Virus record (IMG/VR): IMGVR_UViG_3300005340_000001
Span: 1 to 64,000 of that record
DNA: 64,000 nt
From: a virus
Strand: one strand, 5' to 3'
In this document: piece after piece, positions 1 through 64,000 of the stretch
Position numbering within the stretch: position 1 is the first letter of the stretch
Layout: each line of letters begins with the position of its first letter
The notes under the pieces: model-generated
What the model was told of the DNA's origin: nothing
Seen by the model: the letters and a program-made list of their open reading frames with translations, nothing else
Databases searched by the model: none
Position numbers and translations under genes: made by a program

Positions 1-1
1 A

Positions 2-196
2 TCGGATCCCAGCCGGCGCCTGACGTCGCGCGACATCGCGCTCGAGTACCTCGAGCGGCAGGGCTACTGGCCGTTCCCGGCTGAGCTCGCGCGGCTCTCC
101 GGCATCACGCCGTCGTCTGCGAGGGACATGCTCGAGCGCCTCCGCGCGGAGGGCGCTGACGCTATTCTCCGCGCCGGAGGAGTGATGACGACCTAA
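2..196 (+). CDS. Helix-turn-helix-like protein, C-terminal part
   Basis: The reading frame is open from the window edge to TAA at 194-196, so only the last 64 residues are present. The visible part has an SR-DIALEYLE helix followed by LARLSGITPSSARDMLERLR, which reads like a helix-turn-helix or winged-helix unit. A regulatory or DNA-binding role is likely from this pattern only; the N-terminus is outside the window. Confidence 0.5.
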   Translation, partial: SDPSRRLTSRDIALEYLERQGYWPFPAELARLSGITPSSARDMLERLRAEGADAILRAGGVMTT

Positions 197-244
197 CACG
201 CGACATGCCCTGCACCGACGACGCCTCGAGAGGAGGTGTTCGCG

Positions 245-424
245 ATGGGCATGTGGTCGTCTCCCCACAAGAAGCGGAAACTCGGGCCGCCGGCGACGGC
301 GCCGACGAGTGCTGGCAAGAGCCACAAGCATTCGTCCGGCAACGAGCCGGGCAAGGTGTTCAAGGATCCGCAGGGGCGAGAGCACGTCGTCACGCGGAAG
401 CGCGCGAACCGAAAGCGCGCGTGA
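245..424 (+). CDS. Small basic hypothetical protein
   Basis: A 59-residue, lysine/arginine-rich protein with a basic tail (KRANRKRA). The ATG at 245 is chosen because GAGGAGGT lies at 231-238; a GTG at 236 in the same frame would overlap that ribosome site. No family is recognised. Its charge would suit nucleic-acid binding, but that is only a guess. Confidence 0.55.
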   Translation: MGMWSSPHKKRKLGPPATAPTSAGKSHKHSSGNEPGKVFKDPQGREHVVTRKRANRKRA

Positions 425-631
425 TAGCCTGCGCGACGCGAGCAGCGGGGCACTCCGCCGAGCCAGCGAAACCGTGGGCGGCTGGCGCAGTCCACGGGAT
501 CACCGGGTCGGGCAACGTAACCGCTTCGGCGGGTACCGCTGGCCTCCCGGGATCATGAGGCGCAGTCCGCACTCGCGACTGACTGAGGCCGTTCGACCTT
601 CGGGGAGGACGGCCTCGTCGTCTCGCTCTAG
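425..631. other. Gene-free stretch with a hairpin
   Basis: No convincing gene is seen between the small basic gene and the next one. The main feature is an inverted repeat at about 583-614: GAGGCCGT pairs with ACGGCCTC, and the loop contains a CC-TTCG-GG tetraloop. There is no T-tract, so it may be a weak terminator or a leader structure for the gene that follows. Confidence 0.45.
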
Positions 632-637
632 TATGAT
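632..637 (+). promoter_or_regulatory. Leaderless-type -10 box (TATGAT)
   Basis: TATGAT matches TATAAT at five of six bases and stands exactly 7 nt before a GTG start at 645. The same TANNNT-N7-start arrangement recurs at several other genes in this window. No clear -35 box is seen. Confidence 0.5.
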
Positions 638-644
638 CGTGCCG

Positions 645-887
645 GTGAGCATCGAGGTCGAAGTCAGGCTTCCGTCGCCGCGCGGTTACAGGTGGACGGC
701 GGAGCACGCAGCTGAAGCGGTCGGCAAGCCGCTGGTCGATCGCCGAGGCGACTCCGGCGAGCCGGTCGGCACGGTCATCGCTGCGGAGCTCGTCGGCGAC
801 GAGCTCGTCCTCCGGCTCGACGTCGAAGGCGCCGGCTCCGCGTTCCCGCTTGACGGGGAAGCGCTCTCGGTCGGTGCGCCGGCGTGA
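645..887 (+). CDS. Hypothetical protein, probably leaderless
   Basis: An 80-residue protein rich in beta-type segments (VSIEVEVRL near the start, ELVLRLDVEG later). GTG 645 is preferred over ATG 633 because it lies 7 nt after TATGAT. Its stop overlaps the next start in a GTGA overlap. No family is recognised. Confidence 0.55.
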   Translation: MSIEVEVRLPSPRGYRWTAEHAAEAVGKPLVDRRGDSGEPVGTVIAAELVGDELVLRLDVEGAGSAFPLDGEALSVGAPA

Positions 888-1084
888 AGCGGGAGGCTAT
901 CCGGCTGATTTTCACTGTCGCGCTGATGGCTCTCTTCGTCGCGGGCGCGTCCGACTCGCTCGCGCGCCACGACGCAGGAGGAGCGCTGCTCACGGGAATC
1001 GCGATTGGGATCCTTGCCGCCGATCTCGTGTTCAGCATCTTCGAGATAGGCCGGCGGCGGTCATTAGATCGGCGGGGGTCATGA
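884..1084 (+). CDS. Small membrane protein
   Basis: A 66-residue protein with two hydrophobic spans (IFTVALMALFVAGA and LLTGIAIGILAADLVFSIF) and a basic C-terminal tail. It starts with GTG inside the stop of the previous gene and overlaps the next start by ATGA, so it is translationally coupled on both sides. Function unknown. Confidence 0.6.
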   Translation: MKREAIRLIFTVALMALFVAGASDSLARHDAGGALLTGIAIGILAADLVFSIFEIGRRRSLDRRGS

Positions 1085-1368
1085 GGCTCGGCCTCCGGCG
1101 CGCGCGCGGCGGCGAGCCGCGCGAGGGGCGCGTGGTCAACGGCACGCAGGCGCAGGTCGTCCCGCGCGGCACGATCCGGTCGGTGATCAAGAGCCACCGT
1201 CGGCAGATGCTCGGCGGCGTCGACGACACGCAGGCGCGCGAGATGGACCACGTCCGCGTGCGTGAGACGGACGACACGCCGATCCCGGGGCAGCCGGATC
1301 GGTGGACGACGAACCGCGGCCGGCAGGAGCTCGCCGACATCGAGGCTCGAGCACGGCGCGGATCGTGA
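1081..1368 (+). CDS. Hypothetical protein
   Basis: A 95-residue basic protein beginning at the ATGA overlap with the membrane gene. It carries a segment HRRQMLGGVDDTQAREMDHV and no membrane span. No family is recognised. Confidence 0.55.
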   Translation: MRLGLRRARGGEPREGRVVNGTQAQVVPRGTIRSVIKSHRRQMLGGVDDTQAREMDHVRVRETDDTPIPGQPDRWTTNRGRQELADIEARARRGS

Positions 1369-1369
1369 C

Positions 1370-1663
1370 GTGACCGACGGCAAACTCGCCGGCAGACGAC
1401 CGACCGTTGCCGAAGTTCAGCGCGTGATCGACCACGCGATCGCGGAGGGACTGTACGAGGAGATCAACTTCCTCCACGCGATCTGCGAGGACGACAACTA
1501 CGAGCAATGGCTCGCCGACGAAGCGGTCAGAGACGCGCGCTCGGCTGCCGGCCTCGCTCTCGCGATGCTCGTCGCGCAGCTAACCGCGAGTCAGCGCGGC
1601 CGACTCGTCTACGACAGTCACGCCGCGTACGCCAACGCGCGAGAGATCGGAGCGATTCGATGA
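1370..1663 (+). CDS. Hypothetical helical protein
   Basis: A 97-residue protein starting at GTG 1370, just after the previous stop. The middle (residues about 10-50) is an acidic helical stretch with VAEVQRVIDHAIAEGLYEEI. The stop overlaps the next ATG. No family is recognised. Confidence 0.55.
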   Translation: MTDGKLAGRRPTVAEVQRVIDHAIAEGLYEEINFLHAICEDDNYEQWLADEAVRDARSAAGLALAMLVAQLTASQRGRLVYDSHAAYANAREIGAIR

Positions 1664-1845
1664 ACGAGGACCTCGCCGCGCGCTCGTTGATCACGTTGCC
1701 GGACATCCCGCGCCGGCCGGTAACGATGGCGATGGCCGACGAGCTCGACCGTTCGGGCCTCCACGCTGTCGCTGACATCGCCCGCCGGCACGCCGTTGAC
1801 CGGCCGCGCTGGTGGCACCGCTTCACGAAGGGCAAGCGTGGCTGA
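1660..1845 (+). CDS. Hypothetical small protein
   Basis: A 61-residue protein coupled to the previous gene by ATGA. It ends in a basic, aromatic tail (RWWHRFTKGKRG). Function unknown. Confidence 0.5.
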   Translation: MNEDLAARSLITLPDIPRRPVTMAMADELDRSGLHAVADIARRHAVDRPRWWHRFTKGKRG

Positions 1846-2026
1846 GCCGGTGCTGCCGCAGGTAGTCCGGCGGCTGCTCGGCAGCTACAGCGGCGATCAC
1901 AACTGGGCGCAGCGAGCTCGTGACGCGCTCGATCTCGCGCTCCACCAGGACGAGGGTTGCCCGTCGTACCGGAAGGACTGCGACCGCTGCGTGGCAGAGC
2001 TCGAGCGGAGCACGACTCGTGGCTGA
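1838..2026 (+). CDS. Hypothetical small protein with Cys pair
   Basis: A 62-residue protein from GTG 1838, overlapping the previous stop. It contains CPSYRKDCDRC, a possible zinc or redox site. It is coupled to the following ParB-like gene by an 8-base overlap. Confidence 0.5.
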   Translation: MAEPVLPQVVRRLLGSYSGDHNWAQRARDALDLALHQDEGCPSYRKDCDRCVAELERSTTRG

Positions 2027-2699
2027 GAAGACGTGCCCGCACGGGACGCCGGCGACGTCGTTCTGCAAGCGATGCGAGCGCGGCGAGCCAGCGCCGGAGC
2101 AGGCCAGCGTTGAGCGGCTGAGTCTCGGCTCCGCGGCCACGCCGGCGCTCGAGCCGTTGACCGACGCCGAGCATGAGCGCGTCCAAGAGCTCGAGCAGAT
2201 CGTCCGCGCCGGCCTGAAGACGTTCGCCGAGGTCGGAATGGCGCTGCTCGAGATCCGCGACCGCCGGCTCTACCGCGACGAGCACAGCAGCTTCGAGGCG
2301 TACTGCAAGGAGCAGTTCGGCTTCTCGCGACAGCGCGGCCACCAGATGATTGAGGCGGCACAAGTGTCAACCATGGTTGCCATTCCGAACGAGCGGCAGG
2401 CGCGCGAGCTCGTTCCGCTGCTCGACGATCCGCCGGCGCTGCGCGAGGCGCTCGCGGAGGCCAGCGCGGACGGTCCCGCGACCGCGGCGAAGATCAAGAC
2501 CGCGGTCGAGAAGCGAGCTCCGCGCGCGCCGCGCGTGCCGGCCGAGGTCGTCGCGCTGCCGGAGCAGCTCACGCTCGAGTTCGAGGTCGATGACCGCGTG
2601 CACCGCTGGCGCGCGGCCGCGAGCGACGCCGGCATGGAGCTCGAGGAGTGGGCCGCCGCCGCGCTTGACGCCGCGGCGCAGTTCGTCACCACTGCTTGA
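2019..2699 (+). CDS. ParB/KorB-like DNA-binding protein
   Basis: A 226-residue protein. Near the start it has a CPHGTPATSFCKRC zinc-type pair, then a helical region with IRDRRLYR, FEAYCKEQFGFSRQRGHQMI and a NERQARELVPLL segment. These match a family of phage and plasmid proteins with a ParB-like helix-turn-helix, used in partition, replication or regulation. GTG 2019 is the first start after the upstream gene and leaves an 8-base overlap. The DNA-binding role follows from the family; the target is unknown. Confidence 0.65.
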   Translation: MAEKTCPHGTPATSFCKRCERGEPAPEQASVERLSLGSAATPALEPLTDAEHERVQELEQIVRAGLKTFAEVGMALLEIRDRRLYRDEHSSFEAYCKEQFGFSRQRGHQMIEAAQVSTMVAIPNERQARELVPLLDDPPALREALAEASADGPATAAKIKTAVEKRAPRAPRVPAEVVALPEQLTLEFEVDDRVHRWRAAASDAGMELEEWAAAALDAAAQFVTTA

Positions 2700-2779
2700 C
2701 GGATCGGGCCGATTCCGTCGTATTGGTGTAATCGCATGGCGTCTACACCACTGCGTACGGCCTAGCGGTGCTCCGACGC

Positions 2780-2798
2780 TTGTAGTACAGTCGTACTG
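2780..2798 (+). promoter_or_regulatory. Leaderless promoter with palindrome
   Basis: TTGTAGTACAGTCGTAC lies directly before ATG 2799. The -10 box is TACAGT (2786-2791), exactly 7 nt from the start. AGTAC-AGTC-GTACT forms an inverted repeat over it, so a repressor could bind here. Nearly the same 17-mer occurs at 15026-15042. Confidence 0.55.
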
Positions 2799-3038
2799 AT
2801 GGACGAGCGCTCTGCTGCTACCCCTCTATGGGACGATGTCGGAGACTGGAGTTTCCTCTCGAACTACGCGCGCAAGGCGACGGCGTACGCGCCCGGCATC
2901 GACGACGCACTCACCGAGCTCCACGAAAAGTACGGCGAGGAGAACGTGCGCGTCGAGCAGCGAGCATTCATGCGTGACGGCAAGCCGTATCCAAGCGCCG
3001 TCGCCGTCTGGGTCCGACGCGAGAAGGCCGTCGCCTAG
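2799..3038 (+). CDS. Hypothetical protein, leaderless
   Basis: A 79-residue acidic protein with no ribosome-binding site; the start codon lies 7 nt after a TACAGT box. It opens a new transcription unit after a 99-base gap. Sequence such as LWDDVGDWSFLSNYARKATAY resembles small soluble phage proteins, but no family is recognised. Confidence 0.6.
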   Translation: MDERSAATPLWDDVGDWSFLSNYARKATAYAPGIDDALTELHEKYGEENVRVEQRAFMRDGKPYPSAVAVWVRREKAVA

Positions 3039-3224
3039 ATGCTTCGGCGAGTGCTGCGGTTCTTCGGCCGCTCGATGTTCTTCGGCATTGGCGGACTCGT
3101 CTCGGGCGCGTTCGTCATCGCACTCGGCGGCGGCCGCGTGCCGATGATCGAGGTCGTCTGGCTCGTCATCGCGGCGGTGTGGACGCTGCTCGGGATGCTC
3201 GGGAGGACGTTCGCGTGGCGGTAG
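3039..3224 (+). CDS. Small membrane protein
   Basis: A 61-residue protein starting immediately after the previous stop. Two hydrophobic spans are visible (MFFGIGGLVSGAFVIALGG and IEVVWLVIAAVWTLLGML). Function unknown. Confidence 0.6.
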   Translation: MLRRVLRFFGRSMFFGIGGLVSGAFVIALGGGRVPMIEVVWLVIAAVWTLLGMLGRTFAWR

Positions 3225-3865
3225 CCACGCAGCTCTCCGAGCGCGAGCTCGCCGCTCTCACCGTGCTCGCCGGCGCCGACCGGCCGCTCGCACCCGTCCG
3301 CATCGGTGTCCTCGCCGGCGACAACGAGCGCCCCGCATTCCGCGTCGGCCACTCGTGGCGCGGCACGCTCTTCGCGCTCGAGCGCAAGGGGCTCGTTCGG
3401 ATCAAATACCGAGAGCCGCGCGCGAGCGCCGACTTCTACATCACCGACGCCGGCCGCGCCGCGCTCGCCGAGGACGGCCAGTTCTCCGAAGCGCTGATCG
3501 AGGAGGCGAAGGACAACGATCACGGCGAGTGGGTCGGCGAGGAGTTGCGCTGGTCGAAGGCGCTCTACCTCGGCGCGACCAACGAGCGCGACCGCGCGCA
3601 GATCCACGCCGAAGCGAAGCGCGCGATCAGGCAGGCGCACCGGTTCTGGAAGAACATCCGGCCGGATCTCCCGCGCGCCGCTCGCGCTCGCCGCTGGCCT
3701 GTCCGAGTCGGCGGTCCCGGAGGACCTTCGCGCTGGCTGAGCAGGCCGCTCACGCACCACGGTTGTACCTATCCCGCAAGGTTCACCACTAGGAGGAAAC
3801 GCACATGGGTTGGATCGTCATCACCGCACTGCTTCTCGCCGCGGCGCTCGTCGCGTGGCTGCTGA
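3215..3865 (+). CDS. Winged-helix-like protein, possibly frameshifted at its end
   Basis: Starting at GTG 3215, the first 150 residues look real: ERELAALTVLAG, then a segment WRGTLFALERKGLVRI and a DFYITDAGRAALAE wing, the pattern of a MarR-like winged helix. After about nt 3670 the frame turns arginine- and proline-rich and runs 61 bases into the next gene. A neighbouring frame gives a natural-looking ending, PLALAAGLSESAVPEDLRAG, stopping at 3740. A base error or a real frameshift near 3665-3690 is likely, so the true end is probably 3740. Confidence 0.6.
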   Translation: MAVATQLSERELAALTVLAGADRPLAPVRIGVLAGDNERPAFRVGHSWRGTLFALERKGLVRIKYREPRASADFYITDAGRAALAEDGQFSEALIEEAKDNDHGEWVGEELRWSKALYLGATNERDRAQIHAEAKRAIRQAHRFWKNIRPDLPRAARARRWPVRVGGPGGPSRWLSRPLTHHGCTYPARFTTRRKRTWVGSSSPHCFSPRRSSRGC

Positions 3866-4860
3866 AGCGCAGCGCGGAACGTCATCTCGACACACACGCG
3901 AAAGAGCTCGCCGCTCATGCCGCAGCGGACGAGGAAGCGAAGCGGCAGGCCATCGACGCCGGGCAGGGGCGGTACATGCCGCCGCCGGCGCCCAAGTTGG
4001 CCAACGCCGACTCGTACGCGATCCAGCGGAAGGTGTCGAAGATCGCGCTGATCTGTCTGCTCGTAATCGCAGTGCTCGAGACGCTCGGCTTCTCGTTCGC
4101 GATCGTGTCGACGAAGAACGAGGGCATCGTCACGTCGTTCGGCGCGGTGAGCGGACACGTCGGCAACGGGCCGCACCTGATCGCGCCGTGGGAGAGCGTG
4201 ACCGAGATGGACGCCGCGATCCAGACCGACAGCTACACCGGAGCGAACAACGACAACGGCGCACCCATCGCGGTCCGCATCGGGAACCAGCAGACCGCCG
4301 ACGTGTCGATCAGCATTCGGTGGCGGATCAACCCGGCGATGAGCGACGAGCTCTTCCAGAACTACCGCACGTTCGAGCACGTCCGCGACAGCCTCGTCAC
4401 GCGTGAGTTGACCGCCGCCGTGAACGAGCAGTTCAAGGACTACAACCCGCTCAACTCGATTGCCGCCGCCGCGACGACGGGGAAGAAGAACCCGTCGCTG
4501 TCCGACATCGCGAACGCGGTGACCGAGCAGATGAAGCGGGAGATCGGCGTCGAGGGGATTGAGATCCTGAACACGATCATCCCGATCGTCACGTTCGATT
4601 CCGCGACGCAGAACCGAATCAACCAGCTACAGCAGCAGTTCGCGTCGACCCTGATCGCGGAGCAGCAGCGCCAGACGAACGTCAAGCTCGCGGAGGCCAA
4701 CAAGGCGCTCGCGAAGTCGGTCGACACGTCACCGAACGTCCTCGTCGCGCAGTGCATGACGATCCTCGGCGAGATGGTCAAGGAGAACCAGCCTGTCCCG
4801 GCCGGCTTCTCGTGCTGGCCCGGTGGGAGCAAGATCGGTGTCATCGCCGGAGCGAAGTGA
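3805..4860 (+). CDS. SPFH/band-7 membrane protein
   Basis: A 351-residue protein with an N-terminal membrane span (residues about 3-20), a short soluble linker, a second span at about 80-100, and then an SPFH (stomatin/prohibitin, band 7) domain: NEGIVTSFGAVSG, DVSISIRWRINP, and an IGVEGIEILNTIIP strand. A coiled-coil stretch follows (LQQQFASTLIAEQQRQ). An AGGAGG site lies about 9 nt before ATG 3805. Band-7 proteins form membrane-bound rings; they occur in several actinobacteriophages, where their role is unknown. Confidence 0.85.
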   Translation: MGWIVITALLLAAALVAWLLKRSAERHLDTHAKELAAHAAADEEAKRQAIDAGQGRYMPPPAPKLANADSYAIQRKVSKIALICLLVIAVLETLGFSFAIVSTKNEGIVTSFGAVSGHVGNGPHLIAPWESVTEMDAAIQTDSYTGANNDNGAPIAVRIGNQQTADVSISIRWRINPAMSDELFQNYRTFEHVRDSLVTRELTAAVNEQFKDYNPLNSIAAAATTGKKNPSLSDIANAVTEQMKREIGVEGIEILNTIIPIVTFDSATQNRINQLQQQFASTLIAEQQRQTNVKLAEANKALAKSVDTSPNVLVAQCMTILGEMVKENQPVPAGFSCWPGGSKIGVIAGAK

Positions 4861-5045
4861 TGAGCACGCTGATCCATTGCGACCGCGAAGGCTGTCCGCA
4901 GACGCGCAAGGAGGATCTTCCGCCGATGCTGCCCGATCCGTGGCTCAAGGTCGAGTCGATCGACGGAGGTAAGGCTCAGCACTTCTGCTCGGCTCGGCAC
5001 GCAGCCGACCAGCTGGCCGAGGACGCCGACAAGGGGCGGCGCTGA
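4860..5045 (+). CDS. Small Cys-rich protein
   Basis: A 61-residue protein overlapping the band-7 stop by ATGA. CDREGC near the start and FCSARH near residue 45 suggest a small zinc site. Function unknown. Confidence 0.6.
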   Translation: MSTLIHCDREGCPQTRKEDLPPMLPDPWLKVESIDGGKAQHFCSARHAADQLAEDADKGRR

Positions 5046-5128
5046 TGATCACCGCGGCGCTGCGCCGACAGCGTGTCCTCTCGGACCTTCTCCGGCTCAA
5101 GCACGCCGTCGTCACGGCGCCGGGGTGA
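5045..5128 (+). CDS. Very short hypothetical protein
   Basis: A 27-residue frame (MITAALRRQRVLSDLL...) that starts in the stop region of the previous gene and ends 3 nt before the next start. The tight packing supports it, but it is short and unrecognised. Confidence 0.35.
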   Translation: MITAALRRQRVLSDLLRLKHAVVTAPG

Positions 5129-5131
5129 GCG

Positions 5132-5314
5132 GTGTTAGCCGCGCTCGAGCGCATGGGGTACGAGTTCGTGCCCGACACAGAATCGGAGAGCCTGCACCTG
5201 ATGTCGGTCGCTGAGTCGGCTCGCCAAGTCCGCGACGCCGTGCCGTCGCTGATCGACGCCTTCGGCGGCTCGCCGCGCACGGCCGCGCTGGTCTACGGGT
5301 GGCTCAATGCGTGA
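5132..5314 (+). CDS. Hypothetical small protein
   Basis: A 60-residue protein from GTG 5132 with an acidic N-terminus and a helical C-terminus (ARQVRDAVPSLIDAFGG). It overlaps the next start. No family is recognised. Confidence 0.5.
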   Translation: MLAALERMGYEFVPDTESESLHLMSVAESARQVRDAVPSLIDAFGGSPRTAALVYGWLNA

Positions 5315-5435
5315 CGTCGCGCGGGTCTGGCGGTACTTCGTCGGCTGGGTCGGCCTTCGCCTGATGGACGTCGGCGAGCGGATCGAGACGCTCGGCGACG
5401 ATCTCCTGCTCTACTCGGAGTCCGAGCGTGGCTAA
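5307..5435 (+). CDS. Short hypothetical protein
   Basis: A 42-residue protein (MRDVARVWRYFVGW...) that overlaps both neighbours by 8 bases. It has one moderately hydrophobic stretch (YFVGWVGLRLMDVG). Function unknown. Confidence 0.45.
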   Translation: MRDVARVWRYFVGWVGLRLMDVGERIETLGDDLLLYSESERG

Positions 5436-5634
5436 GCCGAAGGTCGATGAGTGCTGCGTGCCGGGGTGCGAAGAGGACGGCGTTCATCGCCGCGTGTTCA
5501 CGATCGTCACGCAGGACGACGGCGAGTACGAGGTCGACTCGGCTTTCTGCTGCGCGCATCTCGATCTGCTCGACAACCGAGGCGAGCCGCCGTTCCTAGA
5601 CCTGACCGTGATAGGAGTTGTCCGCGATGGCTGA
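5428..5634 (+). CDS. Small Cys/His protein
   Basis: A 68-residue protein with CCVPGC at residues 9-14 and FCCAHLD near residue 41, a likely zinc-binding pair. It starts at GTG 5428 inside the end of the previous gene. Function unknown. Confidence 0.6.
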   Translation: MAKPKVDECCVPGCEEDGVHRRVFTIVTQDDGEYEVDSAFCCAHLDLLDNRGEPPFLDLTVIGVVRDG

Positions 5635-5866
5635 GCGGGTCGATCGTCGGGCACTGCAAGCGCGTGCCGATGACGCGTGGAACGTGGCGCATGACGCGCG
5701 CCGGCCGCACACTCAACGCGAATGGGCGCGGCACTACTACCGCGACGTGCGCCGGCTCTTGAAGGCGCTGCCGCCGGAGCCGGCCGTCACGATCACGAAC
5801 CTGCACACGCCCGAGCCGCCCGTTCGGATCGTGCCGGTGCTCGTGGAGGGACGGCTGCGTTCATGA
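5627..5866 (+). CDS. Hypothetical protein
   Basis: A 79-residue basic protein. ATG 5627 is chosen over an in-frame TTG nine bases upstream because AGGAG at 5612-5616 is well spaced for it. The WARHYYRDVRRLLKAL segment is amphipathic. No family is recognised. Confidence 0.55.
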   Translation: MAERVDRRALQARADDAWNVAHDARRPHTQREWARHYYRDVRRLLKALPPEPAVTITNLHTPEPPVRIVPVLVEGRLRS

Positions 5867-6459
5867 AGAGTCTCGAGCAGCGCCGGCTCGGTCGAGAGAC
5901 CGGCTTCGCCGTCTCGATCGACACGTACGCCGGGCCCGACTTGCCGGACGAGATCGCCGAGCTCTTAGTCGTTCCGTGCTGCATGGGCGCCGCGGTCTAC
6001 GGGATGGGCCGGTGCACGTGCTGGGAGCCGGTCTACGACCTCGAGCAGGCCGAGCCGGAGCTCGCCGAGATCGACTCGATCGCCGCTGATCTCGGCGTCT
6101 CGCGCTCGCAGGCGTCGCAACTCGTCGTCGTGTCGCAGCCGCGCTGCTGTCGCGACTGCGCGTACCGGAACGGTTCGCCGGAGCGCGCCGGCGGCTACGC
6201 CGATGAGCTGGTCGACATCGCTGGCTCGGGCGACCGGTTTTTCTGCCACCAGGGGATGCGCCGCGTGATCGGCTTCACGCATCCGGACCTCGATGACGCG
6301 ATCGCGGCGTTCTTCCCGGACGGCATGCTGCCGGCGGGCCCGGGCGACTACCGACCGCCGATCATCGACGCCGTCGCGTTCCAAGCGGACGGCTCGCCGG
6401 CGCTGCTCTGCGCTGGCTGGAATGCGCACAGGCTCGCGCTGCTCGGAGCGACGGCATGA
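5863..6459 (+). CDS. Cys-rich hypothetical protein
   Basis: A 198-residue protein coupled to its neighbours by ATGA overlaps. Cysteines cluster in three places: PCCMG and RCTCWEP near residues 42-56, then CCRDCAYRNGSPER near residue 100, and FFCHQGMRR. A zinc or iron-sulfur site is possible. GVSRSQASQLVV near residue 80 could be a short recognition helix. The family is not identified. Confidence 0.6.
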   Translation: MKSLEQRRLGRETGFAVSIDTYAGPDLPDEIAELLVVPCCMGAAVYGMGRCTCWEPVYDLEQAEPELAEIDSIAADLGVSRSQASQLVVVSQPRCCRDCAYRNGSPERAGGYADELVDIAGSGDRFFCHQGMRRVIGFTHPDLDDAIAAFFPDGMLPAGPGDYRPPIIDAVAFQADGSPALLCAGWNAHRLALLGATA

Positions 6460-6893
6460 GAGAGGCGCAGAGGACGATCTACTACTGCGACTACTGCCGG
6501 GCTCATCGGCACTCGCGCGCGTCGATGGCGAAGCACGAAGCCGGCTGCACGATGAACCCGAACCGAGTCTGTCGATGGCGGATCGACGGTCACTCCGACG
6601 GGACGAAGCAGATGGACATCGCGCCGATCGCCGTCGAGCTCAACGCACGTGCGGGGTTCGCTCCGCGCTCAGCCGATCCTGATGCACGCGACGATCTCCT
6701 GCTTGGGCAGGACGACATCGACTGGCTCCGGAACGAGGTCGACGGCTGCCCGGTCTGCATGTTGGCTGCGCTGCGCCAGTCGGAGGTCAAGGACTTCCAC
6801 TTCGATGCGCGCAGCACCCTGATCTTCGACTACGCGACCGAGGTCGAGCGGCTCCGTCGCGAAGAACGCGAAGCGGAGTACGCCGTCTTCTGA
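6456..6893 (+). CDS. Zinc-finger protein
   Basis: A 145-residue protein that begins with a clear zinc-binding pattern: YYCDYC, an HRHSRASMAKHEAGC stretch, and NPNRVC, the layout of a small C2H2/treble-clef-like finger seen in phage proteins. A second Cys pair (GCPVCM) lies near residue 97. It is coupled to the SEC-C gene downstream. A nucleic-acid-binding role is an inference. Confidence 0.65.
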   Translation: MREAQRTIYYCDYCRAHRHSRASMAKHEAGCTMNPNRVCRWRIDGHSDGTKQMDIAPIAVELNARAGFAPRSADPDARDDLLLGQDDIDWLRNEVDGCPVCMLAALRQSEVKDFHFDARSTLIFDYATEVERLRREEREAEYAVF

Positions 6894-7531
6894 TGAGCAA
6901 GCTCTGGCTACCGCCCGGCGCGATCCCGTTCGACGACGAGGTCGAGAAGGTCATCAGCGAATCCGCCGACCCGGCCGAGGCTCGCCGGATCGCCGAGGAG
7001 CTCCGCGAGCGCGGCGTCGAGTTCGCCACCGACGAACGCTTCGGCGCAGCGATTGCCGCCGGCGACGACCCGGGCGAGATCCTCTTCCCGCACGCGTGGG
7101 GGCGGATGCTGCTCGATGACGGCCGCAAAGTCATCTGCGCGACCGTCCACAGCAAGCCGCTCGAGCGAGGGATCATGGACGCGACGCTCGAGGTCGAGCA
7201 CTTCGGCGTCGTCGAGGACGCCGAGAATCCGATGATCAACGCGCTCTGCCCGGCGCTCTCGCTTCGCCTGCCGCACTACACGACGTTCACGCCGCTCGAG
7301 GACCCGCGCTGCCCGTGTCCGTTCGACTGGCGGCTCGAGTGCCCGAAGGGATTCGCGATCGCGGTCCCGCATCCCGACCCGACCGAGAAGCGCGAGCTCT
7401 ACGTCGCGAGTCCGCGGATGACGGCCATGCCGGCCGGCTTCACGCTGTCGCCGAAGGCGCGGAAGGTCGGCCGCAACGACAAGTGCCCGTGCGGAAGCGG
7501 GATCAAGTTCAAGCGGTGCTGCGGAGCATGA
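6893..7531 (+). CDS. Protein with C-terminal SEC-C motif
   Basis: A 212-residue protein whose last 20 residues are a textbook SEC-C zinc motif (NDKCPCGSGIKFKRCC). SEC-C motifs bind zinc and mediate protein contacts, as in SecA. The first 190 residues are unrecognised and have a CPCPFDWRLECP cluster near residue 141. It sits in a coupled string of small genes. Confidence 0.75.
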   Translation: MSKLWLPPGAIPFDDEVEKVISESADPAEARRIAEELRERGVEFATDERFGAAIAAGDDPGEILFPHAWGRMLLDDGRKVICATVHSKPLERGIMDATLEVEHFGVVEDAENPMINALCPALSLRLPHYTTFTPLEDPRCPCPFDWRLECPKGFAIAVPHPDPTEKRELYVASPRMTAMPAGFTLSPKARKVGRNDKCPCGSGIKFKRCCGA

Positions 7532-7896
7532 AGCGCTGGCTCTCACGGTTCCGGCGGTACCGCCTCCCCGAGCCTGAGTCGCGCGACGATCTGATCGCGA
7601 GGCTCGTTCGTGAAGGATTCCTCGAGCGTGACGGCGACGCTCTCGTGGCGACCGCGAAGACGCTCGAGCTCGTCGGCGTGATCGACGACGACTACATCTA
7701 CTGGACGTCAGGCTGCGACGCGCGCCGCGCGCTAGCGATCGCCGAAGGGCGAGACCCGGTGCGAGCCGCCATCGGCGGGACGTTCTACGTCGACGAGGAG
7801 TTCGACGCGTCCGGCGGTTCGCTGCGAGCGCTCTTGGACTGCGCCGGCCGGCAGGACGAGCTCCGCGCGGCCGCCGAGCAGGGTGAACGGCCGTGA
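7528..7896 (+). CDS. Hypothetical protein
   Basis: A 122-residue protein overlapping both neighbours by ATGA/GTGA. LIARLVREGFLERDGDALVAT looks like the end of a winged-helix unit. No firm family. Confidence 0.55.
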   Translation: MKRWLSRFRRYRLPEPESRDDLIARLVREGFLERDGDALVATAKTLELVGVIDDDYIYWTSGCDARRALAIAEGRDPVRAAIGGTFYVDEEFDASGGSLRALLDCAGRQDELRAAAEQGERP

Positions 7897-8270
7897 TCCA
7901 GCTGCTCGGCATCGGCTGCGCGACGGTCGTCCTGCTCGTCGGGATCATCTGCCCGGTCGACCGGAAAGGACGCGGCCGGCACGTCAGTCGTCCACTCGGA
8001 CGCGCATGGCGGCTCCACAAGAGCGCCATCATGGGCGTCCAGGCGTTGCTGCTCGCGTTCGACGCGATGGTCGTCCTCTTCATCGGCATCGGCGAGGTCG
8101 CGCTCGTCATGGAGCTCGTCACGGTCGTATGGTTCGTCGACGACGCGCTCACCGGCGGCTCGGACGATGACCGCAAGCGCAGGCGACGGCGCGCGAACGC
8201 ACGACTCCGGCTGCCGAAGACGGTCAAGCTGCGTCCCGTTGAGCGCGTGCGCGCGCCGCTGCCGGCGTAG
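7893..8270 (+). CDS. Membrane protein
   Basis: A 125-residue protein with a hydrophobic N-terminal span (LLGIGCATVVLLVGIICPV) and two closely spaced spans in the middle (IMGVQALLLAFDAMVVLFIGI, then VALVMELVTVVWFV). The C-terminus is very basic (RKRRRRRANARLRL). Function unknown. Confidence 0.6.
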   Translation: MIQLLGIGCATVVLLVGIICPVDRKGRGRHVSRPLGRAWRLHKSAIMGVQALLLAFDAMVVLFIGIGEVALVMELVTVVWFVDDALTGGSDDDRKRRRRRANARLRLPKTVKLRPVERVRAPLPA

Positions 8271-8277
8271 GCCGTCC

Positions 8278-8283
8278 TAGAAT
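8278..8283 (+). promoter_or_regulatory. TAGAAT box before a short gene
   Basis: TAGAAT(C) stands 9 nt before ATG 8293, in the short gap after the membrane gene. The same hexamer is found at 44701 and 58501, where it lies 7 nt from a start codon. A -35 box is not evident. Confidence 0.45.
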
Positions 8284-8292
8284 CTGCGGCCG

Positions 8293-8454
8293 ATGGCAGA
8301 GCCGCTCGATGAGTGCTTCGTCCGTATCCGCCCCGACCTGGGCGATCTCGCGAGGCTCGAGGCGCTGCTGAAGGATCTCGGCGACGCGCTGACGCGCTTC
8401 CGTGAGAACTGCGAGCTCGATGATCGCAAGCGCGCCGAGAGAGGCGAGTCGTGA
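8293..8454 (+). CDS. Short helical protein
   Basis: A 53-residue charged protein (MAEPLDECFVRIRPDL...) predicted to be mostly helical. It has no ribosome-binding site, consistent with a leaderless start after TAGAAT. Function unknown. Confidence 0.5.
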   Translation: MAEPLDECFVRIRPDLGDLARLEALLKDLGDALTRFRENCELDDRKRAERGES

Positions 8455-8479
8455 TCACCGCTCGAACGGAGGAGTAGAC

Positions 8480-8944
8480 ATGCGCTCATGGCTCTCAGCT
8501 GCCGGCCGCTCGTTCCTGCGAGCCTTCGGTGGGGCACTGATCGTTCTCGCGCCCGGAATCCTCGCCGCGCCCACGATCCGCGGCGCCGAGCTGCTCGCCG
8601 TCGCCGGCCTCGGCGCGTCGATCGCCGCCGGCATCCGCGCAATCCAGGCGTACGTTCCGTCGCTCTCAGTCGCGCACTACCTCGGCAGCGTCGGCGTCTA
8701 CGTCGACTCCGCGCTCCGAGCGTTCGCCGGGTCGCTCTGCGTGACGCTACCCGGCGTGTTCATGGCGCACAGCCTCGGCACCGGCACCGCGCTCGCGACC
8801 GCTGCGCTCATCGGCGCCGCGTCCGCCGGCCTCCGTGGTCTCCAGGGTGCGCTGACGTCCGGGGAATCGCCGTGGCCTCAGCACGGTCTGGCCGAGCCGG
8901 CGCGGCCGCATGAGCCGATCAAGCCAGGATCGCCGCCGGCTTGA
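8480..8944 (+). CDS. Membrane protein with internal duplication
   Basis: A 154-residue protein; ATG 8480 follows a GGAGGAG site. Two halves repeat each other: FLRAFGGALIVLAPGILAAP near residue 12 and ALRAFAGSLCVTLPGVFMAH near residue 71, each followed by a Gly/Ala-rich hydrophobic stretch. This gives about four membrane spans in a two-fold arrangement. The tail is Pro-rich and soluble. It could be holin-like, but it lies far from the lysis genes. Confidence 0.6.
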   Translation: MRSWLSAAGRSFLRAFGGALIVLAPGILAAPTIRGAELLAVAGLGASIAAGIRAIQAYVPSLSVAHYLGSVGVYVDSALRAFAGSLCVTLPGVFMAHSLGTGTALATAALIGAASAGLRGLQGALTSGESPWPQHGLAEPARPHEPIKPGSPPA

Positions 8945-9138
8945 CCGAGTACAGCTACCGCTACGAGCAGCCGCCGCCGGACGCCTCCGAGGAGGTCAAG
9001 GCGGCGACTGCTCTCCGCAACGTCAGCAAATCGCTCGAGATGGACCCGCTCCGCGTCGGCATGGGCCCGACCGCGACCGAGCTCCACGCTCGAGCTCTCG
9101 CGGCCGGCGCGTCAAGCAACGGCCGCGCGCCGGCGTAG
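8941..9138 (+). CDS. Hypothetical small protein
   Basis: A 65-residue protein starting at TTG 8941 in the stop of the membrane gene (TTGA overlap). The N-terminus is Tyr/Pro-rich. Function unknown. Confidence 0.5.
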   Translation: MTEYSYRYEQPPPDASEEVKAATALRNVSKSLEMDPLRVGMGPTATELHARALAAGASSNGRAPA

Positions 9139-9197
9139 GATCCGGCTAGCAACACCCCGCAGCACCCCGCAACACAACGCAACGAGAGGAGACACCG

Positions 9198-9419
9198 ATG
9201 GACGCAGCCGCGCAACTCTACGAGTACGCGATTGTCCTGAACGAGAAGCGAGACCGCGACAACGAGATCGTCGAAGAGGCGCAGGTTCTCGTGAAGCCGA
9301 CGACGATCGTCGCGCGGAACGACAGCCAGGCGCAGATGATCGCCGCTCGAGCGATCCCGGACGAGTACGCCGAGGGAGGGAAGCTCGATCGCGTGGTGGT
9401 AGCGGTCCGCCCTTTCTGA
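9198..9419 (+). CDS. Conserved-type small phage protein
   Basis: A 73-residue protein with a good ribosome site (GAGAGGAG, 9184-9191). LYEYAIVLNEKRD, a VLVKPTT strand and QAQMIAARAIPDEY resemble a small protein often encoded near virion genes in actinobacteriophages. Its role is unknown. The gap upstream (9139-9197) contains a short tandem CACCCCGCA repeat. Confidence 0.6.
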   Translation: MDAAAQLYEYAIVLNEKRDRDNEIVEEAQVLVKPTTIVARNDSQAQMIAARAIPDEYAEGGKLDRVVVAVRPF

Positions 9420-9430
9420 GGAGGGCTCTA

Positions 9431-9700
9431 CTGCCGATCAACGAGCGGTGGGACGAGCCCGAGCAGCCGATCGCGCTGGCCGCCGGCGGTTCCTTCCTCG
9501 GCAACCTCGATCCGCAGCAGTGGACGCTCGCCGATACGGCCGGCAACACGTACGCGGACAGCCACACGTTCGCGGGTTTCAGCGGAGCGATCAACGCGTC
9601 CGGCGTGGCGGTCTCGAACGTGGCATGGCAGGACATCACGAGCGCCGCGGTCTACTGCTCCGCGTCGGACGCGATGAGCCTCGCCGACGCCCCGTCGTAG
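9431..9700 (+). CDS. Hypothetical protein with CTG start
   Basis: An 89-residue frame beginning LPINERWDEPEQ. No ATG, GTG or TTG is available, but GAGGAGGG at 9418-9425 sits 5 nt before CTG 9431, so a rare CTG start is likely. The body is rich in Ala, Gly, Ser and Thr (TLADTAGNTYADSHTFAGF), as in virion or fibre-type proteins. Function unknown. Confidence 0.55.
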   Translation: MPINERWDEPEQPIALAAGGSFLGNLDPQQWTLADTAGNTYADSHTFAGFSGAINASGVAVSNVAWQDITSAAVYCSASDAMSLADAPS

Positions 9701-9740
9701 AATCACCGACGCGTGCATGTGCTGTTCCTTGCCGCGCGAG

Positions 9741-9770
9741 GCGCCCCTTCATCGGGGCGCTTCGTGTTTT
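9741..9770 (+). terminator. Rho-independent terminator
   Basis: GCGCCCC (9741-9747) pairs perfectly with GGGGCGC (9754-9760) around a 6-nt loop, followed by TTCGTGTTTT. This ends the early small-gene transcript. A TAGAAT box at 9698-9703 lies just upstream of it. Confidence 0.85.
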
Positions 9771-9782
9771 CTGGGTCCGGCG

Positions 9783-9788
9783 TACGCT
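9783..9788 (+). promoter_or_regulatory. Leaderless -10 box (TACGCT)
   Basis: TACGCT lies exactly 7 nt before GTG 9796 and directly after a strong terminator, so a promoter is needed here. No -35 box is obvious. Confidence 0.5.
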
Positions 9789-9795
9789 TCGTCGA

Positions 9796-10050
9796 GTGAA
9801 GATCGGTCTCGCCCCGGGCGACACGCTGCTCACGGCCGCGAACGCGATGCGGCTCGGAACGTCTCCGGAGCCGGTCACCGCGTTCGATCTCTGGCAGCTA
9901 GCCGACCGCACGGCCGGCGAGCGCCGCGGCAACCGACAGCAGATCCGTCTCGTGCTCTTCCGGCACGCAGCCATTCACGCCGGCATGTTGAAAACGAGTC
10001 GTGGAACCGTGTATCGTCGCTGCGTCATGTGCCGCGAGAGTCTGGCCTAA
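9796..10050 (+). CDS. Hypothetical protein, leaderless
   Basis: An 84-residue basic protein that opens the sugar-modification cluster. A central segment (FDLWQLADRTAGERRGNRQQIRLVLFRHAAIHAGM) is helical. It is coupled by a one-base overlap to the glycosyltransferase that follows. Confidence 0.6.
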   Translation: MKIGLAPGDTLLTAANAMRLGTSPEPVTAFDLWQLADRTAGERRGNRQQIRLVLFRHAAIHAGMLKTSRGTVYRRCVMCRESLA

Positions 10051-10967
10051 TGCCGTTCACGTGCGAGGTCTGCAAGGACTCGGGCCACGTCTGCGAGAAC
10101 CATCCCGACCGGCCGTGGGGCGAGCTGGTCGACGGCGGCTGCGACTGCGGCGGAGCCGGGATGCCATGCCCGGAGTGCTGCTCGCCGGTCCCGCAGGACG
10201 GCACACATTCGATCGTCGAGGCATTCACGCCTGACCATCTCCGCGACGAGACGACCGATGACGAGGAGATCGAGGAGGACGCCGAGCCGCGGATCCTGAT
10301 CATCGTCCCGACGCTGGCGCGTCCGCATCGTGTCGAGCCGATGCTCGATGCGCTCGATGAGCTCGCCGACCCGCGCGTCGACGTGCTTTACGTCGCGACC
10401 GAAGGCGACGAAGATGAGCTCGCCGAGCTCGAGCGGCTCGAGGTCGACTACGTCACGCTGCCGGCCGAGCTCGAGAGTTGGGCCCGGAAGATCAACCTCG
10501 GCTTCCGCGAGCGCGTCCTTCCCGGCGGCTACGAGTGGGCGCTGCTCGGCGCTGACGACGTCCTTCCGCGCGCCGGCTGGTACGACGCCGTGCTCGCGAA
10601 GCACGCCGAGACCGACTGCTGCGTGATCGGCACGAACGACCTGCACAACAGGCTCGTGCTCGCCGGCCGCCACTCGACCCATCCCGCCGTGAATCGCGAC
10701 TACTGGGCGTGCGGCACGATCGACCAGACCGATCTCGTCTGCCATGAGGGGTACCGGCATTGGTACGTCGACACCGAGCTCGTCGAGACGGCGCGAGCGC
10801 GCGGCACATACGCGCACGCGCACGACGCGATCGTGGAGCACTTCCACCCGATCTGGAAGGGCGCACCGATGGACGCGACCTACGAGATCGGCCAGTCGTT
10901 CGTCACGCAGGACCGCCGGCTCTTCGTGTCGCGGCGCAACCTCTGGACTAGACTTGCGCGTCGCTGA
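10050..10967 (+). CDS. GT-A type glycosyltransferase with zinc N-terminus
   Basis: A 305-residue protein. The first 50 residues hold a dense Cys set (CEVCKDSGHVCENH, CDCGGAGMPCPECC), a likely zinc-binding module. From residue 81 a GT-2-like Rossmann start (RILIIVPTLARPHRV) leads to LGADDVLPRAGWYD near residue 168, where ADD is the probable metal-binding DXD site. Such enzymes move a sugar from a nucleotide donor. It is the first of several sugar enzymes in this cluster; the acceptor may be a virion protein, DNA or a host surface glycan. Confidence 0.75.
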   Translation: MPFTCEVCKDSGHVCENHPDRPWGELVDGGCDCGGAGMPCPECCSPVPQDGTHSIVEAFTPDHLRDETTDDEEIEEDAEPRILIIVPTLARPHRVEPMLDALDELADPRVDVLYVATEGDEDELAELERLEVDYVTLPAELESWARKINLGFRERVLPGGYEWALLGADDVLPRAGWYDAVLAKHAETDCCVIGTNDLHNRLVLAGRHSTHPAVNRDYWACGTIDQTDLVCHEGYRHWYVDTELVETARARGTYAHAHDAIVEHFHPIWKGAPMDATYEIGQSFVTQDRRLFVSRRNLWTRLARR

Positions 10968-10977
10968 CTAGTACATT
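10949..10977 (+). promoter_or_regulatory. Promoter TAGACT-17-TACATT
   Basis: TAGACT (10949-10954) and TACATT (10972-10977) are separated by 17 nt, each matching the sigma-70 consensus at four of six bases. TACATT is exactly 7 nt before ATG 10985. It lies across the end of the glycosyltransferase gene. Confidence 0.6.
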
Positions 10978-10984
10978 CGTAGCA

Positions 10985-11164
10985 ATGTCCGAGGGACAAG
11001 ACTTGAAGGACCGGCTGCTCGCCGCGTCCGGCGCGGAAGAGTCGCCGGTTGAACGCGAAGAGCACGCGAGCCTTGTCGAGAAGGTCGTTGAGCGCGTGCG
11101 CGGCGCGCGCGTCGTTGATCTCACGGCCGAGCTCTTCGAGCGGGTGCGGAGTAGCAGCAGGTGA
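10985..11164 (+). CDS. Short helical protein, leaderless
   Basis: A 59-residue charged helical protein (LVEKVVERVRG, LTAELFERVR) with no ribosome site. It overlaps the next GTG start by 4 bases. Function unknown. Confidence 0.55.
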   Translation: MSEGQDLKDRLLAASGAEESPVEREEHASLVEKVVERVRGARVVDLTAELFERVRSSSR

Positions 11165-11892
11165 TCTCTCCAGCTGACGCGCGCGCGCTGCTCGAGCGCG
11201 CCTACGCCGGCGGCACTACCGTCACGAACTGCGTCGTCCACACGCATCTCGATCTCACCGAGCGGCCGGACGACTGCAACCTGTGCCGCGCCGATCTTCG
11301 CAACGCCTTCTGCCGCGCCGGCGTCGTCAACGAGTGGCTCAACGATTGGAAGGCCGACGCCGAAAAGCTGCTCGAGCCGATCGCGGCAAGCGATCATCTC
11401 GTGGCGCTCGACGACTACGAGGTCGCGAACCTCCTGCAAGCGCTGCGCTTCCTACAGCGGATCGGCTGCGACACCGGCGACTGGCTCGGCCAGATCCGGA
11501 TGAAGCTGCCGGAGGCCACGCCGCAGCCGGCCAACGTCGCCGACGACGAGCTGCTCCGGCGCGTGACGCGTGCGAAGGACGTGCGCGAGGCGCTCGGTGT
11601 CGACGGCGATGCGGCCGTTCTCGACGTCTGGCCCGAGCCGGTCGCCGAGTGGTCGGAGGATCCGCGCCGGCGGTTGTTCGTGCTCGTCTCGAGCGTGACG
11701 GAGCGCCACTTCGTAGACCTCGCCGACGTCAAGCGCGAGTGCGGCGAGCCGCTCGAGGGAGAGACGTGGGACGACTTCCTGATCCGCGTGTTCGAGCGCT
11801 TCGACGGATCGGTCTACGGCGACGAGCTCTTCCCGTCCGACGCCAACCCGCAAGTCGGAATCGAGATCGAGGCGCATGACCCTGAAGCCTGA
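11161..11892 (+). CDS. Hypothetical protein
   Basis: A 243-residue soluble protein starting at GTG 11161. VVHTHLDLTERPDDCNLC near residue 25 holds His/Cys residues that could bind metal; the rest is a helical middle and an acidic C-terminus. No family is recognised. It is coupled to the genes on both sides. Confidence 0.6.
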   Translation: MISPADARALLERAYAGGTTVTNCVVHTHLDLTERPDDCNLCRADLRNAFCRAGVVNEWLNDWKADAEKLLEPIAASDHLVALDDYEVANLLQALRFLQRIGCDTGDWLGQIRMKLPEATPQPANVADDELLRRVTRAKDVREALGVDGDAAVLDVWPEPVAEWSEDPRRRLFVLVSSVTERHFVDLADVKRECGEPLEGETWDDFLIRVFERFDGSVYGDELFPSDANPQVGIEIEAHDPEA

Positions 11893-12112
11893 GGACGTCT
11901 CGATCTACCGCAACGGCGCCGTGCACTGCTCGGTCTGCGTTCCGGACGGCGCGAGCAGCGAAGAGATCGAGCTCGCCGTGAACGCCGTCAACCCGACCGG
12001 GCTCTCGAGCGGTTGGAAGATCGACGACGCGCCGAACTTCGCCAGCGGCGAGACGAATCCATGTCCGTGCGAGGTGACGTCCGGCCGTTCTCACTACCTG
12101 ATGGTCTGCTGA
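11876..12112 (+). CDS. Small Cys-containing protein
   Basis: A 78-residue protein with HCSVC near residue 17 and PCPCEV near residue 63, a possible zinc site. It overlaps the previous gene by 17 bases and is coupled to the next start. Function unknown. Confidence 0.5.
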   Translation: MTLKPEDVSIYRNGAVHCSVCVPDGASSEEIELAVNAVNPTGLSSGWKIDDAPNFASGETNPCPCEVTSGRSHYLMVC

Positions 12113-12318
12113 TGGCGACGGCACCGGGCGTGTCAGAGCTCGAGGGCGCGAAGATCGTCGAGGTCGCGGCGATCGCGGAGCCGTTCAAGTGGGTGATCGT
12201 GTTCGAGCACCGCGGCACCGATGACGGCTCCGGCTACCTGATCGTCGACGCGTCCGACGTCCACTTCACCGGGCCCGACGGAGATCCCGACGCGTGGAAG
12301 GCGCTGCTCGATGGCTAG
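12112..12318 (+). CDS. Small beta-rich protein
   Basis: A 68-residue protein with strands such as FKWVIVFEHRG and GYLIVDASDV. It overlaps the following ATG by 8 bases. Function unknown. Confidence 0.5.
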   Translation: MATAPGVSELEGAKIVEVAAIAEPFKWVIVFEHRGTDDGSGYLIVDASDVHFTGPDGDPDAWKALLDG

Positions 12319-12580
12319 CTGGCACCGCTCCAACGTCGAGCCCGGGATGGTCCTGACGAAGGACGACATCGAGGAGGGCGAGCCGCTCTTCTATCGCGTC
12401 ATCGCGGTCATCGACGAGCCGATGGTCGTCGTGCGGCCGCTGTACGAGAGCGACGGCGAGGATGACGAGTACTACGTCATCTCCGAGCCAGCGTTCGCCG
12501 AGTTCCATCACGTCAAGGCCGCGCGCGAGGCCGGCGCGATCCAGAGCATCCAGTTCGCCGACGTACCGGACAGCGCATGA
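12311..12580 (+). CDS. Small acidic protein
   Basis: An 89-residue acidic protein (LFYRVIAVIDEPMVVVRPLYE). The beta pattern suggests a small barrel. It is coupled to the membrane protein downstream. Function unknown. Confidence 0.5.
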   Translation: MASWHRSNVEPGMVLTKDDIEEGEPLFYRVIAVIDEPMVVVRPLYESDGEDDEYYVISEPAFAEFHHVKAAREAGAIQSIQFADVPDSA

Positions 12581-12786
12581 CGGCGCTCGTGATCATCGCC
12601 GGCGTGTTCTTCCTCGCCGGGCTTGCGTGTCTTGCCGGGGCAGCGATCTACTACAGCCGGGCGAAGGTCGTGCACGCGAGAGCCGAGGAGATCAACGAGC
12701 TCATCGTGAGCAACTGGCAGAACGCGATGGCGAGCCAAGAGCGCGGCGAGCACCTCATGGCGCGCATCCAGGAGCACGTCCTTTGA
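12577..12786 (+). CDS. Membrane-anchored coiled-coil protein
   Basis: A 69-residue protein with one N-terminal span (VIIAGVFFLAGLACLAGAAI) followed by a charged helix. This is the layout of small spanin-like or membrane-tether proteins, but its place within the sugar cluster gives no clear role. Confidence 0.55.
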   Translation: MTALVIIAGVFFLAGLACLAGAAIYYSRAKVVHARAEEINELIVSNWQNAMASQERGEHLMARIQEHVL

Positions 12787-13469
12787 CGTGGAGCTGCCTG
12801 ATCGCGACGTGCGGCGACGAGTCGTGGTCGGAGCTCGCATGGGCGCGCGCGTATCCATCCGCGAGCAGCCAGGGATTCGACGAGGTCATCGTCGAGCATC
12901 ACGCCGGCGCGACGCTCGCGGAGGCGCGCAACCGGATTCTCGCTTCGGCCGACTGCGACGTCGTAGTGTTTCTCGACGCTGACGACGAGCTCGAGCACGG
13001 CTATCTCGACGCGATGAAGATCGCGCTCGACCGGTACACGAATCAGGGCGGGACGGTCCGAACAGAGAGCGGACCTCGGCCGACTCGACTCGGCCCACTA
13101 TGCCCGGTCCCACTTCTCGCGCCGGCCGTTCGATACGTGCGAAACGGCGTGCCGGGGCGGGCGCAGCTCGTGAACCGCGGTCGCTGGCCCAAACTCAACG
13201 AGTGCGTGATCGGGACGGGCGCACCGCGTCGGCTGTTGCTCGAGCTCGGCGGCTTCGATGAATGGGAAGCGTGGGATGACTGGGCTCTCTGGCTCAAGTG
13301 CGTCGCGCGAGGAGCTCAGATCGTCCACGTTGAGGACGCCATCTATCGCGCGCACGTTCGGCGGGACAGTCGTATGCGCAGCGTCGTCGATAGTCGCTGG
13401 CTGCACGCGGCGCACACGCGCGCGCATCGCGAGTGGGCGGAGAAGGAGGGCGTGCCATCCCTGCTATGA
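12783..13469 (+). CDS. Family 2 type glycosyltransferase
   Basis: A 228-residue protein starting at TTG 12783 (TTGA overlap). HAGATLAEARNRILASA near residue 42 is the nucleotide-binding helix of GT2 enzymes and VVVFLDADDELEHGY near residue 60 is the DXD site. WDDWALWLKCVARGA late in the protein is typical of GT2 acceptor regions. It belongs to the sugar-modification cluster. Confidence 0.8.
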   Translation: MTWSCLIATCGDESWSELAWARAYPSASSQGFDEVIVEHHAGATLAEARNRILASADCDVVVFLDADDELEHGYLDAMKIALDRYTNQGGTVRTESGPRPTRLGPLCPVPLLAPAVRYVRNGVPGRAQLVNRGRWPKLNECVIGTGAPRRLLLELGGFDEWEAWDDWALWLKCVARGAQIVHVEDAIYRAHVRRDSRMRSVVDSRWLHAAHTRAHREWAEKEGVPSLL

Positions 13470-13879
13470 CGGAATGGTCGGAGGACCGCCGGCTCGCTGG
13501 CGATCGCGCGCTCGACGCGTTCCACGAGGCATTGCGTCGCGCGAACCCCGGCGTAAAGATACGACCGAGACGCGTGAGGAAGCCGAAGCCGATCATCACG
13601 AGCTCCGAGGAGATTGCGGTCACGACGGAGCACCTCGGCTCGCTGACCGTCGGCGGAGTCGCGCACGCCGCGTATCCGTCAGCTCTGAGCGCGCTCTGCG
13701 GACTGCGGATCGGAGCCACCGCGGTCGAGCCGGCCGGTCCTGCTCCAGACTGTCTCGAGTGCTCGACAATGGCGGCGCATTGCGCAGCGATCGACGCGTC
13801 GGCTCCGAAGCATTGGGATCTTCCCGTCGCCGTGACGGAAGGCTCATCGACGGATGAGAGGGGCGGGGCGTGCCGGTAG
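13466..13879 (+). CDS. Hypothetical protein
   Basis: A 137-residue protein coupled to the glycosyltransferase by ATGA. The middle has a basic stretch (KIRPRRVRKPKP) and the C-terminal half has DCLECSTMAAHC, a possible zinc site. No family is recognised. Confidence 0.55.
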   Translation: MTEWSEDRRLAGDRALDAFHEALRRANPGVKIRPRRVRKPKPIITSSEEIAVTTEHLGSLTVGGVAHAAYPSALSALCGLRIGATAVEPAGPAPDCLECSTMAAHCAAIDASAPKHWDLPVAVTEGSSTDERGGACR

Positions 13880-14172
13880 GCGACGAAGCCGGCACGCCCG
13901 TGGCTCCGACCGACGTCTGGCGCCGCGGTGTGATCGAAGAGCGGATCGAGCACCATGTGGATTCGCGCCGCGCGCGATGGCTGGACGAAGCGACCGACAA
14001 CGACTTCTGCCACATCTCAGACTTCGGCGTGATCCTCTGCGGATCCGGCGGCGAAGCGCTCGGCCCGGCGCCCTGTGGCTACTCGAAGTCGGCGATCTGT
14101 CCGACATGCGGATTGCCGCGCTGCCCACGCTGCGTCGTACTCGATGACCTCGCAGAGAGGCTCGAGGCGTGA
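13870..14172 (+). CDS. Cys-rich zinc-type protein
   Basis: A 100-residue protein from GTG 13870. The C-terminal half has CGYSKSAICPTCGLPRCPRC, matching a zinc ribbon or double zinc knuckle. It overlaps the next GTG by 4 bases. Confidence 0.55.
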   Translation: MPVGDEAGTPVAPTDVWRRGVIEERIEHHVDSRRARWLDEATDNDFCHISDFGVILCGSGGEALGPAPCGYSKSAICPTCGLPRCPRCVVLDDLAERLEA

Positions 14173-14360
14173 GCGAGACCGGAGTCCGGTCCGGGACCGG
14201 GTCGTGGCTCGATCGGTGGGTCTACTCGTCGGTACTGCTCTTCCGGCACTCGCCCGACCACTACCGGCGCGCGATCGCCGGCGCGACCATCCTCGGCGCG
14301 GCCATTGGCGCATTCGGCACGCTTGCGGTCGTCATCTTCGTCTGGCTCGTTCTCCGATGA
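14169..14360 (+). CDS. Small membrane protein
   Basis: A 63-residue protein with one long hydrophobic span at residues 36-62 (AIAGATILGAAIGAFGTLAV). It is coupled to the methyltransferase that follows. Function unknown. Confidence 0.55.
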   Translation: MSETGVRSGTGSWLDRWVYSSVLLFRHSPDHYRRAIAGATILGAAIGAFGTLAVVIFVWLVLR

Positions 14361-15031
14361 GCGCCATCTGCCAGGAGAGCGCCGCAGCGGTTGTGCCGGT
14401 GATCAAGGAGCTCTTCGCTCCGGAGACGGTCATCGACGTCGGCGGCGGCGAAGGATGGTGGGGCCGCGCGTTCTACGAGCTCGGCTCGAGCGTTGTCGTC
14501 GCCGACCAGTCGATCGACAGCTGGCGCTTCGAGACCAGCGGTGCTGGACACCGGCTCGACTTCCTCCCGGTCGATCTCACCGACGAGCGGTGGGCGCGGC
14601 AGCTCGCACACGAGCGCGCGCAGATCGCGGACATCCACGGCGGCTTGACGAACTTCGATCTCGCCGTCTGCCTCGAGGTCGCCGATCAGCTGCCGGCCGA
14701 AAACGCCGACGAGCTCGTCCTCGGGCTCTGCTCGATCGCGCCGGTCGTGCTCTTCTCCGCGGCGATCCCCGGTCAGGGTGGCCATCTCAACGAGCAGTGG
14801 CCCGACTACTGGCGCGTGCGCTTCCATGAGCACGGCTTCGCGTGCACCGACTGGCCACGCTGGCGGTTCTGGGACGACGACCGCGTCGAGCCTTGCTACC
14901 GGCAGAATCTCATGCTCTTCTCCGACATCGACACGCTCTACTCGGCGCTCTTCCGTGAGGACTGGCGGCTCGACGTCAGACCTGTCGTCCATCCGGACAT
15001 CTTCGGGTGGAAAAGCGGCCGATCGTTGTAG
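14357..15031 (+). CDS. SAM-dependent methyltransferase
   Basis: A 224-residue class I methyltransferase. VIDVGGGEGWWGRAF (residues about 25-39) is the SAM-binding motif I, VVVADQS follows as motif II, and FDLAVCLEVADQLP near residue 100 is the usual acidic motif. The GQGGHLNEQWPDYW stretch is common in methyltransferases of sugar and surface-polymer clusters. It lies between glycosyltransferase genes, so methylation of a sugar is plausible. Confidence 0.8.
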   Translation: MSAICQESAAAVVPVIKELFAPETVIDVGGGEGWWGRAFYELGSSVVVADQSIDSWRFETSGAGHRLDFLPVDLTDERWARQLAHERAQIADIHGGLTNFDLAVCLEVADQLPAENADELVLGLCSIAPVVLFSAAIPGQGGHLNEQWPDYWRVRFHEHGFACTDWPRWRFWDDDRVEPCYRQNLMLFSDIDTLYSALFREDWRLDVRPVVHPDIFGWKSGRSL

Positions 15032-15042
15032 TATCGTCGTAC
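15026..15042 (+). promoter_or_regulatory. Promoter-like 17-mer shared with 2780
   Basis: TTGTAGTATCGTCGTAC differs from the element at 2780-2796 at only two positions. Here the predicted start of transcription is about 40 nt before ATG 15081, and that ATG has an AAGGAG site, so this unit is not leaderless. Confidence 0.5.
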
Positions 15043-15080
15043 CGGAACGGACGTAATCCCACGAGCGAAGGAGCTCCACC

Positions 15081-15482
15081 ATGGACGAGCACGTCGAGCA
15101 GGACCAGCAGGACGGCGCCGGCGACGGCGAGCAGGGCGACGGTCCGGTCGAGCCGATCGAGGGCCAGGAGGCCATCGAGACGGACGGCGAGACCGGTGGC
15201 GAGGGCGACGGCGACGGCGCAGACGCCGGCGACGACGGCTTCACCGAGCCGGGCGTCGGCGAGACGAGCGACGGCGAGGAGACCGGCGACGGCGCGGAGG
15301 ACGGCGAGTCCGACGGCCACACACACGCCGAGTCCGACGGCGAGGCGGGCTCCGAGCGGCAGCTGCCGCAGGGTGCGCGGCACGGCGAGCCTGTCGAGCC
15401 GTTCGACGCGCCCGACGCCGGCGCCGAGGACGGCGCGGACGACGGTGAGCAGCCGTCCGCTGAGGACTCCGACCAGGAGTGA
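15081..15482 (+). CDS. Highly acidic Gly/Asp/Glu-rich protein
   Basis: A 133-residue protein made almost wholly of Gly, Asp, Glu and Ala, with no hydrophobic core and only a short QLPQGARHGEPVEPF island. It is probably disordered. It has a ribosome site and its own promoter. Acidic proteins of this type can act as DNA mimics or linkers, but nothing specific is recognised. Confidence 0.6.
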   Translation: MDEHVEQDQQDGAGDGEQGDGPVEPIEGQEAIETDGETGGEGDGDGADAGDDGFTEPGVGETSDGEETGDGAEDGESDGHTHAESDGEAGSERQLPQGARHGEPVEPFDAPDAGAEDGADDGEQPSAEDSDQE

Positions 15483-15865
15483 GCGCCGCCGCGGTCCCCG
15501 TCGTTGCCGAGCCGACCACAACCTTCGATCAGGAGGTCGAGTCGCGCCGGCACGACGGGGACGCGGACTACACCGGCTGGTTCTGCATTCGCACCGACCC
15601 GTTCCCATGTCCGGCCGCCGGCTGTAGCTTCGTCGCGAACTACATGACCGGAGCTCACCGCATCATCGTCTGGCCGGAGATCGACGACCCGCAGCTGCTT
15701 TCCGCGGCGCACAGCGCGAAGTCGGCTGGCCGCAATCCGCGCGTCGTCGGCTACGAGACCGCGCTCGGCCCGTGCATCGCGTGGGACGAGTTCGAGCGGC
15801 TGGGCCGGCCGGTGCACGGAAGAGCAGCGCGGCCGGATGGCTTCGAGCCGATGAGACGCCTGTGA
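15479..15865 (+). CDS. Protein with a zinc-finger-like segment
   Basis: A 128-residue protein. CPAAGCSFVANYMTGAHRI near residue 44 looks like a single C2H2-type finger. The rest is unrecognised. It is coupled to genes on both sides (GTGA overlaps). Confidence 0.55.
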   Translation: MSAAAVPVVAEPTTTFDQEVESRRHDGDADYTGWFCIRTDPFPCPAAGCSFVANYMTGAHRIIVWPEIDDPQLLSAAHSAKSAGRNPRVVGYETALGPCIAWDEFERLGRPVHGRAARPDGFEPMRRL

Positions 15866-17280
15866 CTGACCGTGTCATGGCGGGGATCGCGAGTATCCCC
15901 GAGCGCGCCGACTCGCTCGAGCGCGTGCTCGGGAGCATCGCACCCCAAGTCGACGAGGTGCATCTCTCGCTCAACGACTACACCGAGGCGCCAGCCTTCC
16001 TCGCCGACTTCCCGAACGTCCACGCGACCATCCGCCCGATCAACGGCGGAGACGCCGAGAAGTTCGCCGCAGTCGACAACTGGGACGGCTACGTCGCGAC
16101 GATCGACGACGACATCCTCTACCCGCCCGACTACATCGAGACGCTGATCGCCGGCATCGAGCGGTACGGCCGCTGCCGCGCGGTCAGCTTCCACGGCGGC
16201 ACCACGGCCGGCTACTCCACGAAGGTTCACGGCGCCGCGACCATCAAGCGGCTCCACTGCCTCGCCACGGTCGACGCCGACGACCTCGACGTCAACACGG
16301 TCGGCACGGGCGTTCTCGGCTGGCACACGGAGTGCGTACCGATCTGGCGAGACCTCTTCCGGACGCCGAACATGGCCGACGTCTACCTCTCCTGCCACGC
16401 ACACCGGACGGGGATCCCGCTCGCCGTGCTCGCGCACGAGAAGGGCTGGCTGGAATACATCCTGCCGGACGGCATGCGGACCATCTACGACAGCAACGCA
16501 GCCGGCGACGGCACCGTCTTTGACACGCGCGAGGACCGCCGGCGCGAGCTCGAGACGATCGACTGGACGCGGAATCCCCGGCGCCCTCGGATTCGCGTCT
16601 CGATCGCCACCTGCGAGCGTTCGCGCCTTCTTCCAGCTCTGCTCGAGGATCTCGAGTGCGAAGCGAACTGGGCCGATCTCGAGGTTGGCGTCTACGAAGA
16701 TCCGACTGAGGACGCGTACATCGACGCGCGCGCGATCGTTGACAAGAATGGCTGGACGTGGCGGCGCTTCGCGCGCCGGCAGGGCCGTGACAAGCACTGG
16801 GAGCTCGTCAGTCGCCAGTTCGCGGACTGCCGCTCGTCGCACGCCGACTGGTTCGTGTTCCTTCCCGACGACGTTCGTCTCACGCGGCACGCGCTGCCGC
16901 GTGCGATCGACACATGGCGTCGTCTTGAGAATCCGGCCGCGCTCACCCTGTGGCGGCTCCGTAATCACGAAGGGCAGATGAATTGGACGGGGCTGGTCCC
17001 GGTCGAGCAGGATCACGCGTTCGAGACGTTCCACGTTGACGGCATCTACCTATGCCGGCGCGACACGCTCGCTTTTTTCAATTACCAGTGCCCTCGGGTG
17101 CCGAACCTCCGCGGGCGCACCTCGAGCGGCGTCGGCCGCGTGATGTCCGTCGCGCTGCATCGCGCTAGAAGGCGCATGTACCGCGTCAAGCGCTCGCTCG
17201 CTGTCCCGGTCCCCGATGTCGCCAGCGTCATGAACCCGGACGCACAAGACCGGCTACACCCTCCGTGGGACCATCTGTGA
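15862..17280 (+). CDS. Tandem glycosyltransferase (two GT-A domains)
   Basis: A 472-residue protein with two glycosyltransferase-like domains. Domain 1 (residues about 1-235) starts with VMAGIASIPERADSLERVL and has ATIDDDILYPPDYIE near residue 80. Domain 2 (from about 248) starts with RIRVSIATCERSRLL and has WFVFLPDDVRLT near residue 332. Each has an acidic metal-binding motif. Two-domain enzymes of this type can build a disaccharide unit. GTG 15862 overlaps the upstream stop. Confidence 0.75.
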   Translation: MTDRVMAGIASIPERADSLERVLGSIAPQVDEVHLSLNDYTEAPAFLADFPNVHATIRPINGGDAEKFAAVDNWDGYVATIDDDILYPPDYIETLIAGIERYGRCRAVSFHGGTTAGYSTKVHGAATIKRLHCLATVDADDLDVNTVGTGVLGWHTECVPIWRDLFRTPNMADVYLSCHAHRTGIPLAVLAHEKGWLEYILPDGMRTIYDSNAAGDGTVFDTREDRRRELETIDWTRNPRRPRIRVSIATCERSRLLPALLEDLECEANWADLEVGVYEDPTEDAYIDARAIVDKNGWTWRRFARRQGRDKHWELVSRQFADCRSSHADWFVFLPDDVRLTRHALPRAIDTWRRLENPAALTLWRLRNHEGQMNWTGLVPVEQDHAFETFHVDGIYLCRRDTLAFFNYQCPRVPNLRGRTSSGVGRVMSVALHRARRRMYRVKRSLAVPVPDVASVMNPDAQDRLHPPWDHL

Positions 17281-18269
17281 CGCAGCTGCTTCTCAGTCCT
17301 CACAACGACGACGAGACGCTCTTCGCGTCGTACATCGCTCTGCGCGAGCGGCCGAAGGTCATCGTCTGCCTGCTCGGAGCTCGGAAGGCCAGCTACCCGC
17401 TGCCGACCGAACGGATCGCCGAGAGCGCCGCGGCGATGGACATCCTCGGGTGCGAGTTCGAGCAGCTGTGGTTCCCGTGCGACCCCGCGCCGTGGGATCT
17501 CGTCGCCCTATGGCTTCGGCAGGAGGAGCCCGAGCCCGACTGTGTCTGGGTGCCGACTCCGGAGCCGCGCGGCCACAGCCACCACAACAAACTCGCGCGC
17601 GTCGCGCACGAAGTCTGGCCTGGGAAGATCCGCTACTACACGACCTATCGGTGCGAAGAGAGCGGCTACCCGATCCGCACGACGCACGGCTTCCCGGTCG
17701 ACGTCGAGTGGGACGGCTGGCCGAACATGAAGCGAGCGGCGCTCTCCTGCTACCAGACGCAGATCCAGCGTGAAGGCACCCGTATGCACTTCGAGCGCGA
17801 CCTCGACGAGTACGAGATCGAGAGCCTCCGGCTCAACCTCGGCGGCGGGATCAACCCGATTCCCGGCTACGTCAACATCGACAAGTCGACCGGCTGGACG
17901 TTCGAGGACGGCCTTGGCGACTTTGCCTCCAGCAGCGTCGACGCGATCACCGAGTCGCACGCGCTGATGTACGTCGCGCTCGAGGAGTGGCCGGCCGTGT
18001 TCCATGAGATCGCGCGCGTTCTTCGGCCAGGAGGAACCGTCCGCATCACGCAGGACGCCATCGGCGGTCGCGGCTCGAGCCGCCCGAGGATTCGGCCGGG
18101 CGCGGCCGTCGCCACCACGCCCAAGCTCGTGCTCGAGCATCTCGCCGCGGCCGGAATCGAGGCCGGCGTCGTCGGCGAGGACGAGACGGCGTTCTCCGAT
18201 CGCAGCCTGATCCAGCAGAACTACGGCCATCCGCCCGACGTCTTTCACGTCGAGGGCGTGCGACCGTGA
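17277..18269 (+). CDS. LmbE-type deacetylase fused to a methyltransferase
   Basis: A 330-residue fusion. The N-terminal part has the PIG-L/LmbE zinc motifs PHNDDE (residues 8-13) and GHSHHN (99-104), which in known enzymes remove the N-acetyl group from a GlcNAc-linked sugar. From residue 187 a methyltransferase-like domain begins (LNLGGGINPIPGYVNID), with HEIARVLRPGGTVRITQD near residue 245. One protein could thus deacetylate and methylate the same sugar. It closes the sugar cluster. Confidence 0.8.
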   Translation: MTQLLLSPHNDDETLFASYIALRERPKVIVCLLGARKASYPLPTERIAESAAAMDILGCEFEQLWFPCDPAPWDLVALWLRQEEPEPDCVWVPTPEPRGHSHHNKLARVAHEVWPGKIRYYTTYRCEESGYPIRTTHGFPVDVEWDGWPNMKRAALSCYQTQIQREGTRMHFERDLDEYEIESLRLNLGGGINPIPGYVNIDKSTGWTFEDGLGDFASSSVDAITESHALMYVALEEWPAVFHEIARVLRPGGTVRITQDAIGGRGSSRPRIRPGAAVATTPKLVLEHLAAAGIEAGVVGEDETAFSDRSLIQQNYGHPPDVFHVEGVRP

Positions 18270-18436
18270 TCTACATCTACGCGTGGGGAAACAATCCGCG
18301 CCGCGCCGAGCTCAAGGGCCGCGAATGCGTGCTCGAGGCGACCGGCACGCGCTGCTCTGCGCTCGTGCGGTTCATCGACACGGGCGAGCGTCTCGTTATC
18401 AGCCGGCGCGCTCTTCGCAGGAAGAGCTCGAGTTGA
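18266..18436 (+). CDS. Small beta-type protein
   Basis: A 56-residue basic protein (VIYIYAWGNNPRRAELKGRE) with a GECVLEATG-like turn and a VLVRFIDTG-like strand, probably a small barrel. It overlaps both neighbours by 4 bases. Function unknown. Confidence 0.5.
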   Translation: MIYIYAWGNNPRRAELKGRECVLEATGTRCSALVRFIDTGERLVISRRALRRKSSS

Positions 18437-18738
18437 TCGAGATCGGCTACGAGCGGATACGGCTCGACGGCAGCGCGCACGACGTGCGCTGGTGGCTCTT
18501 CATCCATCTCGAGGAGGGCCGGCCGCAGCGGCCGCGCCGCGGCGTCATCGACCGCGGCTTCCGCTTCGCCCGCGGCGGATGCGTCGCCACGGACGACGAT
18601 GCGCGCGCGGCGCTCGAGCTCGCGCGTGACGAGGCGCGCTCGGAGTGGTCGCGCTGGCAGCACCAGCCGTCGCACGCGCTCGGCGCGAACGGCGAGCTGA
18701 TCCCGCTCGACGAAGTCATCCCGGAGCTCACCGCGTGA
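18433..18738 (+). CDS. Hypothetical protein
   Basis: A 101-residue protein from TTG 18433 (TTGA overlap). Strands WWLFIHLEEG and FRFARGGCVATDDD precede a long helix (ALELARDEARSEWSRW). No family is recognised. Confidence 0.5.
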   Translation: MIEIGYERIRLDGSAHDVRWWLFIHLEEGRPQRPRRGVIDRGFRFARGGCVATDDDARAALELARDEARSEWSRWQHQPSHALGANGELIPLDEVIPELTA

Positions 18739-18763
18739 GCGTCGTCTGTGGGAAGATCGCCGG

Positions 18764-19129
18764 ATGATTCCGTCGCCATGGGCAGCAGCGATCCTTGTAC
18801 TCGCGACGCATCGGCTCGTTCGGCTCGTCGGCTGGGACCATCTCTCGATCCTGGTCAAGGCGCGCGCGTGGATCGCCGGCGAGCACGCCACGAATAGCGC
18901 CAGCACGAATGCGCGCATGGGGTTGACGTCCGAGCGCATCGAGGTCAACGTCGCGTACCGCCGGCGGTTCTTCTACGAGCTCTTCGGCTGCCCGTACTGC
19001 TTGAGCGTCTGGATCGGCTCCGGCGTCTACGTCGCGTGGTACTTCGCGCCGTGGTGGACGCTGACGCTGCTTGCCGCGCCGGCGCTCTCGAGCGCGGTCG
19101 GCATCGTCTCGCGCTGGCTCGACCCGTAA
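18764..19129 (+). CDS. DUF1360-like membrane protein
   Basis: A 121-residue protein with a hydrophobic N-terminus (AAAILVLATHRLVRLV), a soluble middle and a FFYELFGCPYCLSVWIGSG segment leading into two further spans. The GCPYCLSVW motif is characteristic of DUF1360 proteins found in phages and Gram-positive bacteria. Its function is unknown. Confidence 0.65.
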   Translation: MIPSPWAAAILVLATHRLVRLVGWDHLSILVKARAWIAGEHATNSASTNARMGLTSERIEVNVAYRRRFFYELFGCPYCLSVWIGSGVYVAWYFAPWWTLTLLAAPALSSAVGIVSRWLDP

Positions 19130-19140
19130 AACACGGCTGG

Positions 19141-19146
19141 TAGCAT
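19141..19146 (+). promoter_or_regulatory. TAGCAT box before the tRNA
   Basis: TAGCAT ends 8 nt before the first base of the tRNA, so transcription would begin almost at the mature 5' end. This is the same box-to-start spacing used by the leaderless genes. Confidence 0.45.
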
Positions 19147-19154
19147 CCCGGCCA

Positions 19155-19227
19155 CGCGGAGTGGAGCAGCTGGTAGCTCGCCGGGCTCATAACCCGGAGG
19201 TCATCGGTTCGAGTCCGATCTCCGCTA
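19155..19227 (+). tRNA. Initiator-type tRNA-Met (CAT anticodon)
   Basis: A 73-nt tRNA without an encoded CCA. The acceptor arm pairs six bases (GCGGAG with CTCCGC) and leaves C1 facing T72 unpaired. The D stem is GAGC/GCTC. The anticodon arm is CCGGG-CTCATAA-CCCGG, with anticodon CAT, and the T arm is ATCGG/CCGAT. The unpaired 1-72 position together with three G:C pairs next to the anticodon loop are the marks of bacterial initiator tRNA rather than elongator tRNA-Met. Confidence 0.88.
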
Positions 19228-19242
19228 TTTTCACTATTTCTA

Positions 19243-19593
19243 ATGGCTTATGCCGACCCAGCGGACGAGGCGGCTTGCCAGCGACGCGCGTACGAACGCG
19301 ATCCGGAGGCGTACAAGCGCCGCGCGCGTGAGCATACGAAGCGTCAGCGCGCGCTCCTGCGACGCCTGATAGATGAGCTCAAGTCCGTGCCGTGCGCCGA
19401 CTGCGAGCGCGAGTTCCCGCCGATCTGCATGGACTTCGATCACATCGGCAACGACAAGGACCGCGCCGTCTCCGATCTCGTGCGCGCTGCGTGTTCGGTT
19501 GAGCGGCTCATGGCCGAGGTCGCGAAGTGCGAAGTCGTCTGCGCGTGCTGCCATCGGATTCGTACGGCAGCACGTCTCACTCTCGCTGACTAG
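19243..19593 (+). CDS. HNH-like endonuclease
   Basis: A 116-residue basic protein. The C-terminal half has CADCEREFPPICMDFDHIG and then KCEVVCACCHRIRT, a zinc-bound beta-beta-alpha fold of HNH type with paired Cys residues and the catalytic FDH. HNH proteins of this size occur near packaging genes in many phages, either as packaging cofactors or as homing enzymes. It lies between the tRNA and the portal. Confidence 0.7.
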   Translation: MAYADPADEAACQRRAYERDPEAYKRRAREHTKRQRALLRRLIDELKSVPCADCEREFPPICMDFDHIGNDKDRAVSDLVRAACSVERLMAEVAKCEVVCACCHRIRTAARLTLAD

Positions 19594-19641
19594 CGCCCGT
19601 CTTAGACTGTCGCCGACCTTACGAGCAAGGAGGGCAGTCCT

Positions 19642-19818
19642 GTGGGATGCAACTGTGGCGGGTCAACGGCACGCACGCCGAAAGAGCCGCGGAAGTTCGA
19701 GCCGACCGTCCATGAACGGCCGAAGTCGTCGTTCCGGCCACGGCGCGAAGGTGGCCCGGGCGACCCGCGCTACTACTCCACCGGGCCGCGCGGCTCGAGG
19801 CAGACGCCGACGTCCTGA
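19642..19818 (+). CDS. Small Cys/Pro-rich protein before the portal
   Basis: A 58-residue protein from GTG 19642 with an AAGGAGG site. It starts with CNCGG and is basic and Pro-rich, ending 2 nt before the portal start. TAGACT at 19603-19608 may be its -10 box. Function unknown. Confidence 0.5.
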   Translation: MGCNCGGSTARTPKEPRKFEPTVHERPKSSFRPRREGGPGDPRYYSTGPRGSRQTPTS

Positions 19819-19820
19819 CG

Positions 19821-21863
19821 TTGGGCCTCTTCCGCCGCCGCCGTCGTTCGCCCGTGCCGCGCGCTCGCGTGGTGATGTCGCATCGCGTCGGCCCGACACA
19901 TGACGCGCTGAAGGCCGAGCTCGCTCTCGTCGAGAAGGACTTGCCGGAGTCCTATCGCGAGAACATGACCGCGGCCGGCGCGCTCGTCCGCCACGGACAG
20001 GCGACCTATCTGCGCCGCCTGATCATGCCGTGGCAGATCCGGGCGTTCGGCTACTTCGACCTCGTCGGCGAGTTCAAGTTCGCAGCGCAGTTCTACGCTC
20101 GAGCGCTCTCGCAGCTCTTGCTCTTCGCCGCGGAAAAGGACGAGAACGGCGACCTCATTCCGACGACGAACGAGCAGGTGATCGAGGCGTTCGAGCGGAT
20201 CAAGGATCCGGGCGGCATCGGCCGCACCGGGCTCCAGCGCGCCTACGGCTTGCTCGCGTTCCTCGTCGGCGAGGCCATCCTCTTCGTCTCGATCAACCCC
20301 GAGACGAATCAGGAGCAGTGGGAGATGCTCTCGACCGACGAGATCCGGCTGCTCGACGGCAACTACACGCGGTTCACGGCGCCGGTGATGCCGGCGACGC
20401 TCTTCCGCCCGGCGCCGGACGACTCATTCGAGCCGGTCGTCGACAAGGAAGGGAACAACCAGGGGCCCGCCGGCGTCGGCACCGCCGTCGCGTACCGGCT
20501 CCATCGGCCGCACCCGCGCTTCTCGGCACTGCCGGACTCCACGACCGAGGGCGTGCTCGACATCCTCGAGGAGCTCGTCCTTCTGACGCAGGTGATCCGC
20601 GCGCGGCTCCGCTCGAGACTCTGGACGGCCGGCTTCCTCTTCATCGACGACCGCATCACGACGCGACCCGACGAGCCGTCTCCGGACGAGGACATCCTCG
20701 AGGACCCGCTCATGGAGGACATGACCGAGGCGATCACGACGGCGATCGCCGACGAGGGCACCGCCGCCGCGGTGGCGCCGATCCTTCTGCGCGTGCGCGT
20801 CCCGGACGGGATGAAGCTCGCCGATCTCGTCTACCACATGCAGATCCAGGACCCGCTCCAGATTTACCCGGAGGTCGGCCTGCGCAACGAGGCGATTCGC
20901 CGGCTCGCGATCTCGCTCGATATGCCGGTCGAGGCGCTGCTCGGCTTCACCGACACGAACCACTGGAACGCCTGGATCATCGACGACCAGACGTGGCAGG
21001 CGCACATCCAGCCGGTCGCCGACGGATTCGTGGAGGACCTGACGGCCGCCTATCTCGGGCCGTACCTGCGCGAAGAGCTCAACATGGCCGACTGGGACAA
21101 GTACGTGATCGCGTACGACGCGACGAAGGTGATCAACCATCCCGACCGAACGAAGACCGCGATCCAGCTGCACGACAAGGCGGTCATCGGCGACGAGGCG
21201 CTTCGCCGCGAGACAGCTTTCAGCGAGGACGACGCGCCGACCAAGGACGAGAGGGCACGGATCGTCGGCATCGCGACGGGCGATTCGTCTCTCGCGTGGG
21301 ACGGCGTGCCGCGAGTCGGCGCCGGCTCGGTCGAGCCCACTCCGGGTGTCGTCTCGAACAGCGGGAACGAGCAGCCGGCCGGCGGGCCCGAGACCGGAGC
21401 GGAGGCCCAAACGGGACCGCCGGCCGGAGGCCAGGAGGCGGGCACCGAAACGATCGTCGGATCTCTCGGCACCACGATCGAAGGCGCGGCCGTCTATGCG
21501 CAGCTGCGCGCGCGCGAAGCCGCCGGCGCGCGCCTTCGGCAGCTCGCACGACGCGACGATGAAGCGCTCGCGCTGATCGACGGCAATCCGAACGGCCTTG
21601 TCGCGGCGAAACTCGGACGCACGACCGTCCGGCGGCTGCTCGGCGGCGCGCGCGAGCTCGAGCTCGTCTCCGCGACGCACGAGATCATGCTGGCCGTGCT
21701 CCGCGAGCTCGGCGTGCGCGACGACACCGCGGCCGAGTCCATCGCGGACACGATCGAGCGCCACGCCGCACGCACGCTCTATGACGAGCGGCCCGACCCG
21801 CTGCCGCCGACATTCGCCGCCAAGGTGGAGGGGCTCCTCGCGGCAGCGAAGAACGGGCGCTAA
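19821..21863 (+). CDS. Portal protein
   Basis: A 680-residue protein of the actinobacteriophage portal type. Typical stretches are RRLIMPWQIRAFGYFDLVGE near residue 70, AYGLLAFLVGEAILFV near residue 137, and NEAIRRLAISLDMPVEALLG with GFTDTNHWNAWIIDDQ near residue 375. The portal is the dodecameric ring at the head vertex through which DNA enters. The start is TTG 19821. The C-terminal 150 residues are a Gly/Pro-rich linker and a helical tail. The MuF gene follows, as usual. Confidence 0.88.
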   Translation: MGLFRRRRRSPVPRARVVMSHRVGPTHDALKAELALVEKDLPESYRENMTAAGALVRHGQATYLRRLIMPWQIRAFGYFDLVGEFKFAAQFYARALSQLLLFAAEKDENGDLIPTTNEQVIEAFERIKDPGGIGRTGLQRAYGLLAFLVGEAILFVSINPETNQEQWEMLSTDEIRLLDGNYTRFTAPVMPATLFRPAPDDSFEPVVDKEGNNQGPAGVGTAVAYRLHRPHPRFSALPDSTTEGVLDILEELVLLTQVIRARLRSRLWTAGFLFIDDRITTRPDEPSPDEDILEDPLMEDMTEAITTAIADEGTAAAVAPILLRVRVPDGMKLADLVYHMQIQDPLQIYPEVGLRNEAIRRLAISLDMPVEALLGFTDTNHWNAWIIDDQTWQAHIQPVADGFVEDLTAAYLGPYLREELNMADWDKYVIAYDATKVINHPDRTKTAIQLHDKAVIGDEALRRETAFSEDDAPTKDERARIVGIATGDSSLAWDGVPRVGAGSVEPTPGVVSNSGNEQPAGGPETGAEAQTGPPAGGQEAGTETIVGSLGTTIEGAAVYAQLRAREAAGARLRQLARRDDEALALIDGNPNGLVAAKLGRTTVRRLLGGARELELVSATHEIMLAVLRELGVRDDTAAESIADTIERHAARTLYDERPDPLPPTFAAKVEGLLAAAKNGR

Positions 21864-21866
21864 CCC

Positions 21867-24800
21867 ATGAGCGACCGCGAGTTGGTCTGGGCCGCGTGGG
21901 ATGGCCTGCGCGAGCCTGTGGGAGCCGCTGCTGCCACGATCGCCGACGGCGAGGGCGAACTGCCGCCGCTCGTGCACTACCGGGAGACGGCCAACCACGA
22001 CCGCGCGTGCGCGACGTGCTCGTTCTACGGCGCCGGCACGGCGATGCGCTGCGGCATGTTCGACACGCTGGTCTCCCCGGCGATGGTCTGCGACGAGTGG
22101 GCCGAAGGACTTCCGGGCGTGCTTCCGGAGCAGTGGCAGTGGAGCGACCTCGCCGAGGTGACGCCGCCGCTCGTCTCTGCGGCGCCCGGCGTCACGTCGC
22201 TCTCGACGATGATCGCGGTCAAGCCGCGGCCGCTCGAAGCTGAAGCGATCGCGGCGCCCGGCGGCGACCCTCCGGAGAACCTCCACGTCACGCTCGCGTA
22301 TCTCGGCGAGATCGAGGGCGAGCTCGAGCCGATCGTGGACGCGCTGCGCATCGTGGCAGCCACCCACGCGCCGCTCGAGGGCGTAATCGGCGGCTACGGC
22401 GCGTTCGACCCGCCCGGCGTCGGCATTCTGCTGCCCGACGTGCGCGGGCTCGTGGAGCTCCGCACCGACGTCTGCGAAGCGCTCATCGCGGCAGAGATCG
22501 ACTACTCGCACGACCACGGCTTCGAGGCGCATCTCACCGTCACCGACGTCGACGGCGAGCCGGCCGATGGCTACCCCGAGTCGGCTGTCGGCAACGCGCT
22601 CCACTTCGACGAGCTCCTCGTCGTCCGCGGCGACACCGAGATCATCGCGATCCCGTTCACCGGAGCGCTGCCGATCACCGCGGCCGCGCTCGTCGCCGCC
22701 GCCGAACCGTTCTGTCTCCCCGCGGAGCTGCGCGGCAAGACCGACCCGATCCGGCAGGCGTTCGTGAAGGCGGTCATGACGCCGGCGCTCGAGCAGGCCG
22801 GGCTCACCTGGGACATCACGAATCCGCTCGCGGCGGACGTCATCTCGAGAGCAGGCCAGCACATCGTCGGCATCTCGCGCACGACGCAGGACGACGTCAT
22901 GAACGTGATCAACTACGCGCACGAGCAGGGGTTGTCGGTTCCCGATACGGCGAAGGCGATCCGGGCGCACATGGCTGAGGCGAGCAACGTGCGCGCGACG
23001 ATGATCGCGCGAACCGAGCTCGCCGGCGCTGTGAACGGCGGCTCGCTCGCCGCGGCCAAGATCGCGGCCGATGTTGCCGGCGCGACGGCGACGAAGACGT
23101 GGATGACCGCGCCCGGCGCCACGTATCCGCGCCACGAGGACTACGAAGGCTTGGACGGCCAGACCGTTCAACTCGACGGGCTGTTCGACGTCGGCGGCGC
23201 CGAGCTCCGCTTCCCCGGCGACCCGGACGGCGAGGCCGGCGAGGTGATCAACTGCCGGTGCACGCTCGAGTACTCGGGCGAGCGGAAGAGCGACACCGCC
23301 GGCGACAACATCGACGCGGCCGGCGAGCAGCGCTTCTCGCTCGAGCATCACAACCGCGTTCTGCGTGCCGCCCACAAGCGCATCGACGACTTCGAGCCGA
23401 GGCTTGCCGCGATCTTGCAGCCGATCCTCGAGCGCGCCGGCGACATCGCCGCGCTCCGCTTCGAGCAGCTCGCGACGAACCATCTGACCGCGGCCGATGA
23501 TCCGGCCAATCCGGCCGGCTGGACGCCGCCGGCCGCAGAGGAGATCCTGCCGGTCAACTGCGAGGAGCTCACCGACGCCGGTGGGCTAACATCTGGTCAT
23601 GCAGAAGCCGGCATCAGGCCTCTCTCGGCACCTTCCGCCGGATCGGGACCCGGACGACCCGTCGTTTCCTTCGCCGAAACGACCGACTACGAGTCGTTCA
23701 ACTCCGCACTCGCAGAAAACGCCCGCCCCGGCTTCCTCACCGTCCACACCCCAGAAGAGCTAGCCCGGGACAAGGTCTTCATCTCGCCTGACGGCGAGTC
23801 CGGCTTCGTCGTCACGCCGGAGCACGACCTCCAGAACGTATTCCGCAATCCGGGCGGCATCAAGGGCGCCGGCCAGCAGGCCGTCCGCAAGGCGGTGCAG
23901 GAGGAAGGCGCGGCGACGCTCGACGCGTACGACGGCTTCCTGCCGGACATGTACGAGCAGGAGGGATTCCGGGTTGTCGGCCGGATGAAGTTCGTCGACG
24001 AGTACGCGCCGGAAGGTTGGAAGTTCGAGGAGTACGGCCGGCCCGACATCGTGTTCATGGCGCAGAACGCGCCGGCCGAGACCGAGGTGCGTCTGTTCAC
24101 TGACTGGGACGAAGCGAAGGCGTACGCGGCGTCGGTCGCTGGCGAGCCGATCCCGCCGGAGGTCCTCGATTCCGCGAAGGCGATGATCAGCGACGCGGCT
24201 GCGGCCGAGCCGGAAGTCACCGCCGAGCTCTCTGGCATCGCGGACACGGCCGGCGGAAAGATGGAAGGCCTCGAGAACGCCGTCAAGGAGAACCCCTCGC
24301 TCGTCCGCAAGATCACCGGCGACCTCGCCGACGCTCGGCTGGCTGATCCGAGCGCGACCGTCGCGGAGGTCTCGGCGTCGATCAACGACACGCTCCGCTA
24401 CACGATGACGTTCCCTGACGGCAGCTACGCGAACGGCGTCCAGACGACGCTCGCGCGGCTCGAGAAGGACGGCTACACGCAGATCAAGCTGAAGAACTAT
24501 TGGGGCAACGCCGACTACCAGGGGATCAACGGCGTATTCGAGAAGAACGGGCAGCGGTTCGAGCTCCAGTTCCACACGCCGCGGACGTTCGAGCTCAAGA
24601 CGTCGCTGCACCCGCAGTATCGCGCGTTCCAGCTGTCGACCGACCCGGCGGAGCGGCTTCGGCTGTGGAACGAGATGGCGGCCGAGCAGTCGAAGAATCC
24701 TGTCCCGGCTGGCGCGTTCGGCATCGGCCAGCGCGTGACGCATGATGCTCCGGTTGGCGCCGACGTCATGCGCGTCCTGAGGGTGCAGGACATCGTCCCG

Positions 24801-25778
24801 GGTGCGAACAATCTCACGATGGACCGCACGATGGAGAACATCAACTACGTCGCCGAGCGGCAAGCGCAGACGCAGGGCGGCAGATGGAAGATGATCGGTA
24901 CGCCCGAGGAGCGAGCGCAACGGCTTGAGGAGTGGAAGGCCGAAGCTCTCACGTCGATCAAGAAGGCCGTGGCCGACGCGCAGGTGCGCATCCGCGTCAC
25001 CACCGACACGCTCGAGAAGATCCTCAAGGAAGGCCGTTTCAAGAGTCAGTTCGAGACCGGCACGTCGAAGGGAATGCTCGACGCCGATCTGCGAGCTCGA
25101 GCCGAAGAGCGAATGTTCGGCTACCCGAAGAGCCTGCCGGACGAAGAGAGGCCGATCTACGGGTACCTCGCCGGCTCCGCCGACGAGACACACGGCGTCG
25201 AGCAGTACGGCGACCTGATCGTCAACCTCAAGCCGGAGACGAACGAACGGACGACGTTCTCGCTCATCGACTCGCTCGGACCGGGCCGAGACGGAGAGAT
25301 CATCCCCTCGCCGCTGAACGATCCGAGCCTGACTTCGTGGTGGGGCGGCGCGAACCCCGTCGAAGCGAACGGCGACGTCGCGGACATGACGTACGGCTCA
25401 TACGCCGAGGCGCAGATCCACGGCGGCGTCGCGCTCAGCGACATCGACCAGGTCATCTTCTCCGCCGAGCGCGAGCAGGAGCGCATCCAGGGCGCGACCG
25501 CGATGGCGAACATCATGCGCGACAACCTCGCCGAGAAGCAGCGAGAGCTCGACGCGCTACGCGAGGCCGTCAAGGGCACGTCGAACACGAGCGCACTCGC
25601 GGCGGCTGAGGACGCCGTCGCGCGAGCTCAAGAACAGGCGGACGAATGGCTCGCCCGTTCCGAGCAGACGATGATGGAGGGCACGCACCTCCGCGAGTTG
25701 CTCGACGAGCTCGAGATCCGCTGGCACATGGTCGACACGTACCGAGAGCTCGGCGGCGGCAACAGCCAGAACGACTAG
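21867..25778 (+). CDS. MuF minor head protein with multi-domain C-terminal effector
   Basis: A 1303-residue protein; MuF head proteins are usually 300-500. In order: a Cys-containing N-terminus (ACATCSFYGAG); a 2H phosphoesterase/LigT-like domain at about 110-260 with HVTLAYLG at 140 and HLTV at 222; the MuF/SPP1 gp7 domain at about 295-475, with TMIARTELAGAVNGG near 377 and CRC at 463-465; a GNAT-like domain at about 600-735 (MYEQEGFRVVGRMKF at 695); a RelA/SpoT-like nucleotidyltransferase domain at about 790-930 (INDTLRYT at 839, FELQFHT at 898); an unrecognised domain at about 1040-1215 (RFKSQFETGTS at 1057, RPIYGY at 1095); and a coiled-coil end. MuF proteins with toxic C-termini are a known phage class, delivered with the virion or made in lysogens. 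The stop shares CTAG with the convergent gene. Confidence 0.82.
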   Translation: MSDRELVWAAWDGLREPVGAAAATIADGEGELPPLVHYRETANHDRACATCSFYGAGTAMRCGMFDTLVSPAMVCDEWAEGLPGVLPEQWQWSDLAEVTPPLVSAAPGVTSLSTMIAVKPRPLEAEAIAAPGGDPPENLHVTLAYLGEIEGELEPIVDALRIVAATHAPLEGVIGGYGAFDPPGVGILLPDVRGLVELRTDVCEALIAAEIDYSHDHGFEAHLTVTDVDGEPADGYPESAVGNALHFDELLVVRGDTEIIAIPFTGALPITAAALVAAAEPFCLPAELRGKTDPIRQAFVKAVMTPALEQAGLTWDITNPLAADVISRAGQHIVGISRTTQDDVMNVINYAHEQGLSVPDTAKAIRAHMAEASNVRATMIARTELAGAVNGGSLAAAKIAADVAGATATKTWMTAPGATYPRHEDYEGLDGQTVQLDGLFDVGGAELRFPGDPDGEAGEVINCRCTLEYSGERKSDTAGDNIDAAGEQRFSLEHHNRVLRAAHKRIDDFEPRLAAILQPILERAGDIAALRFEQLATNHLTAADDPANPAGWTPPAAEEILPVNCEELTDAGGLTSGHAEAGIRPLSAPSAGSGPGRPVVSFAETTDYESFNSALAENARPGFLTVHTPEELARDKVFISPDGESGFVVTPEHDLQNVFRNPGGIKGAGQQAVRKAVQEEGAATLDAYDGFLPDMYEQEGFRVVGRMKFVDEYAPEGWKFEEYGRPDIVFMAQNAPAETEVRLFTDWDEAKAYAASVAGEPIPPEVLDSAKAMISDAAAAEPEVTAELSGIADTAGGKMEGLENAVKENPSLVRKITGDLADARLADPSATVAEVSASINDTLRYTMTFPDGSYANGVQTTLARLEKDGYTQIKLKNYWGNADYQGINGVFEKNGQRFELQFHTPRTFELKTSLHPQYRAFQLSTDPAERLRLWNEMAAEQSKNPVPAGAFGIGQRVTHDAPVGADVMRVLRVQDIVPGANNLTMDRTMENINYVAERQAQTQGGRWKMIGTPEERAQRLEEWKAEALTSIKKAVADAQVRIRVTTDTLEKILKEGRFKSQFETGTSKGMLDADLRARAEERMFGYPKSLPDEERPIYGYLAGSADETHGVEQYGDLIVNLKPETNERTTFSLIDSLGPGRDGEIIPSPLNDPSLTSWWGGANPVEANGDVADMTYGSYAEAQIHGGVALSDIDQVIFSAEREQERIQGATAMANIMRDNLAEKQRELDALREAVKGTSNTSALAAAEDAVARAQEQADEWLARSEQTMMEGTHLRELLDELEIRWHMVDTYRELGGGNSQND

Positions 25779-26029
25779 GCCGCCGGCAGCAGCGCGGCGA
25801 CGCGCTCACGGACAGTCTCAAGCAGCTCGTCCGGCGCTGTCGGCTCGTCCCAGCCGGGCGAGTGCGCGGTGATCGCGCCGATCGCCGTCGGCTCGCCGAG
25901 GAAGTCAGTCACGACGTCGTAGACCCGCGCCGCCGGCAGACCAGCATTCGGCTCGCCGTCCGCGACCTTCCCCGCGTCTACGAGGAACCGCGTCGGCCCC
26001 TGCTGTCCGATGATCTTGAGCTCAGCCAA
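25775..26029 (-). CDS. Small hypothetical protein, end of reverse operon
   Basis: An 84-residue protein starting at TTG 26029, overlapping the previous stop by 8 bases. It has an N-terminal strand (LAELKIIGQQGPTRFLVDAG) and an acidic helical end. Its stop meets the MuF effector stop tail to tail. It could be an immunity partner for that effector, but only its position suggests this. Confidence 0.5.
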   Translation of the reverse strand: MAELKIIGQQGPTRFLVDAGKVADGEPNAGLPAARVYDVVTDFLGEPTAIGAITAHSPGWDEPTAPDELLETVRERVAALLPAA

Positions 26030-26315
26030 CTGCGAGGTCCTCGCGCGGCCACTGGAGGCCGCCGCCGATCGACGTCGCCGAGCGCTGCGCGCCGGCGAGA
26101 TCGGTCTGCTCGAGGAAGCCGGCATCCTGGAACCGCGTCAGGAGTTGCGGCCGATCGACCCAGCCGTTCGCCGTGAGCAGCTGAATGTCGGGCCCGTTCC
26201 GACGCACGACCAGCCGCGGCGAGCCGTCCTCGTTCGTCACGGTGAAGTAGTTCCACTGCGCGGTCTCCATCGCTGCGAAGCCTAGCGCCGTGGTCATCTC
26301 GAGCTCCTCGATCAT
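26022..26315 (-). CDS. Small hypothetical protein
   Basis: A 97-residue protein of the reverse operon. WNYFTVTNEDGSPRLVVRRN near residue 20 suggests a small beta-sheet domain; the C-terminus has LLTRFQDAGFLEQTDL. The start overlaps the upstream stop by 4 bases. No family is recognised. Confidence 0.55.
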   Translation of the reverse strand: MIEELEMTTALGFAAMETAQWNYFTVTNEDGSPRLVVRRNGPDIQLLTANGWVDRPQLLTRFQDAGFLEQTDLAGAQRSATSIGGGLQWPREDLAVG

Positions 26316-26518
26316 GGCGCTGCTCCGTACGGGCGCGGGATGACGCCCGCGGGCGCCCGGTGGACCTTCACCTTGCAGCGCGGCGAGAGGTCGTTGGCTC
26401 GGACCATGAACTCGACCTCTGCTCCGCAATCCGGGCACGCACCTTTGGCGGAGATCCACTGCTCGGACGTGACGGAGCGCTCCGCGCCGGATGCCGTGCA
26501 TCGCACGCCGGCGGCCAC
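26312..26518 (-). CDS. Small zinc-ribbon-like protein
   Basis: A 68-residue protein from GTG 26518 (sharing a base with the upstream TAG). CPDCGAEVEFMVRANDLSPRC is half of a zinc ribbon. Function unknown. Confidence 0.5.
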   Translation of the reverse strand: MAAGVRCTASGAERSVTSEQWISAKGACPDCGAEVEFMVRANDLSPRCKVKVHRAPAGVIPRPYGAAP

Positions 26519-27012
26519 TAGAGCCCCGGATCCGCGTCGGATGTGACGGTGAAGCCGTCGAAAGCGCCGCCGATCTCCGCCGGCTCGCGCTCGCTGTAGT
26601 ACGACCTCCGGGCCCGCTCGAGCCCGGCATGGAAGTCGCGGCCGCCGGCGTCGTGGCAGACGCATCCGCACGGCCGCGTGGCGCTGTAGACGAGCGGCGC
26701 GACGTATCCGTGGCACTCGTCATGCTGGCCGTGCACGCAGTTGACGGTGACCGAATTGGGTCCGGCGATCGCTCGAGCAAGAGATCGCCGCGTGAGATCG
26801 CGCTGCTCGCCGAGACCGACTCCGCGCCACTCGACGGCCGTCGACTGCCACGCGGGGCTCACGAGCGCAACGATCGGCGTGCAACCGCCGTCGCCGCTCG
26901 TGAATATCTGGCCCTCGTCCGAGCCGAGCGCCATCTCCGCGAGCTCGCGCTCCACGAACGGGCCCATGTCGTCGTTCTCGTACTCGATCCAGAAGTACTC
27001 CGCGGCCGTCAC
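26518..27012 (-). CDS. Hypothetical protein with Cys/His cluster
   Basis: A 164-residue protein. GTG 27012 is chosen because it overlaps the DUF3560 stop (GTGA). The N-terminus is acidic (YFWIEYENDDMGPFVERELAE); a NCVHGQHDECHGY stretch followed by RPCGCVCHDAG near residues 100-135 probably binds zinc. No family is recognised. Part of the reverse operon. Confidence 0.55.
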   Translation of the reverse strand: MTAAEYFWIEYENDDMGPFVERELAEMALGSDEGQIFTSGDGGCTPIVALVSPAWQSTAVEWRGVGLGEQRDLTRRSLARAIAGPNSVTVNCVHGQHDECHGYVAPLVYSATRPCGCVCHDAGGRDFHAGLERARRSYYSEREPAEIGGAFDGFTVTSDADPGL

Positions 27013-27698
27013 GACTCGTCCTTTGCCGGGCAAGTCGCGTGCGTCGCTTCGCGCGTGAGACGGAACCAGACGATCTGCTCGCCGCGGCTGATCTCTCCGC
27101 CGCAGTCGGCGCAGGTGCCCGGGTACCGGGACTCCATCTGCCGGCCGTGGCCGCGATCGCCTGCGGCGACCATCGCCTTCTCGCGCTCGAGCCGGTCGGC
27201 GCGCTGCCGCGCGTCTCGGATTCGAGCTCCGAGGTTCGTGAGCGAGTAGGTCGGATACGGAACTGCCTGCGACCGCTCGTAGGGCGTCATCGCGGCGAGC
27301 TCGGCCTTGTGCTCCTTCCGGTACTCGGCGTTCGCACGCTTCCGCTCGTCGCGCTGCGCCTCGAGCCGGTCGGCCTTCGCGCGCAGCTGCTCGACCGCGT
27401 CCTCGTCGTCATCGAAGATCGCGACCTCGAGTTGCCGCTCGATGCTGTCCGCGGCCGCTGCGTGGCGCTCGGCCTTCGCGCCCTCTTCGATGCTCCGGCT
27501 CGCGAGCGTCTGCATCCGCTCGACGTCGCGGCGAGCTCTCCGCTCCGAGTGATGGCCGACGAGAATCGGCTGGCCCATCGGAATGCGATCGCCGATCGCG
27601 TGCTCCGCTTCGTACGCGGCGTCTGATCGCGCGCTGGCACTTCCTGCCCAGTCGCGCCTCTTCTCGGCTCTACGCTCGAGCCTCTCTCTGCGTGTCAT
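27009..27698 (-). CDS. DUF3560 domain protein
   Basis: A 229-residue protein. Its opening (ERLERRAEKRRDWAGSA) and GDRIPMGQPILVGHHSERR, RARRDVERM are diagnostic of DUF3560, a family carried by plasmids, conjugative elements and some phages. A long charged coiled-coil follows and the C-terminus has a CADCGGEISRGEQI zinc pair. A GGGAGA ribosome site and an AT-rich promoter element (27725-27738) precede it. The molecular function is unknown. Confidence 0.75.
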   Translation of the reverse strand: MTRRERLERRAEKRRDWAGSASARSDAAYEAEHAIGDRIPMGQPILVGHHSERRARRDVERMQTLASRSIEEGAKAERHAAAADSIERQLEVAIFDDDEDAVEQLRAKADRLEAQRDERKRANAEYRKEHKAELAAMTPYERSQAVPYPTYSLTNLGARIRDARQRADRLEREKAMVAAGDRGHGRQMESRYPGTCADCGGEISRGEQIVWFRLTREATHATCPAKDES

Positions 27699-27724
27699 GC
27701 GGTCTCCCTTCCGCTAGTGATGAC

Positions 27725-27738
27725 GGTATAAATATATC
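27725..27738 (-). promoter_or_regulatory. AT-rich dyad, reverse promoter or operator
   Basis: GGTATA-AA-TATATC on the plus strand; on the minus strand it reads GATATATTTATACC, 27 nt before ATG 27698. It contains good -10 hexamers in a very GC-rich genome and is almost palindromic. Related elements occur at 29634, 35799 and 61074. Confidence 0.55.
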
Positions 27739-27750
27739 AGGACGTGCGGC

Positions 27751-28275
27751 TTACCGATACGCCTTGCGCCGGCCGAGCTCCGCCACGCGCGCGTTCGCTT
27801 CGGCCGCGGTTGGCATGTCCACGATCGGCTCCTCGCCGCGCGCGCGAGCTCGAGCTCCGGCTTGCCGCAGAGCTGTCAGCGCCGGATCGTCGGTCTCGTC
27901 GATCTCCCAGACGTCGGCGAAGATCGGGATCAGCGACTCGCCGCCGTCGATGATGTAGACGCGGACGACGCAGTTGCGATAGTTCCCCTCGATGCCGTAG
28001 AAGCCGGGGTACCAGCCGTCGTCGTCGCCGGTCGCGCCGGGCCGCTCAAGCGATCCGATCGCGATCGCGCTCACCTTCGGGATGGCGAGCTCGCTGATCG
28101 CAGCCTTGATCGCCTCGCCGGGCATGAAGCCGACCGTCAGCGGCCGGCCGATCGGAACGCTCTGCCACTCGAGGCTTTCGGCTTCGCTGCTCGCCGCGTC
28201 GCGGCCGCCGATCCGCTCGACAACCTCGGCGCCGACGTTCGTCCAGTCGCGTCTAGCTTGTTCGATGACGCTCAT
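27751..28275 (-). CDS. Hypothetical protein
   Basis: A 174-residue soluble protein. ATG 28275 overlaps the upstream stop by ATGA. DGWYPGFYGIEGNYRNCVVR and a VYIIDGGESLIPIFADVWE strand pair near residue 110 suggest a mixed alpha/beta fold. Not recognised. It is the last gene before the second promoter of the reverse operon. Confidence 0.55.
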   Translation of the reverse strand: MSVIEQARRDWTNVGAEVVERIGGRDAASSEAESLEWQSVPIGRPLTVGFMPGEAIKAAISELAIPKVSAIAIGSLERPGATGDDDGWYPGFYGIEGNYRNCVVRVYIIDGGESLIPIFADVWEIDETDDPALTALRQAGARARARGEEPIVDMPTAAEANARVAELGRRKAYR

Positions 28276-28988
28276 GATGCGACCGCATCGGTCGAGCAGT
28301 CGCCGCCCTGCCGATAGCTCGTGAACTGGTGAAAGACCGTCGAGAGCCGCTCCGTGTCGGTCTCGACCATGTGGTACAGCCTCCCGTCGCTCCAGTCGAC
28401 TTTCAGCGGGACTAGCTGATCCCACGTGGAATAGCTTCCCGTCGGGTCGCCGAGGTCGCGGCCGAGGATCTCGCCGAATGCGGCGAAGATCGCTGCCTTC
28501 CATTCGGGCGACGTCTCCCGCTGGGTCATGATGTGATCGGCGCCGATCGAGACCAGCTCCGAGTTCGGCGTCGGCGCGCTGCCGTAGACCTCTTCCAGCG
28601 TCGAGCCCTGGCCGCCGGCGTAAGCGATGCTCACTGTGCCGTCCGGATTGAGCCAGTGCCGGTTGTACGTCTTGAGGTCGATCATCGAGTCGAAGCGCGA
28701 GCCCGCGAAGACGGCGGTCACGTCGTCAACCTGCTTCGTGGTCGGCCCGTCGATCCAGTCGATGCTGATGCTCGAGCCGCCGGAATACCGGCTACTCCTG
28801 ACCGTGAACTTCTGGCCCGGGAACGCCTTCTTCAGCTGCGCCCGAATCAGCTTCGCGGTCTCTGGATCGTCCAGGCGTCTCGGCGAGACGATCTGGAGCT
28901 CTTCCGTGCTGGTCAAGCGCGGCGGCTCGAGCGGCTGCCTTCTCGTCTGCCGTGTGCGCGACCCGAACGAGCGAGTCGGGATCGACAC
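28272..28988 (-). CDS. LPD29-like domain protein (second frame)
   Basis: The frame carries a clear LPD29-type (large polyvalent protein associated) domain: AKLIRAQLKKAFPGQKFTVR, RYSGGSSISIDWIDGPTTKQV and a DDVTAVFAGSRFD helix, then NRHWLNPDG. Such domains are found in polyvalent proteins of phages and conjugative elements. The first 25 residues from ATG 28988 look random; natural sequence starts near LTSTEELQIV (nt 28918). It is therefore probably the C-terminal part of the zinc-finger gene just upstream, joined by a frameshift. Confidence 0.7.
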   Translation of the reverse strand: MSIPTRSFGSRTRQTRRQPLEPPRLTSTEELQIVSPRRLDDPETAKLIRAQLKKAFPGQKFTVRSSRYSGGSSISIDWIDGPTTKQVDDVTAVFAGSRFDSMIDLKTYNRHWLNPDGTVSIAYAGGQGSTLEEVYGSAPTPNSELVSIGADHIMTQRETSPEWKAAIFAAFGEILGRDLGDPTGSYSTWDQLVPLKVDWSDGRLYHMVETDTERLSTVFHQFTSYRQGGDCSTDAVAS

Positions 28989-29406
28989 CGGCAGCGCTGT
29001 ATCCGTTGCACTGATAGCCCCAGCGCTCGTTCGCTTCGTAGTCGAAGTCGACCACCCGCGAGCCGAACTCCATCTCGCCGGTGTCGCGGCCGACCTTCTC
29101 GATCGTGGCCCATCCGCCGCCCGAGAAGCCGGGGATGCCGGCGTACCGGATGCGATCGCCGGGTTGCAGATCGCGGACTCGCTTCGAGAGGAGCTCGGTC
29201 AGCTTCGCCGCGGCAGCGGCGCCGCGCTTCGTGTACGTCCAGCCGCGGCCGCCGCACTTGAAGCAGCGGTCCTGCGTGAAAGCGTTGTAGGAATACCGGC
29301 CGCTTCCGCCACAGCGCGAACACGTCTGGACCTCGAAGATCGAGGTCTGCGGGTTCCGCGCGTCGGCGAACGCCGCTGCGGTGTTCTCGAGCTCGATGGC
29401 GCTCAT
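28792..29406 (-). CDS. Zinc-finger protein, probably N-terminal part of the LPD29 gene
   Basis: The first 160 residues look real: CSRCGGSGRYSYNAF and DRCFKCGGRGW form a DnaJ-type zinc finger, followed by KLTELLSKRVRDLQPGDRI and a beta-rich region. After about RVAHTADEKAAARAAA (nt 28925) the frame becomes the shadow of the LPD29 frame. Both frames joined near 28920 would give one protein of about 375 residues, the usual order for such proteins. Start ATG 29406 overlaps the upstream stop. Confidence 0.65.
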   Translation of the reverse strand: MSAIELENTAAAFADARNPQTSIFEVQTCSRCGGSGRYSYNAFTQDRCFKCGGRGWTYTKRGAAAAAKLTELLSKRVRDLQPGDRIRYAGIPGFSGGGWATIEKVGRDTGEMEFGSRVVDFDYEANERWGYQCNGYSAAGVDPDSLVRVAHTADEKAAARAAALDQHGRAPDRLAETPGRSRDREADSGAAEEGVPGPEVHGQE

Positions 29407-29606
29407 CAGAGGCCGTACGAGACGGCGAGCGCCTCGCTCTCCTCGATGCCGGCCTCAGCGATGCAGGCGTTGGCGATGCAGACCTCCGACTCGAACCGCT
29501 CCGCGGTCAGATGATCGAGCGTTCCGAACTCGAGCCGCATCCACGCTTCGACATGGCGCGGATCGCTCGTCGTGAGGCTCTCGATGGCTCTTGCGTAGTA
29601 ACTCAT
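29406..29606 (-). CDS. Small plasmid-type conserved protein
   Basis: A 66-residue protein (MSYYARAIESLTTSDPRHVE) with EAWMRLEFGTLDHLTAERF. It resembles a small protein common on actinobacterial plasmids and integrative elements. First gene of the reverse operon, with a GGGAGA site and an AT-rich promoter element upstream. Confidence 0.6.
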   Translation of the reverse strand: MSYYARAIESLTTSDPRHVEAWMRLEFGTLDHLTAERFESEVCIANACIAEAGIEESEALAVSYGL

Positions 29607-29633
29607 AGCGATCTCCCTTCGCTCTCTTCTCCC

Positions 29634-29647
29634 GATATAAATATATC
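29634..29647 (-). promoter_or_regulatory. AT-rich perfect dyad (GATATA-AA-TATATC)
   Basis: A perfect inverted repeat 27 nt upstream of the first reverse gene. It could serve as a -10 region (TATATT on the minus strand) and as an operator at once. It is also 100 bases upstream of the rightward protease gene, so it sits at the divergent start between the two blocks. Confidence 0.6.
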
Positions 29648-29749
29648 ACTCCTGCCGGAAGTTGCAAGTGCTATCGAGAGCTCTCCGCGCACCCCGTCGT
29701 AGGCTTCCGAGCGACCAAAGATCCGTCGATCGCGGAGGAGGACTGAAAA

Positions 29750-32497
29750 ATGGCCACTCATCGTGGAAGAGGTGCGAGGCGCCGCCGGTCGGCGCTCCGG
29801 TCGGGCGCTCACGGAAGCCGCCCCGTCAAGCGGACGCAGCAGAGCGCGGACCTCGTAGCCGTGCTCGAGCAGCGCCGCGAGGCGCGCGCGGGCGGCGAGC
29901 TCGCCGTCTCCGGATCGACGACGCTGACGCTCGGCGATCGCGACGCGAAGTGGGACGCCACCGCAGCGGAGAAGGCGGTGCGCGAGTGGTCCGGCGCCAC
30001 CGAGAAGCCGAACGCGCAGTACGCGAAGGCGTTCTTCCTCGAGCGCGGCGACGGCGAGAACTTCGACGACTACGGCCTCGGCTTCGCCGAGCCGGTCGAC
30101 GGCAAGCTCCAGGCGAACTGGGGCGGGATCACCGCGGTCGCCGGCGCGCTCTCCGGCGCGCGCGGCGGCGTCAAGGACGTGGCCGATTCCGACATCGCCG
30201 AGATCAAGACGAAGGTCGCCGACTACTACGCGAAGGCCGCGAAGAAGTACGGCTACGACTCGCTCAAGGCGCCGTGGGAAGCCGTGGCCGAGGCGTCGAT
30301 CGCGTTCGCGCTCGAGCACGGACTCGACATCTTCTACGCCAACGGCGAGGACGGCACCGAGGTCTACGCCGGCATGGGCGGCGACTTCAACCCGGTCGAG
30401 CTGGTCGACGTCCAGAAGCGCGCCGCTGCGCACGCGCTCGCGTACGCGCAGCTTGGGCCCGACGCCGACGAGTCGCTGCTCGAGATGGCAGCTGCGCTCT
30501 GGCTGGACGAGCTCGCCGCGCCCGAGACGATCACGGCCGCGGTCGGCGACGTCGCGTGGGCGCCGGAGGACGGCTTCCGCGACCTGATCTGCGACGTGAA
30601 CGACGCGCTCGCGGAGATGGACTTGCCGCGGGGAGACGGAGACGAATACGGCTACATGCCGCACGTCGTCGACGCGGCGATCCGGCTCGACAAGGTGCTC
30701 ATCGGCTGCGGCGACGGCGACTACTACGTCGCGCCGATCACGGTCGGCGACGACAACGAGCCGATCGTCTCCGACCCGTCCGAGTGGGTGCCGGTCGAGA
30801 AGGGCATGATCGAGGTCGCGCCCGAGACGCCGGACGGCGACGCCGCTATGCGCACCGGAATCGCTCAGCTTGCCGGCATCGGTCGGCTCGTGTTCGCAGC
30901 GGTCGCCGACGAGGTCGAGGCGACGCTGCCCGAGGCGCACCAGCCGGGCTCGAGGATGCCGGCGCGCAATCCTTCGCCGCGCACGCCGGCCGCGCCGGCG
31001 GCATCGACCGCAGCGCCCGAGGGACCGACGGCATGGAGCGCGATCCTCGCTCCGGAGGGCAAGCTGACCTCCGACGGGCGCGCGTTCGCGCCCGGCTCGA
31101 TCACGTGGCGCGAGCTGCCGCTCACGCTCATGGCCATGATCGAGACGAGCGAGGGCGGCCACGTCGGAGCTCAGGTCGCCGGCCGCGTCGACGACATCTG
31201 GCGCGACGATGCCGCGGGACTCATCCGCGGCAAGGGCGTGTTCGACACCGGCGAGTACGGCTCGGAGATCAGCCGGCTCGTCGGCGACGAGACGCTCCGC
31301 GGCAACTCGGTCGACCTCGCCATCGGCGACTACATCACCGGCCCCCGGTCGGACTGGTTCGACGAGGACGGCAACTGGATCGGCGAGCTCGACAACGACG
31401 GGAAGTGGCAGCCAGCCAACGGCGGCTCCGCTGTCGGCCAGTCGATTCTCGACGTCTACAACGAGGACACGATCGCCGTCGTGCTCAGCGCCGAGATCGG
31501 CATGACCACGGTCTGCCCGTTCCCGGCGTTCGGCGTCGCGAAGATCGCGGTCGGCGACTCGCTCGTCGCCGGCGCGAACCCCGCGTTCTGGACGGTCACG
31601 CAGCAGGGCGGATGGACGGTCGAAGAGTGCACGCAGTGCACCGAGACGGTCGTCGCAGCTGCGGTCGAGTCCGAGCAGAGCGAGTTCGTTCCGAACATCC
31701 TCTCCGATGACGGCGAGAATTGGCGGGTCGCGAACTACCTCAACGCCGAGGATGTGCGCTTCACCGGCACATACGAGGAGTGCGTCGAGCACCTTCGCCA
31801 GTACGCGTCGGTCTCGGAGTCGTCGTCGGGAGACGCTCTCACCGCCGCGGCGGCCGGCCTCGTGCCGGAGCGCCCGCCGGCGGAGTGGTTCGAGAACCCG
31901 AACTTCGCCGAGCCGACCGCGATCACCGTCGATGACGACGGTCGGATCAGCGGACACGCCGCCGCGTGGGGCGTCTGCCACATCGGCTTCCCGTCCGTGT
32001 GCCGCACGGCGCCGCACTCCAAGACCGACTACGCGTACTTCCACCTCGGCGAGATCGTCGTCGAGGACGGCTCGAGGATCGCGTGCGGCCAGATCACGCT
32101 CGACGCGCCGCACGCCGACCTTCGGCTCGGCCGGTCGGCTGCGACGAGCCACTACGACCACACCGGCACCGTCGTCGCGCATGTGCGCTGCGGCGAGGAC
32201 GAGCACGGCATCTGGGTCGCCGGAGCTCTCCAGCCGGACGCGCCGGCCGACAAGGTGCGGCTCCTGCGCGGGTCGAAGCTGTCGGGCGACTGGCGCGACG
32301 GTGAGCTCGTAGCGCTGCTCGCGGTCAACGTGCCCGGCTTCCCGGTTCCGCGCCAGCAGGCGCTCGCTGCGTGCGGAGCGGACGGCGATCAGGTGCTCGC
32401 GCTCGTCGCCGCGGGGATCCCGGTGTTCGAGGCGGAGCTCTCCGAGGACGAGCTCGAGCGGTTCTCCGAGCTCCGCGAGCTCGCGCAGGCGAGCTAG
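29750..32497 (+). CDS. Prohead (capsid maturation) protease
   Basis: A 915-residue protein with a GGAGGAGG site. The protease-like region is at about residues 425-560: GPTAWSAILAPEGKLTSDGR, SITWRELPLTLMAMIE, WRDDAAGLIRGKGVFDTGEY, and LRGNSVDLAI with a candidate catalytic Ser. This order matches capsid maturation proteases of actinobacteriophages, which cleave scaffold and capsid. The N-terminal 300 residues hold a DAKWDATAAEKAVREW segment and an ANWGGITAVAGALSGARGGV motif found in HK97-type protease/scaffold proteins. The C-terminal 250 residues repeat a protease-like ITVDDDGRISGHAAAWGVCH segment. Confidence 0.8.
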   Translation: MATHRGRGARRRRSALRSGAHGSRPVKRTQQSADLVAVLEQRREARAGGELAVSGSTTLTLGDRDAKWDATAAEKAVREWSGATEKPNAQYAKAFFLERGDGENFDDYGLGFAEPVDGKLQANWGGITAVAGALSGARGGVKDVADSDIAEIKTKVADYYAKAAKKYGYDSLKAPWEAVAEASIAFALEHGLDIFYANGEDGTEVYAGMGGDFNPVELVDVQKRAAAHALAYAQLGPDADESLLEMAAALWLDELAAPETITAAVGDVAWAPEDGFRDLICDVNDALAEMDLPRGDGDEYGYMPHVVDAAIRLDKVLIGCGDGDYYVAPITVGDDNEPIVSDPSEWVPVEKGMIEVAPETPDGDAAMRTGIAQLAGIGRLVFAAVADEVEATLPEAHQPGSRMPARNPSPRTPAAPAASTAAPEGPTAWSAILAPEGKLTSDGRAFAPGSITWRELPLTLMAMIETSEGGHVGAQVAGRVDDIWRDDAAGLIRGKGVFDTGEYGSEISRLVGDETLRGNSVDLAIGDYITGPRSDWFDEDGNWIGELDNDGKWQPANGGSAVGQSILDVYNEDTIAVVLSAEIGMTTVCPFPAFGVAKIAVGDSLVAGANPAFWTVTQQGGWTVEECTQCTETVVAAAVESEQSEFVPNILSDDGENWRVANYLNAEDVRFTGTYEECVEHLRQYASVSESSSGDALTAAAAGLVPERPPAEWFENPNFAEPTAITVDDDGRISGHAAAWGVCHIGFPSVCRTAPHSKTDYAYFHLGEIVVEDGSRIACGQITLDAPHADLRLGRSAATSHYDHTGTVVAHVRCGEDEHGIWVAGALQPDAPADKVRLLRGSKLSGDWRDGELVALLAVNVPGFPVPRQQALAACGADGDQVLALVAAGIPVFEAELSEDELERFSELRELAQAS

Positions 32498-33736
32498 ATG
32501 AACCGGCCGGTCACGGTCCGGCGCGCGCTGCCCTCGATCGCTGAGCGGCGCCGCCATCTGCGCGACACGCTCACGGCATCCGGCGTCGCCCCGGTCGGCA
32601 CGTTGCCGGTGCTCGACATGGCGCGCCTGTCGCCGGCCGAGCGGTACTTCTACGCGGAGGCTCTCGGTGCCGGGGTCGCGAACTTCATGAGCGATCAGTG
32701 GCCGACCGAGGCTATGGCGCTCGACGTCACGAACGCGATGTTCCGCGACGGCAGCGCCGCGGTCTTCCGGACCGAGGACGGATCGCTCGCGCTCGTCATG
32801 CTTCGCGGCGGCTGGGCCCACGTGCACATCGCGGCGCTCAACCACTCGGACATCGCGCCGACGCTCTCAGCGTTCCGCACGGCGCTACCGCCGTCGTTCA
32901 TGACCGGCGAAGACAGCCGCGTGCCGATCACGTTCTGGACGTGTGGCCAGTTCGGAGCGACCTCGAGGCTGCGCCGAATCGAAGCGGCCGGCTGGGAGGC
33001 CATCTCACGCAACTACCCGGGCGACGTCCGCGCCGAGCTCGAGGCGCTCATGGCGTGGACGGAGCCCGGCCGCGACGGCCAGCTGCTTCTCTGGCAGGGG
33101 CCGCCCGGCTGCGGCAAGACGTGGGCGCTGCGTGCGCTCGCGTCCGAGTGGGCTTCGTGGGCGGAGTTCCACTACATCACCGACCCGGACGTGTTCTTCG
33201 TCGATCGCCCGTCGTACATGATCGACGTGCTGCTCTCCGACAGCTACGACGTGATTCACGAGCCGTCCGGCGACGTCGTCGCGGAGGCCGGCGACAAGTG
33301 GCGCATCCTGATTCTCGAGGACACTGGCGAGCTGCTCGCCGCCAACGCGAAGGAGAAGTACGGGCAGGGACTCTCGCGGCTGCTCAACGTCGTCGACGGC
33401 ATGATCGGTCAGGGACTTCGCGTGCTCGCGCTCATCACCACGAACGACGAGCTCGGCGATCTCGCGCCGGCGGCGATCCGCCCCGGCCGCTGCGTCTCGC
33501 GCGCCGCGGACGGCGCGATCGGTCCCACCGTATTCGGGCCGATGAACGCTGCGGAGGCGTCCGAGTGGCTCGGCGAATCCACCGATGATGGCGGAACGCT
33601 CGCCGAGCTCTACGCGCGCTCGAGCGGCGCGGCAGCGGCTCTCTCGGACGACGACGACTCCGAGCCTGTCCGCGATCGCGAGGTCGCCGAACTGGTTGAG
33701 CTCGCATTGCAACCGCTGGAGATCGAACCGTCCTAG
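32498..33736 (+). CDS. AAA-type ATPase with DUF5925-like N-terminus
   Basis: A 412-residue protein starting right after the protease stop. The N-terminal 180 residues resemble the DUF5925 region that precedes AAA domains in actinobacterial and phage proteins. The ATPase has Walker A GPPGCGKT (residues 201-208), Walker B ILILED (270-275), sensor TTND (314-317) and RPGR (328-331). It probably remodels proteins using ATP. Placed between protease and capsid, a role in head assembly or host takeover is possible. Confidence 0.78.
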   Translation: MNRPVTVRRALPSIAERRRHLRDTLTASGVAPVGTLPVLDMARLSPAERYFYAEALGAGVANFMSDQWPTEAMALDVTNAMFRDGSAAVFRTEDGSLALVMLRGGWAHVHIAALNHSDIAPTLSAFRTALPPSFMTGEDSRVPITFWTCGQFGATSRLRRIEAAGWEAISRNYPGDVRAELEALMAWTEPGRDGQLLLWQGPPGCGKTWALRALASEWASWAEFHYITDPDVFFVDRPSYMIDVLLSDSYDVIHEPSGDVVAEAGDKWRILILEDTGELLAANAKEKYGQGLSRLLNVVDGMIGQGLRVLALITTNDELGDLAPAAIRPGRCVSRAADGAIGPTVFGPMNAAEASEWLGESTDDGGTLAELYARSSGAAAALSDDDDSEPVRDREVAELVELALQPLEIEPS

Positions 33737-34392
33737 ACGTCGTCATTCAGAGCCACCCTCGGCGGGCCCATCTCGCCGAGGATCTCGCGCTCAAGACGAA
33801 CGGGCGCGTCTGCTTCGACCCGGCGCCGGACGACCCTGTCAAGAGCCCGTGGCGCACCTATCGCGAGTGCATCCGGACCGCTCCGGCTGAGGCTTCGCAC
33901 CTAATCGTCATCCAGGATGACGCGACGCTCTGCGACGGCTTCGTCGCCGCAGCTCAAGCAGCGATCGACGCGCGCCCCGACCGCGTCATCGTGTTCTGCG
34001 TGACCGGCAACCCGCCGCGGCACCGTCTCGCCGTCCAGAAGGCGTGCGAGCGCGGCTCGTCGTGGGCCGAGCTCGAGTACGCGCACTGGCTGCCGGCAGT
34101 CGCGGTCGGATGGCCGGCGTGGATAGCTCGAGAGTTCGTTGCGTGGGTCGATGCGCAGAACTACCCGCCGCGGTTCGTCGCCGACGACGAGATCGCGGGA
34201 CGCTTCCTCCGATCTCGCGGCATCGACCCGCTCGCGACCGTGCCTTCCCTCGTTGACCATGACGACGTCGTACCGTCGATCATGAGCCGCCGGCAGCGGC
34301 ACGGCCAAGATCCCGGCCGGCGCGCGTTCGTCTACGTCGACCGCGACTGCGACTGCAACGCGAGTTCTATCGACTGGACGGGAGAGGCTTAG
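33706..34392 (+). CDS. Glycosyltransferase-like protein with no normal start
   Basis: The frame is open from a stop at 33697 and reads naturally from about VLDVVIQSHPRRAHLAEDLA. LIVIQDDATLCDGF near residue 75 looks like a GT-A metal site, and FVADDEIAGRFLRSRG follows. No ATG, GTG or TTG lies in a suitable place; ATT 33706 or ATT 33745 are the only near-start codons. Either a rare start, coupling to the AAA gene, or a base error explains this. The 3' end overlaps the convergent RNase H gene by 26 bases. Confidence 0.6.
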   Translation: MATAGDRTVLDVVIQSHPRRAHLAEDLALKTNGRVCFDPAPDDPVKSPWRTYRECIRTAPAEASHLIVIQDDATLCDGFVAAAQAAIDARPDRVIVFCVTGNPPRHRLAVQKACERGSSWAELEYAHWLPAVAVGWPAWIAREFVAWVDAQNYPPRFVADDEIAGRFLRSRGIDPLATVPSLVDHDDVVPSIMSRRQRHGQDPGRRAFVYVDRDCDCNASSIDWTGEA

Positions 34393-34951
34393 CGTTCACG
34401 CGCTCGTGGCGCTCGCGCCACGCTCGAACCTCGCGGCGGAACTGCTGGCCGAGGATCCGGCGATCTTCGGGGTCGAGCAGCGTCGCCTTCGACGGGATCC
34501 GGCCGCTCGCGATGTGAAGCAGCGCCTTCGCCTCGGCGCCGGCGATCGCGTGCGCGCGCTTGTGGAGCGGGTCGCGCATGCCGCGCTCGACCATCGAGAT
34601 CGACACGTGCAGACGGTCGAACTCGGCGCCGAGCTCGACCCAGAGATCCGCGTGCTTCCCGAGCATGGGCGAACGCTTCTGCCAGCGGTCGAGGACGGAC
34701 AGAATCACGGTCGAATCGGTGTGCACGACGGCGCACCCGTCGCTCGGGACCGCGCGGAGACCTTCGATCACAGCGACGAGCTCCATGACGACGTTCGTCG
34801 TCTCGGCGACGTGGCCGCGCAACACAAACCCCTGCGATCCGTGCTCGACGATGGCGGCCCATCCGCCGAAGCCGACGCCGCCCTTCGGCGTCGTGCTCGG
34901 AGCTGCGGACGCGTTGACGCAGGACCCGTCCGTCCAGATGTGCCACGTCAT
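34367..34951 (-). CDS. RNase H type 1
   Basis: A 194-residue protein. WTDGSC near residue 8, MELVAVIEGLRAV near residue 52 and VVHTDSTVILSVL near residue 70 give the Asp-Glu-Asp catalytic set of RNase HI. KRAHAIAGAEAKA near residue 130 is the basic helix and final region. RNase HI removes RNA from RNA-DNA hybrids during replication. ATG 34951 overlaps the upstream stop. It is on the reverse strand among head genes. Confidence 0.8.
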   Translation of the reverse strand: MTWHIWTDGSCVNASAAPSTTPKGGVGFGGWAAIVEHGSQGFVLRGHVAETTNVVMELVAVIEGLRAVPSDGCAVVHTDSTVILSVLDRWQKRSPMLGKHADLWVELGAEFDRLHVSISMVERGMRDPLHKRAHAIAGAEAKALLHIASGRIPSKATLLDPEDRRILGQQFRREVRAWRERHERVNAKPLPSSR

Positions 34952-35232
34952 CCCATCACCTTCGCCCACGCCGAGTCGCCCATGACCTTCGCCCACGCTG
35001 CGGCCGAGATCCAGTAGACGCGATCCGACGGCGCGTTCGCCGCGCGCACCAGCTTCTCGCGCTCTTCATCGAACGCTGGCGCCGCGAGCGCGGCGAGCAG
35101 CCGATCGCGTGGATCGGTCTCGTCGTCCGGCAGTTCGCGCACGCGCGCGTGCTTCGCCGCGCGGAGGCGAACGTCGAGAGGTACCTCTTCGAGACGGAAC
35201 GGCCGGAGCCGCCCCGTTGGCGGCTTCTGCAT
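34948..35232 (-). CDS. Hypothetical protein with repeated C-terminus
   Basis: A 94-residue protein with a GGAGG site. The last residues repeat: AWAKVMGDSAWAKVMG, from a near-perfect 27-base tandem repeat at about 34952-35000. The earlier part is charged and helical (RDRLLAALAAPAFDEEREKLV). Function unknown. Confidence 0.5.
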   Translation of the reverse strand: MQKPPTGRLRPFRLEEVPLDVRLRAAKHARVRELPDDETDPRDRLLAALAAPAFDEEREKLVRAANAPSDRVYWISAAAWAKVMGDSAWAKVMG

Positions 35233-35468
35233 CAGGGTCGAACCTCCGGTGAAGAGAGAGCGGCTACAGGGCGTGCGAGAGTTGCCTGCCCCTGTACGCC
35301 CACCCAATGCAGGTATCCGCTGGTTCCATTGTCCCGACTCTCGGTCCGTTACTACCGAGGTCGGGCCGAGTCTCCGGCTTTGCGTCGGAGATCGAGAGCC
35401 ACTGGAACAAACGGACGAGGATGGCGAGCAGCATTGGCTGAGAGCGTAGCGTGGCGGCCGGCTGCGGT
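35233..35468. other. Structured non-coding gap
   Basis: No credible gene is found on either strand in these 236 bases. At 35332-35367 an inverted repeat pairs CCGAC-T-CTCGGT with ACCGAG-GTCGG around an 8-nt loop, and a second one (TCTCCG/CGGAGA) lies at about 35369-35392. It is a leader for the reverse genes below or a small structured RNA. It could not be assigned to any known RNA class by eye. Confidence 0.45.
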
Positions 35469-35798
35469 CTAGCTGACTTTGAGCGACCGCGGCTCGAGCG
35501 GATTCCCGTCCGGATCCGTCACGCCGAGACCGTGGCAGAGATCGCACGGCGTCAGCGCAATCGCTCCACCGCACGTCGGGCACTCCATGACACTGATGCT
35601 CGAGCTGACTCGAAGCAGATCGAGCGGCGTGAACCATAATCCGCCGAATCGGAACTTCAGGCTCGTCACGGTCTTGCCGCGGGTAACGCGCTGCTCTTCG
35701 AGCGAGCACACGCAGATCGAGTGAACAAGTTTCCGGCCGTCAGGAAGGTCCTGGGTGCTGACCGGACGCAGCAGATGTTCGTGACCGCGCTCGATCAT
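35469..35798 (-). CDS. Zinc-finger protein, leaderless
   Basis: A 109-residue protein. CPTCGGAIALTPCDLCHGLG near residue 73 is a DnaJ-type zinc finger. The ATG lies 6 nt after a TATATT box with no room for a ribosome site. It starts the second reverse block, which also holds RNase H. Confidence 0.6.
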   Translation of the reverse strand: MIERGHEHLLRPVSTQDLPDGRKLVHSICVCSLEEQRVTRGKTVTSLKFRFGGLWFTPLDLLRVSSSISVMECPTCGGAIALTPCDLCHGLGVTDPDGNPLEPRSLKVS

Positions 35799-35812
35799 CG
35801 TACGAATATATC
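35799..35812 (-). promoter_or_regulatory. AT-rich leaderless promoter
   Basis: On the minus strand GATATATTCGTACG runs straight into ATG 35798; TATATT is the -10 box, 6 nt from the start. It shares GATATAT with the elements at 29634 and 27725. Confidence 0.6.
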
Positions 35813-35851
35813 GCTTTGGCCGGCGGCGGAGATCGCTCAGAGGCCCCGTCT

Positions 35852-35857
35852 TAGAAT
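35852..35857 (+). promoter_or_regulatory. TAGAAT box before the capsid gene
   Basis: TAGAATC occurs 109 bases before the capsid start, in the gap between divergent genes. It matches the boxes at 8278, 44701 and 58501. The resulting leader would be about 100 nt. Confidence 0.45.
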
Positions 35858-35965
35858 CCCGTCCGAGCGAGAGATCCGCATAGCGGCCCTCACGCCAGCA
35901 CGGCCGGCATAGCCGCCGAGCGCTGAATCCCCAATCCAGCGTTTTGCGAAGGAGGGCTACCAGCC

Positions 35966-37801
35966 GTGGACGAGAACGAGATTTTCGCAGAGGTGCCAGA
36001 GGACCTCGCGAGCATCGACGACGAGGCGCTTGCCGGTCTCATCGCCGACTACACGGAGCAGACGGACGCCGTGCTCGCCGAGCCGGCAAGGTTCGTCGCC
36101 GAGTCCGGGATGTCCGCCGCCGAGCTGATCGAGGCGACGCGCGGCGCGCTCGAGACGCTCCGCGAGCTCAAGGCGTTGCAGGCGCAGCGCTTGCTCACGC
36201 CCGAGGACGAGGCCGCGTTCGCGGCGCTCGCCGACTTCGAGACCTCCGCGGATGCCGGTGACGGCGGCGGAGACGGCGCGGATGGCGGTGACGGCGGCGA
36301 CGCCGACGCCGGCGATGGCGCCGAGGACGGAGCCGGTGATGGCGACGGAGATGGCGACGGCGACGGTGCCGACGACCAGCTGACGGCCGCGGGTGCGCCG
36401 GTCGGCGGTCGGCGGTCGCTTCCGCGCCCGTCGGCAGGCCATTCGCTCCTCGAGGCGGAGCTCCAGGCTCCGCGCGCGGTCGGCTTCGTGGCCGGCGGCG
36501 GCGCGACGAACGTCGCCCCCGGCGTCGAGTTCGGCAGCGAGCTCCAGCTCGCGCAGGCGCTCATTCGGCGCCACGAGACGCTCGTCTCGCTCGACCGCTC
36601 GGCGGCTCGGGGGACGCCGACCGAGAAGTACATCGTCGCGGTCGCCGACTGGAACGACGAGTACCCGGCCGAGCGGCGTCTCGGGCAGGCCGACATCGAG
36701 GGCAACTGGTCACTGATCCGCGAAGTGGTCAAGCCGTCGGCGATCAAGCGCGCCATGCGCGACCGCATCGCGCAGCAGGACCGGAGCCTCGGCCTGACCG
36801 CGTCCGGCGAGGAGCTCACGATGACCGCGTCCGGTGGTCTCTGTGCTCCGGTGACGCCGTACTACAACCTCGCGTACATCTCGGTCCCGGTGCGGCCCGT
36901 GATGGGATCGCTGCCGTCGTTCTCGGCGGATCGCGGCGGTCTCCGCTACGCGCGGCCGGCATCGCTCGGCGCCGTCACGGACGGCATCGGGCTCATCACC
37001 GAGGCCGAGGACGCCGCAGGCGGGACGTCCGCGGCGAAGTCGTGTCAGACGATCCCGTGCCCGCCGTTCGAGGAGACGGACGTCGACATCATCTACCACT
37101 GCCTCGAGTTCGGGAACCTCGGCGCTCGCGCCTTCCCGGAGCTCGTCGCGCAGTGGAACAACCTCGTGCTGGCCGCGCACGCGCGGCTTGCCGAGTCGAA
37201 CCTGCTCACCCTGATCGACGCCGCGTCGAGCCAGGTCACGGCGGGCTCGTTCGGCCTCGGGGCGTCGGCGACGCTCTTCTCGCAGATCCTCGCCGCGGCG
37301 AACGGTCTGCGGAACCGCAACCGCATGGATCCGGAGGCCGTCCTGCGGCTGATGATCCCGTGGTGGGCGGTCGACCTCATCGTCTCGGACGTCATCCGCA
37401 CGCAGTTCCAGCGGTTCGACACCGATCAGGCGAAGGTCACGGCGCTCCTGCGCTCGTTCAACATCGAGCCGACCTTCTACATCGACGGCGCGAACGGCCG
37501 CAACCAGGTCTTCGGCACTCAGGGCGACGGCGATCTCCTGCCGTTCCCGGAGACGGTGACGTGGTACCTCTTCCCGGAGGGGTCTTTCCTCTACCTCGAC
37601 GCGGGGATGCTCGAGCTCGGAATCGTCCGCGACTCCGTGCTCAACGCTCAGAACAACTTCCAGCTCTTCGGTGAGACGTTCGAGAGCGTCGCATTCGTCG
37701 GCGTCGAGTCGCTCGCCGTCGAGTCGTGGGTCTGCGACAGCGGCACGGTGTCGCTGCCGGCGGAGGTCACCTGCCCGATCAGCTACGCCGGAAGCGAATA
37801 G
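35966..37801 (+). CDS. Major capsid protein with fused scaffold region
   Basis: A 611-residue protein from GTG 35966 (AAGGAGG site). Residues 1-90 are helical and acidic (scaffold-like, with EATRGALETLRELKALQAQR); residues 96-133 are a Gly/Asp linker; the HK97-type capsid part follows from about 155, with GGLCAPVTPYYNLAYISVPV, RPASLGAVTDGIG and a long GNLGARAFPELVAQW region. Fusing scaffold to capsid is known in HK97-like phages; the maturation protease upstream would remove the scaffold part. Confidence 0.82.
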   Translation: MDENEIFAEVPEDLASIDDEALAGLIADYTEQTDAVLAEPARFVAESGMSAAELIEATRGALETLRELKALQAQRLLTPEDEAAFAALADFETSADAGDGGGDGADGGDGGDADAGDGAEDGAGDGDGDGDGDGADDQLTAAGAPVGGRRSLPRPSAGHSLLEAELQAPRAVGFVAGGGATNVAPGVEFGSELQLAQALIRRHETLVSLDRSAARGTPTEKYIVAVADWNDEYPAERRLGQADIEGNWSLIREVVKPSAIKRAMRDRIAQQDRSLGLTASGEELTMTASGGLCAPVTPYYNLAYISVPVRPVMGSLPSFSADRGGLRYARPASLGAVTDGIGLITEAEDAAGGTSAAKSCQTIPCPPFEETDVDIIYHCLEFGNLGARAFPELVAQWNNLVLAAHARLAESNLLTLIDAASSQVTAGSFGLGASATLFSQILAAANGLRNRNRMDPEAVLRLMIPWWAVDLIVSDVIRTQFQRFDTDQAKVTALLRSFNIEPTFYIDGANGRNQVFGTQGDGDLLPFPETVTWYLFPEGSFLYLDAGMLELGIVRDSVLNAQNNFQLFGETFESVAFVGVESLAVESWVCDSGTVSLPAEVTCPISYAGSE

Positions 37802-37845
37802 GTCGCACGGAGACCGAACCGCTGATGGATCGGAACGACAGCAAC

Positions 37846-37873
37846 GCGAGGAGCGGCTCCGGCCGCTCCTCGC
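37846..37873 (+). terminator. Perfect 12-bp hairpin after the capsid gene
   Basis: GCGAGGAGCGGC pairs perfectly with GCCGCTCCTCGC around a TCCG tetraloop. There is no T-tract, so it may be a partial terminator, a processing site or a stabiliser of the abundant capsid mRNA rather than a full stop. Confidence 0.65.
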
Positions 37874-37896
37874 AGCGACTCGAGGGGAGGGGCTAG

Positions 37897-38958
37897 GTGG
37901 CGCTCACTTCGTTCCCGACGTGGCCAGTAGACGGGCCGCTGCCGCTGCCGCCCGTCGTCGGGCTCTTGCCGGCGGCTAGCGCTCCAGCTGCGGGCGTCCG
38001 CTTCGTCGTCGACACGGATATCGGCCCGGCCGACGAGAACTCGATCGCGCCGAACGAGTCCGGGCTCGAGCTCGGCCTCTACCGGAAGGGCGATGGGTCG
38101 ATCTGGATGCGGCAGGCCGGCACGGAGGACATGCAGGTGTTCGTCCCGGCGAACGCCGGCCGCGAGCGCTGGCTGAACTCCGTCGAGGTCTACCCGTACC
38201 CGGTCGACGTGCCAGAAGGCTGGGACGCCTGCGCGTCGGCGTCCACGCGAGGCGAGAAGAGCGACGGCACGGCGAAGGCGCCGCCGGAGTTCCGCGCATT
38301 GACCTTGTCCCTGCCGATCTCGTGCACGGCTCAGCAGGTGCCCGACGATGCGGCATTCCGCGCTCGAGCGGTCGCCGTGCTCGCGGCCACCGAGAGCTAC
38401 GGCATTGCGCGCGCCCTGATGAGCGGCGAGAACGTCGATGGCGGCCGCTACTTCGCCGACTCTGGCGCGACGTTCCCGAACGGCACCGCCGCGACACGGC
38501 CCAACCACGCGGTGCAGGTCCTCGAGGAGGCGATCGCCGAGACCGGCCGCCTCGGCGTGATCCACTGCTCGCCGATGCTGGCGACGGCGCTGCTCGGCCA
38601 GGGCTTCGCGATCAGCGACAAGAGCGGCGTCATCCGGACGATCAACGGCAACGTCGTCATCCCGGACGCCGGCTACGTCGGCGCGTCAATGCCCGAGAGC
38701 GCGCCCGACCCTCTCTCGGCGACCGAAGAGTGGGCGTACGCGACGGGCCCGATCGACATTCGCCGCTCGGAGATTTTCACCACTCCGGACACGCGCGCCG
38801 AAGCGCTCGATCGTGGGCTCGGCGCCACGAACGACCGGCCGAACACTTTCACGTACCGGGCGGAGCGCTACTCGGTTGCCGTCTGGGACACCGCCCTGCA
38901 AGCAGCGGTCCTCGTTGATCGCTGCGGCACCGAATGCGTCGTGGGGTCGTCGTCGTGA
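37897..38958 (+). CDS. Virion protein, capsid-like
   Basis: A 353-residue protein from GTG 37897. VLEEAIAETGRLGVIHCSPM near residue 208 and IRTINGNVVIPDAGYVG near residue 247 are of the kind found in head proteins encoded next to the capsid in actinobacteriophages. It may be a second capsid subunit or a head-vertex protein. Four Cys are spread through it. Confidence 0.55.
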   Translation: MALTSFPTWPVDGPLPLPPVVGLLPAASAPAAGVRFVVDTDIGPADENSIAPNESGLELGLYRKGDGSIWMRQAGTEDMQVFVPANAGRERWLNSVEVYPYPVDVPEGWDACASASTRGEKSDGTAKAPPEFRALTLSLPISCTAQQVPDDAAFRARAVAVLAATESYGIARALMSGENVDGGRYFADSGATFPNGTAATRPNHAVQVLEEAIAETGRLGVIHCSPMLATALLGQGFAISDKSGVIRTINGNVVIPDAGYVGASMPESAPDPLSATEEWAYATGPIDIRRSEIFTTPDTRAEALDRGLGATNDRPNTFTYRAERYSVAVWDTALQAAVLVDRCGTECVVGSSS

Positions 38959-39014
38959 CCGCCCCGAACCCGGATCGGCAGCGGTTCGTCTGCCGTAACG
39001 AAAGGAGCTAGGAC

Positions 39015-39662
39015 ATGACCGCTGTCTGCGCGAGCGCAATCCATCTCTGCTTCATCCGCGCAACCCGACTCGACTCTCTCGGCAACCCCGTCGCGGGCCC
39101 GAACAACTACGTCTGCGACGACACGCCGATGATGCTCACGATCACGCCGGACATTCTCGCCGGCGAGGTCAAGGACCTGAAGGGTGGCTGCGACCAGCTC
39201 GTCGCCACGTACCGCGGCCAGGACATCCTGAAGCGGTTCAACCTCGAGCTCGACATGGGCAAGACCCTGCCGGCGCTCGAGGAGCTCCTCACCGGCGGCT
39301 CCGCGATCGTCGACGACGACGGCGAGCCGATCGGCGTGCAGTTCCAGGTGCCGTGCGGCTCGCAGCAGCCGTACGTCGCGTTCGAGGCATGGCAGGACCT
39401 CTGGGACTGCGACCACCAGCCGTCCGCGCCGTATCCGTACCGCCGCTGGGTGTTCCCGGCGTCGCGCTGGCAGCGCGGCCCGGAGACGCTCCAGAACGAC
39501 TTCGACCAGCCGAAGTTCACCGGCTTCTCGGTCGCGAACGACAACTGGGGCGAGGGCATCTACGACGACCTCACCGCCGCGGTCGGGAAGAACGGGCAGT
39601 GGTTCTTCGACACGGAGCTCCCGACGGCGCTCTGCGGCTGGGGCTCGCAGCCGATCACGTAA
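39015..39662 (+). CDS. Probable major tail (tube) protein
   Basis: A 215-residue protein with an AAGGAG site. RATRLDSLGNPVAGPNNYV near the start, LTGGSAIVDDDGEPIG in the middle and KFTGFSVANDNWGEG near the end follow the layout of major tail proteins in actinobacterial siphophages. These stack as rings to form the tail tube. Confidence 0.6.
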   Translation: MTAVCASAIHLCFIRATRLDSLGNPVAGPNNYVCDDTPMMLTITPDILAGEVKDLKGGCDQLVATYRGQDILKRFNLELDMGKTLPALEELLTGGSAIVDDDGEPIGVQFQVPCGSQQPYVAFEAWQDLWDCDHQPSAPYPYRRWVFPASRWQRGPETLQNDFDQPKFTGFSVANDNWGEGIYDDLTAAVGKNGQWFFDTELPTALCGWGSQPIT

Positions 39663-39682
39663 TCGAGGGGAGGGACCACCGC

Positions 39683-40204
39683 ATGGAGCCAGACGAGGGC
39701 ACGGACGCTCCGCTCGAGGAAGAGCAGGGCGAGCAGCCTGAGCAGGCTGAGCAGGCTGAGCAGGCCGAGGAGACGTACCCGGAAGGCGCGCTCGTCTTCA
39801 AGACGCACTCCCATGCGGGGGCGTGGATGTTCGACGGCACCACGTACTCCGACCTCTGCGTCGTCGAGGACCCGTCGGAGGATCTGATCCGCGCGGCCGC
39901 GCACGCGCACGCGGCCGGCGTCATCGAGATCGTCCAGGGCGTCGACACCGACGCGCTCGAGGAGCACGGCGTCCAGTCGCAGGAGGACGGCGAAGCCGCG
40001 TACGCCGAGGCGCAAGGCGAGTGGATCGAGCCGGTCTACGAGGACGTCACGGACGACGACGGCGAGGTCATCGGGCAGCGCCTCGCCGAGCCGGGCCACT
40101 GGTCGGGCCCATGGCAGGAAGGCCACGAGATGCAGGCTGCGCTCGACCGGGAGGCGCGCGAGCGCGGCGAGCCGACCATCGTCATCGAGGAGGGAGAGGA
40201 GTAA
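39683..40204 (+). CDS. Acidic virion-region protein with Gln/Glu repeats
   Basis: A 173-residue acidic protein. The N-terminus has four copies of a 9-base unit (GAGCAGGCT-type) giving EQAEQAEQAEE. The middle (GALVFKTHSHAGAWMFDGTTYS) is beta-rich. The stop overlaps the next ATG. Role unknown; it lies between probable tail and virion genes. Confidence 0.55.
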   Translation: MEPDEGTDAPLEEEQGEQPEQAEQAEQAEETYPEGALVFKTHSHAGAWMFDGTTYSDLCVVEDPSEDLIRAAAHAHAAGVIEIVQGVDTDALEEHGVQSQEDGEAAYAEAQGEWIEPVYEDVTDDDGEVIGQRLAEPGHWSGPWQEGHEMQAALDREARERGEPTIVIEEGEE

Positions 40205-41070
40205 TGGAGCTCGACGGTCTGAGAATCCTTCCACCGCTCCGCTCGTTGTCGCGGATGGAGCTCCGCGCCGCCGTCAACCGCGGCGCTGTCCGGATCGAGG
40301 ACGGCTACCTCATCCCGGTCATCAAGGGCGGTTCCATCGTCGCGTCGGACCTCGTGTTCTACAACTCGGCCGCCATGACGACCGACTCGACCACGACGAC
40401 CGGCGGCGCGATCGACACGCTGCGGCGCCCCGACTTCACGCAGATGAGCGCGAACGACACCGTCCGCGTCGTCTCATCTGCCGCCGGCGACACGACGCAG
40501 ACCCTCTCGATCACGGGCCGCAAGGCCGACGGTTCGCTCGCGTCCGAGACGCTCAACCTCAACGGCACGACGGTCGTCACGTCGTCGAACACGTACGAGC
40601 GTCTGCTCAAGGCCGAGCTCTCCGCGACGTGTGCCGGAACCGTCACGGTCGCGCGGACGACCGGGCCGACCACGATCCGGGTGATCCCGATCGGTGAGCG
40701 CGGCTTCCAGGCGATGTTCCAGCAGCTCGCGTCGGCGACCGGCTCGATCACGAACTGGTACGAGAAAATCTTCGTGAAGAACACGAACGGGTCGCTCGCG
40801 CTCACGTCGGCGACGGTCCTGATCAACTCGGATCCCCAGTCGGTGTTCACGTTCGGGCTTCCGTCGACGCTGGACGACACGGCGACAACGACGAACAGGA
40901 CGACCGCGCCGGCCGGAATCACGTTCAACACGTCGACGAAGAACGTCGCGAACTCGGGGTCGCTCTCGTCGGGCTCGGCGCAGGGGATCTGGATGGACCT
41001 CACCCTCGCCGCCGCGAACGCCGCGCTCAAGAGCACCGTGACGCTCGAAGTGGATGGGAACACGACCTAG
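40204..41070 (+). CDS. Thr/Ser-rich beta virion protein
   Basis: A 288-residue protein rich in Thr, Ser and Val, with SITGRKADGSLASETLNLNG and TNRTTAPAGITFNTSTKNV. This composition is common in virion decoration and tail-shaft proteins. No specific family is recognised. Confidence 0.55.
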   Translation: MELDGLRILPPLRSLSRMELRAAVNRGAVRIEDGYLIPVIKGGSIVASDLVFYNSAAMTTDSTTTTGGAIDTLRRPDFTQMSANDTVRVVSSAAGDTTQTLSITGRKADGSLASETLNLNGTTVVTSSNTYERLLKAELSATCAGTVTVARTTGPTTIRVIPIGERGFQAMFQQLASATGSITNWYEKIFVKNTNGSLALTSATVLINSDPQSVFTFGLPSTLDDTATTTNRTTAPAGITFNTSTKNVANSGSLSSGSAQGIWMDLTLAAANAALKSTVTLEVDGNTT

Positions 41071-41099
41071 CGGCTAGATCGTCCGCTCCTGCGGCGAAA

Positions 41100-41870
41100 A
41101 TGTCGCTGATGAAAGGTGGAACGATCTACGCGCTCGCTGATCCGAAAACGGAGGAGATTCGCTACGTCGGGCAGACGACGCGATCTCCCCGTACTCGCTT
41201 GGGAGAGCATCTCGCCGTCGCACAGAAGCCTCTCCGTCGCGGTGCTGGTAGCCAGCGGAGGTTGCGAGCGTGGCTGCGATCTCTTCAGGAGAAGCCTCTC
41301 CTCATCGTCCTCGAAGAGACGACTGATCTCGACGATGCTGAGCAGCGCTGGATCGCGCAGCTACGGGGCGATGGCGCTCGGCTCTGCAACATGACCGAGG
41401 GCGGAGACGGATTTCGTGGCCTTACCGATGAGGGTAGGCGGAAGCAAGAAGAGGGACGCAGGCGAGGGGTCGAAGCGGCGCGCGATCCAGAGGTCCGCGC
41501 ACGCGCTGGTCGCGCTATCAGCGCAGCGCACATCGCTAGACGCGGTGAGCCGCGCTCAGAGGCTCAAGTCAGGGCGGCGCGGGAGCATTCGGAGCGGATG
41601 CGCGGCGAAGGGAACTCGTTCTACGGACGGTCGCACGGAGACGAAACAAAGGGCGTCCTTCGCGAGAAGCGCAAGACGTTCCGCCACACCCCGGAGTCGC
41701 GAGCGAAGATCAGCGAGTCGCTACGGATCGCAAACGCCGAGGGTCGCTGTCAGAAGAGCGCGGAAGGTCGCGCATCTATCGCTGAGACGAGACGCCGCGA
41801 GTGGGCCGACCCGGAGATTCGGGCGTTGCGTATCGCACAGATCCGTGCTGGTCAAGAACGTAGGCGCTAG
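41100..41870 (+). CDS. GIY-YIG homing endonuclease
   Basis: A 256-residue basic protein. TIYALADPKTEEIRYVGQTT is the GIY-YIG core (here with the form IYAL...YVG), followed by RLGEHL and EQRWIAQLR with the catalytic Glu. The C-terminal half has NUMOD3-type DNA-binding repeats (GNSFYGRSHGDETK, HTPESRAKISESLR). Such genes are mobile and cut DNA at a specific site. It interrupts the structural genes. Confidence 0.8.
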   Translation: MSLMKGGTIYALADPKTEEIRYVGQTTRSPRTRLGEHLAVAQKPLRRGAGSQRRLRAWLRSLQEKPLLIVLEETTDLDDAEQRWIAQLRGDGARLCNMTEGGDGFRGLTDEGRRKQEEGRRRGVEAARDPEVRARAGRAISAAHIARRGEPRSEAQVRAAREHSERMRGEGNSFYGRSHGDETKGVLREKRKTFRHTPESRAKISESLRIANAEGRCQKSAEGRASIAETRRREWADPEIRALRIAQIRAGQERRR

Positions 41871-41872
41871 CT

Positions 41873-43453
41873 GTGGCAATCACGCTAGTCGGATCGGAAG
41901 GTGCCGTCTCTCAAGGCACAGCAGGAGCGAGCGTCACGCCCGCGTGGGGGACCGGCGAGTCCCGCACTGCGAACAACCTCCTGATCCTGAAGGTGGTTGG
42001 GACGCGCACTACGACGCTGCCCGACACGCCGTCCGGATGGAGCGTCGCCCGTCAGAGACAGAACGGCTCATGCTCGTCGACGCTCTTCTACAAGGTCGCC
42101 GCTGGCGCAGACGCGGCCCCGACCATTACCGCGAAGGCTGGCACCATCTTCACGGCGCAACTCTCGGAGTTCGCGGGTGCCGCCTACGTCTCCCCTCTGG
42201 ATCAGGTCGGCGACGGCATCGCAGACGACACGACCTCCGGCGGCTGCGTCGCAACCGCCGCCGCGGCCGACGCTGTAGCGGGTTCCCTCATCGTTACAGC
42301 GTGCGTCATCCAGTACCTCACCGCTGCGAACACGACCGGGACGGACACGTACAACAACGGAGCGACCGCGAACGCCGTCAACAACAACGGAACCTCGACC
42401 CGCGACCACTATGCCTTCGCGTATGGCGTGACGACGGGCAACTCGGTGGCCGATTCCGACACGCGTACGTTCACGCATCGCGGCGATCCGAACAACACCC
42501 TCGTCGCACTAACCATCGCTTCGTTTCGACCACTCGTCGCGATCACCAACACCGCTGTTCTCCCGTACGAGAGCATGCAGGGGATCGCGAAGTCGCTCGG
42601 CGATCCGTACGAGACGCTCACCGGGCTAGCGAAGTCCGGAGCTCTGCCGTACGAGGCGCTGCGAGCTCTCGCGGCGTCCGGCCAGTTGCCGTACGAGACA
42701 CTCCGTGCGCTCGCCGCGACCGCTCAGCTTCCGTACGAGACGATCGCTGGCATCGCGAAGTCGGGCGCGCTGCCGTACGAGGCGCTCGCCGCGCTCCGTT
42801 CGACGGCGCTCATTCCGTACGAAACGCTCGTCGCTCTCGCATTGACGGGATCCCTCCCATTCGAGGCGCTCGTCGGAGTCGCGGCCACGGCCGGCGACCC
42901 GTACGAGACGCTCGCCGCCATTGCGGAGGCTCGGCAGCTTCCATACTCCGCGTTGCGCGCGGTCGCAACCTCGAGCGCACTGCCGTACTCGACGCTCACC
43001 GGGATCTCAGCCGACGCCACGCTCGACTACGAGACGCTCGCCGGCGTGGCCTTCACGAACCAGCTGCCATACGAGACGCTGGCGGAGCTCGTCAGCGCGC
43101 TCGAGGCCAATCCGTACGAGACGCTCGAGGGTCTCGCGGCCGCCGCCGGCATTCCGTACGAGACGCTCGCTTCGGCCGGGAACGTCTCGCAGACGGCCGT
43201 CATTCCGTTCGAGACGCTCGTCGGGCTCGCGCATGTCGCCGATCTCCCCTACGAAACGCTTGAGGGCACGGAGTTCATCTCGGCGTTCGTCGTGTTGCCG
43301 TTCGAGACGCTCGGACCCGCTGCGGTCATGATCGGCGTCACGGACGGGATGATCGTCGCGATCGTCGCTGCGGACGGGTCGATCGCTCCGACCGGAGTCT
43401 CGGATGGCGACGTCGTTGGCACGGCATCTACGGACGGGTCTATCCAGCCATGA
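41873..43453 (+). CDS. Protein with 18 LPYETL-type repeats
   Basis: A 526-residue protein from GTG 41873. The first 220 residues form a beta-rich Ser/Thr/Ala domain like those on virion surfaces. Then come 18 tandem units of about 14 residues, each opening with a form of LPYETL (also DPYETL, IPYETL, LPFEAL) followed by a short Ala-rich helix. The last 40 residues contain two GVTDGMIVAIVAADGS-like units. It lies between virion genes and is probably displayed on the particle or part of the tail. No known family is recognised for the repeat. Confidence 0.65.
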   Translation: MAITLVGSEGAVSQGTAGASVTPAWGTGESRTANNLLILKVVGTRTTTLPDTPSGWSVARQRQNGSCSSTLFYKVAAGADAAPTITAKAGTIFTAQLSEFAGAAYVSPLDQVGDGIADDTTSGGCVATAAAADAVAGSLIVTACVIQYLTAANTTGTDTYNNGATANAVNNNGTSTRDHYAFAYGVTTGNSVADSDTRTFTHRGDPNNTLVALTIASFRPLVAITNTAVLPYESMQGIAKSLGDPYETLTGLAKSGALPYEALRALAASGQLPYETLRALAATAQLPYETIAGIAKSGALPYEALAALRSTALIPYETLVALALTGSLPFEALVGVAATAGDPYETLAAIAEARQLPYSALRAVATSSALPYSTLTGISADATLDYETLAGVAFTNQLPYETLAELVSALEANPYETLEGLAAAAGIPYETLASAGNVSQTAVIPFETLVGLAHVADLPYETLEGTEFISAFVVLPFETLGPAAVMIGVTDGMIVAIVAADGSIAPTGVSDGDVVGTASTDGSIQP

Positions 43454-43475
43454 CCGGACTAACCTAGGAGGTCAG

Positions 43476-44693
43476 ATGGCACGCCCATTCCTTCGCGGTA
43501 ACGCCAACGCGATTCGCCAGTTCTTCCGGCGCGTCGACCCGCTCACGGATGAAGCGACGCTCTACGACCCGGGCTCGGTCGTCTTTACCATCGTCGCGCC
43601 GGACGACACCGAGACGACATACACGTTCGGCACCGACAGCAACGTCACGAACCCCGACGTCGGCGTCTACCTCTGCGCGCTCGACCCGGAGCTCCCGGTC
43701 GGCTACTACCGCTGGGCGGCTGACGGCCTCGGCGGAGACGACCCGACCTACGCAGCGCACTTCGAGGACTTCTTCCCGGTCATCGAGTCGTCGATCGAGC
43801 CGGCCGACCCGCCGCCGGCGCCCGTCATGGGCCCGTGCTCGCAGTGGATCAGCGGACAGGACGTCGCGGCGTGCACGCGCATCGACTACGGCGACGACTC
43901 CGCCTACGTCTTCGACAAGGTCGCGTACACCGCGAGCCTCGCGCTCTACGAGATCAGCCAGCGCCAATTCCCCGGCCTGTGCGAACGGAAGGTCCGGCCG
44001 TGCCGAAGCGACTGCGGCTGCTGGACGAACGGGCCGATCAGCTTCGGCATGGGGCCGTGGTTCTGGACGACCGTCCCGTGGGGCTTCGGCGGCGCATGGG
44101 GTTGGTACAACGAGCGCGGCGACAAGTTCGGCTGCTCGCCCATGTCGCGCGTGCGGCTCGCCGGCTACCCGGTCAGCCAGATCCTCGAGGTCCTGATCGG
44201 CGGCGAAGAGCTCCCGGAGTTCGATCCCGAGACCGGAGCTCGCAACTGGCGGCTCGACAAGTGGCGCTACCTCATCCGAATGGACGCGCCGGGCGTCGAC
44301 GGCGGAGCGGCCACGCCGCGGTTCTGGCCGTCGTGTCAGAACATGAGCCTCGACGACGACCAGCCGGGCACCTTCTCCGTCACGTACCGCTGGGGAACGG
44401 ATGTCCCGCAGCTCGGCCGAGACGCGGCCGTCGAGCTCGCGAACCAGTTCTTCCTCGCCTGCGGCGGCCAGGAATGCGTGCTGCCGACCGGTGTCGTGCG
44501 CGCGGTTAGGCAGGGGATCGAGGTCGAGCGTGGTCTGCTCGCGAACTTCCTCGACCCGTCCAAGCCGACCGGTCTCGTCCAACTCGACACGTTCCTTGCC
44601 GCGTACTGCCGCGGCCAGCGCGGAGGCCGCAAGAGCGCTCTCTGGAGCCCGGACATGCAGCAGTTCGCGCGGCGAGTTGGCGTCAACGGGTAG
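43476..44693 (+). CDS. Head-to-tail adaptor protein
   Basis: A 405-residue protein with an AGGAGG site. Residues 1-120 form a beta domain; the rest matches adaptor proteins of actinobacteriophages: ALYEISQRQFPGLCERKVRPC, SFGMGPWFW, FDPETGARNWRLDKWRYLIR and MSLDDDQPGTFSVTYRWG. Adaptors join the portal to the tail. Cys-rich segments (CRSDCGCW) may bind metal. Confidence 0.75.
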   Translation: MARPFLRGNANAIRQFFRRVDPLTDEATLYDPGSVVFTIVAPDDTETTYTFGTDSNVTNPDVGVYLCALDPELPVGYYRWAADGLGGDDPTYAAHFEDFFPVIESSIEPADPPPAPVMGPCSQWISGQDVAACTRIDYGDDSAYVFDKVAYTASLALYEISQRQFPGLCERKVRPCRSDCGCWTNGPISFGMGPWFWTTVPWGFGGAWGWYNERGDKFGCSPMSRVRLAGYPVSQILEVLIGGEELPEFDPETGARNWRLDKWRYLIRMDAPGVDGGAATPRFWPSCQNMSLDDDQPGTFSVTYRWGTDVPQLGRDAAVELANQFFLACGGQECVLPTGVVRAVRQGIEVERGLLANFLDPSKPTGLVQLDTFLAAYCRGQRGGRKSALWSPDMQQFARRVGVNG

Positions 44694-44706
44694 TCCGGCC
44701 TAGAAT
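44677..44706 (+). promoter_or_regulatory. Promoter TTGGCG-18-TAGAAT
   Basis: TTGGCG (44677-44682) and TAGAAT (44701-44706) are 18 nt apart, and TAGAAT stands 7 nt before GTG 44714. This is the clearest full promoter of the TAGAAT class in the window. Confidence 0.65.
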
Positions 44707-44713
44707 CTCGTGC

Positions 44714-45049
44714 GTGCTCGAAGGTGAAGCAGCCGCTGGCTACGTCGGAGCGCTCATGAGGTCGCCCGGACCGATCAACGCGGCCGCGCTCCGACGCGAC
44801 GCGCTCCGCGCTCACCGCTGCCAGTCGGCGCTCAGCCGTCTTCGCCTCGCCTGCTCGAGCCTCCGCCGGCTGCCGCGAGCCGGGTGTATCGCGAGCTCGC
44901 GCGCGCCGCGCGCACGCCGTCATCGCGCGAAGGTAGCCACGGCGCGGCGTAGCGGCGTGAGAACGCCGGCGCGACCAGCGCGCGGTCGACCAGCCGCTCG
45001 AGCTCTCACCTACGGCAGAACGGCGCACAGCGCGTCGGAGGGTTGCTAG
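44714..45049 (+). CDS. Uncertain arginine-rich gene, leaderless
   Basis: A 111-residue frame. The first 40 residues (MLEGEAAAGYVGALMRSPGP) look natural and sit 7 nt after a good promoter. The second half is Arg-rich and may not be real: another frame there reads PSSPRLLEPPPAAASRVYRE and on, which looks more protein-like. A frameshift near 44830 is possible. Role unknown; its place suggests a connector or head-completion protein. Confidence 0.4.
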   Translation: MLEGEAAAGYVGALMRSPGPINAAALRRDALRAHRCQSALSRLRLACSSLRRLPRAGCIASSRAPRARRHRAKVATARRSGVRTPARPARGRPAARALTYGRTAHSASEGC

Positions 45050-45595
45050 ATGGCCGGCTCAGCTGGCGATCTCTACGCCGCAGCCGAAACGCTGCTCGCG
45101 GCCGCCGCGGCCGCGCTCGAGGACGCGCCGGCGGGGCCGATCGACCGGAAGTTGATCTCTCAGAGCGCGCCGGTGTTCGACTGCGCTCCGCAGCTCTCGG
45201 TGCACGCCGGCGGGCCGTCGGTAGCCGACACGTATCCGCTCCAGCCGCCGCTCCAGCCGATGCAGCGAATCGTCACGGCTGGGCAGGTCAATCTCGTGGT
45301 GATGACGATCACCGTGACCCGCTGCGTGCAGACGCTCGAGCAGGAAGGCCAGTCGGTCATCCTGCCGTCGCCGGAGTCGCTGAGCAATGACGCCGAGACC
45401 TGCTACGGCGACCTCTGGGCGATCTGGAACCATCTCGTCAAGGAGCACCGCGAGGGCAACCTCTTCCAGACGCCGTCCGGTCGGCGCGAGTTCGCGCTCG
45501 AGCCGGCGCAGCCGCTCAACAACGGCGGCGGCGTCGGCGGATGGGAGATCCCCGTTCGCTTCCAGCTGCCCGGCTACGGCGGAGCGTCGGAATGA
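45050..45595 (+). CDS. Tail-connector region protein
   Basis: A 181-residue protein directly after the previous stop. It lies between the adaptor and the gp10-like gene, where tail-completion or tail-terminator proteins are normally encoded. TVTRCVQTLEQEGQSVILPS and a GYGGASE end are visible. The specific function is inferred from order only. Confidence 0.55.
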   Translation: MAGSAGDLYAAAETLLAAAAAALEDAPAGPIDRKLISQSAPVFDCAPQLSVHAGGPSVADTYPLQPPLQPMQRIVTAGQVNLVVMTITVTRCVQTLEQEGQSVILPSPESLSNDAETCYGDLWAIWNHLVKEHREGNLFQTPSGRREFALEPAQPLNNGGGVGGWEIPVRFQLPGYGGASE

Positions 45596-46014
45596 TCGCG
45601 ACAGTCCGCGTAGACGCGCAGGTGCTCGCGAACCGGTTCCGCTTCGAGTCCAGGAACCTCGAGGCGCTCCTTCGCGGGCCGGTCATGAAGAACCTCACGC
45701 GGCGAGCTATCCGCGTGGAGGCCGCGGCGAAGCGGAACGCCACCGGACGCCCGGGCCCGAAGGTTCGGACCGGCCGGCTCCGCGCTTCGATCACATGGCG
45801 CCCGGGCGCCGACTCGAAGAGCCCTTACGTCGACATCGGCTCGAGCGTGCACTACGCGCCGTACGTCGAGATGGGCCACAACAACACCCCGCACGTATTT
45901 CCGATCCTCACGCCGGGAGGGAAGTTCACCGGCAACTTCGGATTCGTCTCGGCCAAGCCGACCCCGGCGTATCCGTTCCTGCGCCCCGCACTCTCCGCGG
46001 CGCGCAGCACCTAG
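45592..46014 (+). CDS. HK97 gp10-like neck/tail protein
   Basis: A 140-residue protein coupled by ATGA. RRAIRVEAAAKRNATGRPGP, RTGRLRASITWRPG and YAPYVEMGHNNTPHVFP, ending in YPFLRPALSAA, give the HK97 gp10-like pattern. These proteins help complete the neck or tail. Confidence 0.78.
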   Translation: MIATVRVDAQVLANRFRFESRNLEALLRGPVMKNLTRRAIRVEAAAKRNATGRPGPKVRTGRLRASITWRPGADSKSPYVDIGSSVHYAPYVEMGHNNTPHVFPILTPGGKFTGNFGFVSAKPTPAYPFLRPALSAARST

Positions 46015-46033
46015 CGAAAAGGAGCACACACGC

Positions 46034-46459
46034 ATGGCTAAGAACTTCGATCAAGAGTGGGAAGGCCGGAAGTCAGTTGAGGCCCGGACCTTCGTCATGG
46101 GCGGCGAGACCTTCGTGCTGAAGAAGGCCGTTCGCCCGGAGTTGTTCGACGAGATGGAGGACATCCCGGACGACGCCGACATCGCTGCGACGTACGCGGT
46201 CATCGACGGCCAGTTCTTGTCGATGATCGAGGACGGCGAAGAGGGCGAAGATGCCGAGAAGCGCTACCGCGCACTGCGCGCACAGGAGGAGGTCCTCGGC
46301 GTGCGCGACCTCCGCGAAGTTCTCGACTGGATGGTGGAAGAGCACACCGGCCGCCCTCCTACGTCGCAGAGCGACTCGCAGCGTTCGCGCGCGCGAACCG
46401 CGGGACGATCGACGGCAGGCTCCTCCTCGCGGGGCTTGCGGGAGGTTTCGACGGCCTAA
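46034..46459 (+). CDS. Tail assembly chaperone (gpG-like)
   Basis: A 141-residue acidic protein with an AAGGAG site. The natural part runs to about residue 108 (VRDLREVLDWMVEEHTGRPP). After that the frame is Ser/Arg-rich, while the -1 frame continues in good protein. This is the usual gpG/gpGT pair before the tape measure gene. Confidence 0.75.
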   Translation: MAKNFDQEWEGRKSVEARTFVMGGETFVLKKAVRPELFDEMEDIPDDADIAATYAVIDGQFLSMIEDGEEGEDAEKRYRALRAQEEVLGVRDLREVLDWMVEEHTGRPPTSQSDSQRSRARTAGRSTAGSSSRGLREVSTA

Positions 46460-46638
46460 CCCTCAAGCAATCGCTGAACGTGTCGTACGTGATCCAACTC
46501 GAAGGGAAGAGCGACGTGGATGCACAGAAGTTCGAGCTCGAGCTCAACAAGCCGCCGGCAGGCTGGCTGCGCCGTGGCTCGAGACGGAGTCGCGTCGATC
46601 CAGGCCTGCTCGCGATGATGGGCGGCGGGGAGGGCTAG
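46354..46638 (+). CDS. gpGT extension made by -1 frameshift
   Basis: In the -1 frame from about 46357 the sequence reads SYVAERLAAFARANRGTIDG, then LAGLAGGFDGLTLKQSLNVS and a VDAQKFELELNKPPAGWL end, stopping at 46638. No start codon belongs to this frame, so it must be an extension of the gpG-like protein. CCCTCCT at 46354-46360 is a candidate slip site but is not a classic slippery heptamer, so the exact point is uncertain. Confidence 0.65.
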   Translation, partial: PSYVAERLAAFARANRGTIDGRLLLAGLAGGFDGLTLKQSLNVSYVIQLEGKSDVDAQKFELELNKPPAGWLRRGSRRSRVDPGLLAMMGGGEG

Positions 46639-46657
46639 CCCGATGTCGGGTCTGACA

Positions 46658-47329
46658 CTAGGCGGCTCTGACCTTCTCGATCGTCTCGATCGGGACGCTG
46701 TAGAGGTACGCGATCCGAGGCGTGGACAGCGGCGACGAGCGGATCAGGTCGACGTGCGTCTCGACCAGTTCGCCGGCGAGTTGCGCGATTCGGCCGCGGT
46801 GAAGGTTCTCGGCGTTCGTGACCGGCTCCAGGTGGGACGGGTTGATGCACGGAGGTTGGCGGCAGAGGTGGTCGAGGACGAGTCCCTCCGGGATCGGTCC
46901 GACCTCCTGCTCGTACATGACTCGATGCGTCCCCTGGAGCCGGCCCCCGAACATCACCCGCGTGTATCCGGGAGCAGCGGATGGTGCGAGTCGGCAGATC
47001 CAGCAGGGCGTTTCGTAGCCGCAATCGCGCTCTTCCCACAGATCCTCCGTCAAGCGATCCCGGGTGAGCGTGCTACCGAAATGGCCGAGGATGTACCGCA
47101 TCGGCTCACCAGCAACGTGGCCCGCTCGCTCGTTCGTCTGCTTCGCGATAGGTGTCGACTGGCCGCAGCCGCACTGACATATGCCAGATGGATTCGGTGG
47201 CCCGAGGGTCGTTCGCTGTCGTCGCGCCCAGTGTCCCCGGATCCATTCCCGCTCGTCGCCTTTCTTCTGGCTGCCGCGCGTTCTCGGGTAGGTACCGGCG
47301 TCTTGACCGCAGCCACATTTGCAGAGCAT
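46658..47329 (-). CDS. HNH homing endonuclease (reverse strand)
   Basis: A 223-residue basic protein. It starts with CKCGCGQDAG and repeats ICQCGCGQST, zinc motifs often at the front of phage HNH enzymes. The HNH core is GPIPEGLVLDHLCRQPPC and NPSHLEPVTNAENLHRG. It lies on the opposite strand between the chaperone pair and the tape measure, so it looks like a mobile insertion of about 700 bases. Confidence 0.82.
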   Translation of the reverse strand: MLCKCGCGQDAGTYPRTRGSQKKGDEREWIRGHWARRQRTTLGPPNPSGICQCGCGQSTPIAKQTNERAGHVAGEPMRYILGHFGSTLTRDRLTEDLWEERDCGYETPCWICRLAPSAAPGYTRVMFGGRLQGTHRVMYEQEVGPIPEGLVLDHLCRQPPCINPSHLEPVTNAENLHRGRIAQLAGELVETHVDLIRSSPLSTPRIAYLYSVPIETIEKVRAA

Positions 47330-47367
47330 CCGGCGACCCTATCGCGGAGTGAGGTCTACGTCTAGAT

Positions 47368-50300
47368 ATGCCGGGGCTTATTGACGAAGTATTCGTAAGA
47401 ATCCGCCCGGAGATCGCCGGCTTCGCGGCCGAGACGACCGCGGGGATTCGCGGAGCTCTGACCGAGGTCAATGCGCAGGTGGCGGCGGGGGCGAAGGCGA
47501 ACGTCGCCGCCGCCGCCACAGAGATCGACGCGAATCGGGCCGTGGCCGGCTCGTATCTCGGCATCGCCGAGGCAGCGCAGGCGCCGATCCGGTCGATGGC
47601 GGAGATCCAGGCGGCGGCCGTGAAGGAGCAGGCCACCGTCGCTTCCGTCGCGAAGGCGAACGTCGCGCAACTCATGGTCGAGCGAGACGCGAACCTTCAA
47701 CTCGCGGCGTCGTACGAGACGATCGCGAAGGCGGCGATCCACGGCTCGGAGCAGCAGATCGCTGCGACGAAGCTGGCGGCGGAGGCGGCCGTGAGAGCCG
47801 GCGTCGAAGTACGCGGTGCCGCTGCCGCGGAGTCCGCCGCGATCGGCGGCGTAAAGAAGCACCTGCTTAGCCTTGGGAACATTCTCGGCGTCAGCTTCGG
47901 AGCCGCGATCGGCATCCACTTCGTCAAGCAGATCGTCGGCGGAGCCGCCGAATCGCAGAGGGCGGTGGAGGCGATCCGGTCACGCTTCGGCGCTGCCAGC
48001 GAAACCGTTGTGCAGTTCGGCGATAAAGCGGCGCGCTCGCTCGGCATTAGCTCCACGCTCGCCGACGACACGTCGGCACGGTTCGGAGCCCTCTTCCGCA
48101 ACCTCGGCTTCGGCGCGAAGGCGTCGGCGCAGATGGCGCTCGGCTTCGAGAAACTCGCCGGAGCTCAAGCGGCAATCAGAGGAAGTGACCCGACCGACGC
48201 AATGAATGCAGTCCTCAATGCCGCGAGGGGAAGCACGAGGGCGCTCAAGCAACTCGACATCGTCATCGACTCGGCGAGCATGAAGCAGGCGATCTTCGGG
48301 AAGAACGCCTCGCTCATCACGCGCCCACTTACGGCTGCGGAGAAGACACTCGCGATCTACCGGATCGCGACCCGGCAGCTCGGAGTCGATATGGCGCGGG
48401 TGAGCGCGAACTCCGGCGACCTCTCCTTCAAGCAGCGCCAACTGGCAGCCGAGTTCGCGAACGCGAAGGGTGCGCTCGGCGAAGCGCTGATCCCAGCGTT
48501 CTCGAAGTACACCGGCGAGCTCGTCCACTGGCTCGGTCGGATGCAGAAGTCAGGGAAACTCCAGCACGACTTCAACAGCATCGCGCGCACGGCCAAGGGC
48601 ATCATCGACGGCGTCGTCGGCGCGATCAAGATCGGCGTCGGTGTCTGGAACACGTTCTCGGACGCGGTCGGCGGAGCAAAGACCGCCATCACGATTCTGC
48701 TCGGCGCGATGGCCGTCTCCAAGTTCGCGTCGGTCGTCAGCTCGATCAAGATGACCGGCAGCACCATCCTCGGCCTCGGCAAGACGGCGCTCATGGCCAG
48801 CGCGAGAGTCGGCGTGGCGCTCGGCATCATCGACGCCGCGTCGATCGCGACCGGGCTCACCATCAAGGCGGCCATCGTCTCGACCGGCATCGGAGCGATC
48901 ATCGTCGGGATCGGGATCGCGACCGCCTACATCATCACCCACTGGGATCAGGTCAAGCGGTGGACGATGGCGCTCGGCGCGGTCATGGCCCAAATCTGGA
49001 AGGGGATCAAGGAGATCATCATCGGCGCAGCCGAGGCGATCGGCGGCGGCATCGTCGCGTTCATGATCTTCCCGATGAAGGAGTTCATCGACATCGCCGC
49101 GAGCGCCGTCGGATGGATTCCTTGGGTCGGCGACGGCGTCAGCGCTGTCCGGGACAAGGTCGACGGGCTCTACGACTCGATGAAGAACCTCGCGAGCCAC
49201 GGCAAGGATCAGATCGTCCAGGGCGCGCGCGACATCGGCAAGGTCGGGCAGGCGTGGTCGGACTCGATGGCGGCGTCTGCGAGCTCGCCGTCGGCGAAGG
49301 ACAAGATGAAGAAGGCCGGCGGAGAGCTCGGGCAGGCGCTCGGCGACGGCGTCGCCGGCGCGGCGACAAACCTGGAGAAGCCGCTCAAGCCGGTCCTGAC
49401 GGCACTGCACAACGCGATCCAGTCCGCAAAGACGAAGATCCATCAGACCGTCAGCGACGCGAAGGACAACCTCGTCAAGATCGGCGACGACCTCGCCAAG
49501 ACGATCGCGAGGATTCAGGAGAAGATCGGCGGAGCCGCCGGCGCGATCGCCGGGTCGCCGCAGGGTCAGGCGTTCGCGAAGCTGAAGCATCTGATCGAGT
49601 CCGGAGCTCCGAGTTTCCAGATCGCTCGAGCTCGAGCGGAGCTCGCCTCTCAACTCCAGAACGTCGGCAAGACGACGCAGCCGCAGATCAAGACCGACCT
49701 CGACAACCTCACCTCCGCGTTCAACCGGGGGAAGATCACCTACGCGCAGTTCCAGGATCGGCTTCACAAGATCCTCCGCGAGGACGGCGTCACGATGGCG
49801 CAGGCTCTCAAGATCGGCGGTGCCGCGTTCGCTCAGACGATGAAGGCGCAGATCGCCGCGCTCGGCGAGCAGGCGAAGGCGATCGCGGCGGTCCCGGCGA
49901 AGTACCGCGGGATCGGCGGCGCCGGCGGCGACGCGAACATCAGGATCATTCGGCCGCTCCAGGTCATCCAGCAGGAGCAGGCGAAGATCGGCGCTGCCGC
50001 CGAGCGGCAGCGGCATCAACTCATCCGGTACGCGCACCAGATGGCGAAGTACCAGGCGAACCTGCTCGAGCAGCAGAAGGAAGAGCACCGAGCTCGAGTC
50101 CAGGCTCAGCGCGAGAAGGAGGCGCACGCGCACGCTCGGAAGGCCGCGCGCGAAGCGGCGCATCGTGCCGCCGTCAAGCGGCAGCACGACGCAAGCGGAC
50201 CAGCGGGCCCGGTCGGGCCGATGATGGGTAACACCGGCTCGACGGGCGCAGGTGCGCCACCGACCACAGAGCGGCTCGGCCCCGGCGGTCCTCGAGGGCC

Positions 50301-50673
50301 GATGGGTCCGTCTACGCATCTCGAGCGGATCCGCGCCGGCATCGTGCACCAGACCGCAACGGACTCCGTCCAGCGGAAGCAACAGCTGATCGCCGTGCAG
50401 CACGTCTCGGCTGAGATCGGCCGGCTCGGTGGGGAGTTCGCCAGGTCCGAGGAGGCGCACGTCGCTCGGCCGCTGGCCATTCTGCACCGCGACAACAATC
50501 GCATTGCTGCGAAGGCCGAGCATCAGCGGGCAGCGCTCCTCAGGGCAGCGCAGCGGACGAACACCGAGCTCCGCGGTCTGCGGAGAGGACGAACTCCCGG
50601 CTTCGGCAACATTCCGCCCGGTAAGGGCGGCGAGGACGCGCGTATCGGCGCGAAGGTGGGTAACCGCGCATGA
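47368..50673 (+). CDS. Tape measure protein
   Basis: A 1101-residue protein, the longest tail gene. The first 200 residues are Ala-rich and coiled-coil. Hydrophobic spans lie at about 430-455 and 485-525 (AAIVSTGIGAIIVGIGIATA), as usual for tape measures. The C-terminal third is helical with Lys/Gln-rich stretches and a Pro/Gly segment (GPAGPVGPMMGNTGSTG). It sets tail length and may help DNA pass the membrane. Confidence 0.85.
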   Translation: MPGLIDEVFVRIRPEIAGFAAETTAGIRGALTEVNAQVAAGAKANVAAAATEIDANRAVAGSYLGIAEAAQAPIRSMAEIQAAAVKEQATVASVAKANVAQLMVERDANLQLAASYETIAKAAIHGSEQQIAATKLAAEAAVRAGVEVRGAAAAESAAIGGVKKHLLSLGNILGVSFGAAIGIHFVKQIVGGAAESQRAVEAIRSRFGAASETVVQFGDKAARSLGISSTLADDTSARFGALFRNLGFGAKASAQMALGFEKLAGAQAAIRGSDPTDAMNAVLNAARGSTRALKQLDIVIDSASMKQAIFGKNASLITRPLTAAEKTLAIYRIATRQLGVDMARVSANSGDLSFKQRQLAAEFANAKGALGEALIPAFSKYTGELVHWLGRMQKSGKLQHDFNSIARTAKGIIDGVVGAIKIGVGVWNTFSDAVGGAKTAITILLGAMAVSKFASVVSSIKMTGSTILGLGKTALMASARVGVALGIIDAASIATGLTIKAAIVSTGIGAIIVGIGIATAYIITHWDQVKRWTMALGAVMAQIWKGIKEIIIGAAEAIGGGIVAFMIFPMKEFIDIAASAVGWIPWVGDGVSAVRDKVDGLYDSMKNLASHGKDQIVQGARDIGKVGQAWSDSMAASASSPSAKDKMKKAGGELGQALGDGVAGAATNLEKPLKPVLTALHNAIQSAKTKIHQTVSDAKDNLVKIGDDLAKTIARIQEKIGGAAGAIAGSPQGQAFAKLKHLIESGAPSFQIARARAELASQLQNVGKTTQPQIKTDLDNLTSAFNRGKITYAQFQDRLHKILREDGVTMAQALKIGGAAFAQTMKAQIAALGEQAKAIAAVPAKYRGIGGAGGDANIRIIRPLQVIQQEQAKIGAAAERQRHQLIRYAHQMAKYQANLLEQQKEEHRARVQAQREKEAHAHARKAAREAAHRAAVKRQHDASGPAGPVGPMMGNTGSTGAGAPPTTERLGPGGPRGPMGPSTHLERIRAGIVHQTATDSVQRKQQLIAVQHVSAEIGRLGGEFARSEEAHVARPLAILHRDNNRIAAKAEHQRAALLRAAQRTNTELRGLRRGRTPGFGNIPPGKGGEDARIGAKVGNRA

Positions 50674-51710
50674 TCAACGAATGGGACAACGAGTGGCAAC
50701 TGATCCCGTCGGTCAACTTCGCCGACACGGTGCCGGGTCTCGGGCCGCTGATGTTCAACGAGCTCATCTCCGCCGGCACGACGCCGCTCGGAATCATGCT
50801 GCTCGACTCGGCGAAGTGCGTGGGCGGGTCGGCACGCCGTCTCACTCGCCGCAACCTTGCGCAGGCTGACGGCGAGCTCACGTATCGGAAGTTCAAGACC
50901 GGCTTCGTGATCGAGTTGACCGCGCAACTTTGGGAGACGGTCGAGCGCCCCGCGTGCGACGGCGTCCTCCGCGAGCTCTCCGACCTCCTTGCCGGCTATC
51001 TCGAGGCGTGCGCCAACAACGACGCGCAACTCGTATGGCAGCCGTCGGCGTGGCCGGTCGATGGGCCGGAGCCGAATCCGCGGCTCCTCGATCAGGCGCG
51101 GTCGATGGGGCCATCCGGCAACGACGCTTCGGGCTCGGGCTTCGTCTCCGTCACAACGCAGAGAGACGAAGGATCGCCTCTCACCGAAGTCACGTTCGCG
51201 TTCCTATCGCCGTTCCCGTACGTCACCGACTACATGAACTGGCCGGCATCGCCGGACGAGATCGTCTCGTTCGCCACGGAGCCGTCGCCCGGTCTCCACA
51301 TGCAGGCGCCAGACGCGCACGTCACGATCCCCAATCTCGGCACCGCCGAGTACTACCCCGTTCTCCGCATCCACGGCCCGACGACCTATTGCGCGATCGT
51401 CAACGAGTCCGTGGTGGACGAGATCGGGAACCCGCTCCAGATCGTCTACGACGGAAGTCAGCGCGGCGCATTCGACATCCCGGCTCACTCGTATGTCGAG
51501 ATCGACTGTTTCCGCAGCACCGCTCGTCTCATCTATGGGTCGGGACTCGGGACGGCCAACGCGAAAGCTGGGATCGACGTCCTTCACACTGACTTCTTCG
51601 GTCTCGCCCCGGGCGACAACGATCTGTTCGTCAACAAGGCGCTTGATCTGAGCAATCCGTTCTATGCCGGCAACGGCGTCGACGTCATCTACCGCAACGC
51701 ATGGGCCTAG
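50670..51710 (+). CDS. Distal tail-like minor tail protein
   Basis: A 346-residue protein coupled by ATGA to the tape measure. In siphophages the gene after the tape measure is usually the distal tail protein that starts the baseplate. RRNLAQADGELTYRKFKTGF near residue 55 and a C-terminal beta domain fit that. Assigned mainly by order. Confidence 0.65.
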   Translation: MINEWDNEWQLIPSVNFADTVPGLGPLMFNELISAGTTPLGIMLLDSAKCVGGSARRLTRRNLAQADGELTYRKFKTGFVIELTAQLWETVERPACDGVLRELSDLLAGYLEACANNDAQLVWQPSAWPVDGPEPNPRLLDQARSMGPSGNDASGSGFVSVTTQRDEGSPLTEVTFAFLSPFPYVTDYMNWPASPDEIVSFATEPSPGLHMQAPDAHVTIPNLGTAEYYPVLRIHGPTTYCAIVNESVVDEIGNPLQIVYDGSQRGAFDIPAHSYVEIDCFRSTARLIYGSGLGTANAKAGIDVLHTDFFGLAPGDNDLFVNKALDLSNPFYAGNGVDVIYRNAWA

Positions 51711-51714
51711 CCGG

Positions 51715-53736
51715 ATGGCGCCCTGGGCACCTGCCACAACGCCATATGACGACGACGGAGGCGCCGCGAAGGGCGGGTGCTGGGCGGACGACCTCGAGGA
51801 GTTCCTCGGCGGCGGCAGCGACGGCATCGCGGCGGCTCTGCGGTCCGCTGACGGGATCACATGGGATGCGGCCGGAGCGACGCCGTGGGACGCTGGCTCC
51901 TACGGCCTGCTCGCGGCCGTCCGCGCGGCCGCGCTCGGCCTGTACGTCGGCGTCGGCGGCACCGGGACGCCCGGCGACCCCGTCATCGCTACGGCGCCCG
52001 ACGGGACGACCGCATGGTCGGGGATCCCCAACACGTTCGTCGGCGGCGGGTTCGCGGCTGCCGTAACCACGCGCGCATCGGACGGCGCGATCCTTGCCGC
52101 CGGCCAGGATGGAGGCCACGCGCACACGTTCGCCATCTCCGACGACGACACCGCAACGTGGGTTCTCTCGAACCCGCTCGGGCTTTACGCCGACCTCGGC
52201 CAAGTCGCCGTCCGGCTCTCGGACGAACTGATCCTCGTCGTCGGCTGCGGCGGACTCGCTCCGAAGGCCGCCACCTCGGCCGACGGTGGCACGACGTGGG
52301 TTCCCACCGCCGACCCCGGCGGCCTCTGCGGAATCGGCTGCGCCGCACGCGCTTCGGATGACGCCCTGGTCGTCTGTGGCGTCGACAGCGACGGCTCGCA
52401 CCAGTTCGGCTTCCTAAGCCTTTCCACCGACTCGGGCGCGTCGTGGACGTACCACAACCCGATCACCACGGCCGCCGACGAAACCTCTGCCGTCGACTAC
52501 GTCGCCGTCCGGCCATCAGACGGCGCTCTCGTGATCCTCGGTTTCAAGTTCCTCAATTCCGACTTCGTCGGCACCTTCGACCTCCTGGTCGGGATCTCCG
52601 ACGACGACGGAGCCACGTGGACTTTCAGCGAGCCGTTCGGCGCCGGGCTCTCGACCGGGTTCGACCTCACCGTGCGCGCGTCTGACGACGCGCTCATCGT
52701 CGCCGGTGCCGGAACAGACGACAACCCTCACCTCTCCATCTCGACGGACGGCGGGACGAGCTGGACGCTCATCGACACACCGTTCATGCCCCGTTCCGTT
52801 GTCGTGCGTGACTCCGACGACCTCATCCTCATCGGCGGCGGCGACGGTGAAGGTCAGGTCGCCGTCTCCGCCGATGGCGGAACGACCTGGACCGACGTAA
52901 CCTCGATCTTCACCGGGGCGTACGCGCAGGTGCTCGCCGTCGCTGTCCGGCCCGCGGACGACCTCCTCATCGCCGTCGGCTACGACGGAGTCGGCGTAAA
53001 GCAGGTTGCCGTCTCATCCGACTCGGGCTCCTCGTGGTCGGCTATCGACGCTGGCCCGTTCTCCACGAGTCCCAGCGGCACCGGATTCTGCGTCGCCTGC
53101 AAGCAGTCGACGGGGGCGCTCGTCGTCGGGTTGGGCCAGTCCATCAACGTGATCGGGACGTCGCCGGACGGCGTCACGTTCACACCCCGTAGCTCGCCAT
53201 TCGACGGCGGCCAGGTCACCGGGATCGACTACTCGCCGAGCGAGGACCGGTGGGTCGCCGCCGGGGTCGACTACACGTTCGCCCCGATCGTCGCGTACTC
53301 CGACGACGACGGCGCGACGTGGACGGCGGTCGCCAACCCGGTCGACGCGTCATACCTCCTCTGGACGGCGCCGTCATGGCCGCGCGTCTACCGCGACGAG
53401 GACACGAACACGTGGTGGCTCCTCGGCCAGACGACCGGCGGAATGTCGCTCGCGCGCTCCGACGACAACGGCGCGACGTGGACGGAGGTCTCGTCGCCAC
53501 TCGATCCCGTCGACGGGGTCGGCGCTGCGTGGGGGATGGTTCGGGCCGGCACCGTGCTCGGGCTTTGCGGCATCGACAACACCCTCGAGAAGCAGATGTG
53601 CATCTCGACCGATGACGGAGCGACATGGGAGTTCGACGCCAACCCGTCGCCGTTCGATCCGAGCACAGCTGCCTATGGCTTCGCGTACTCGCCTTCGATC
53701 CCTCTCGCCGTCGTCTTCGGAAACAACTCGGCATGA
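51715..53736 (+). CDS. Asp-box (BNR) beta-propeller tail protein
   Basis: A 673-residue protein with about nine Asp-box motifs of the S-x-D-x-G-x-T-W form (SADGGTTWV, SDDDGATWT, STDGGTSWT, SDDNGATWT and others), about 60 residues apart. These mark a sialidase-like beta-propeller. In a tail-tip gene group it is a likely receptor-binding or surface-glycan-binding protein. The catalytic Arg triad of sialidases is not obvious, so binding is more likely than cleavage. Confidence 0.72.
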   Translation: MAPWAPATTPYDDDGGAAKGGCWADDLEEFLGGGSDGIAAALRSADGITWDAAGATPWDAGSYGLLAAVRAAALGLYVGVGGTGTPGDPVIATAPDGTTAWSGIPNTFVGGGFAAAVTTRASDGAILAAGQDGGHAHTFAISDDDTATWVLSNPLGLYADLGQVAVRLSDELILVVGCGGLAPKAATSADGGTTWVPTADPGGLCGIGCAARASDDALVVCGVDSDGSHQFGFLSLSTDSGASWTYHNPITTAADETSAVDYVAVRPSDGALVILGFKFLNSDFVGTFDLLVGISDDDGATWTFSEPFGAGLSTGFDLTVRASDDALIVAGAGTDDNPHLSISTDGGTSWTLIDTPFMPRSVVVRDSDDLILIGGGDGEGQVAVSADGGTTWTDVTSIFTGAYAQVLAVAVRPADDLLIAVGYDGVGVKQVAVSSDSGSSWSAIDAGPFSTSPSGTGFCVACKQSTGALVVGLGQSINVIGTSPDGVTFTPRSSPFDGGQVTGIDYSPSEDRWVAAGVDYTFAPIVAYSDDDGATWTAVANPVDASYLLWTAPSWPRVYRDEDTNTWWLLGQTTGGMSLARSDDNGATWTEVSSPLDPVDGVGAAWGMVRAGTVLGLCGIDNTLEKQMCISTDDGATWEFDANPSPFDPSTAAYGFAYSPSIPLAVVFGNNSA

Positions 53737-56700
53737 CGACCGTCATCGCGTATGGGCTTCCGACGTCGCCTGTGCCGCCGCCGCCGATCGGGGCGTACCT
53801 CCTCGCCACCGCCGACGGCTCTGCCGACAACGCGTCGATCTTCAGCGTCGCCACCGACGCGAGCGTCTCGCTCCTCGCGGACGTCGGCGTCGGGACGTTC
53901 CCCGACGGGATCGCGGCATCACCTGACGGGCTCTTCCTCGCGGTCGCCAACTCGAGCGACAACACCGTCTCGATCATCCGGGCATCGGACTACGTCGTCC
54001 TCGCGGCCATCGCCGTTGGCGCGAACCCGATCACTCCGGCGTTCTCGCCGGACGGCGAGCTCGTGGCGGTCACGAACTACAACGACAACACCGTTTCAAT
54101 CATCGAGCTCTCGACGCTCACCGTCATCGAGACGGTCGCCGTCGGCAACGGCCCGCTCGGCATCTGCTTCGCACTCGACGGCTCATACTTCGCCGTCTCG
54201 GAGCAGGGCGACAGCACCATCTCGACGGTTGAGACGGCCGGCTGGACGATCACGAACACCGGTGCTGTTGGGACGGGTCCGGCAGGGTTGGACATCGCCG
54301 TCGACGGCTCCTACATTGCCGTCGCCGACTCCGCCGACAACAACGTCTACATCGTCGACCCTGCCGCGCTAACGGTCAGCCAGACGATCCCGGTCGGCAG
54401 CGGCCCCGTTATGGCCGCCATCGACCCGGGGCTCGCGTTCGTCGTCTGCTCCAACAACGGCGATGGCACCGTCTCCGTCATCGAGACGGCCGGTTGGACG
54501 GTCACGAACACGATCACGGTCGGAGCCAACCCGTACGTCCTCGACGTCGCGCCGGATTCGTCGTTCGTGGCTGTTCCGAACTCCGGAGACGACACCCTCT
54601 CGATCATCCGGACGGTCGACTGGGCCGTCGGTTCGACAACGGCTGTCACGAATCCGCAGGCGCTCGTCATCTTCCTTCCGCAGCCGGCGCCGCCAGAGGT
54701 CGGCGAGTTCAAGGTCGCCACCGCTAACACCGCCGACAACATGGGAACAATCCTCGAGGTCGACTCCGCCGGCGTCGCGGCCGTTGACGACACCGTCGCC
54801 GGCTCGGCCGGCGCAGACGTCGCCGTCTCTCCTGACGGGGCGCTCCTCGCCGTGACGAACCCCGGCGACAACACCGTCACTCTGCTCGAGACGACGCTCA
54901 ACTCCCCGGTCGCCATCATTGACGTCGGCAACACGCCATCCGGCGTCGCGTTCTCGAAGAGCGGCGACATCCTCGTGGTCGCCAACAAGGACGACAACAC
55001 CTTCTCGGTCATCGACGTCGTCACACGCGCAGTCACGGACACTGTTGGCACGAACGTCGAACCGTTCGGTGTCTGCTTCGCTCCGGACGACTCCTATCTC
55101 GTCGTCTCGCACGCGGACGGCGTCTTCGGGAAGGTCCTCAAGTACGACACGTCCGACTGGTCGCTCCTCCTCGGTGTGGACACCTTCGCGTCGCTGCGCG
55201 GCATCGACGTCGCATCTGACGGCTCGTTCATCGCCGTCGCCGGCGAATCGACCAATGACGTGTTCATCCTCGACCCGGTCACGCTCGACGTCACTCAGAC
55301 CATCGTGGTCGGCACCAGCCCTGTCGGAGTGCGCATCGACCCCGATCTCGCCTTCGTCGTTGTCTCCAACTCCGGCGACAACGACATCTTCGTCATCGAC
55401 CCGTCCGACTGGTCGATCCCCTCGGCGGCCGCTGTAGGCCCATCGCCGGGGCTTCTCGACATCGCGCCCGACTCCAGCTTCGTCGCCGTTCCCAATTCAG
55501 GCGACGACACGATCACGATCGTCCGCACGTCGGATTGGGCGGTCGCGTCGACCACGAGTGGAGTGGCAACGAATCCCGCCGCGGCTGTCGTCTACACGCC
55601 GGCGGCCACACCCGACGAGCCGATCCCGAAGGCTCTGAAGAACACATGGCGCTGGGTCGTGCAGGGACTCGACGGCGTCACGAAGTCGTTCCTCGACAAA
55701 CTCGCCACGAACGTCCAGGTCGGCTTTGTCCTCGATGACGGCCAAGTCATGACGTGCGATCTTCCATCCGATCACTTCGAGGTCTACCAGCACGCCAACG
55801 ACGGCAACCCTCGAGTGGACTACGGCATCAGGGTCATCTACGGCCTCCGCCGCGAGACCCGCCCCGGGAAGCCGCCGTGGAAGTGTCGGTTCGCCGGGCT
55901 CATCTCGATCATGCAAGACCAGGCGACACAGGACGAGCCCGTCTCCCATCTGACCGCGTACGACCCGTGGATGTGGGCGAAGACGCTCCCGGTACTCAAC
56001 CCGGACGGCAGTCTGCTCGGCTCGGACGGTCTCACCTACGAAGGCAAGACCGCCGACTACATCGCGCGCGATCTCATCGCGAACGCGTACGCGTGGATCG
56101 TCGCGACGTTCCCGAATCCGATGCCGTGGTCCGAGCAAGGCGACATCGTCCATCTCCCCAACGACGGCGAGCACAACTTCATCGACATCACGACCGGCCG
56201 CTTCCAGCGCGCCGATGTCATCCCGACGATCAACTTCTCGCAGGGCACTTCCGTCGGCGAGGCGTGGACGCAGCTCTGTCAGACCGGCACGATCGACATC
56301 GTTCTGACGCCGGTGTACGGCCGGCCGGGGATCCTCTGCGTGATGAACGTCTACAAGACGGCCGGAAAGAAGCGGCCGAACGCCGTGTTCGGTTGGGACA
56401 TGTTCCCGCGCAACCTCGTCGGCGTCGACAACCTCCTCGACGGCACGCTGATCGAGAACTACGCGCAGTACTGGGCCGGCAACAAGCCTGTCCCTGCTCA
56501 GCAGTCGACGTCGTCGATCAACAAGTACGGCCCGTACTACGTGCAGAGAAGCTACCCGGCGCCGTCGGCTGTGTCGGCTGTCGAGCTCCTCGCGCTCGCC
56601 GAGGTCGCGCTCCGCAAGCAGGGCAAGAAGACGCTCGTCATCGAGCCGTCGCCGGGACTCGCGCCTGACCCGTTCACACAGTGGTTCCTCGGCGACCAAG

Positions 56701-56900
56701 TGCCCGTCTGGGCCGGCCGCCCGATGCCGCCGCCGCCGCCGCTCACGGGGAACTCCGTCGGCAACGCGCTCCGGTCGGCGATCCGCTCGCGCACGCTCGG
56801 CGCCAACCGCGTCTACGGCTTCGTGCTCGATCTCTCCGACGACCTCCAGGAGACAGTGACCGGGCTTCTCCTGACCGATCCGAACGAGTCGATCACCTAG
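53733..56900 (+). CDS. YVTN-type propellers fused to a tail-tip protein
   Basis: A 1055-residue fusion. Residues about 15-620 are two beta-propellers built of units such as GDDTLSIIRT, NDNTVSIIEL and DDNTFSVIDV, each blade with a PDGxxxxVxN-type strand (YVTN/NHL style). From about 635 (NTWRWVVQGLDGVTKSFLDK) the protein becomes a minor tail protein of the Gp37-like (ReqiPepy6) type, with YDPWMWAKTLPVLNPDGSLL and VIPTINFSQGTSVGEAWTQL. Propellers on the front of the tail hub are unusual; they could bind a host wall polymer. Confidence 0.75.
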   Translation: MTTVIAYGLPTSPVPPPPIGAYLLATADGSADNASIFSVATDASVSLLADVGVGTFPDGIAASPDGLFLAVANSSDNTVSIIRASDYVVLAAIAVGANPITPAFSPDGELVAVTNYNDNTVSIIELSTLTVIETVAVGNGPLGICFALDGSYFAVSEQGDSTISTVETAGWTITNTGAVGTGPAGLDIAVDGSYIAVADSADNNVYIVDPAALTVSQTIPVGSGPVMAAIDPGLAFVVCSNNGDGTVSVIETAGWTVTNTITVGANPYVLDVAPDSSFVAVPNSGDDTLSIIRTVDWAVGSTTAVTNPQALVIFLPQPAPPEVGEFKVATANTADNMGTILEVDSAGVAAVDDTVAGSAGADVAVSPDGALLAVTNPGDNTVTLLETTLNSPVAIIDVGNTPSGVAFSKSGDILVVANKDDNTFSVIDVVTRAVTDTVGTNVEPFGVCFAPDDSYLVVSHADGVFGKVLKYDTSDWSLLLGVDTFASLRGIDVASDGSFIAVAGESTNDVFILDPVTLDVTQTIVVGTSPVGVRIDPDLAFVVVSNSGDNDIFVIDPSDWSIPSAAAVGPSPGLLDIAPDSSFVAVPNSGDDTITIVRTSDWAVASTTSGVATNPAAAVVYTPAATPDEPIPKALKNTWRWVVQGLDGVTKSFLDKLATNVQVGFVLDDGQVMTCDLPSDHFEVYQHANDGNPRVDYGIRVIYGLRRETRPGKPPWKCRFAGLISIMQDQATQDEPVSHLTAYDPWMWAKTLPVLNPDGSLLGSDGLTYEGKTADYIARDLIANAYAWIVATFPNPMPWSEQGDIVHLPNDGEHNFIDITTGRFQRADVIPTINFSQGTSVGEAWTQLCQTGTIDIVLTPVYGRPGILCVMNVYKTAGKKRPNAVFGWDMFPRNLVGVDNLLDGTLIENYAQYWAGNKPVPAQQSTSSINKYGPYYVQRSYPAPSAVSAVELLALAEVALRKQGKKTLVIEPSPGLAPDPFTQWFLGDQVPVWAGRPMPPPPPLTGNSVGNALRSAIRSRTLGANRVYGFVLDLSDDLQETVTGLLLTDPNESIT

Positions 56901-56906
56901 GCGCCC

Positions 56907-57524
56907 GTGGACGTTCGTCGCTCAAGTCCGATCGAGGTCATGAAGGACCACGAGGCCCGGATTGCCCGGCTCGAGCGTGCGCCCGGCGGCGGTTCGATCT
57001 TCGTCGACAGCCGCGTCCTCGAAGCGGCCGCCGACCACGTCCTCTTCGACGCCATCCCGTCCGGCCGCACGATCCTGGAGCTCGCGTGGTTCGCGCTTCT
57101 CGACGACGCCTCGGTCGGCGACCCGTGCTACTCAGGCCTGTTTCTCAACGGCGACGCGATCGCTAACGAATGGACTGACGAGTCCGAGTACCGCTGGAAC
57201 ATCGGCATCCCGAACCCCATCGGCCCCGACTTCGTCTCGGTCCACTCCAACGAGGAGTTCGCTGCCGTCGGCTGGATCAACCTGGGCATGGCCTCCTTCG
57301 GGCGCATCCAGTTCCCCGCTTACAACATCGCCGGTGGTGAGTGGCACGGCGATAGCTCCATAAACAACGGCAACGACACGATCCCCGGCGTCTGCTCCGG
57401 CGCCCGGGACGACTCCGGTACCGGCTTTGTCCTCTCCGCGCTCTCGATGATCGCTCTGGCCGAGTCCGACTTCGCCCGGCAGCAGTTCGCGGTCGGCTCG
57501 TGGTTCGCGCTCACTGCGTACTAA
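56907..57524 (+). CDS. Minor tail protein
   Basis: A 205-residue protein from GTG 56907. An N-terminal helix (HEARIARLERA) precedes a beta-rich region with repeated Trp, like small tail-tip or fibre-head proteins. It is the last tail gene before the lysis region. Confidence 0.6.
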   Translation: MDVRRSSPIEVMKDHEARIARLERAPGGGSIFVDSRVLEAAADHVLFDAIPSGRTILELAWFALLDDASVGDPCYSGLFLNGDAIANEWTDESEYRWNIGIPNPIGPDFVSVHSNEEFAAVGWINLGMASFGRIQFPAYNIAGGEWHGDSSINNGNDTIPGVCSGARDDSGTGFVLSALSMIALAESDFARQQFAVGSWFALTAY

Positions 57525-57544
57525 TCCGCAGCCGAGTCCCGTTG

Positions 57545-57550
57545 TAGCCT
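57545..57550 (+). promoter_or_regulatory. Leaderless -10 box (TAGCCT)
   Basis: TAGCCT stands exactly 7 nt before ATG 57558, in the gap after the last tail gene. Confidence 0.45.
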
Positions 57551-57557
57551 TCGGCCT

Positions 57558-57629
57558 ATGACCGCCGATGCGCTCGAGCCGTGCGTCGTCATCGCCGACG
57601 ATCTTGCATCCGGACCGCCGGCGAGATAG
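57558..57629 (+). CDS. Very short leaderless frame, perhaps broken
   Basis: MTADALEPCVVIADD and on, 23 residues, ending TAG. A second frame then reads GEIDVVLVDADGYIA and stops at the start of the next gene, so a 40-residue gene with a frameshift near 57605 is possible. Confidence 0.35.
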   Translation: MTADALEPCVVIADDLASGPPAR

Positions 57630-57663
57630 ATGTGGTGCTCGTTGACGCCGACGGATACATCGC

Positions 57664-57897
57664 GTGAAAAGCGACACACTTACGCCGCGCGATCGTCTCG
57701 TCTTTCCGCTCGCCGCGATCATCGGTCTCGGCTGGCTCTCGTCTCTCGTCGTCGCGCTGACATCGCAGCAGTACGTGGCGCTGAAGTGGACGACTCCCGC
57801 GCTGCTGCTGCTCTGCGGGTACGTCTTCGGGGTTCAGATCATCACGCCGCTCGTCCGTACGATTCGAGCGAACGGAGGCGATGATGAACGTCCGTAA
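57664..57897 (+). CDS. Holin-like membrane protein
   Basis: A 77-residue protein from GTG 57664 with two spans (LVFPLAAIIGLGWLSSLVVAL and ALLLLCGYVFGVQIITPL) and a charged tail. Size and place before the endolysin fit a class II holin, which opens the membrane at lysis. Confidence 0.55.
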   Translation: MKSDTLTPRDRLVFPLAAIIGLGWLSSLVVALTSQQYVALKWTTPALLLLCGYVFGVQIITPLVRTIRANGGDDERP

Positions 57898-58162
57898 CCC
57901 GCTCACATGGATCGTTCTGGCGACGGCCTGCGTCGTTATCTCGGCGGCCGCGTTCGGCATCGAGACGGTCGTTGCCGCGGCTAACGACGCGCACCGCGCG
58001 GTCTGCGCGATCAAGGCCAGCGACCAGCGTCAGTACAACTACGTGAACGAGAACATCGACTTCATCGTCAAGAGATTCAGGATCTCGCGGGCCGAGGTCC
58101 TCGACGGCCAGAGGCAGCTCCAAACGGAGCTCGCAGCGCTGAAGGACGTGACCTGCTCATGA
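57881..58162 (+). CDS. Single-span membrane protein
   Basis: A 93-residue protein with one N-terminal span (WIVLATACVVISAAAFGIE) and a charged helical outer part. It may be a spanin-like or holin-partner protein. The start overlaps the previous gene. Confidence 0.5.
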   Translation: MMNVRNPLTWIVLATACVVISAAAFGIETVVAAANDAHRAVCAIKASDQRQYNYVNENIDFIVKRFRISRAEVLDGQRQLQTELAALKDVTCS

Positions 58163-58503
58163 TCGCGTTTCTGCACGTCGTCATCGCCGGACTCGCCGTA
58201 TTCCTCGTCGGCGCAAACATTGCGTTCCTCGCCCACCTCGGCCGCCGCTTCGTGCCGTGGTTCACGGTGAAGATCGTCGCCGCCACGCTCCTGCTCGTCT
58301 ACGTTGCAACCTCTGTCATCTGGGGCACTCCGGACTGGTGGCGCCTCCCGATCGGTCTCGTCGCTGTCGTAGTCGACATCTACGCGGTCTACCGAATGTG
58401 GGTCAGCATCGCCGACGCCGCCGACGCCGGCACGGTCGGCCTCGTCCCCCTCTTCCGCGACCACGTCGACCATGACGACACAGGAACCGACGCGCCAGCG
58501 TAG
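58159..58503 (+). CDS. Multi-span membrane protein
   Basis: A 114-residue protein with three hydrophobic spans (FLHVVIAGLAVFLVGANIAF, VKIVAATLLLVYVATSVIW and LPIGLVAVVVDIYAVY). It is coupled by ATGA. Another possible lysis-related membrane protein. Confidence 0.5.
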   Translation: MIAFLHVVIAGLAVFLVGANIAFLAHLGRRFVPWFTVKIVAATLLLVYVATSVIWGTPDWWRLPIGLVAVVVDIYAVYRMWVSIADAADAGTVGLVPLFRDHVDHDDTGTDAPA

Positions 58504-58506
58504 AAT
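58501..58506 (+). promoter_or_regulatory. Leaderless -10 box (TAGAAT)
   Basis: TAGAAT overlaps the TAG stop of the membrane gene and lies exactly 7 nt before GTG 58514. Confidence 0.55.
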
Positions 58507-58513
58507 CCTCGGC

Positions 58514-58810
58514 GTGCCACTCGTTCCATGTCGCGCAGCGATCAACCTCGTCGGAGCTCGGGCCGGCGAGCGCGTCCTCGTTGACCCGGACGATCCCCGG
58601 ACGGCTCTTCACATCGAGAAGGGCTATCTAGTCATCGACGGCGACCCCATCACCGCCGACGAGATCGTCGCCGAGAGCGGAGACGGGGCAGGTGGCGAGG
58701 GAGACGCCGACGAGGGGCTCGGTGCGGGTGCCGCGGTAGGGGACGACGCCGGCGCGGAGATCGAGACGGTCGGCGACGGCGTCGCAGAGAGCTCGCTTCC
58801 CTCGGCATAA
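58514..58810 (+). CDS. Hypothetical protein with acidic tail, leaderless
   Basis: A 98-residue protein. The first 50 residues (VPCRAAINLVGARAGERVLV) form a small beta domain; the rest is Gly/Asp/Glu-rich. The start at GTG 58514 follows from the TAGAAT-N7 spacing and no ribosome site. Function unknown. Confidence 0.55.
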   Translation: MPLVPCRAAINLVGARAGERVLVDPDDPRTALHIEKGYLVIDGDPITADEIVAESGDGAGGEGDADEGLGAGAAVGDDAGAEIETVGDGVAESSLPSA

Positions 58811-58919
58811 CTCGACGGTCTCGGTCGGGCCCGACTGGAACTCGAACATCGCTACGCACACCCAGTCCGCCACGCTGTAAGCGTAACGTCCGACGGTTCT
58901 GACTACGATTACGGCCGAC

Positions 58920-59330
58920 TTGGACCGCGAGCCCGATCCGTGCCTCGTTGTGGTAGAGCCGCTGGCGGAAGCGATTGGCTCGTTCCTGGACGACTGGAAC
59001 CTCAACCATCCGCAGATCGCCGGCCAGTGGGGCCTCGATCCGGACGCGCCGATTCCGTTGCGCGGCACCGAGTGGCTCGCCGAGAACGCCGACGTTGACG
59101 AGGAGCTCGTCCGCGCGATCCGGCGGCGCTCCGTGCGCATGGTCGAGCTCTGCGTGTTCGACCGTCTGTGCGCCGCGATGGATTGTCCGCAGCTGTTCCA
59201 CGACCCGCGCGTGACGATCACCGATCGGAGCGCTGTCCTCGAGGACGCGGAGCGGCGCCGAACGGCCGGCAAGCAGTCACTCGTTGCCGCTCTTCGAGTA
59301 CGCCACGCCGGCGTCCAGGTGGCCGCATGA
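58920..59330 (+). CDS. Hypothetical protein before the endolysin
   Basis: A 136-residue protein from TTG 58920, after a 109-base gap holding TACGAT at 58904-58909. It is helical (AEAIGSFLDDWNLNHPQI, RRRSVRMVELCVFDRL). Its stop overlaps the endolysin ATG. Function unknown. Confidence 0.5.
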   Translation: MDREPDPCLVVVEPLAEAIGSFLDDWNLNHPQIAGQWGLDPDAPIPLRGTEWLAENADVDEELVRAIRRRSVRMVELCVFDRLCAAMDCPQLFHDPRVTITDRSAVLEDAERRRTAGKQSLVAALRVRHAGVQVAA

Positions 59331-60112
59331 CCGTCGTGCCGTTCAAGAGGGTGCTCCACCAGGGGATGCGCGGCAGAGACGTGAAGGCCGTCAAGATCGG
59401 CCTTCGCCGAATCGGGTACGGAGGCGGACTCACGCAGAGCCGCGTGTTCGGTCCGCGCATGGGCGTGCAGCTGAAGGCGTTCCAGCAGCACATGGGCCTG
59501 CACCCCGACGGCATCTACGGCCCCGCCACGCACGCGAAGCTGGCGCCGCACTTCTCGGCGTGGGCTCGGCAGCTCTACTCGAGCCAGCACGTCCCGCCGG
59601 CTCCGCCGACGTCGGCCACGGCTGCCGCGAAGCGGCTGCTCGTCCTCGCCGACGAGGGCAAGTTCCGCGATGACCGCGGATCGGTGCTTCCGCAGATCCA
59701 GGCGACCGCGAAGGGCCAGACGGTCACGAACATCATCGGCGAGCAGATCCACATCGACCCGAAGGTCCTCGAGTGCCTCGTCTGGCTGATCGACGAGAAG
59801 GGCTTCACGCTCGGCTGCTACGCGCTCTGCTCCGACCACGGCAACGATGGCGAGCGCGGACATATGGGCGGCCACGCGGTCGACATCTCTTCGATCAACG
59901 GCGTCACCGTGAACAACGCCGGCGTCTACACGTCGCTGCTCAAGCTGCTCCGCGTGCTCCAGTCGGGCGAGCACAAGCCGTGGCAGCTGATCTCGGGCGG
60001 GTACGCGTACCACGAGGACAAGACGTGCCAGAGCCTGTGCATCCCGTACGCGGCCTACTACGGCGAGCCGACGCTCTCCGAGCACTGCAACCACGTGCAC
60101 GTCGGCTACTGA
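59327..60112 (+). CDS. Endolysin: peptidoglycan-binding plus M15-like peptidase
   Basis: A 261-residue protein. Residues about 10-70 are a peptidoglycan-binding domain (GMRGRDVKAVKIGLRRIGY, LKAFQQHMGLHPDGIYG). The C-terminal part has HMGGHAVDI (H179, H183, D186) and HVH (256-258), the zinc-ligand layout of M15/VanY-like peptidases that cut peptide links in the wall. CYALCSDHG and CQSLC may form disulfides. It lies after the small membrane genes, as a lysis gene should. Confidence 0.78.
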   Translation: MTVVPFKRVLHQGMRGRDVKAVKIGLRRIGYGGGLTQSRVFGPRMGVQLKAFQQHMGLHPDGIYGPATHAKLAPHFSAWARQLYSSQHVPPAPPTSATAAAKRLLVLADEGKFRDDRGSVLPQIQATAKGQTVTNIIGEQIHIDPKVLECLVWLIDEKGFTLGCYALCSDHGNDGERGHMGGHAVDISSINGVTVNNAGVYTSLLKLLRVLQSGEHKPWQLISGGYAYHEDKTCQSLCIPYAAYYGEPTLSEHCNHVHVGY

Positions 60113-60136
60113 GCCGGCGACCTCGAGAGCGAAGAT

Positions 60137-60163
60137 CGGAGGGCGCCCGAAGGCGCCCGTCCG
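60137..60163. terminator. Bidirectional terminator hairpin
   Basis: GGGCGCC (60141-60147) pairs with GGCGCCC (60152-60158) around CGAA, extended by CGGA/TCCG outside. It separates the endolysin from the convergent gene. There is no T-tract on the plus strand. Confidence 0.7.
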
Positions 60164-60167
60164 AGAG

Positions 60168-60938
60168 TCAGGCGCAGGCCGGGTCGATCCCCGGATCCCA
60201 CGCGCTGGTCGCGTGGTGGAACCGAGCCCAGCCGGCCGCGAAAGCCTGCGCGAGAGGGCTCAGCCACGCTCGCACGATGGCCGGGGTACCGGGCGGAACG
60301 TACGGCAAGTCCTTCAAGATCGGAAGATGCCAGTGGCGCTGCCGGGCTTCGCTGACGGCTGCGGCGTACTTCCCTGTGAACGTGTCGCGCATGAACTGCA
60401 TCCATCCGCCGGCGCCGGACGAGCCCGACGGCGGCGTGAGAGTGCCGGCGTACGGAATGCCGTGGACGGGCCCGTTCCAGACCCACTCGCCGTGTCCTCC
60501 TTCGCCGCTCGAGCACGAGAGCAACCAACTCGAGGTGCCGGGCCAGACGCGCTGCACGATCCGGACGGCGGTCTGCCAGTCGTTCGTTAGCGGCAGACGG
60601 TGCGCGGCGAGGAAGTGCTTCGCCTTGTGCCAGCGGACGTTCCATCGGTGCTTGAGCCAGTGCAGAGCCGCCGGCGATCGCCAGCGTCTCTCGGCGTGGT
60701 TCGTCGGCGTCGGAGGGACCGGGATGCGATGCTGGACGCGCCACGTCTTGTGCATGAAGTAGACGACGGCGCCGCGCGCGTCACGCAACTCCTCGGCCGT
60801 CATACGCGCACCGTGGTCCTGATGCTGCGGCGCTGGTGCCTCCGCCGCCGGTACTGCTGCTCCGATCACCGGAGTCGATGCTGTCGCCAAAGTCGCGGCC
60901 GCGGCGACGGCGGCCGTTAGAAGAACGAGAAGTTTCAC
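60168..60938 (-). CDS. Secreted lysozyme/transglycosylase-like protein
   Basis: A 256-residue protein from GTG 60938 with a GGAGGTGAC site. Residues 1-30 are a signal peptide (LLVLLTAAVAAAATLATAST). The C-terminal half (WLLSCSSGEGGHGEWVWNG, then GSSGAGGWMQFMRDTF) has the Glu-containing core of soluble lytic transglycosylase or resuscitation-type lysozyme-like domains. It probably acts on peptidoglycan outside the membrane. It faces the endolysin. Confidence 0.72.
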   Translation of the reverse strand: MKLLVLLTAAVAAAATLATASTPVIGAAVPAAEAPAPQHQDHGARMTAEELRDARGAVVYFMHKTWRVQHRIPVPPTPTNHAERRWRSPAALHWLKHRWNVRWHKAKHFLAAHRLPLTNDWQTAVRIVQRVWPGTSSWLLSCSSGEGGHGEWVWNGPVHGIPYAGTLTPPSGSSGAGGWMQFMRDTFTGKYAAAVSEARQRHWHLPILKDLPYVPPGTPAIVRAWLSPLAQAFAAGWARFHHATSAWDPGIDPACA

Positions 60939-61180
60939 GTCACCTCCAGGTCGTAGGACGCGAGGAGTTCGGTCACGCTCGTTGGCGAGCGGCTCGCGCG
61001 ATACAGCTCACTGGGTCCGTCTGGATGCTCTCCTCTCTCGAGTGATTCGGCCTTCCCACCGTCCGGCTAAAGTGCTATAGCTATATCAAGCACGGTGGAG
61101 CCGTGAAGTCGTCGAGAGACTAGCGTGGCGCGGCGATTGGCGCCTCGCGAATGGGGAGGGAGACCCAGATTGGCAGCTAC
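60939..61180. other. Gene-free gap with an AT-rich dyad
   Basis: No gene is seen in these 242 bases between the reverse lysozyme-like gene and the next rightward genes. It holds the dyad at 61074-61087 and a GGGGAGGGAG ribosome-like site at 61153-61162. Confidence 0.5.
61074..61087. promoter_or_regulatory. AT-rich dyad (GCTATA-GC-TATATC)
   Basis: A fourth member of the GATATA-type elements, here inside a larger repeat GTGCT...AGCAC. It lies between divergent genes and could control either. Confidence 0.5.
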
Positions 61181-61312
61181 ATGGACATGATCGGCGGCTA
61201 TCCGAACGGTGAACCGACCTGGGTCGCGTGGGCCGGCGGCATCGTCATCCTCGTCGCTGTGATCGTTCTCGCGATCGCCGCGTTCCTCTACATGTTCGGG
61301 AGCAAGCGTTGA
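61181..61312 (+). CDS. Single-span membrane peptide
   Basis: A 43-residue protein with one strong span (AWAGGIVILVAVIVLAIAAF) and a basic end. The ribosome-like site is rather far from ATG 61181; ATT 61169 in the same frame has better spacing. It overlaps the next TTG start. Confidence 0.5.
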   Translation: MDMIGGYPNGEPTWVAWAGGIVILVAVIVLAIAAFLYMFGSKR

Positions 61313-61431
61313 ACATCTCGTTCGTCGTGCTCGGCGTCTCCGTCTCAATCCCTCTTCTCCCAGCTCTACCCGGAGGGTCTCCCGAGGCGGGGGCGTCGAG
61401 CAGGACGAATGGGAGGTCAAGACGATGGTGA
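61309..61431 (+). CDS. Short hypothetical protein
   Basis: A 40-residue frame from TTG 61309 (LNISFVVLGVSVSIPLLPAL...) with a hydrophobic start and a basic end, overlapping both neighbours. Short and uncertain. Confidence 0.35.
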   Translation: MNISFVVLGVSVSIPLLPALPGGSPEAGASSRTNGRSRRW

Positions 61432-61805
61432 CGAGCGAGGATCTCGAGCTCCTACTCGCCGGCCTCGAGGTCGAGAGTCTGAGCGAGCTCAAGCGGCTGG
61501 TCGACGTCGGACGCGCCGAGTTCCGCCGGTGCAGCCGACGCGCCGAGCTCGCGGCGACCGTGGGCTCGCTTCCGGATCCGCGCGCGCGGCTGCTCGCGGC
61601 GATGGACGTCTGCGTCGCCGAAGGCCGCATCGAGAACGGCCTCTTCGTCTACGTGACGTTCGCGGACGGCGGCGACGCGATCAACGCATCCGGCGTCTGG
61701 ACGAGCGAGGCGGATGCGTTCCTCGCCGGCGAAGCCGATGCAGAGGAGAACGTCAGTCGGGTCGTGTTGCCGCTCTTCATGGACAACGTCCCGGAGCGCA
61801 CGTGA
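61425..61805 (+). CDS. Hypothetical protein
   Basis: A 126-residue acidic protein. Helices (LELLLAGLEVESLSELKRLV) are followed by a beta region with FVYVTFADGGDA. The stop overlaps the GTG that probably starts the methyltransferase. Function unknown. Confidence 0.55.
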   Translation: MVTSEDLELLLAGLEVESLSELKRLVDVGRAEFRRCSRRAELAATVGSLPDPRARLLAAMDVCVAEGRIENGLFVYVTFADGGDAINASGVWTSEADAFLAGEADAEENVSRVVLPLFMDNVPERT

Positions 61806-62525
61806 TCGAACCTGTCTACCGGGGGGGGGCGTGGCACGATCTTCCAAGCCGACGCTCGCGACGTGCTCGCTGAGATGGAAACGGAGTCGGTCGATCTCGT
61901 CATCGTGGATCCGCCCTACGGCGTCGAATGGCGCTCGAACCAGCGAGCCGCACGTTTCGAGATGCTGGTCGGCGACGGCCACGCTGATCGCGAGGGCATC
62001 CGTGAGATCCTCCGCGACTGCGTGCGCGTCGTCGGCCAGAACCGCCACCTGTACGTGTTCGGCCCGACCGACGTAGTCGAAGGACTGAAAACGACAGCGC
62101 CCGTCGCGCTCGTCTGGGACAAGCTGATGATGAGCGGCGGCGACCTCTCCGCGCCATTCGGCCCCGCGCACGAGTCGATCTCGTTCCTCGTCTCCAAGCA
62201 CCGACACGGCGGTCAAGCCGGCAGCGACGCCATTCCCGCCCGCATCCGCAAGGGCACCGTCCTTCGCGCGAACCGACCCACTGGTCGCAAGGTTCGCCAC
62301 CCATCCGAGAAGCCGCTCGCGCTGCTCTCTGAGCTCATCGAGTCATCGAGTCGCATCGGCGATGTCGTACTTGATCCATGCGCCGGGATTGGCTCGACCG
62401 GGGTAGCAGCGATCATGCGCGGTCGACGCGCGGTGCTAATCGAGTGCGACGAGCAGTGGATAGATGAAGCAATCAGGCGTGTGCGTGAAGCTGAGGCGCT
62501 CGCTGATCGGATGGATGCAGCGTGA
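61802..62525 (+). pseudogene. DNA methyltransferase interrupted at a G9 tract
   Basis: From GTG 61802 the reading is VIEPVYRGG, then a run of nine G (61821-61829) throws it out of frame; in the next frame GTIFQADARDVLAEME leads straight into the methyltransferase. With one G fewer the whole gene is open to 62525, about 240 residues. Key motifs are VIVDPPYGVEW (catalytic DPPY) and, near the end, HPSEKPLALLSELIESS and VLDPCAGIGSTGVAAI (SAM site). It is an N4-cytosine or N6-adenine DNA methyltransferase. GTG 61863 could start a shorter active form. Phase variation, a null allele or a sequencing error could explain this. Confidence 0.78.
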
Positions 62526-62977
62526 GCGCGGTCCCGCTGATCGACGCGCAAGGTTTGCGTCGCTTCATGGCGCGAATCGAAGTCCAGGAGGACGGTTGCT
62601 GGTTCTGGACGGGTGGTCGGAGCAGCAACGGATACGGCTCATTCAGTGTCGGCCGGCGCAACTACGGAGCGCATCGCATCTCCTATCGGTATTTCATCGG
62701 CCCGATCCCGAGCGGACTTGAGCCCGACCATCTCTGCCGGGTCAGGCATTGCGTAAATCCCGAGCATCTCGAAGCCGTCACCCGTGCCGAGAATCTACGG
62801 CGCGGAGCCGGGCCCGCTCTCAATAAGGCGCGGGGAGAAGCGCAGACGCATTGCAGGCGTGGGCACGAGTTCACGCCGAAGAACACGTACCGGCGGCCGA
62901 CTGGCGGTCGCGCGTGCCGCAAGTGCCGCACGGCCGCTCAGCGCCGCTACTTGGACAGGAAGGCGGCGGCGAGTTGA
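62522..62977 (+). CDS. HNH homing endonuclease
   Basis: A 151-residue basic protein from GTG 62522. GCWFWTGGRSSNGYGSF is the usual opening, RISYRYFIGPIPSGLEPDHL and NPEHLEAVTRAENLRRG are the HNH core, and a second zinc unit (HCRRGHEFTPKNTYRRPTGG, then CRKCR) ends it. It overlaps the methyltransferase stop and the next TTG, so it is well embedded. Confidence 0.82.
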   Translation: MSAVPLIDAQGLRRFMARIEVQEDGCWFWTGGRSSNGYGSFSVGRRNYGAHRISYRYFIGPIPSGLEPDHLCRVRHCVNPEHLEAVTRAENLRRGAGPALNKARGEAQTHCRRGHEFTPKNTYRRPTGGRACRKCRTAAQRRYLDRKAAAS

Positions 62978-63378
62978 TTCCCAAGAAGTTTGCGCGCCGG
63001 CTGCTCGACGAGTACCTCGAGCGGCTCCGGCGAGGCGAGGAAGAGCACGACACGTTCTTCGAGCAGGAAGAGCTCGAGCAGTTGCGCGACAAGGTGCTGG
63101 ACGAGTCGCCGCTCGTGATCCGCGGGACAGAGAACGTCGAGCAGAAGGGGAAGCGCTACGTCATCGAGGGCCGGCTCCGCATCGAGCGCATGGAGCCGAC
63201 CGGCCTGATCGTCGCGTCATGCCGCGGCACGGGCGCGACGTACTCGCTCGGCTACGACCCCGTCAGGCGCCAGTGGCGGTGCACATGCTCGCTCGAGCGC
63301 GGCGGGAAGAGGACGCGCCGCTGCTCGCATCTCGCGGCGCTGCAACTCGTCGTCGACGAGCCGAAGGTCGCCGCGTGA
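62974..63378 (+). CDS. SWIM-type zinc-finger protein
   Basis: A 134-residue protein from TTG 62974. The C-terminal part has WRCTCSLERGGKRTRRCSHL, the CxC...CxH pattern of SWIM zinc fingers, which bind DNA or proteins. The N-terminal half is a charged helix. Confidence 0.65.
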   Translation: MIPKKFARRLLDEYLERLRRGEEEHDTFFEQEELEQLRDKVLDESPLVIRGTENVEQKGKRYVIEGRLRIERMEPTGLIVASCRGTGATYSLGYDPVRRQWRCTCSLERGGKRTRRCSHLAALQLVVDEPKVAA

Positions 63379-63761
63379 ACGCGTACTGGTGCAAACTCGA
63401 GGGCCGCATCGTCGGGCGAAGCTATGAGCCGCCCGATCCCGGCGAGTACACCGTGCCGTGCGGTATCTACCTCGCCGAGACGCGCGGCCGCGCGAAGCTG
63501 ATGCTGATCGCCGATCACGGCCGCGATGTCCACGCGGAAGAGTTCGTCGACGTGCGCACGCGGATCCTCGCTCGAGAGATCGACGCGCCATCGGGCCCGC
63601 TCGCCGAGCCGAAGCCCGGAGATCCCGTCTACGAAGCGATGGCTGATGGCGGCGATCCGCCGGCGGAAAGCCTCTACGCGCGGCTCTGGCTCCGCGTGCA
63701 CGAGATCGAAGATCACGCCGGCGCCACGTGCGATTGCCCGAGGGAAGCAGCAGCGGCATGA
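63375..63761 (+). CDS. Hypothetical protein
   Basis: A 128-residue protein from GTG 63375. YTVPCGIYLAETRGRAKLML and IADHGRDVHAEEFVDVRTRI form a mixed fold; the C-terminus has HAGATCDCPREA. No family is recognised. It is coupled to the next gene. Confidence 0.5.
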   Translation: MNAYWCKLEGRIVGRSYEPPDPGEYTVPCGIYLAETRGRAKLMLIADHGRDVHAEEFVDVRTRILAREIDAPSGPLAEPKPGDPVYEAMADGGDPPAESLYARLWLRVHEIEDHAGATCDCPREAAAA

Positions 63762-64000
63762 GCAGGATGACCCTCGGCGACGGCGCCGGCGCGATGTTTG
63801 TCGAAGAGGAGCCACGCCAACGCGAGTGTCCGCGCGCGACCGACGACGAGCGCGCGCTCGCGCATCGGCTGCCGTCCGTCAGCTTCGACGCTGACGAGTC
63901 GTACTCCGAGCGGCTCGAGGACTACACGCGCCACCTGATCCGCGTCGCGTGCCCGAACTGCGGCCGCGAGTGCCGGCCGTTCATCCGGCGCGACCTTCCG
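63758..64000 (+). CDS. Hypothetical protein, cut by the window end
   Basis: Starts at ATG 63758 (ATGA overlap) and is open to the window edge, 81 residues so far. CPNCGRECRPF near the end is a zinc-ribbon half. The rest lies outside the window. Confidence 0.5.
   Translation, partial: MSRMTLGDGAGAMFVEEEPRQRECPRATDDERALAHRLPSVSFDADESYSERLEDYTRHLIRVACPNCGRECRPFIRRDLP

Follow-up and report, generated by a model that had tools for sequence, protein, structure and literature searches.

An initiator-type tRNA gene in a recurring position upstream of the portal gene of probable actinobacterial phages

Initiator tRNAs in phages

Initiator tRNAs encoded by phages are already known. Genes annotated as tRNA-fMet are present in Stenotrophomonas phage QDWS359 and Caulobacter phage CcrBL9, and these two, as well as Streptomyces phage pSt2308 and Bacteroides LoVEphage, carry the same type of tRNA as the one described here. 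In many phages the initiator tRNA belongs to a tRNA array, and in several smaller ones its gene lies close to those for the terminase, the portal or the capsid. The phiLM21-like prophages, i.e. temperate phages of about 50 kb, have been reported to carry single tRNA-Met or tRNA-fMet genes (PMC12429752), while in tRNA-dependent lysogeny the phage provides one tRNA of an essential isotype (PMC10865867). The roles of phage tRNAs are still argued, and a lone initiator tRNA is not explicable by codon compensation of elongation.

The tRNA gene considered here lies on the plus strand at positions 19155-19227 of the window, i.e. the whole 64,000-nucleotide stretch that was analysed, which corresponds to bases 1-64000 of an IMG/VR virus record of 96,219 bases. 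As in the smaller phages mentioned above, it is found near a portal gene, but in contrast to the tRNAs of arrays it is the sole tRNA in its record, with a hexamer of its own upstream. It resembles the phiLM21-like genes in being a lone CAU tRNA gene; those, however, are carried by integrated phages infecting Sinorhizobium, and the tRNA of phiLM21 is encoded on the strand opposite to the terminase genes. Like the tRNAs of tRNA-dependent lysogeny it represents one essential isotype, but no integrase was found in this record.

The gene is therefore a further case of a known kind, in an unusually informative lineage. The preliminary description called phage initiator tRNAs uncommon. This is a fair statement: of the 50,697 phage records searched, 326 had a match at E<=1e-3 (a similarity count that includes near-duplicates and misses divergent members). 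Such tRNAs are nevertheless neither rare nor new. In unrelated phages, too, lone initiator tRNAs seemed to have converged on sites next to terminase or portal genes. This was suggestive, but PHB04 and Pan5 are counter-examples and the sample had been picked by similarity, so no such convergence is claimed.

Structure and identity of the tRNA

ARAGORN and Rfam (RF00005, 63.2 bits) placed the tRNA gene within identical boundaries, 19155-19227 (+). Its sequence, divided by structural element, is CGCGGAG TG GAGC AGCTGGTA GCTC G CCGGG CTCATAA CCCGG AGGTC ATCGG TTCGAGT CCGAT CTCCGCT A, which folds into an intact cloverleaf with a CAU anticodon, as in bacterial initiator tRNAs. Position 1-72, the determinant of formylation and of exclusion from elongation, is unpaired (C1 opposite U72), and the anticodon stem contains the three G:C pairs 29-41, 30-40 and 31-39 (G29-31:C39-41) described as a feature of initiator tRNAs (PMC4611024). 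Both marks had been named in the preliminary description, and to these we can add A11:U24, the purine 11 : pyrimidine 24 combination of initiators. The anticodon loop is CUCAUAA and the discriminator base A73. All of these features are shared with bacterial tRNA-fMet, from which the gene differs in being phage-encoded, in the lack of an encoded CCA and in the presence of a -10-like element only 8 nt upstream.

As a yardstick for the separation of CAU tRNAs we used 205 parsed sequences, comprising the window tRNA and those of the fetched, mostly cellular, loci. An unpaired 1-72 position, purine 11 and the three G:C pairs occurred together in 142 of them, the window tRNA included, although this is not a census, as most of the 142 had been recruited with an initiator-shaped pattern. 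None of the three marks was present in 48 others, of the elongator-Met and Ile2 types, which carry a paired 1-72 and pyrimidine 11 : purine 24. Both elongator marks are absent from the window tRNA. The separation of the two groups makes the window tRNA clearly an initiator rather than an elongator tRNA-Met or tRNA-Ile2, the assignment that would have overturned the original proposal. The C1/U72 combination is ordinary, T72 being present in 24 of the 85 cellular initiator-pattern matches, among the matches listed. As far as comparison of sequences can tell, a genuine tRNA of initiator type is thus confirmed at this locus.

Genomic neighbourhood and putative host

Upstream of the tRNA lies a gene for a small DUF1360-like protein (18764-19129, +; PF07098, phrog_781), and directly 3' of the tRNA an HNH endonuclease ORF (19243-19593, +; phrog_3106, E=2.8e-21). 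The portal protein gene, which marks the position of the tRNA, follows at 19821-21863 (+; phrog_776, E=2.4e-85), and the terminase gene is located at positions 88362-89744 of the record. No peptide deformylase, a possible partner gene, was found in the 96,219-base record.

Almost all portal matches (848 records) were phages of Actinomycetota, which suggests that the host is probably an actinobacterium. The tRNA itself could not be used to name the host: a strict pattern matched 0 cellular genomes, while a looser one returned mixed phyla (Bacillota, Bacteroidota and others), with at least 7 mismatches among the matches listed.

The tRNA slot in related phages

The related phages, whose portal proteins are 45-87% identical, were compared in the slot upstream of the portal gene. 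Further relatives had come from a search with a profile of three portals, and two more scans with portal and other proteins found nothing new. A phage was regarded as informative when enough sequence upstream of the portal gene was available (the flank of L235 was too short). A CAU tRNA occupies the slot in 6 of the 8 informative phages, the window phage included.

The closest relative is the sister contig L005, with a portal 86-87% identical, in which the HNH ORF is missing and ARAGORN again placed a CAU tRNA at this position. This tRNA, with C1/A72 unpaired, is very different in sequence from that of the window and has an elongator-type U11:A24 and a weak D arm; it had no Rfam match at E<=1. 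Shuffled L005 sequence yielded 2 ARAGORN tRNA calls in 1.97 Mb, which puts the chance of such a call in a slot of about 210 bases at about 2e-4. The second relative, G001 (the same phage as L241), comprises 92,052 bases and encodes a HerA-like protein 90% identical and a portal 46-49% identical. Its CAU tRNA (69.4 bits; C1/C72 unpaired) lies just upstream of the portal gene, a homologue of the DUF1360-like gene again lies upstream of the slot, and Thr, Leu and Ser tRNAs are encoded elsewhere in its genome. In L242 (4300-4374) C1/C72 is likewise unpaired and the loop is CCCAUAA. The same loop is present in L236 (4203-4275), along with a paired G1:C72 and C73. In L238, equivalent to L239, the tRNA has A1:U72 paired and C73, and is followed by Ser and Cys tRNAs. 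The slot of L240 contains no tRNA, and in that of L237 (3995-4404) ARAGORN called a tmRNA, rejected for lack of Rfam support.

Four of the six slot tRNAs thus lack a 1-72 pair (C1 faces U, A, C and C) and the other two have one, and the notion that this position is unpaired in every relative failed. The paired 1-72 and C73 of L236 and L238/L239 indicate that the slot is not strictly reserved for initiators; it appears to be occupied by a CAU tRNA that is usually of initiator type, being initiator-like at the 1-72 end in 4/6 phages. The loops of L236 and L242 also have C33 in place of U33. U33 is nearly universal in tRNAs.

Selection and a putative promoter

Between the tRNAs of the window and G001, six stem pairs (in the acceptor, anticodon and T stems) have changed on both sides, and between those of the window and L005 nine, counts that come from three sequences, with the stem positions of L005 assigned by hand. 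The acceptor pairs from 2-71 to 7-66, the anticodon-stem pairs and the T-stem pairs are intact in each of these tRNAs, and 1-72 is unpaired in all of them, with three different bases at position 72. G30:C40 is retained in every initiator-like phage tRNA examined, including the phage loci L201-L217, while 29-41 and 31-39 vary.

A -10-like hexamer, TAGCAT, is located at 19141-19146 (+), 8 nt before the 5' end of the tRNA, and a weak -35-like element, TCGACC (4/6 match), at 19119-19124 (+), 16 nt upstream of the hexamer. A general consensus promoter scan gave no sigma-70 site near the tRNA; the -10 element was recognised by comparison of the relatives. The pattern TANNNT precedes all six slot tRNAs by 6-8 nt, as TAGCAT, TAGGGT, TACCCT (with TAGTAC at 9), TACGCT, TAGCCT and TAGTAT. 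Of the remaining 416 tRNAs of the loci, which come mostly from cellular, less GC-rich genomes, 37 have it at 6-9 nt, and the background chance is about 0.003 per slot tRNA. As the hexamer was first spotted in the window and L005, the four later relatives constitute the independent test.

The occurrence of TANNNT in all six slots suggests that a promoter of its own probably drives the tRNA, transcription starting at the 5' end or a few bases from it. Together with the compensatory stem changes, it points to a selected tRNA, usually of initiator type, that is probably expressed from this promoter and kept by selection in the phage lineage.

Candidate near-leaderless genes

The preliminary description presented the tRNA as belonging to a genome with leaderless genes. 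A motif, TAGTAY-NN-TCGTR, was found in six copies in the record, all on the plus strand, at positions 629, 2783, 10969, 15029, 69315 and 89919, whereas 0.04 copies are expected in base-shuffled sequence. Its final purine is as far from the hexamer as a start site usually is. Five of the six sites are followed by a start codon, 10-11 nt past the hexamer, so that the predicted leaders are 4-5 nt long and have no space for a Shine-Dalgarno sequence. In the form TAGTAYNNTCGTR, it represents a repeated promoter-like phage motif.

The copy at 629-641 (+) precedes a GTG at 645, 10 nt after the hexamer, which opens a candidate near-leaderless gene of 80 aa (645-887, +). The copies at 2783-2795 (+) and 10969-10981 (+) are followed at the same 10 nt by the ATG codons of two further candidates, of 79 aa (2799-3038, +) and 59 aa (10985-11164, +), the latter overlapping the start of the gene 11161-11892. 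At 15029-15041 (+) there is no start codon at 8-12 nt, and the next called gene starts at 15081 with the Shine-Dalgarno sequence AAGGAG. No PHROG family matched any of the five candidate near-leaderless products. Another sister contig, L121, has two sites with identical spacing, at 4012 and 5267, one of which precedes the homologue of 645-887 in the same arrangement; a start codon thus lies 10-11 nt past the hexamer at 7 of the 8 sites of the record and L121.

The five predicted near-leaderless starts at a repeated motif bear out part of the description. Against this, 68 of the 134 called genes (starts from a heuristic caller written for this analysis) are preceded by 4 nt or more matching the Shine-Dalgarno sequence, versus 14% of random positions.

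Possible role of the phage initiator tRNA

We suggest, with a probability of roughly 0.6, that the gene encodes a working initiator tRNA which adds to the fMet-tRNA pool of the host during infection. The tRNA would be transcribed from its own promoter, the -10 element 8 nt upstream placing the start within a few bases of the 5' end, and CCA would be added by the host. The CAU anticodon would allow charging by MetRS, the unpaired 1-72 end would permit the action of the host formylase and exclude the tRNA from elongation, and the three G:C pairs would serve placement in the P site. Extra fMet-tRNA might be useful if newly made phage mRNAs have to compete for initiation or if the host initiator is limiting. 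Such a general supply of initiator tRNA seems to be the most economical reading.

Two main alternatives have to be weighed. According to the stronger one, which we nevertheless consider doubtful, the phage tRNA replaces initiator tRNA of the host that one of its nucleases or modifying toxins has destroyed in the course of infection. An enteric VapC cuts initiator tRNA between A38 and C39 (PMC4105405), and resistance of phage tRNAs to such nucleases has been proposed (PMC10264068). The slot tRNAs vary in this region: the 31-39 pair, beside the cut bond, is A:U in L005 and L241 and C:G in L236, and the C33 of L236 and L242 (see above) is a change in the loop. The tRNA of the window, however, has C39 and an unaltered loop, CUCAUAA, the usual initiator loop, so it should be as sensitive to this type of enzyme as a host initiator. 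Moreover, phages reportedly tend to omit a tRNA whose anticodon is itself the target (PMC10264068).

The second alternative, somewhat more doubtful, is the one originally put forward, i.e. that extra fMet-tRNA selectively lifts the near-leaderless phage genes over Shine-Dalgarno-led mRNAs. Its premise, the dependence of leaderless mRNAs on initiator tRNA, is backed by the literature: leaderless translation is strongly enhanced by more fMet-tRNA, and leaderless genes account for 20-25% in Mycobacterium and Streptomyces (PMC9031893). The five starts at the repeated motif, with a purine at the predicted start site, and the two sites of L121 speak for it, as does a one-mismatch copy of the motif before the tRNA of G001, which suggests that the tRNA and near-leaderless genes may be co-regulated. 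In an actinobacterial phage lineage, an initiator tRNA and near-leaderless genes on the same kind of promoter might even constitute one switch that turns the ribosomes of the host towards phage messages, a slightly less probable proposal. The causal link from the tRNA to favoured leaderless starts is possible but not supported by the comparisons: the predicted leaders are 4-5 nt and not zero, roughly every second called gene seems to be led by a Shine-Dalgarno sequence, and initiator tRNAs are also carried by phages of Xanthomonas, Stenotrophomonas and Bacteroides. Furthermore, G001 keeps the tRNA while its 92 kb contain no full copy of the motif; the one-mismatch copy is its single motif-like site, and no near-leaderless gene is found there.

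It is unlikely that the tRNA is a mere passenger, a cassette kept through the mobility of the adjacent HNH endonuclease and playing no part in translation. The HNH ORF lies directly downstream in the window and is missing from the sister, homing endonucleases also adjoin the Met tRNAs of phiLM21 and RHph_TM61, and in two relatives the tRNA no longer conforms to the initiator pattern. On the other hand, the sister, which lacks this ORF, still has a tRNA in the slot, and across the relatives the stems stay intact through compensatory change and the promoter-like hexamer is kept. Least likely of all is integration into the host initiator tRNA gene with supply of a replacement: actinobacteriophages have been reported to carry a tRNA of the same isotype as the one that is disrupted at attB (PMC10865867), but neither a tyrosine integrase (PF00589) nor a resolvase-type recombinase (PF00239) was found in the 96-kb record, nor PF00589 in the 92-kb G001, both records being linear and possibly incomplete.

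The lineage offers, in one syntenic slot, natural variants at the positions that define initiators (1-72, 29-31/39-41 and 33). With these it can be asked whether the benefit to a phage comes from more initiation as such, from a substitute for a destroyed host tRNA or from an advantage for near-leaderless mRNAs.

Additional observations

Several CAU tRNAs that are not annotated in GenBank, mostly of initiator type, were noticed in other phage loci, namely L203 (4041-4113), L213 (1501-1574), L211 (1501-1573), L201 (20018-20091) and L217 (6000-6073). Most of them have genes for terminase, portal, capsid or tail proteins as neighbours. The portal gene of G001 (5538-8588 of L230, minus strand) is interrupted in frame by a stretch encoding more than 300 residues, starting with CVDEETEIL and ending with FFTGN, which is probably an intein. 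A second promoter-like repeat, TATATTTATAYCG, is present in the record of the window phage at 27736 (-), 29645 (-) and 75980 (+), with a Shine-Dalgarno-like leader, GAAGGGAGA, within about 35 nt after it.

What the first reader, a model, noticed from the sequence alone, without database searches (positions are those of the whole stretch)
21867..25778. Giant MuF head protein carrying several enzyme-like domains: candidate virion-borne effector
Beyond the normal MuF domain the protein has an upstream 2H/LigT-like domain and, downstream, GNAT-like, RelA/SpoT-like and an unrecognised conserved-looking domain, 1303 residues in all. MuF proteins with C-terminal toxins are established; this particular stack of several activities in one head protein looks new to me. 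It may be injected with DNA or released at lysis to change the host or kill competitors.
Basis: partly seen in the sequence, partly recalled or inferred. Interest (0 to 1): 0.85.

Follow-up and report, generated by a model that had tools for sequence, protein, structure and literature searches.

The report
Phage head protein carrying four enzymes
A virus of bacteria builds a 1303-residue head protein that carries four different enzyme domains with their catalytic residues in place, apparently a multi-tool injected with the viral DNA; the principle is known, but this set is new, and its last domain belongs to the same family as a Salmonella effector, which has apparently not been linked to phages before.

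Summary
Observation confirmed: 21867-25778 is one intact 1303-aa gene behind the portal gene of a 96,219-bp phage record. Order: 4-Cys motif, 2H phosphoesterase (HVT140/HLT222 intact), MuF, GNAT, RelA/SpoT-type (RSH) synthetase, C-terminal ADP-ribosyltransferase (ART). The GNAT fold was confirmed (AlphaFold pLDDT 94.9; Foldseek hits all GNATs). The RSH domain is homologous to Apk2 MuF toxins and the exported synthetase SaEAS, with all motif residues kept. A relative contig has the same GNAT-RSH-ART order, its frame broken between RSH and ART. RSH and ART also share a polypeptide in three other phage lineages, and a DUF3626 ART forms the C-terminus of 26 of 26 MuF-ART fusions found. Injected multi-enzyme 'polyvalent proteins', including 2H-MuF and RelA-MuF, were described in 2017, so this is a new variant of a known kind. 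No integrase or adjacent immunity gene was found; an Aph1-like (p)ppApp hydrolase lies 57 kb away, but controls show this is not diagnostic. Best reading: a virion-carried effector injected with DNA. Delivery and activities are untested.

The parts
21867..25778 (+). Giant MuF head protein gene, 1303 aa
   Evidence: Intact ORF with the top coding score in the record and uniform codon-position GC
22008..22100 (+). N-terminal 4-Cys motif (residues 48-78), metal- or Fe-S-like
   Evidence: Regular expression; similar motifs lie upstream of RSH domains in L029, L030, L037 and in other phage ORFs
22200..22676 (+). 2H phosphoesterase (LigT-like) domain, residues 112-270, motifs HVT140 and HLT222
   Evidence: Pfam 2_5_RNA_ligase2 E=1e-8; alignment with the 2H part of actinophage capsid proteases
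22839..23321 (+). MuF head-morphogenesis domain, residues 325-485
   Evidence: phrog_2468 E=3e-36; Pfam Phage_Mu_F E=3e-6
23634..24146 (+). GNAT acetyltransferase-type domain (residues 590-760 modelled), CoA-loop-like GIKGAG, invariant Tyr696
   Evidence: AlphaFold with 43 sequences: pLDDT 94.9, pTM 0.88; Foldseek best hits all GNATs, TM about 0.5
24159..24722 (+). RelA/SpoT-type small alarmone synthetase domain, residues 765-952, Apk2/EAS-like
   Evidence: PDB 8vx3 E=3.6e-17; all phage tblastn hits are in Streptococcus and Pasteurellaceae phages, mostly annotated as head proteins (MuF-Apk2 type); syn-motif residues conserved
24864..25775 (+). DUF3626 / SopF-like ADP-ribosyltransferase domain, residues about 1000-1303
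   Evidence: Pfam DUF3626 E=5e-11; profile hit to SopF structures 7dn8/7dn9; E1181, Y1098, R1076, G1115 conserved
25485..25712 (+). Coiled-coil-like insertion inside the ART, before its last strand (residues about 1207-1282)
   Evidence: Alignment with other ART C-termini
19821..21863 (+). Portal protein gene
   Evidence: phrog_776 E=2.4e-85
25775..26125 (-). Small gene on the opposite strand downstream, conserved in a relative; no family
   Evidence: 59% identical in L018; no Pfam or PHROG hit
27009..27698 (-). DUF3560 protein
   Evidence: Pfam E=2.5e-28; 74% identical in L018
28272..28988 (-). LPD29 (large polyvalent protein-associated domain 29) protein
   Evidence: Pfam E=1e-23; 68% identical in L018
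29750..32497 (+). Large head-cassette protein, probably carrying the head maturation protease
   Evidence: phrog_859 E=1e-83; phrog_18402 (head maturation protease) E=1e-47
35966..37801 (+). Major capsid protein
   Evidence: phrog_777 E=2e-66

Best explanation
It is a minor head protein of a tailed phage, attached through its MuF domain near the portal, that doubles as a multi-enzyme effector ('polyvalent protein'). A few copies per virion would be ejected with the DNA. Once in the cytoplasm, the RSH domain makes (p)ppApp and/or (p)ppGpp from ATP, the SopF-like ART transfers ADP-ribose from NAD+ to a host target, the GNAT acetylates a target, and the 2H domain cleaves or repairs RNA ends or destroys cyclic or 2'-5' nucleotide alarm signals. 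Together this would disarm host signalling and metabolism in the first minutes of infection. Shown: the gene, domain order, homologies, conserved catalytic residues, GNAT fold, head-gene context, recurrence of the RSH+ART pairing. Inferred: packaging, injection, each activity, targets, and any later reversal by the phage's own Aph1-like hydrolase.
For: Head cassette: portal, MuF protein, protease, capsid. 2H motifs HVT140/HLT222 intact. GNAT fold, CoA-like loop and invariant Tyr. RSH: homology to SaEAS and Apk2, motif residues 93-100% conserved in 63 relatives. ART: homology to SopF, an ADP-ribosyltransferase with an I-Y-E triad; E1181, R1076, G1115 conserved. RSH+ART share a polypeptide in three further lineages; other giant MuF proteins end in the same ART after other enzymes, e.g. 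MuF + ADPrib_exo_Tox + DUF3626. The GNAT family sits mostly in giant phage proteins. Dose is plausible: SaEAS makes about 100,000 alarmones per minute, so 1-3 copies could use an amount comparable to a cell's few million ATP (own estimate) in roughly ten minutes. Literature precedent: PMC5512222, PMC9503650.
Against: No direct evidence of packaging or injection. No confident structure model of the RSH or ART domains in this protein (the single-sequence model failed). The Glu/Gln conservation counts are partly biased, because those motifs were used to find the loci. Only one close relative, a contig that starts inside the GNAT and whose frame is broken between RSH and ART, so the 2H-MuF end has no independent confirmation. 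Enzyme targets are unknown.
Confidence: 0.7

Rival explanations
1. It is a MuF polymorphic toxin in the narrow sense: C-terminal toxin domains carried by phage particles to inhibit competing bacteria, with lysogens protected by immunity proteins.
For: MuF N-terminal to toxin-type domains homologous to Apk2tox and an ART. An Aph1-like HD hydrolase with the four metal-ligand positions is encoded at contig 82488-82844; best solved-structure hit 7smg, a (p)ppApp hydrolase, E=8e-4.
Against: No immunity gene next to the gene: no HD_4 hit in the record and no IapK homologue. No tyrosine integrase or large serine recombinase. No close relative in 84,980 bacterial and archaeal species genomes. The unlinked hydrolase is nearly as common in control phages (2 of 40) as in other unlinked-RSH phages (3 of 33).
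Confidence: 0.15
2. It is a pre-packaged counter-defence protein: the main job of 2H, ART, GNAT and RSH is to destroy or pre-empt host anti-phage signalling (cyclic oligonucleotides, CRISPR-linked nucleotides, NAD-based systems) rather than to poison metabolism.
For: 2H domains fused to MuF or portal proteins are proposed to degrade defence nucleotides (PMC5512222; PMC9503650); the phage anti-CBASS nuclease Acb1 is a 2H-type enzyme (PMC9117128, listed; fold from own knowledge).
Against: No defence target was identified. RSH and ART domains of these families are known as toxins or effectors rather than as nucleotide scavengers.
Confidence: 0.3
3. The extra domains are worn-down or purely structural additions without catalysis.
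For: Head proteins accumulate fusions; the RSH-ART frame is broken in the only close relative.
Against: Both 2H HxT motifs, the GNAT CoA-like loop and Tyr, all RSH motifs and the ART Tyr/Glu positions are intact; the motif regions are the most strictly kept parts in the 69% identical relative.
Confidence: 0.08
4. The long gene is an assembly chimera of unrelated genes.
For: Metagenome-derived virus record; the full stack was seen only once.
Against: Uniform coding signal, single uninterrupted frame, conserved GNAT-RSH-ART order and downstream gene order in L018, standard portal-MuF position.
Confidence: 0.03

Closest known systems
Polyvalent proteins (Iyer et al. 2017, PMC5512222)
   Same: Several disparate enzyme domains in one phage protein with virion structural domains; 2H-MuF, RelA-MuF, GNAT and ART are listed there
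   Different: This combination of 2H-MuF-GNAT-RSH-ART was not found elsewhere; the ART is of the DUF3626/SopF type, whereas the paper's polyvalent ARTs are of its Tox-ART-HYD2 clade
Apk2 MuF toxins (S. pneumoniae, Mannheimia, Pasteurella prophages; PMC12226406)
   Same: MuF plus a homologous alarmone-synthetase domain with the same motifs (32-35% identity to the phage examples compared)
   Different: Apk2 is about 500-600 aa, ends with the synthetase and is followed by iapK and aph1; here the synthetase is internal, an ART follows, and neither gene is adjacent
Exported alarmone synthetases (SaEAS, PDB 8vx3; PMC12691689)
   Same: Homologous RSH domain, E=3.6e-17
   Different: SaEAS is secreted by its signal peptide; here the domain is in a phage head protein
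SopF (Salmonella effector, DUF3626; PDB 7dn8/7dn9)
   Same: Same Pfam family; conserved Tyr and Glu positions of the ART active site
   Different: SopF is a type III effector activated by host ARF; the phage domain has a coiled-coil-like insertion and an unknown, presumably bacterial, target
MuF-DUF3626 minor head proteins (TP901-1 ORF33, MissE2; and Tierra gp9, a VG15-DUF3626 fusion)
   Same: Head protein with the same ART family in its C-terminal part
   Different: One recognised extra domain only, 560-730 aa
T4 Alt
   Same: Working analogy: a head-packaged, injected ADP-ribosyltransferase
   Different: Different ART clade; no MuF, RSH, GNAT or 2H

Membership tests
Polyvalent protein | At least two domains of disparate biochemical activity in one polypeptide | tested here: met
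   2H, GNAT, RSH and ART identified
Polyvalent protein | Virion structural domain or late-gene context | tested here: met
   MuF domain; portal, protease and capsid genes around it
Polyvalent protein | Injected with DNA | not testable with these tools
   Needs virion proteomics or an injection assay
Apk2 (MuF adenosine 3'-pyrophosphokinase) | MuF plus (p)ppApp-synthetase-type domain with syn motifs | tested here: met
Apk2 (MuF adenosine 3'-pyrophosphokinase) | Synthetase is the C-terminal domain | tested here: not met
   An ART follows it
Apk2 (MuF adenosine 3'-pyrophosphokinase) | Adjacent iapK and aph1 immunity genes | tested here: not met
   No IapK homologue in the record; the only Aph1-like gene is 57 kb away
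Apk2 (MuF adenosine 3'-pyrophosphokinase) | Makes (p)ppApp only | not testable with these tools
   Needs an enzyme assay
MuF polymorphic toxin (Jamet 2017) | Encoded by temperate phages | tested here: not met
   No PF00589 or PF07508 match in the 96-kb record, which may be incomplete
DUF3626/SopF-type ART | Sequence family membership | tested here: met
   Pfam E=5e-11, above cut-off; profiles of phage relatives find SopF
DUF3626/SopF-type ART | Catalytic Tyr and Glu of the I-Y-E triad | tested here: met
   Y1098 and E1181 align with the conserved Tyr and Glu motif positions; the Ile position was not assigned and SopF residue numbers were not checked
DUF3626/SopF-type ART | ART fold | tested here: inconclusive
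   Only a failed single-sequence model; homology alone supports it
GNAT superfamily | GNAT fold | tested here: met
   Model pLDDT 94.9; Foldseek top hits all GNATs
2H phosphoesterase | Two HxT motifs | tested here: met
   HVT140 and HLT222

The most novel reading that the evidence does not exclude
DUF3626 ADP-ribosyltransferases, known so far from the Salmonella effector SopF, are a widespread C-terminal warhead of phage head proteins, often coupled to an alarmone synthetase. The phage would inject an 'ATP and NAD' double strike in one molecule and later undo the alarmone part with its own hydrolase, and the type III effector family would descend from phage-carried proteins.
Probability: 0.3. 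Interest if true: 0.8.

Novelty: new variant of a known kind. Interest (0 to 1): 0.62.

Why it matters
It is an unusually complete example of a multi-enzyme head protein in a phage that appears not to be temperate, and each enzyme can be tested on its own. It also makes the open question of what MuF-borne enzymes do at the start of infection directly testable.

Tried and rejected
Single-sequence AlphaFold of residues 596-1303: pLDDT 40, useless. A composite alignment of all three C-terminal domains mis-aligned (about 10% identity) and was dropped. Search with the full protein or the ART alone in viral contigs found nothing; alignment A1 was too divergent to search with. Genome contigs: no relative. 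HD_4 search found no hydrolase, but a profile of Apk2-linked Aph1 proteins did. The idea that this hydrolase is a dedicated antidote was weakened by the control: 3 of 33 other RSH-bearing records against 2 of 40 control records. CteC, considered from memory as the 7dn8 protein, was rejected: 7dn8/7dn9 are SopF. Assembly chimera and degenerate-domain readings were considered and judged unlikely.
Full report
What is there. Position 21867-25778 (+) is a single intact gene of 1303 codons starting with ATG just after the stop of the portal gene. The window is part of a 96,219-bp virus record. The gene has the best codon-model score in the record, keeps the same G+C pattern by codon position along its length, and a chance open frame of this size has a probability of about 4e-13. 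Portal, protease and major capsid genes lie around it, so it belongs to the head cassette.

Domains. Residues 48-78 hold a 4-Cys motif that recurs in other phage ORFs, three times upstream of RSH domains. Residues 112-270 are a 2H phosphoesterase with both HxT motifs; the same kind of domain is fused to capsid proteases of Arthrobacter and Microbacterium phages. Residues 325-485 are MuF. Residues 590-760 are GNAT: sequence searches gave only weak GNAT hits, but an alignment of 43 relatives gave an AlphaFold model with pLDDT 94.9 and pTM 0.88, and Foldseek found GNATs in all top places (best E=1.7e-5, TM about 0.5). The CoA-loop-like GIKGAG and the invariant Tyr696 fit an active GNAT.

The RSH domain. 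Residues 765-952 match the solved SaSAS structure 8vx3 at E=3.6e-17, which is the exported alarmone synthetase SaEAS of Streptomyces albidoflavus (PMC12691689). In phages, the hits are all in Streptococcus and Pasteurellaceae phages, in proteins of the Apk2 type, whose domain makes (p)ppApp and is toxic in E. coli (PMC12226406). Motif residues K807, K815, D841, R844, E899 and Q901 are present in all of 63 relatives; D841, E899 and Q901 lie in the search patterns, so their counts are biased, but they are also invariant in the BLAST-found set.

The unrecognised domain. It is DUF3626 (Pfam E=5e-11). A profile of eight BLAST-found phage relatives finds two solved chains, 7dn8 and 7dn9, at E=6e-10 and 9e-9; a second, larger profile finds the same two only. 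They are SopF with ARF1 (PMC10333799), an ADP-ribosyltransferase with an I-Y-E triad. Y1098 and E1181 align with the conserved Tyr and Glu. The domain extends to the C-terminus, with a coiled-coil-like insertion before its last strand. A mycobacteriophage gene with this domain is annotated 'capsid maturation protease and ADP-ribosyltransferase'.

Relatives. L018, an 8-kb viral contig, starts inside the GNAT and is 69% identical through GNAT and RSH; the ART follows at 41%, but in another frame, so the frame is broken between RSH and ART in that contig. Three downstream minus-strand genes are conserved at 59-74%. Searches with domain alignments gave 252, 211 and 72 relatives of RSH, ART and GNAT (80, 78 and 71 loci kept). 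RSH and ART occur in one polypeptide in three other deep lineages: 2.5-2.9-kaa giants, L150, and L140, a MuF-RSH-RSH-ART protein of 1474 aa. In 26 of 26 MuF-ART fusions the ART ends within 27 residues of the C-terminus; some carry a second ART or a kinase-like domain between. The GNAT family lies mostly in giant phage ORFs, once with a 2H domain, and in several with an RSH domain. No other protein with 2H, MuF, GNAT, RSH and ART together was found, although only the best 80 hits of a search were kept.

Immunity and lifestyle. No HD_4 family member, IapK homologue, tyrosine integrase or large serine recombinase was found in the record. A profile of Apk2-linked Aph1 hydrolases does find a 118-aa protein at contig 82488-82844, outside the window (E about 8e-10 with a three-sequence profile that excludes it). 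Its best solved relative is a (p)ppApp hydrolase (7smg, E=8e-4); its phage relatives include the Aph1 genes beside Apk2; the His, His-Asp and Asp metal-ligand positions are kept, but the usual first helix is missing. As a control, 3 of 33 other phage records with unlinked RSH domains have such a gene, against 2 of 40 records with ART or GNAT but no RSH, so presence alone does not prove an antidote role.

Mechanism. MuF proteins are thought to be present in two or three copies in the head and to bind DNA (PMC12226406). The best-supported reading is that this one rides in the head and enters the cell with DNA, as T4 Alt does (PMC5512222). At about 100,000 turnovers per minute for the related SaEAS, a few molecules could convert an amount of nucleotide comparable to the ATP pool within about ten minutes (own estimate of pool size). 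Injection, activity and targets are inferred.

What is known and what is new. Iyer et al. 2017 described polyvalent proteins and named 2H-MuF and RelA-MuF fusions; Jamet et al. 2017 described MuF toxins in temperate phages. This protein is therefore a new variant of a known kind. New here, as far as the held literature shows, are the five-part combination, the recurrent RSH+ART pairing, and the link between phage head proteins and the SopF family: the survey of viral NAD-ADP-ribose systems has no mention of DUF3626 or SopF, and a text search for SopF with bacteriophage and ADP-ribosyltransferase found one paper, in which each term occurs once and which was not read. Papers outside that library were not searched.

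Noticed in passing
contig position 82488-82844 of the same record (L004:3488-3841), outside the window: Aph1-like (p)ppApp-hydrolase-type HD protein without the usual first helix, unlinked to the MuF gene
   Followed up: yes
L015:1963-3657, L014:1756-3666, L013:1318-2097, L002:2628-4811: DUF3626 (SopF-family) ART domains in TP901-1 ORF33, Streptococcus phage MissE2, D29 gp2 and Tierra gp9
   Followed up: partly
L120:1981-6600, L143:2182-6621, L155:1990-6573: Other giant MuF proteins (about 1500 aa) with a second ART or a PI3/PI4-kinase-like match plus SAP/HeH/Rho_N-type domains before the C-terminal DUF3626 ART
   Followed up: partly
L140:2182-6603: MuF protein with two RSH-type stretches and a C-terminal ART (1474 aa)
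   Followed up: partly
L008:1189-3591: Aaphi23 head protein shows a Pfam intein-splicing match (below its cut-off) spanning residues 272-751, between MuF and the Apk2 domain
   Followed up: no
window 22008-22100: 4-Cys motif CATC-C-CDEW that recurs in other phage ORFs and upstream of RSH domains in L029, L030 and L037
   Followed up: partly
window 25775-29606: Minus-strand gene island with DUF3560 and LPD29 proteins inside the head cassette, order kept in L018
   Followed up: partly
window 32498-33736: AAA ATPase with a DUF5925 match between the protease-type and capsid genes
   Followed up: no
window 15772-18269: Glycosyltransferase-2-like and PIG-L/methyltransferase-like genes upstream of the portal gene
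   Followed up: no
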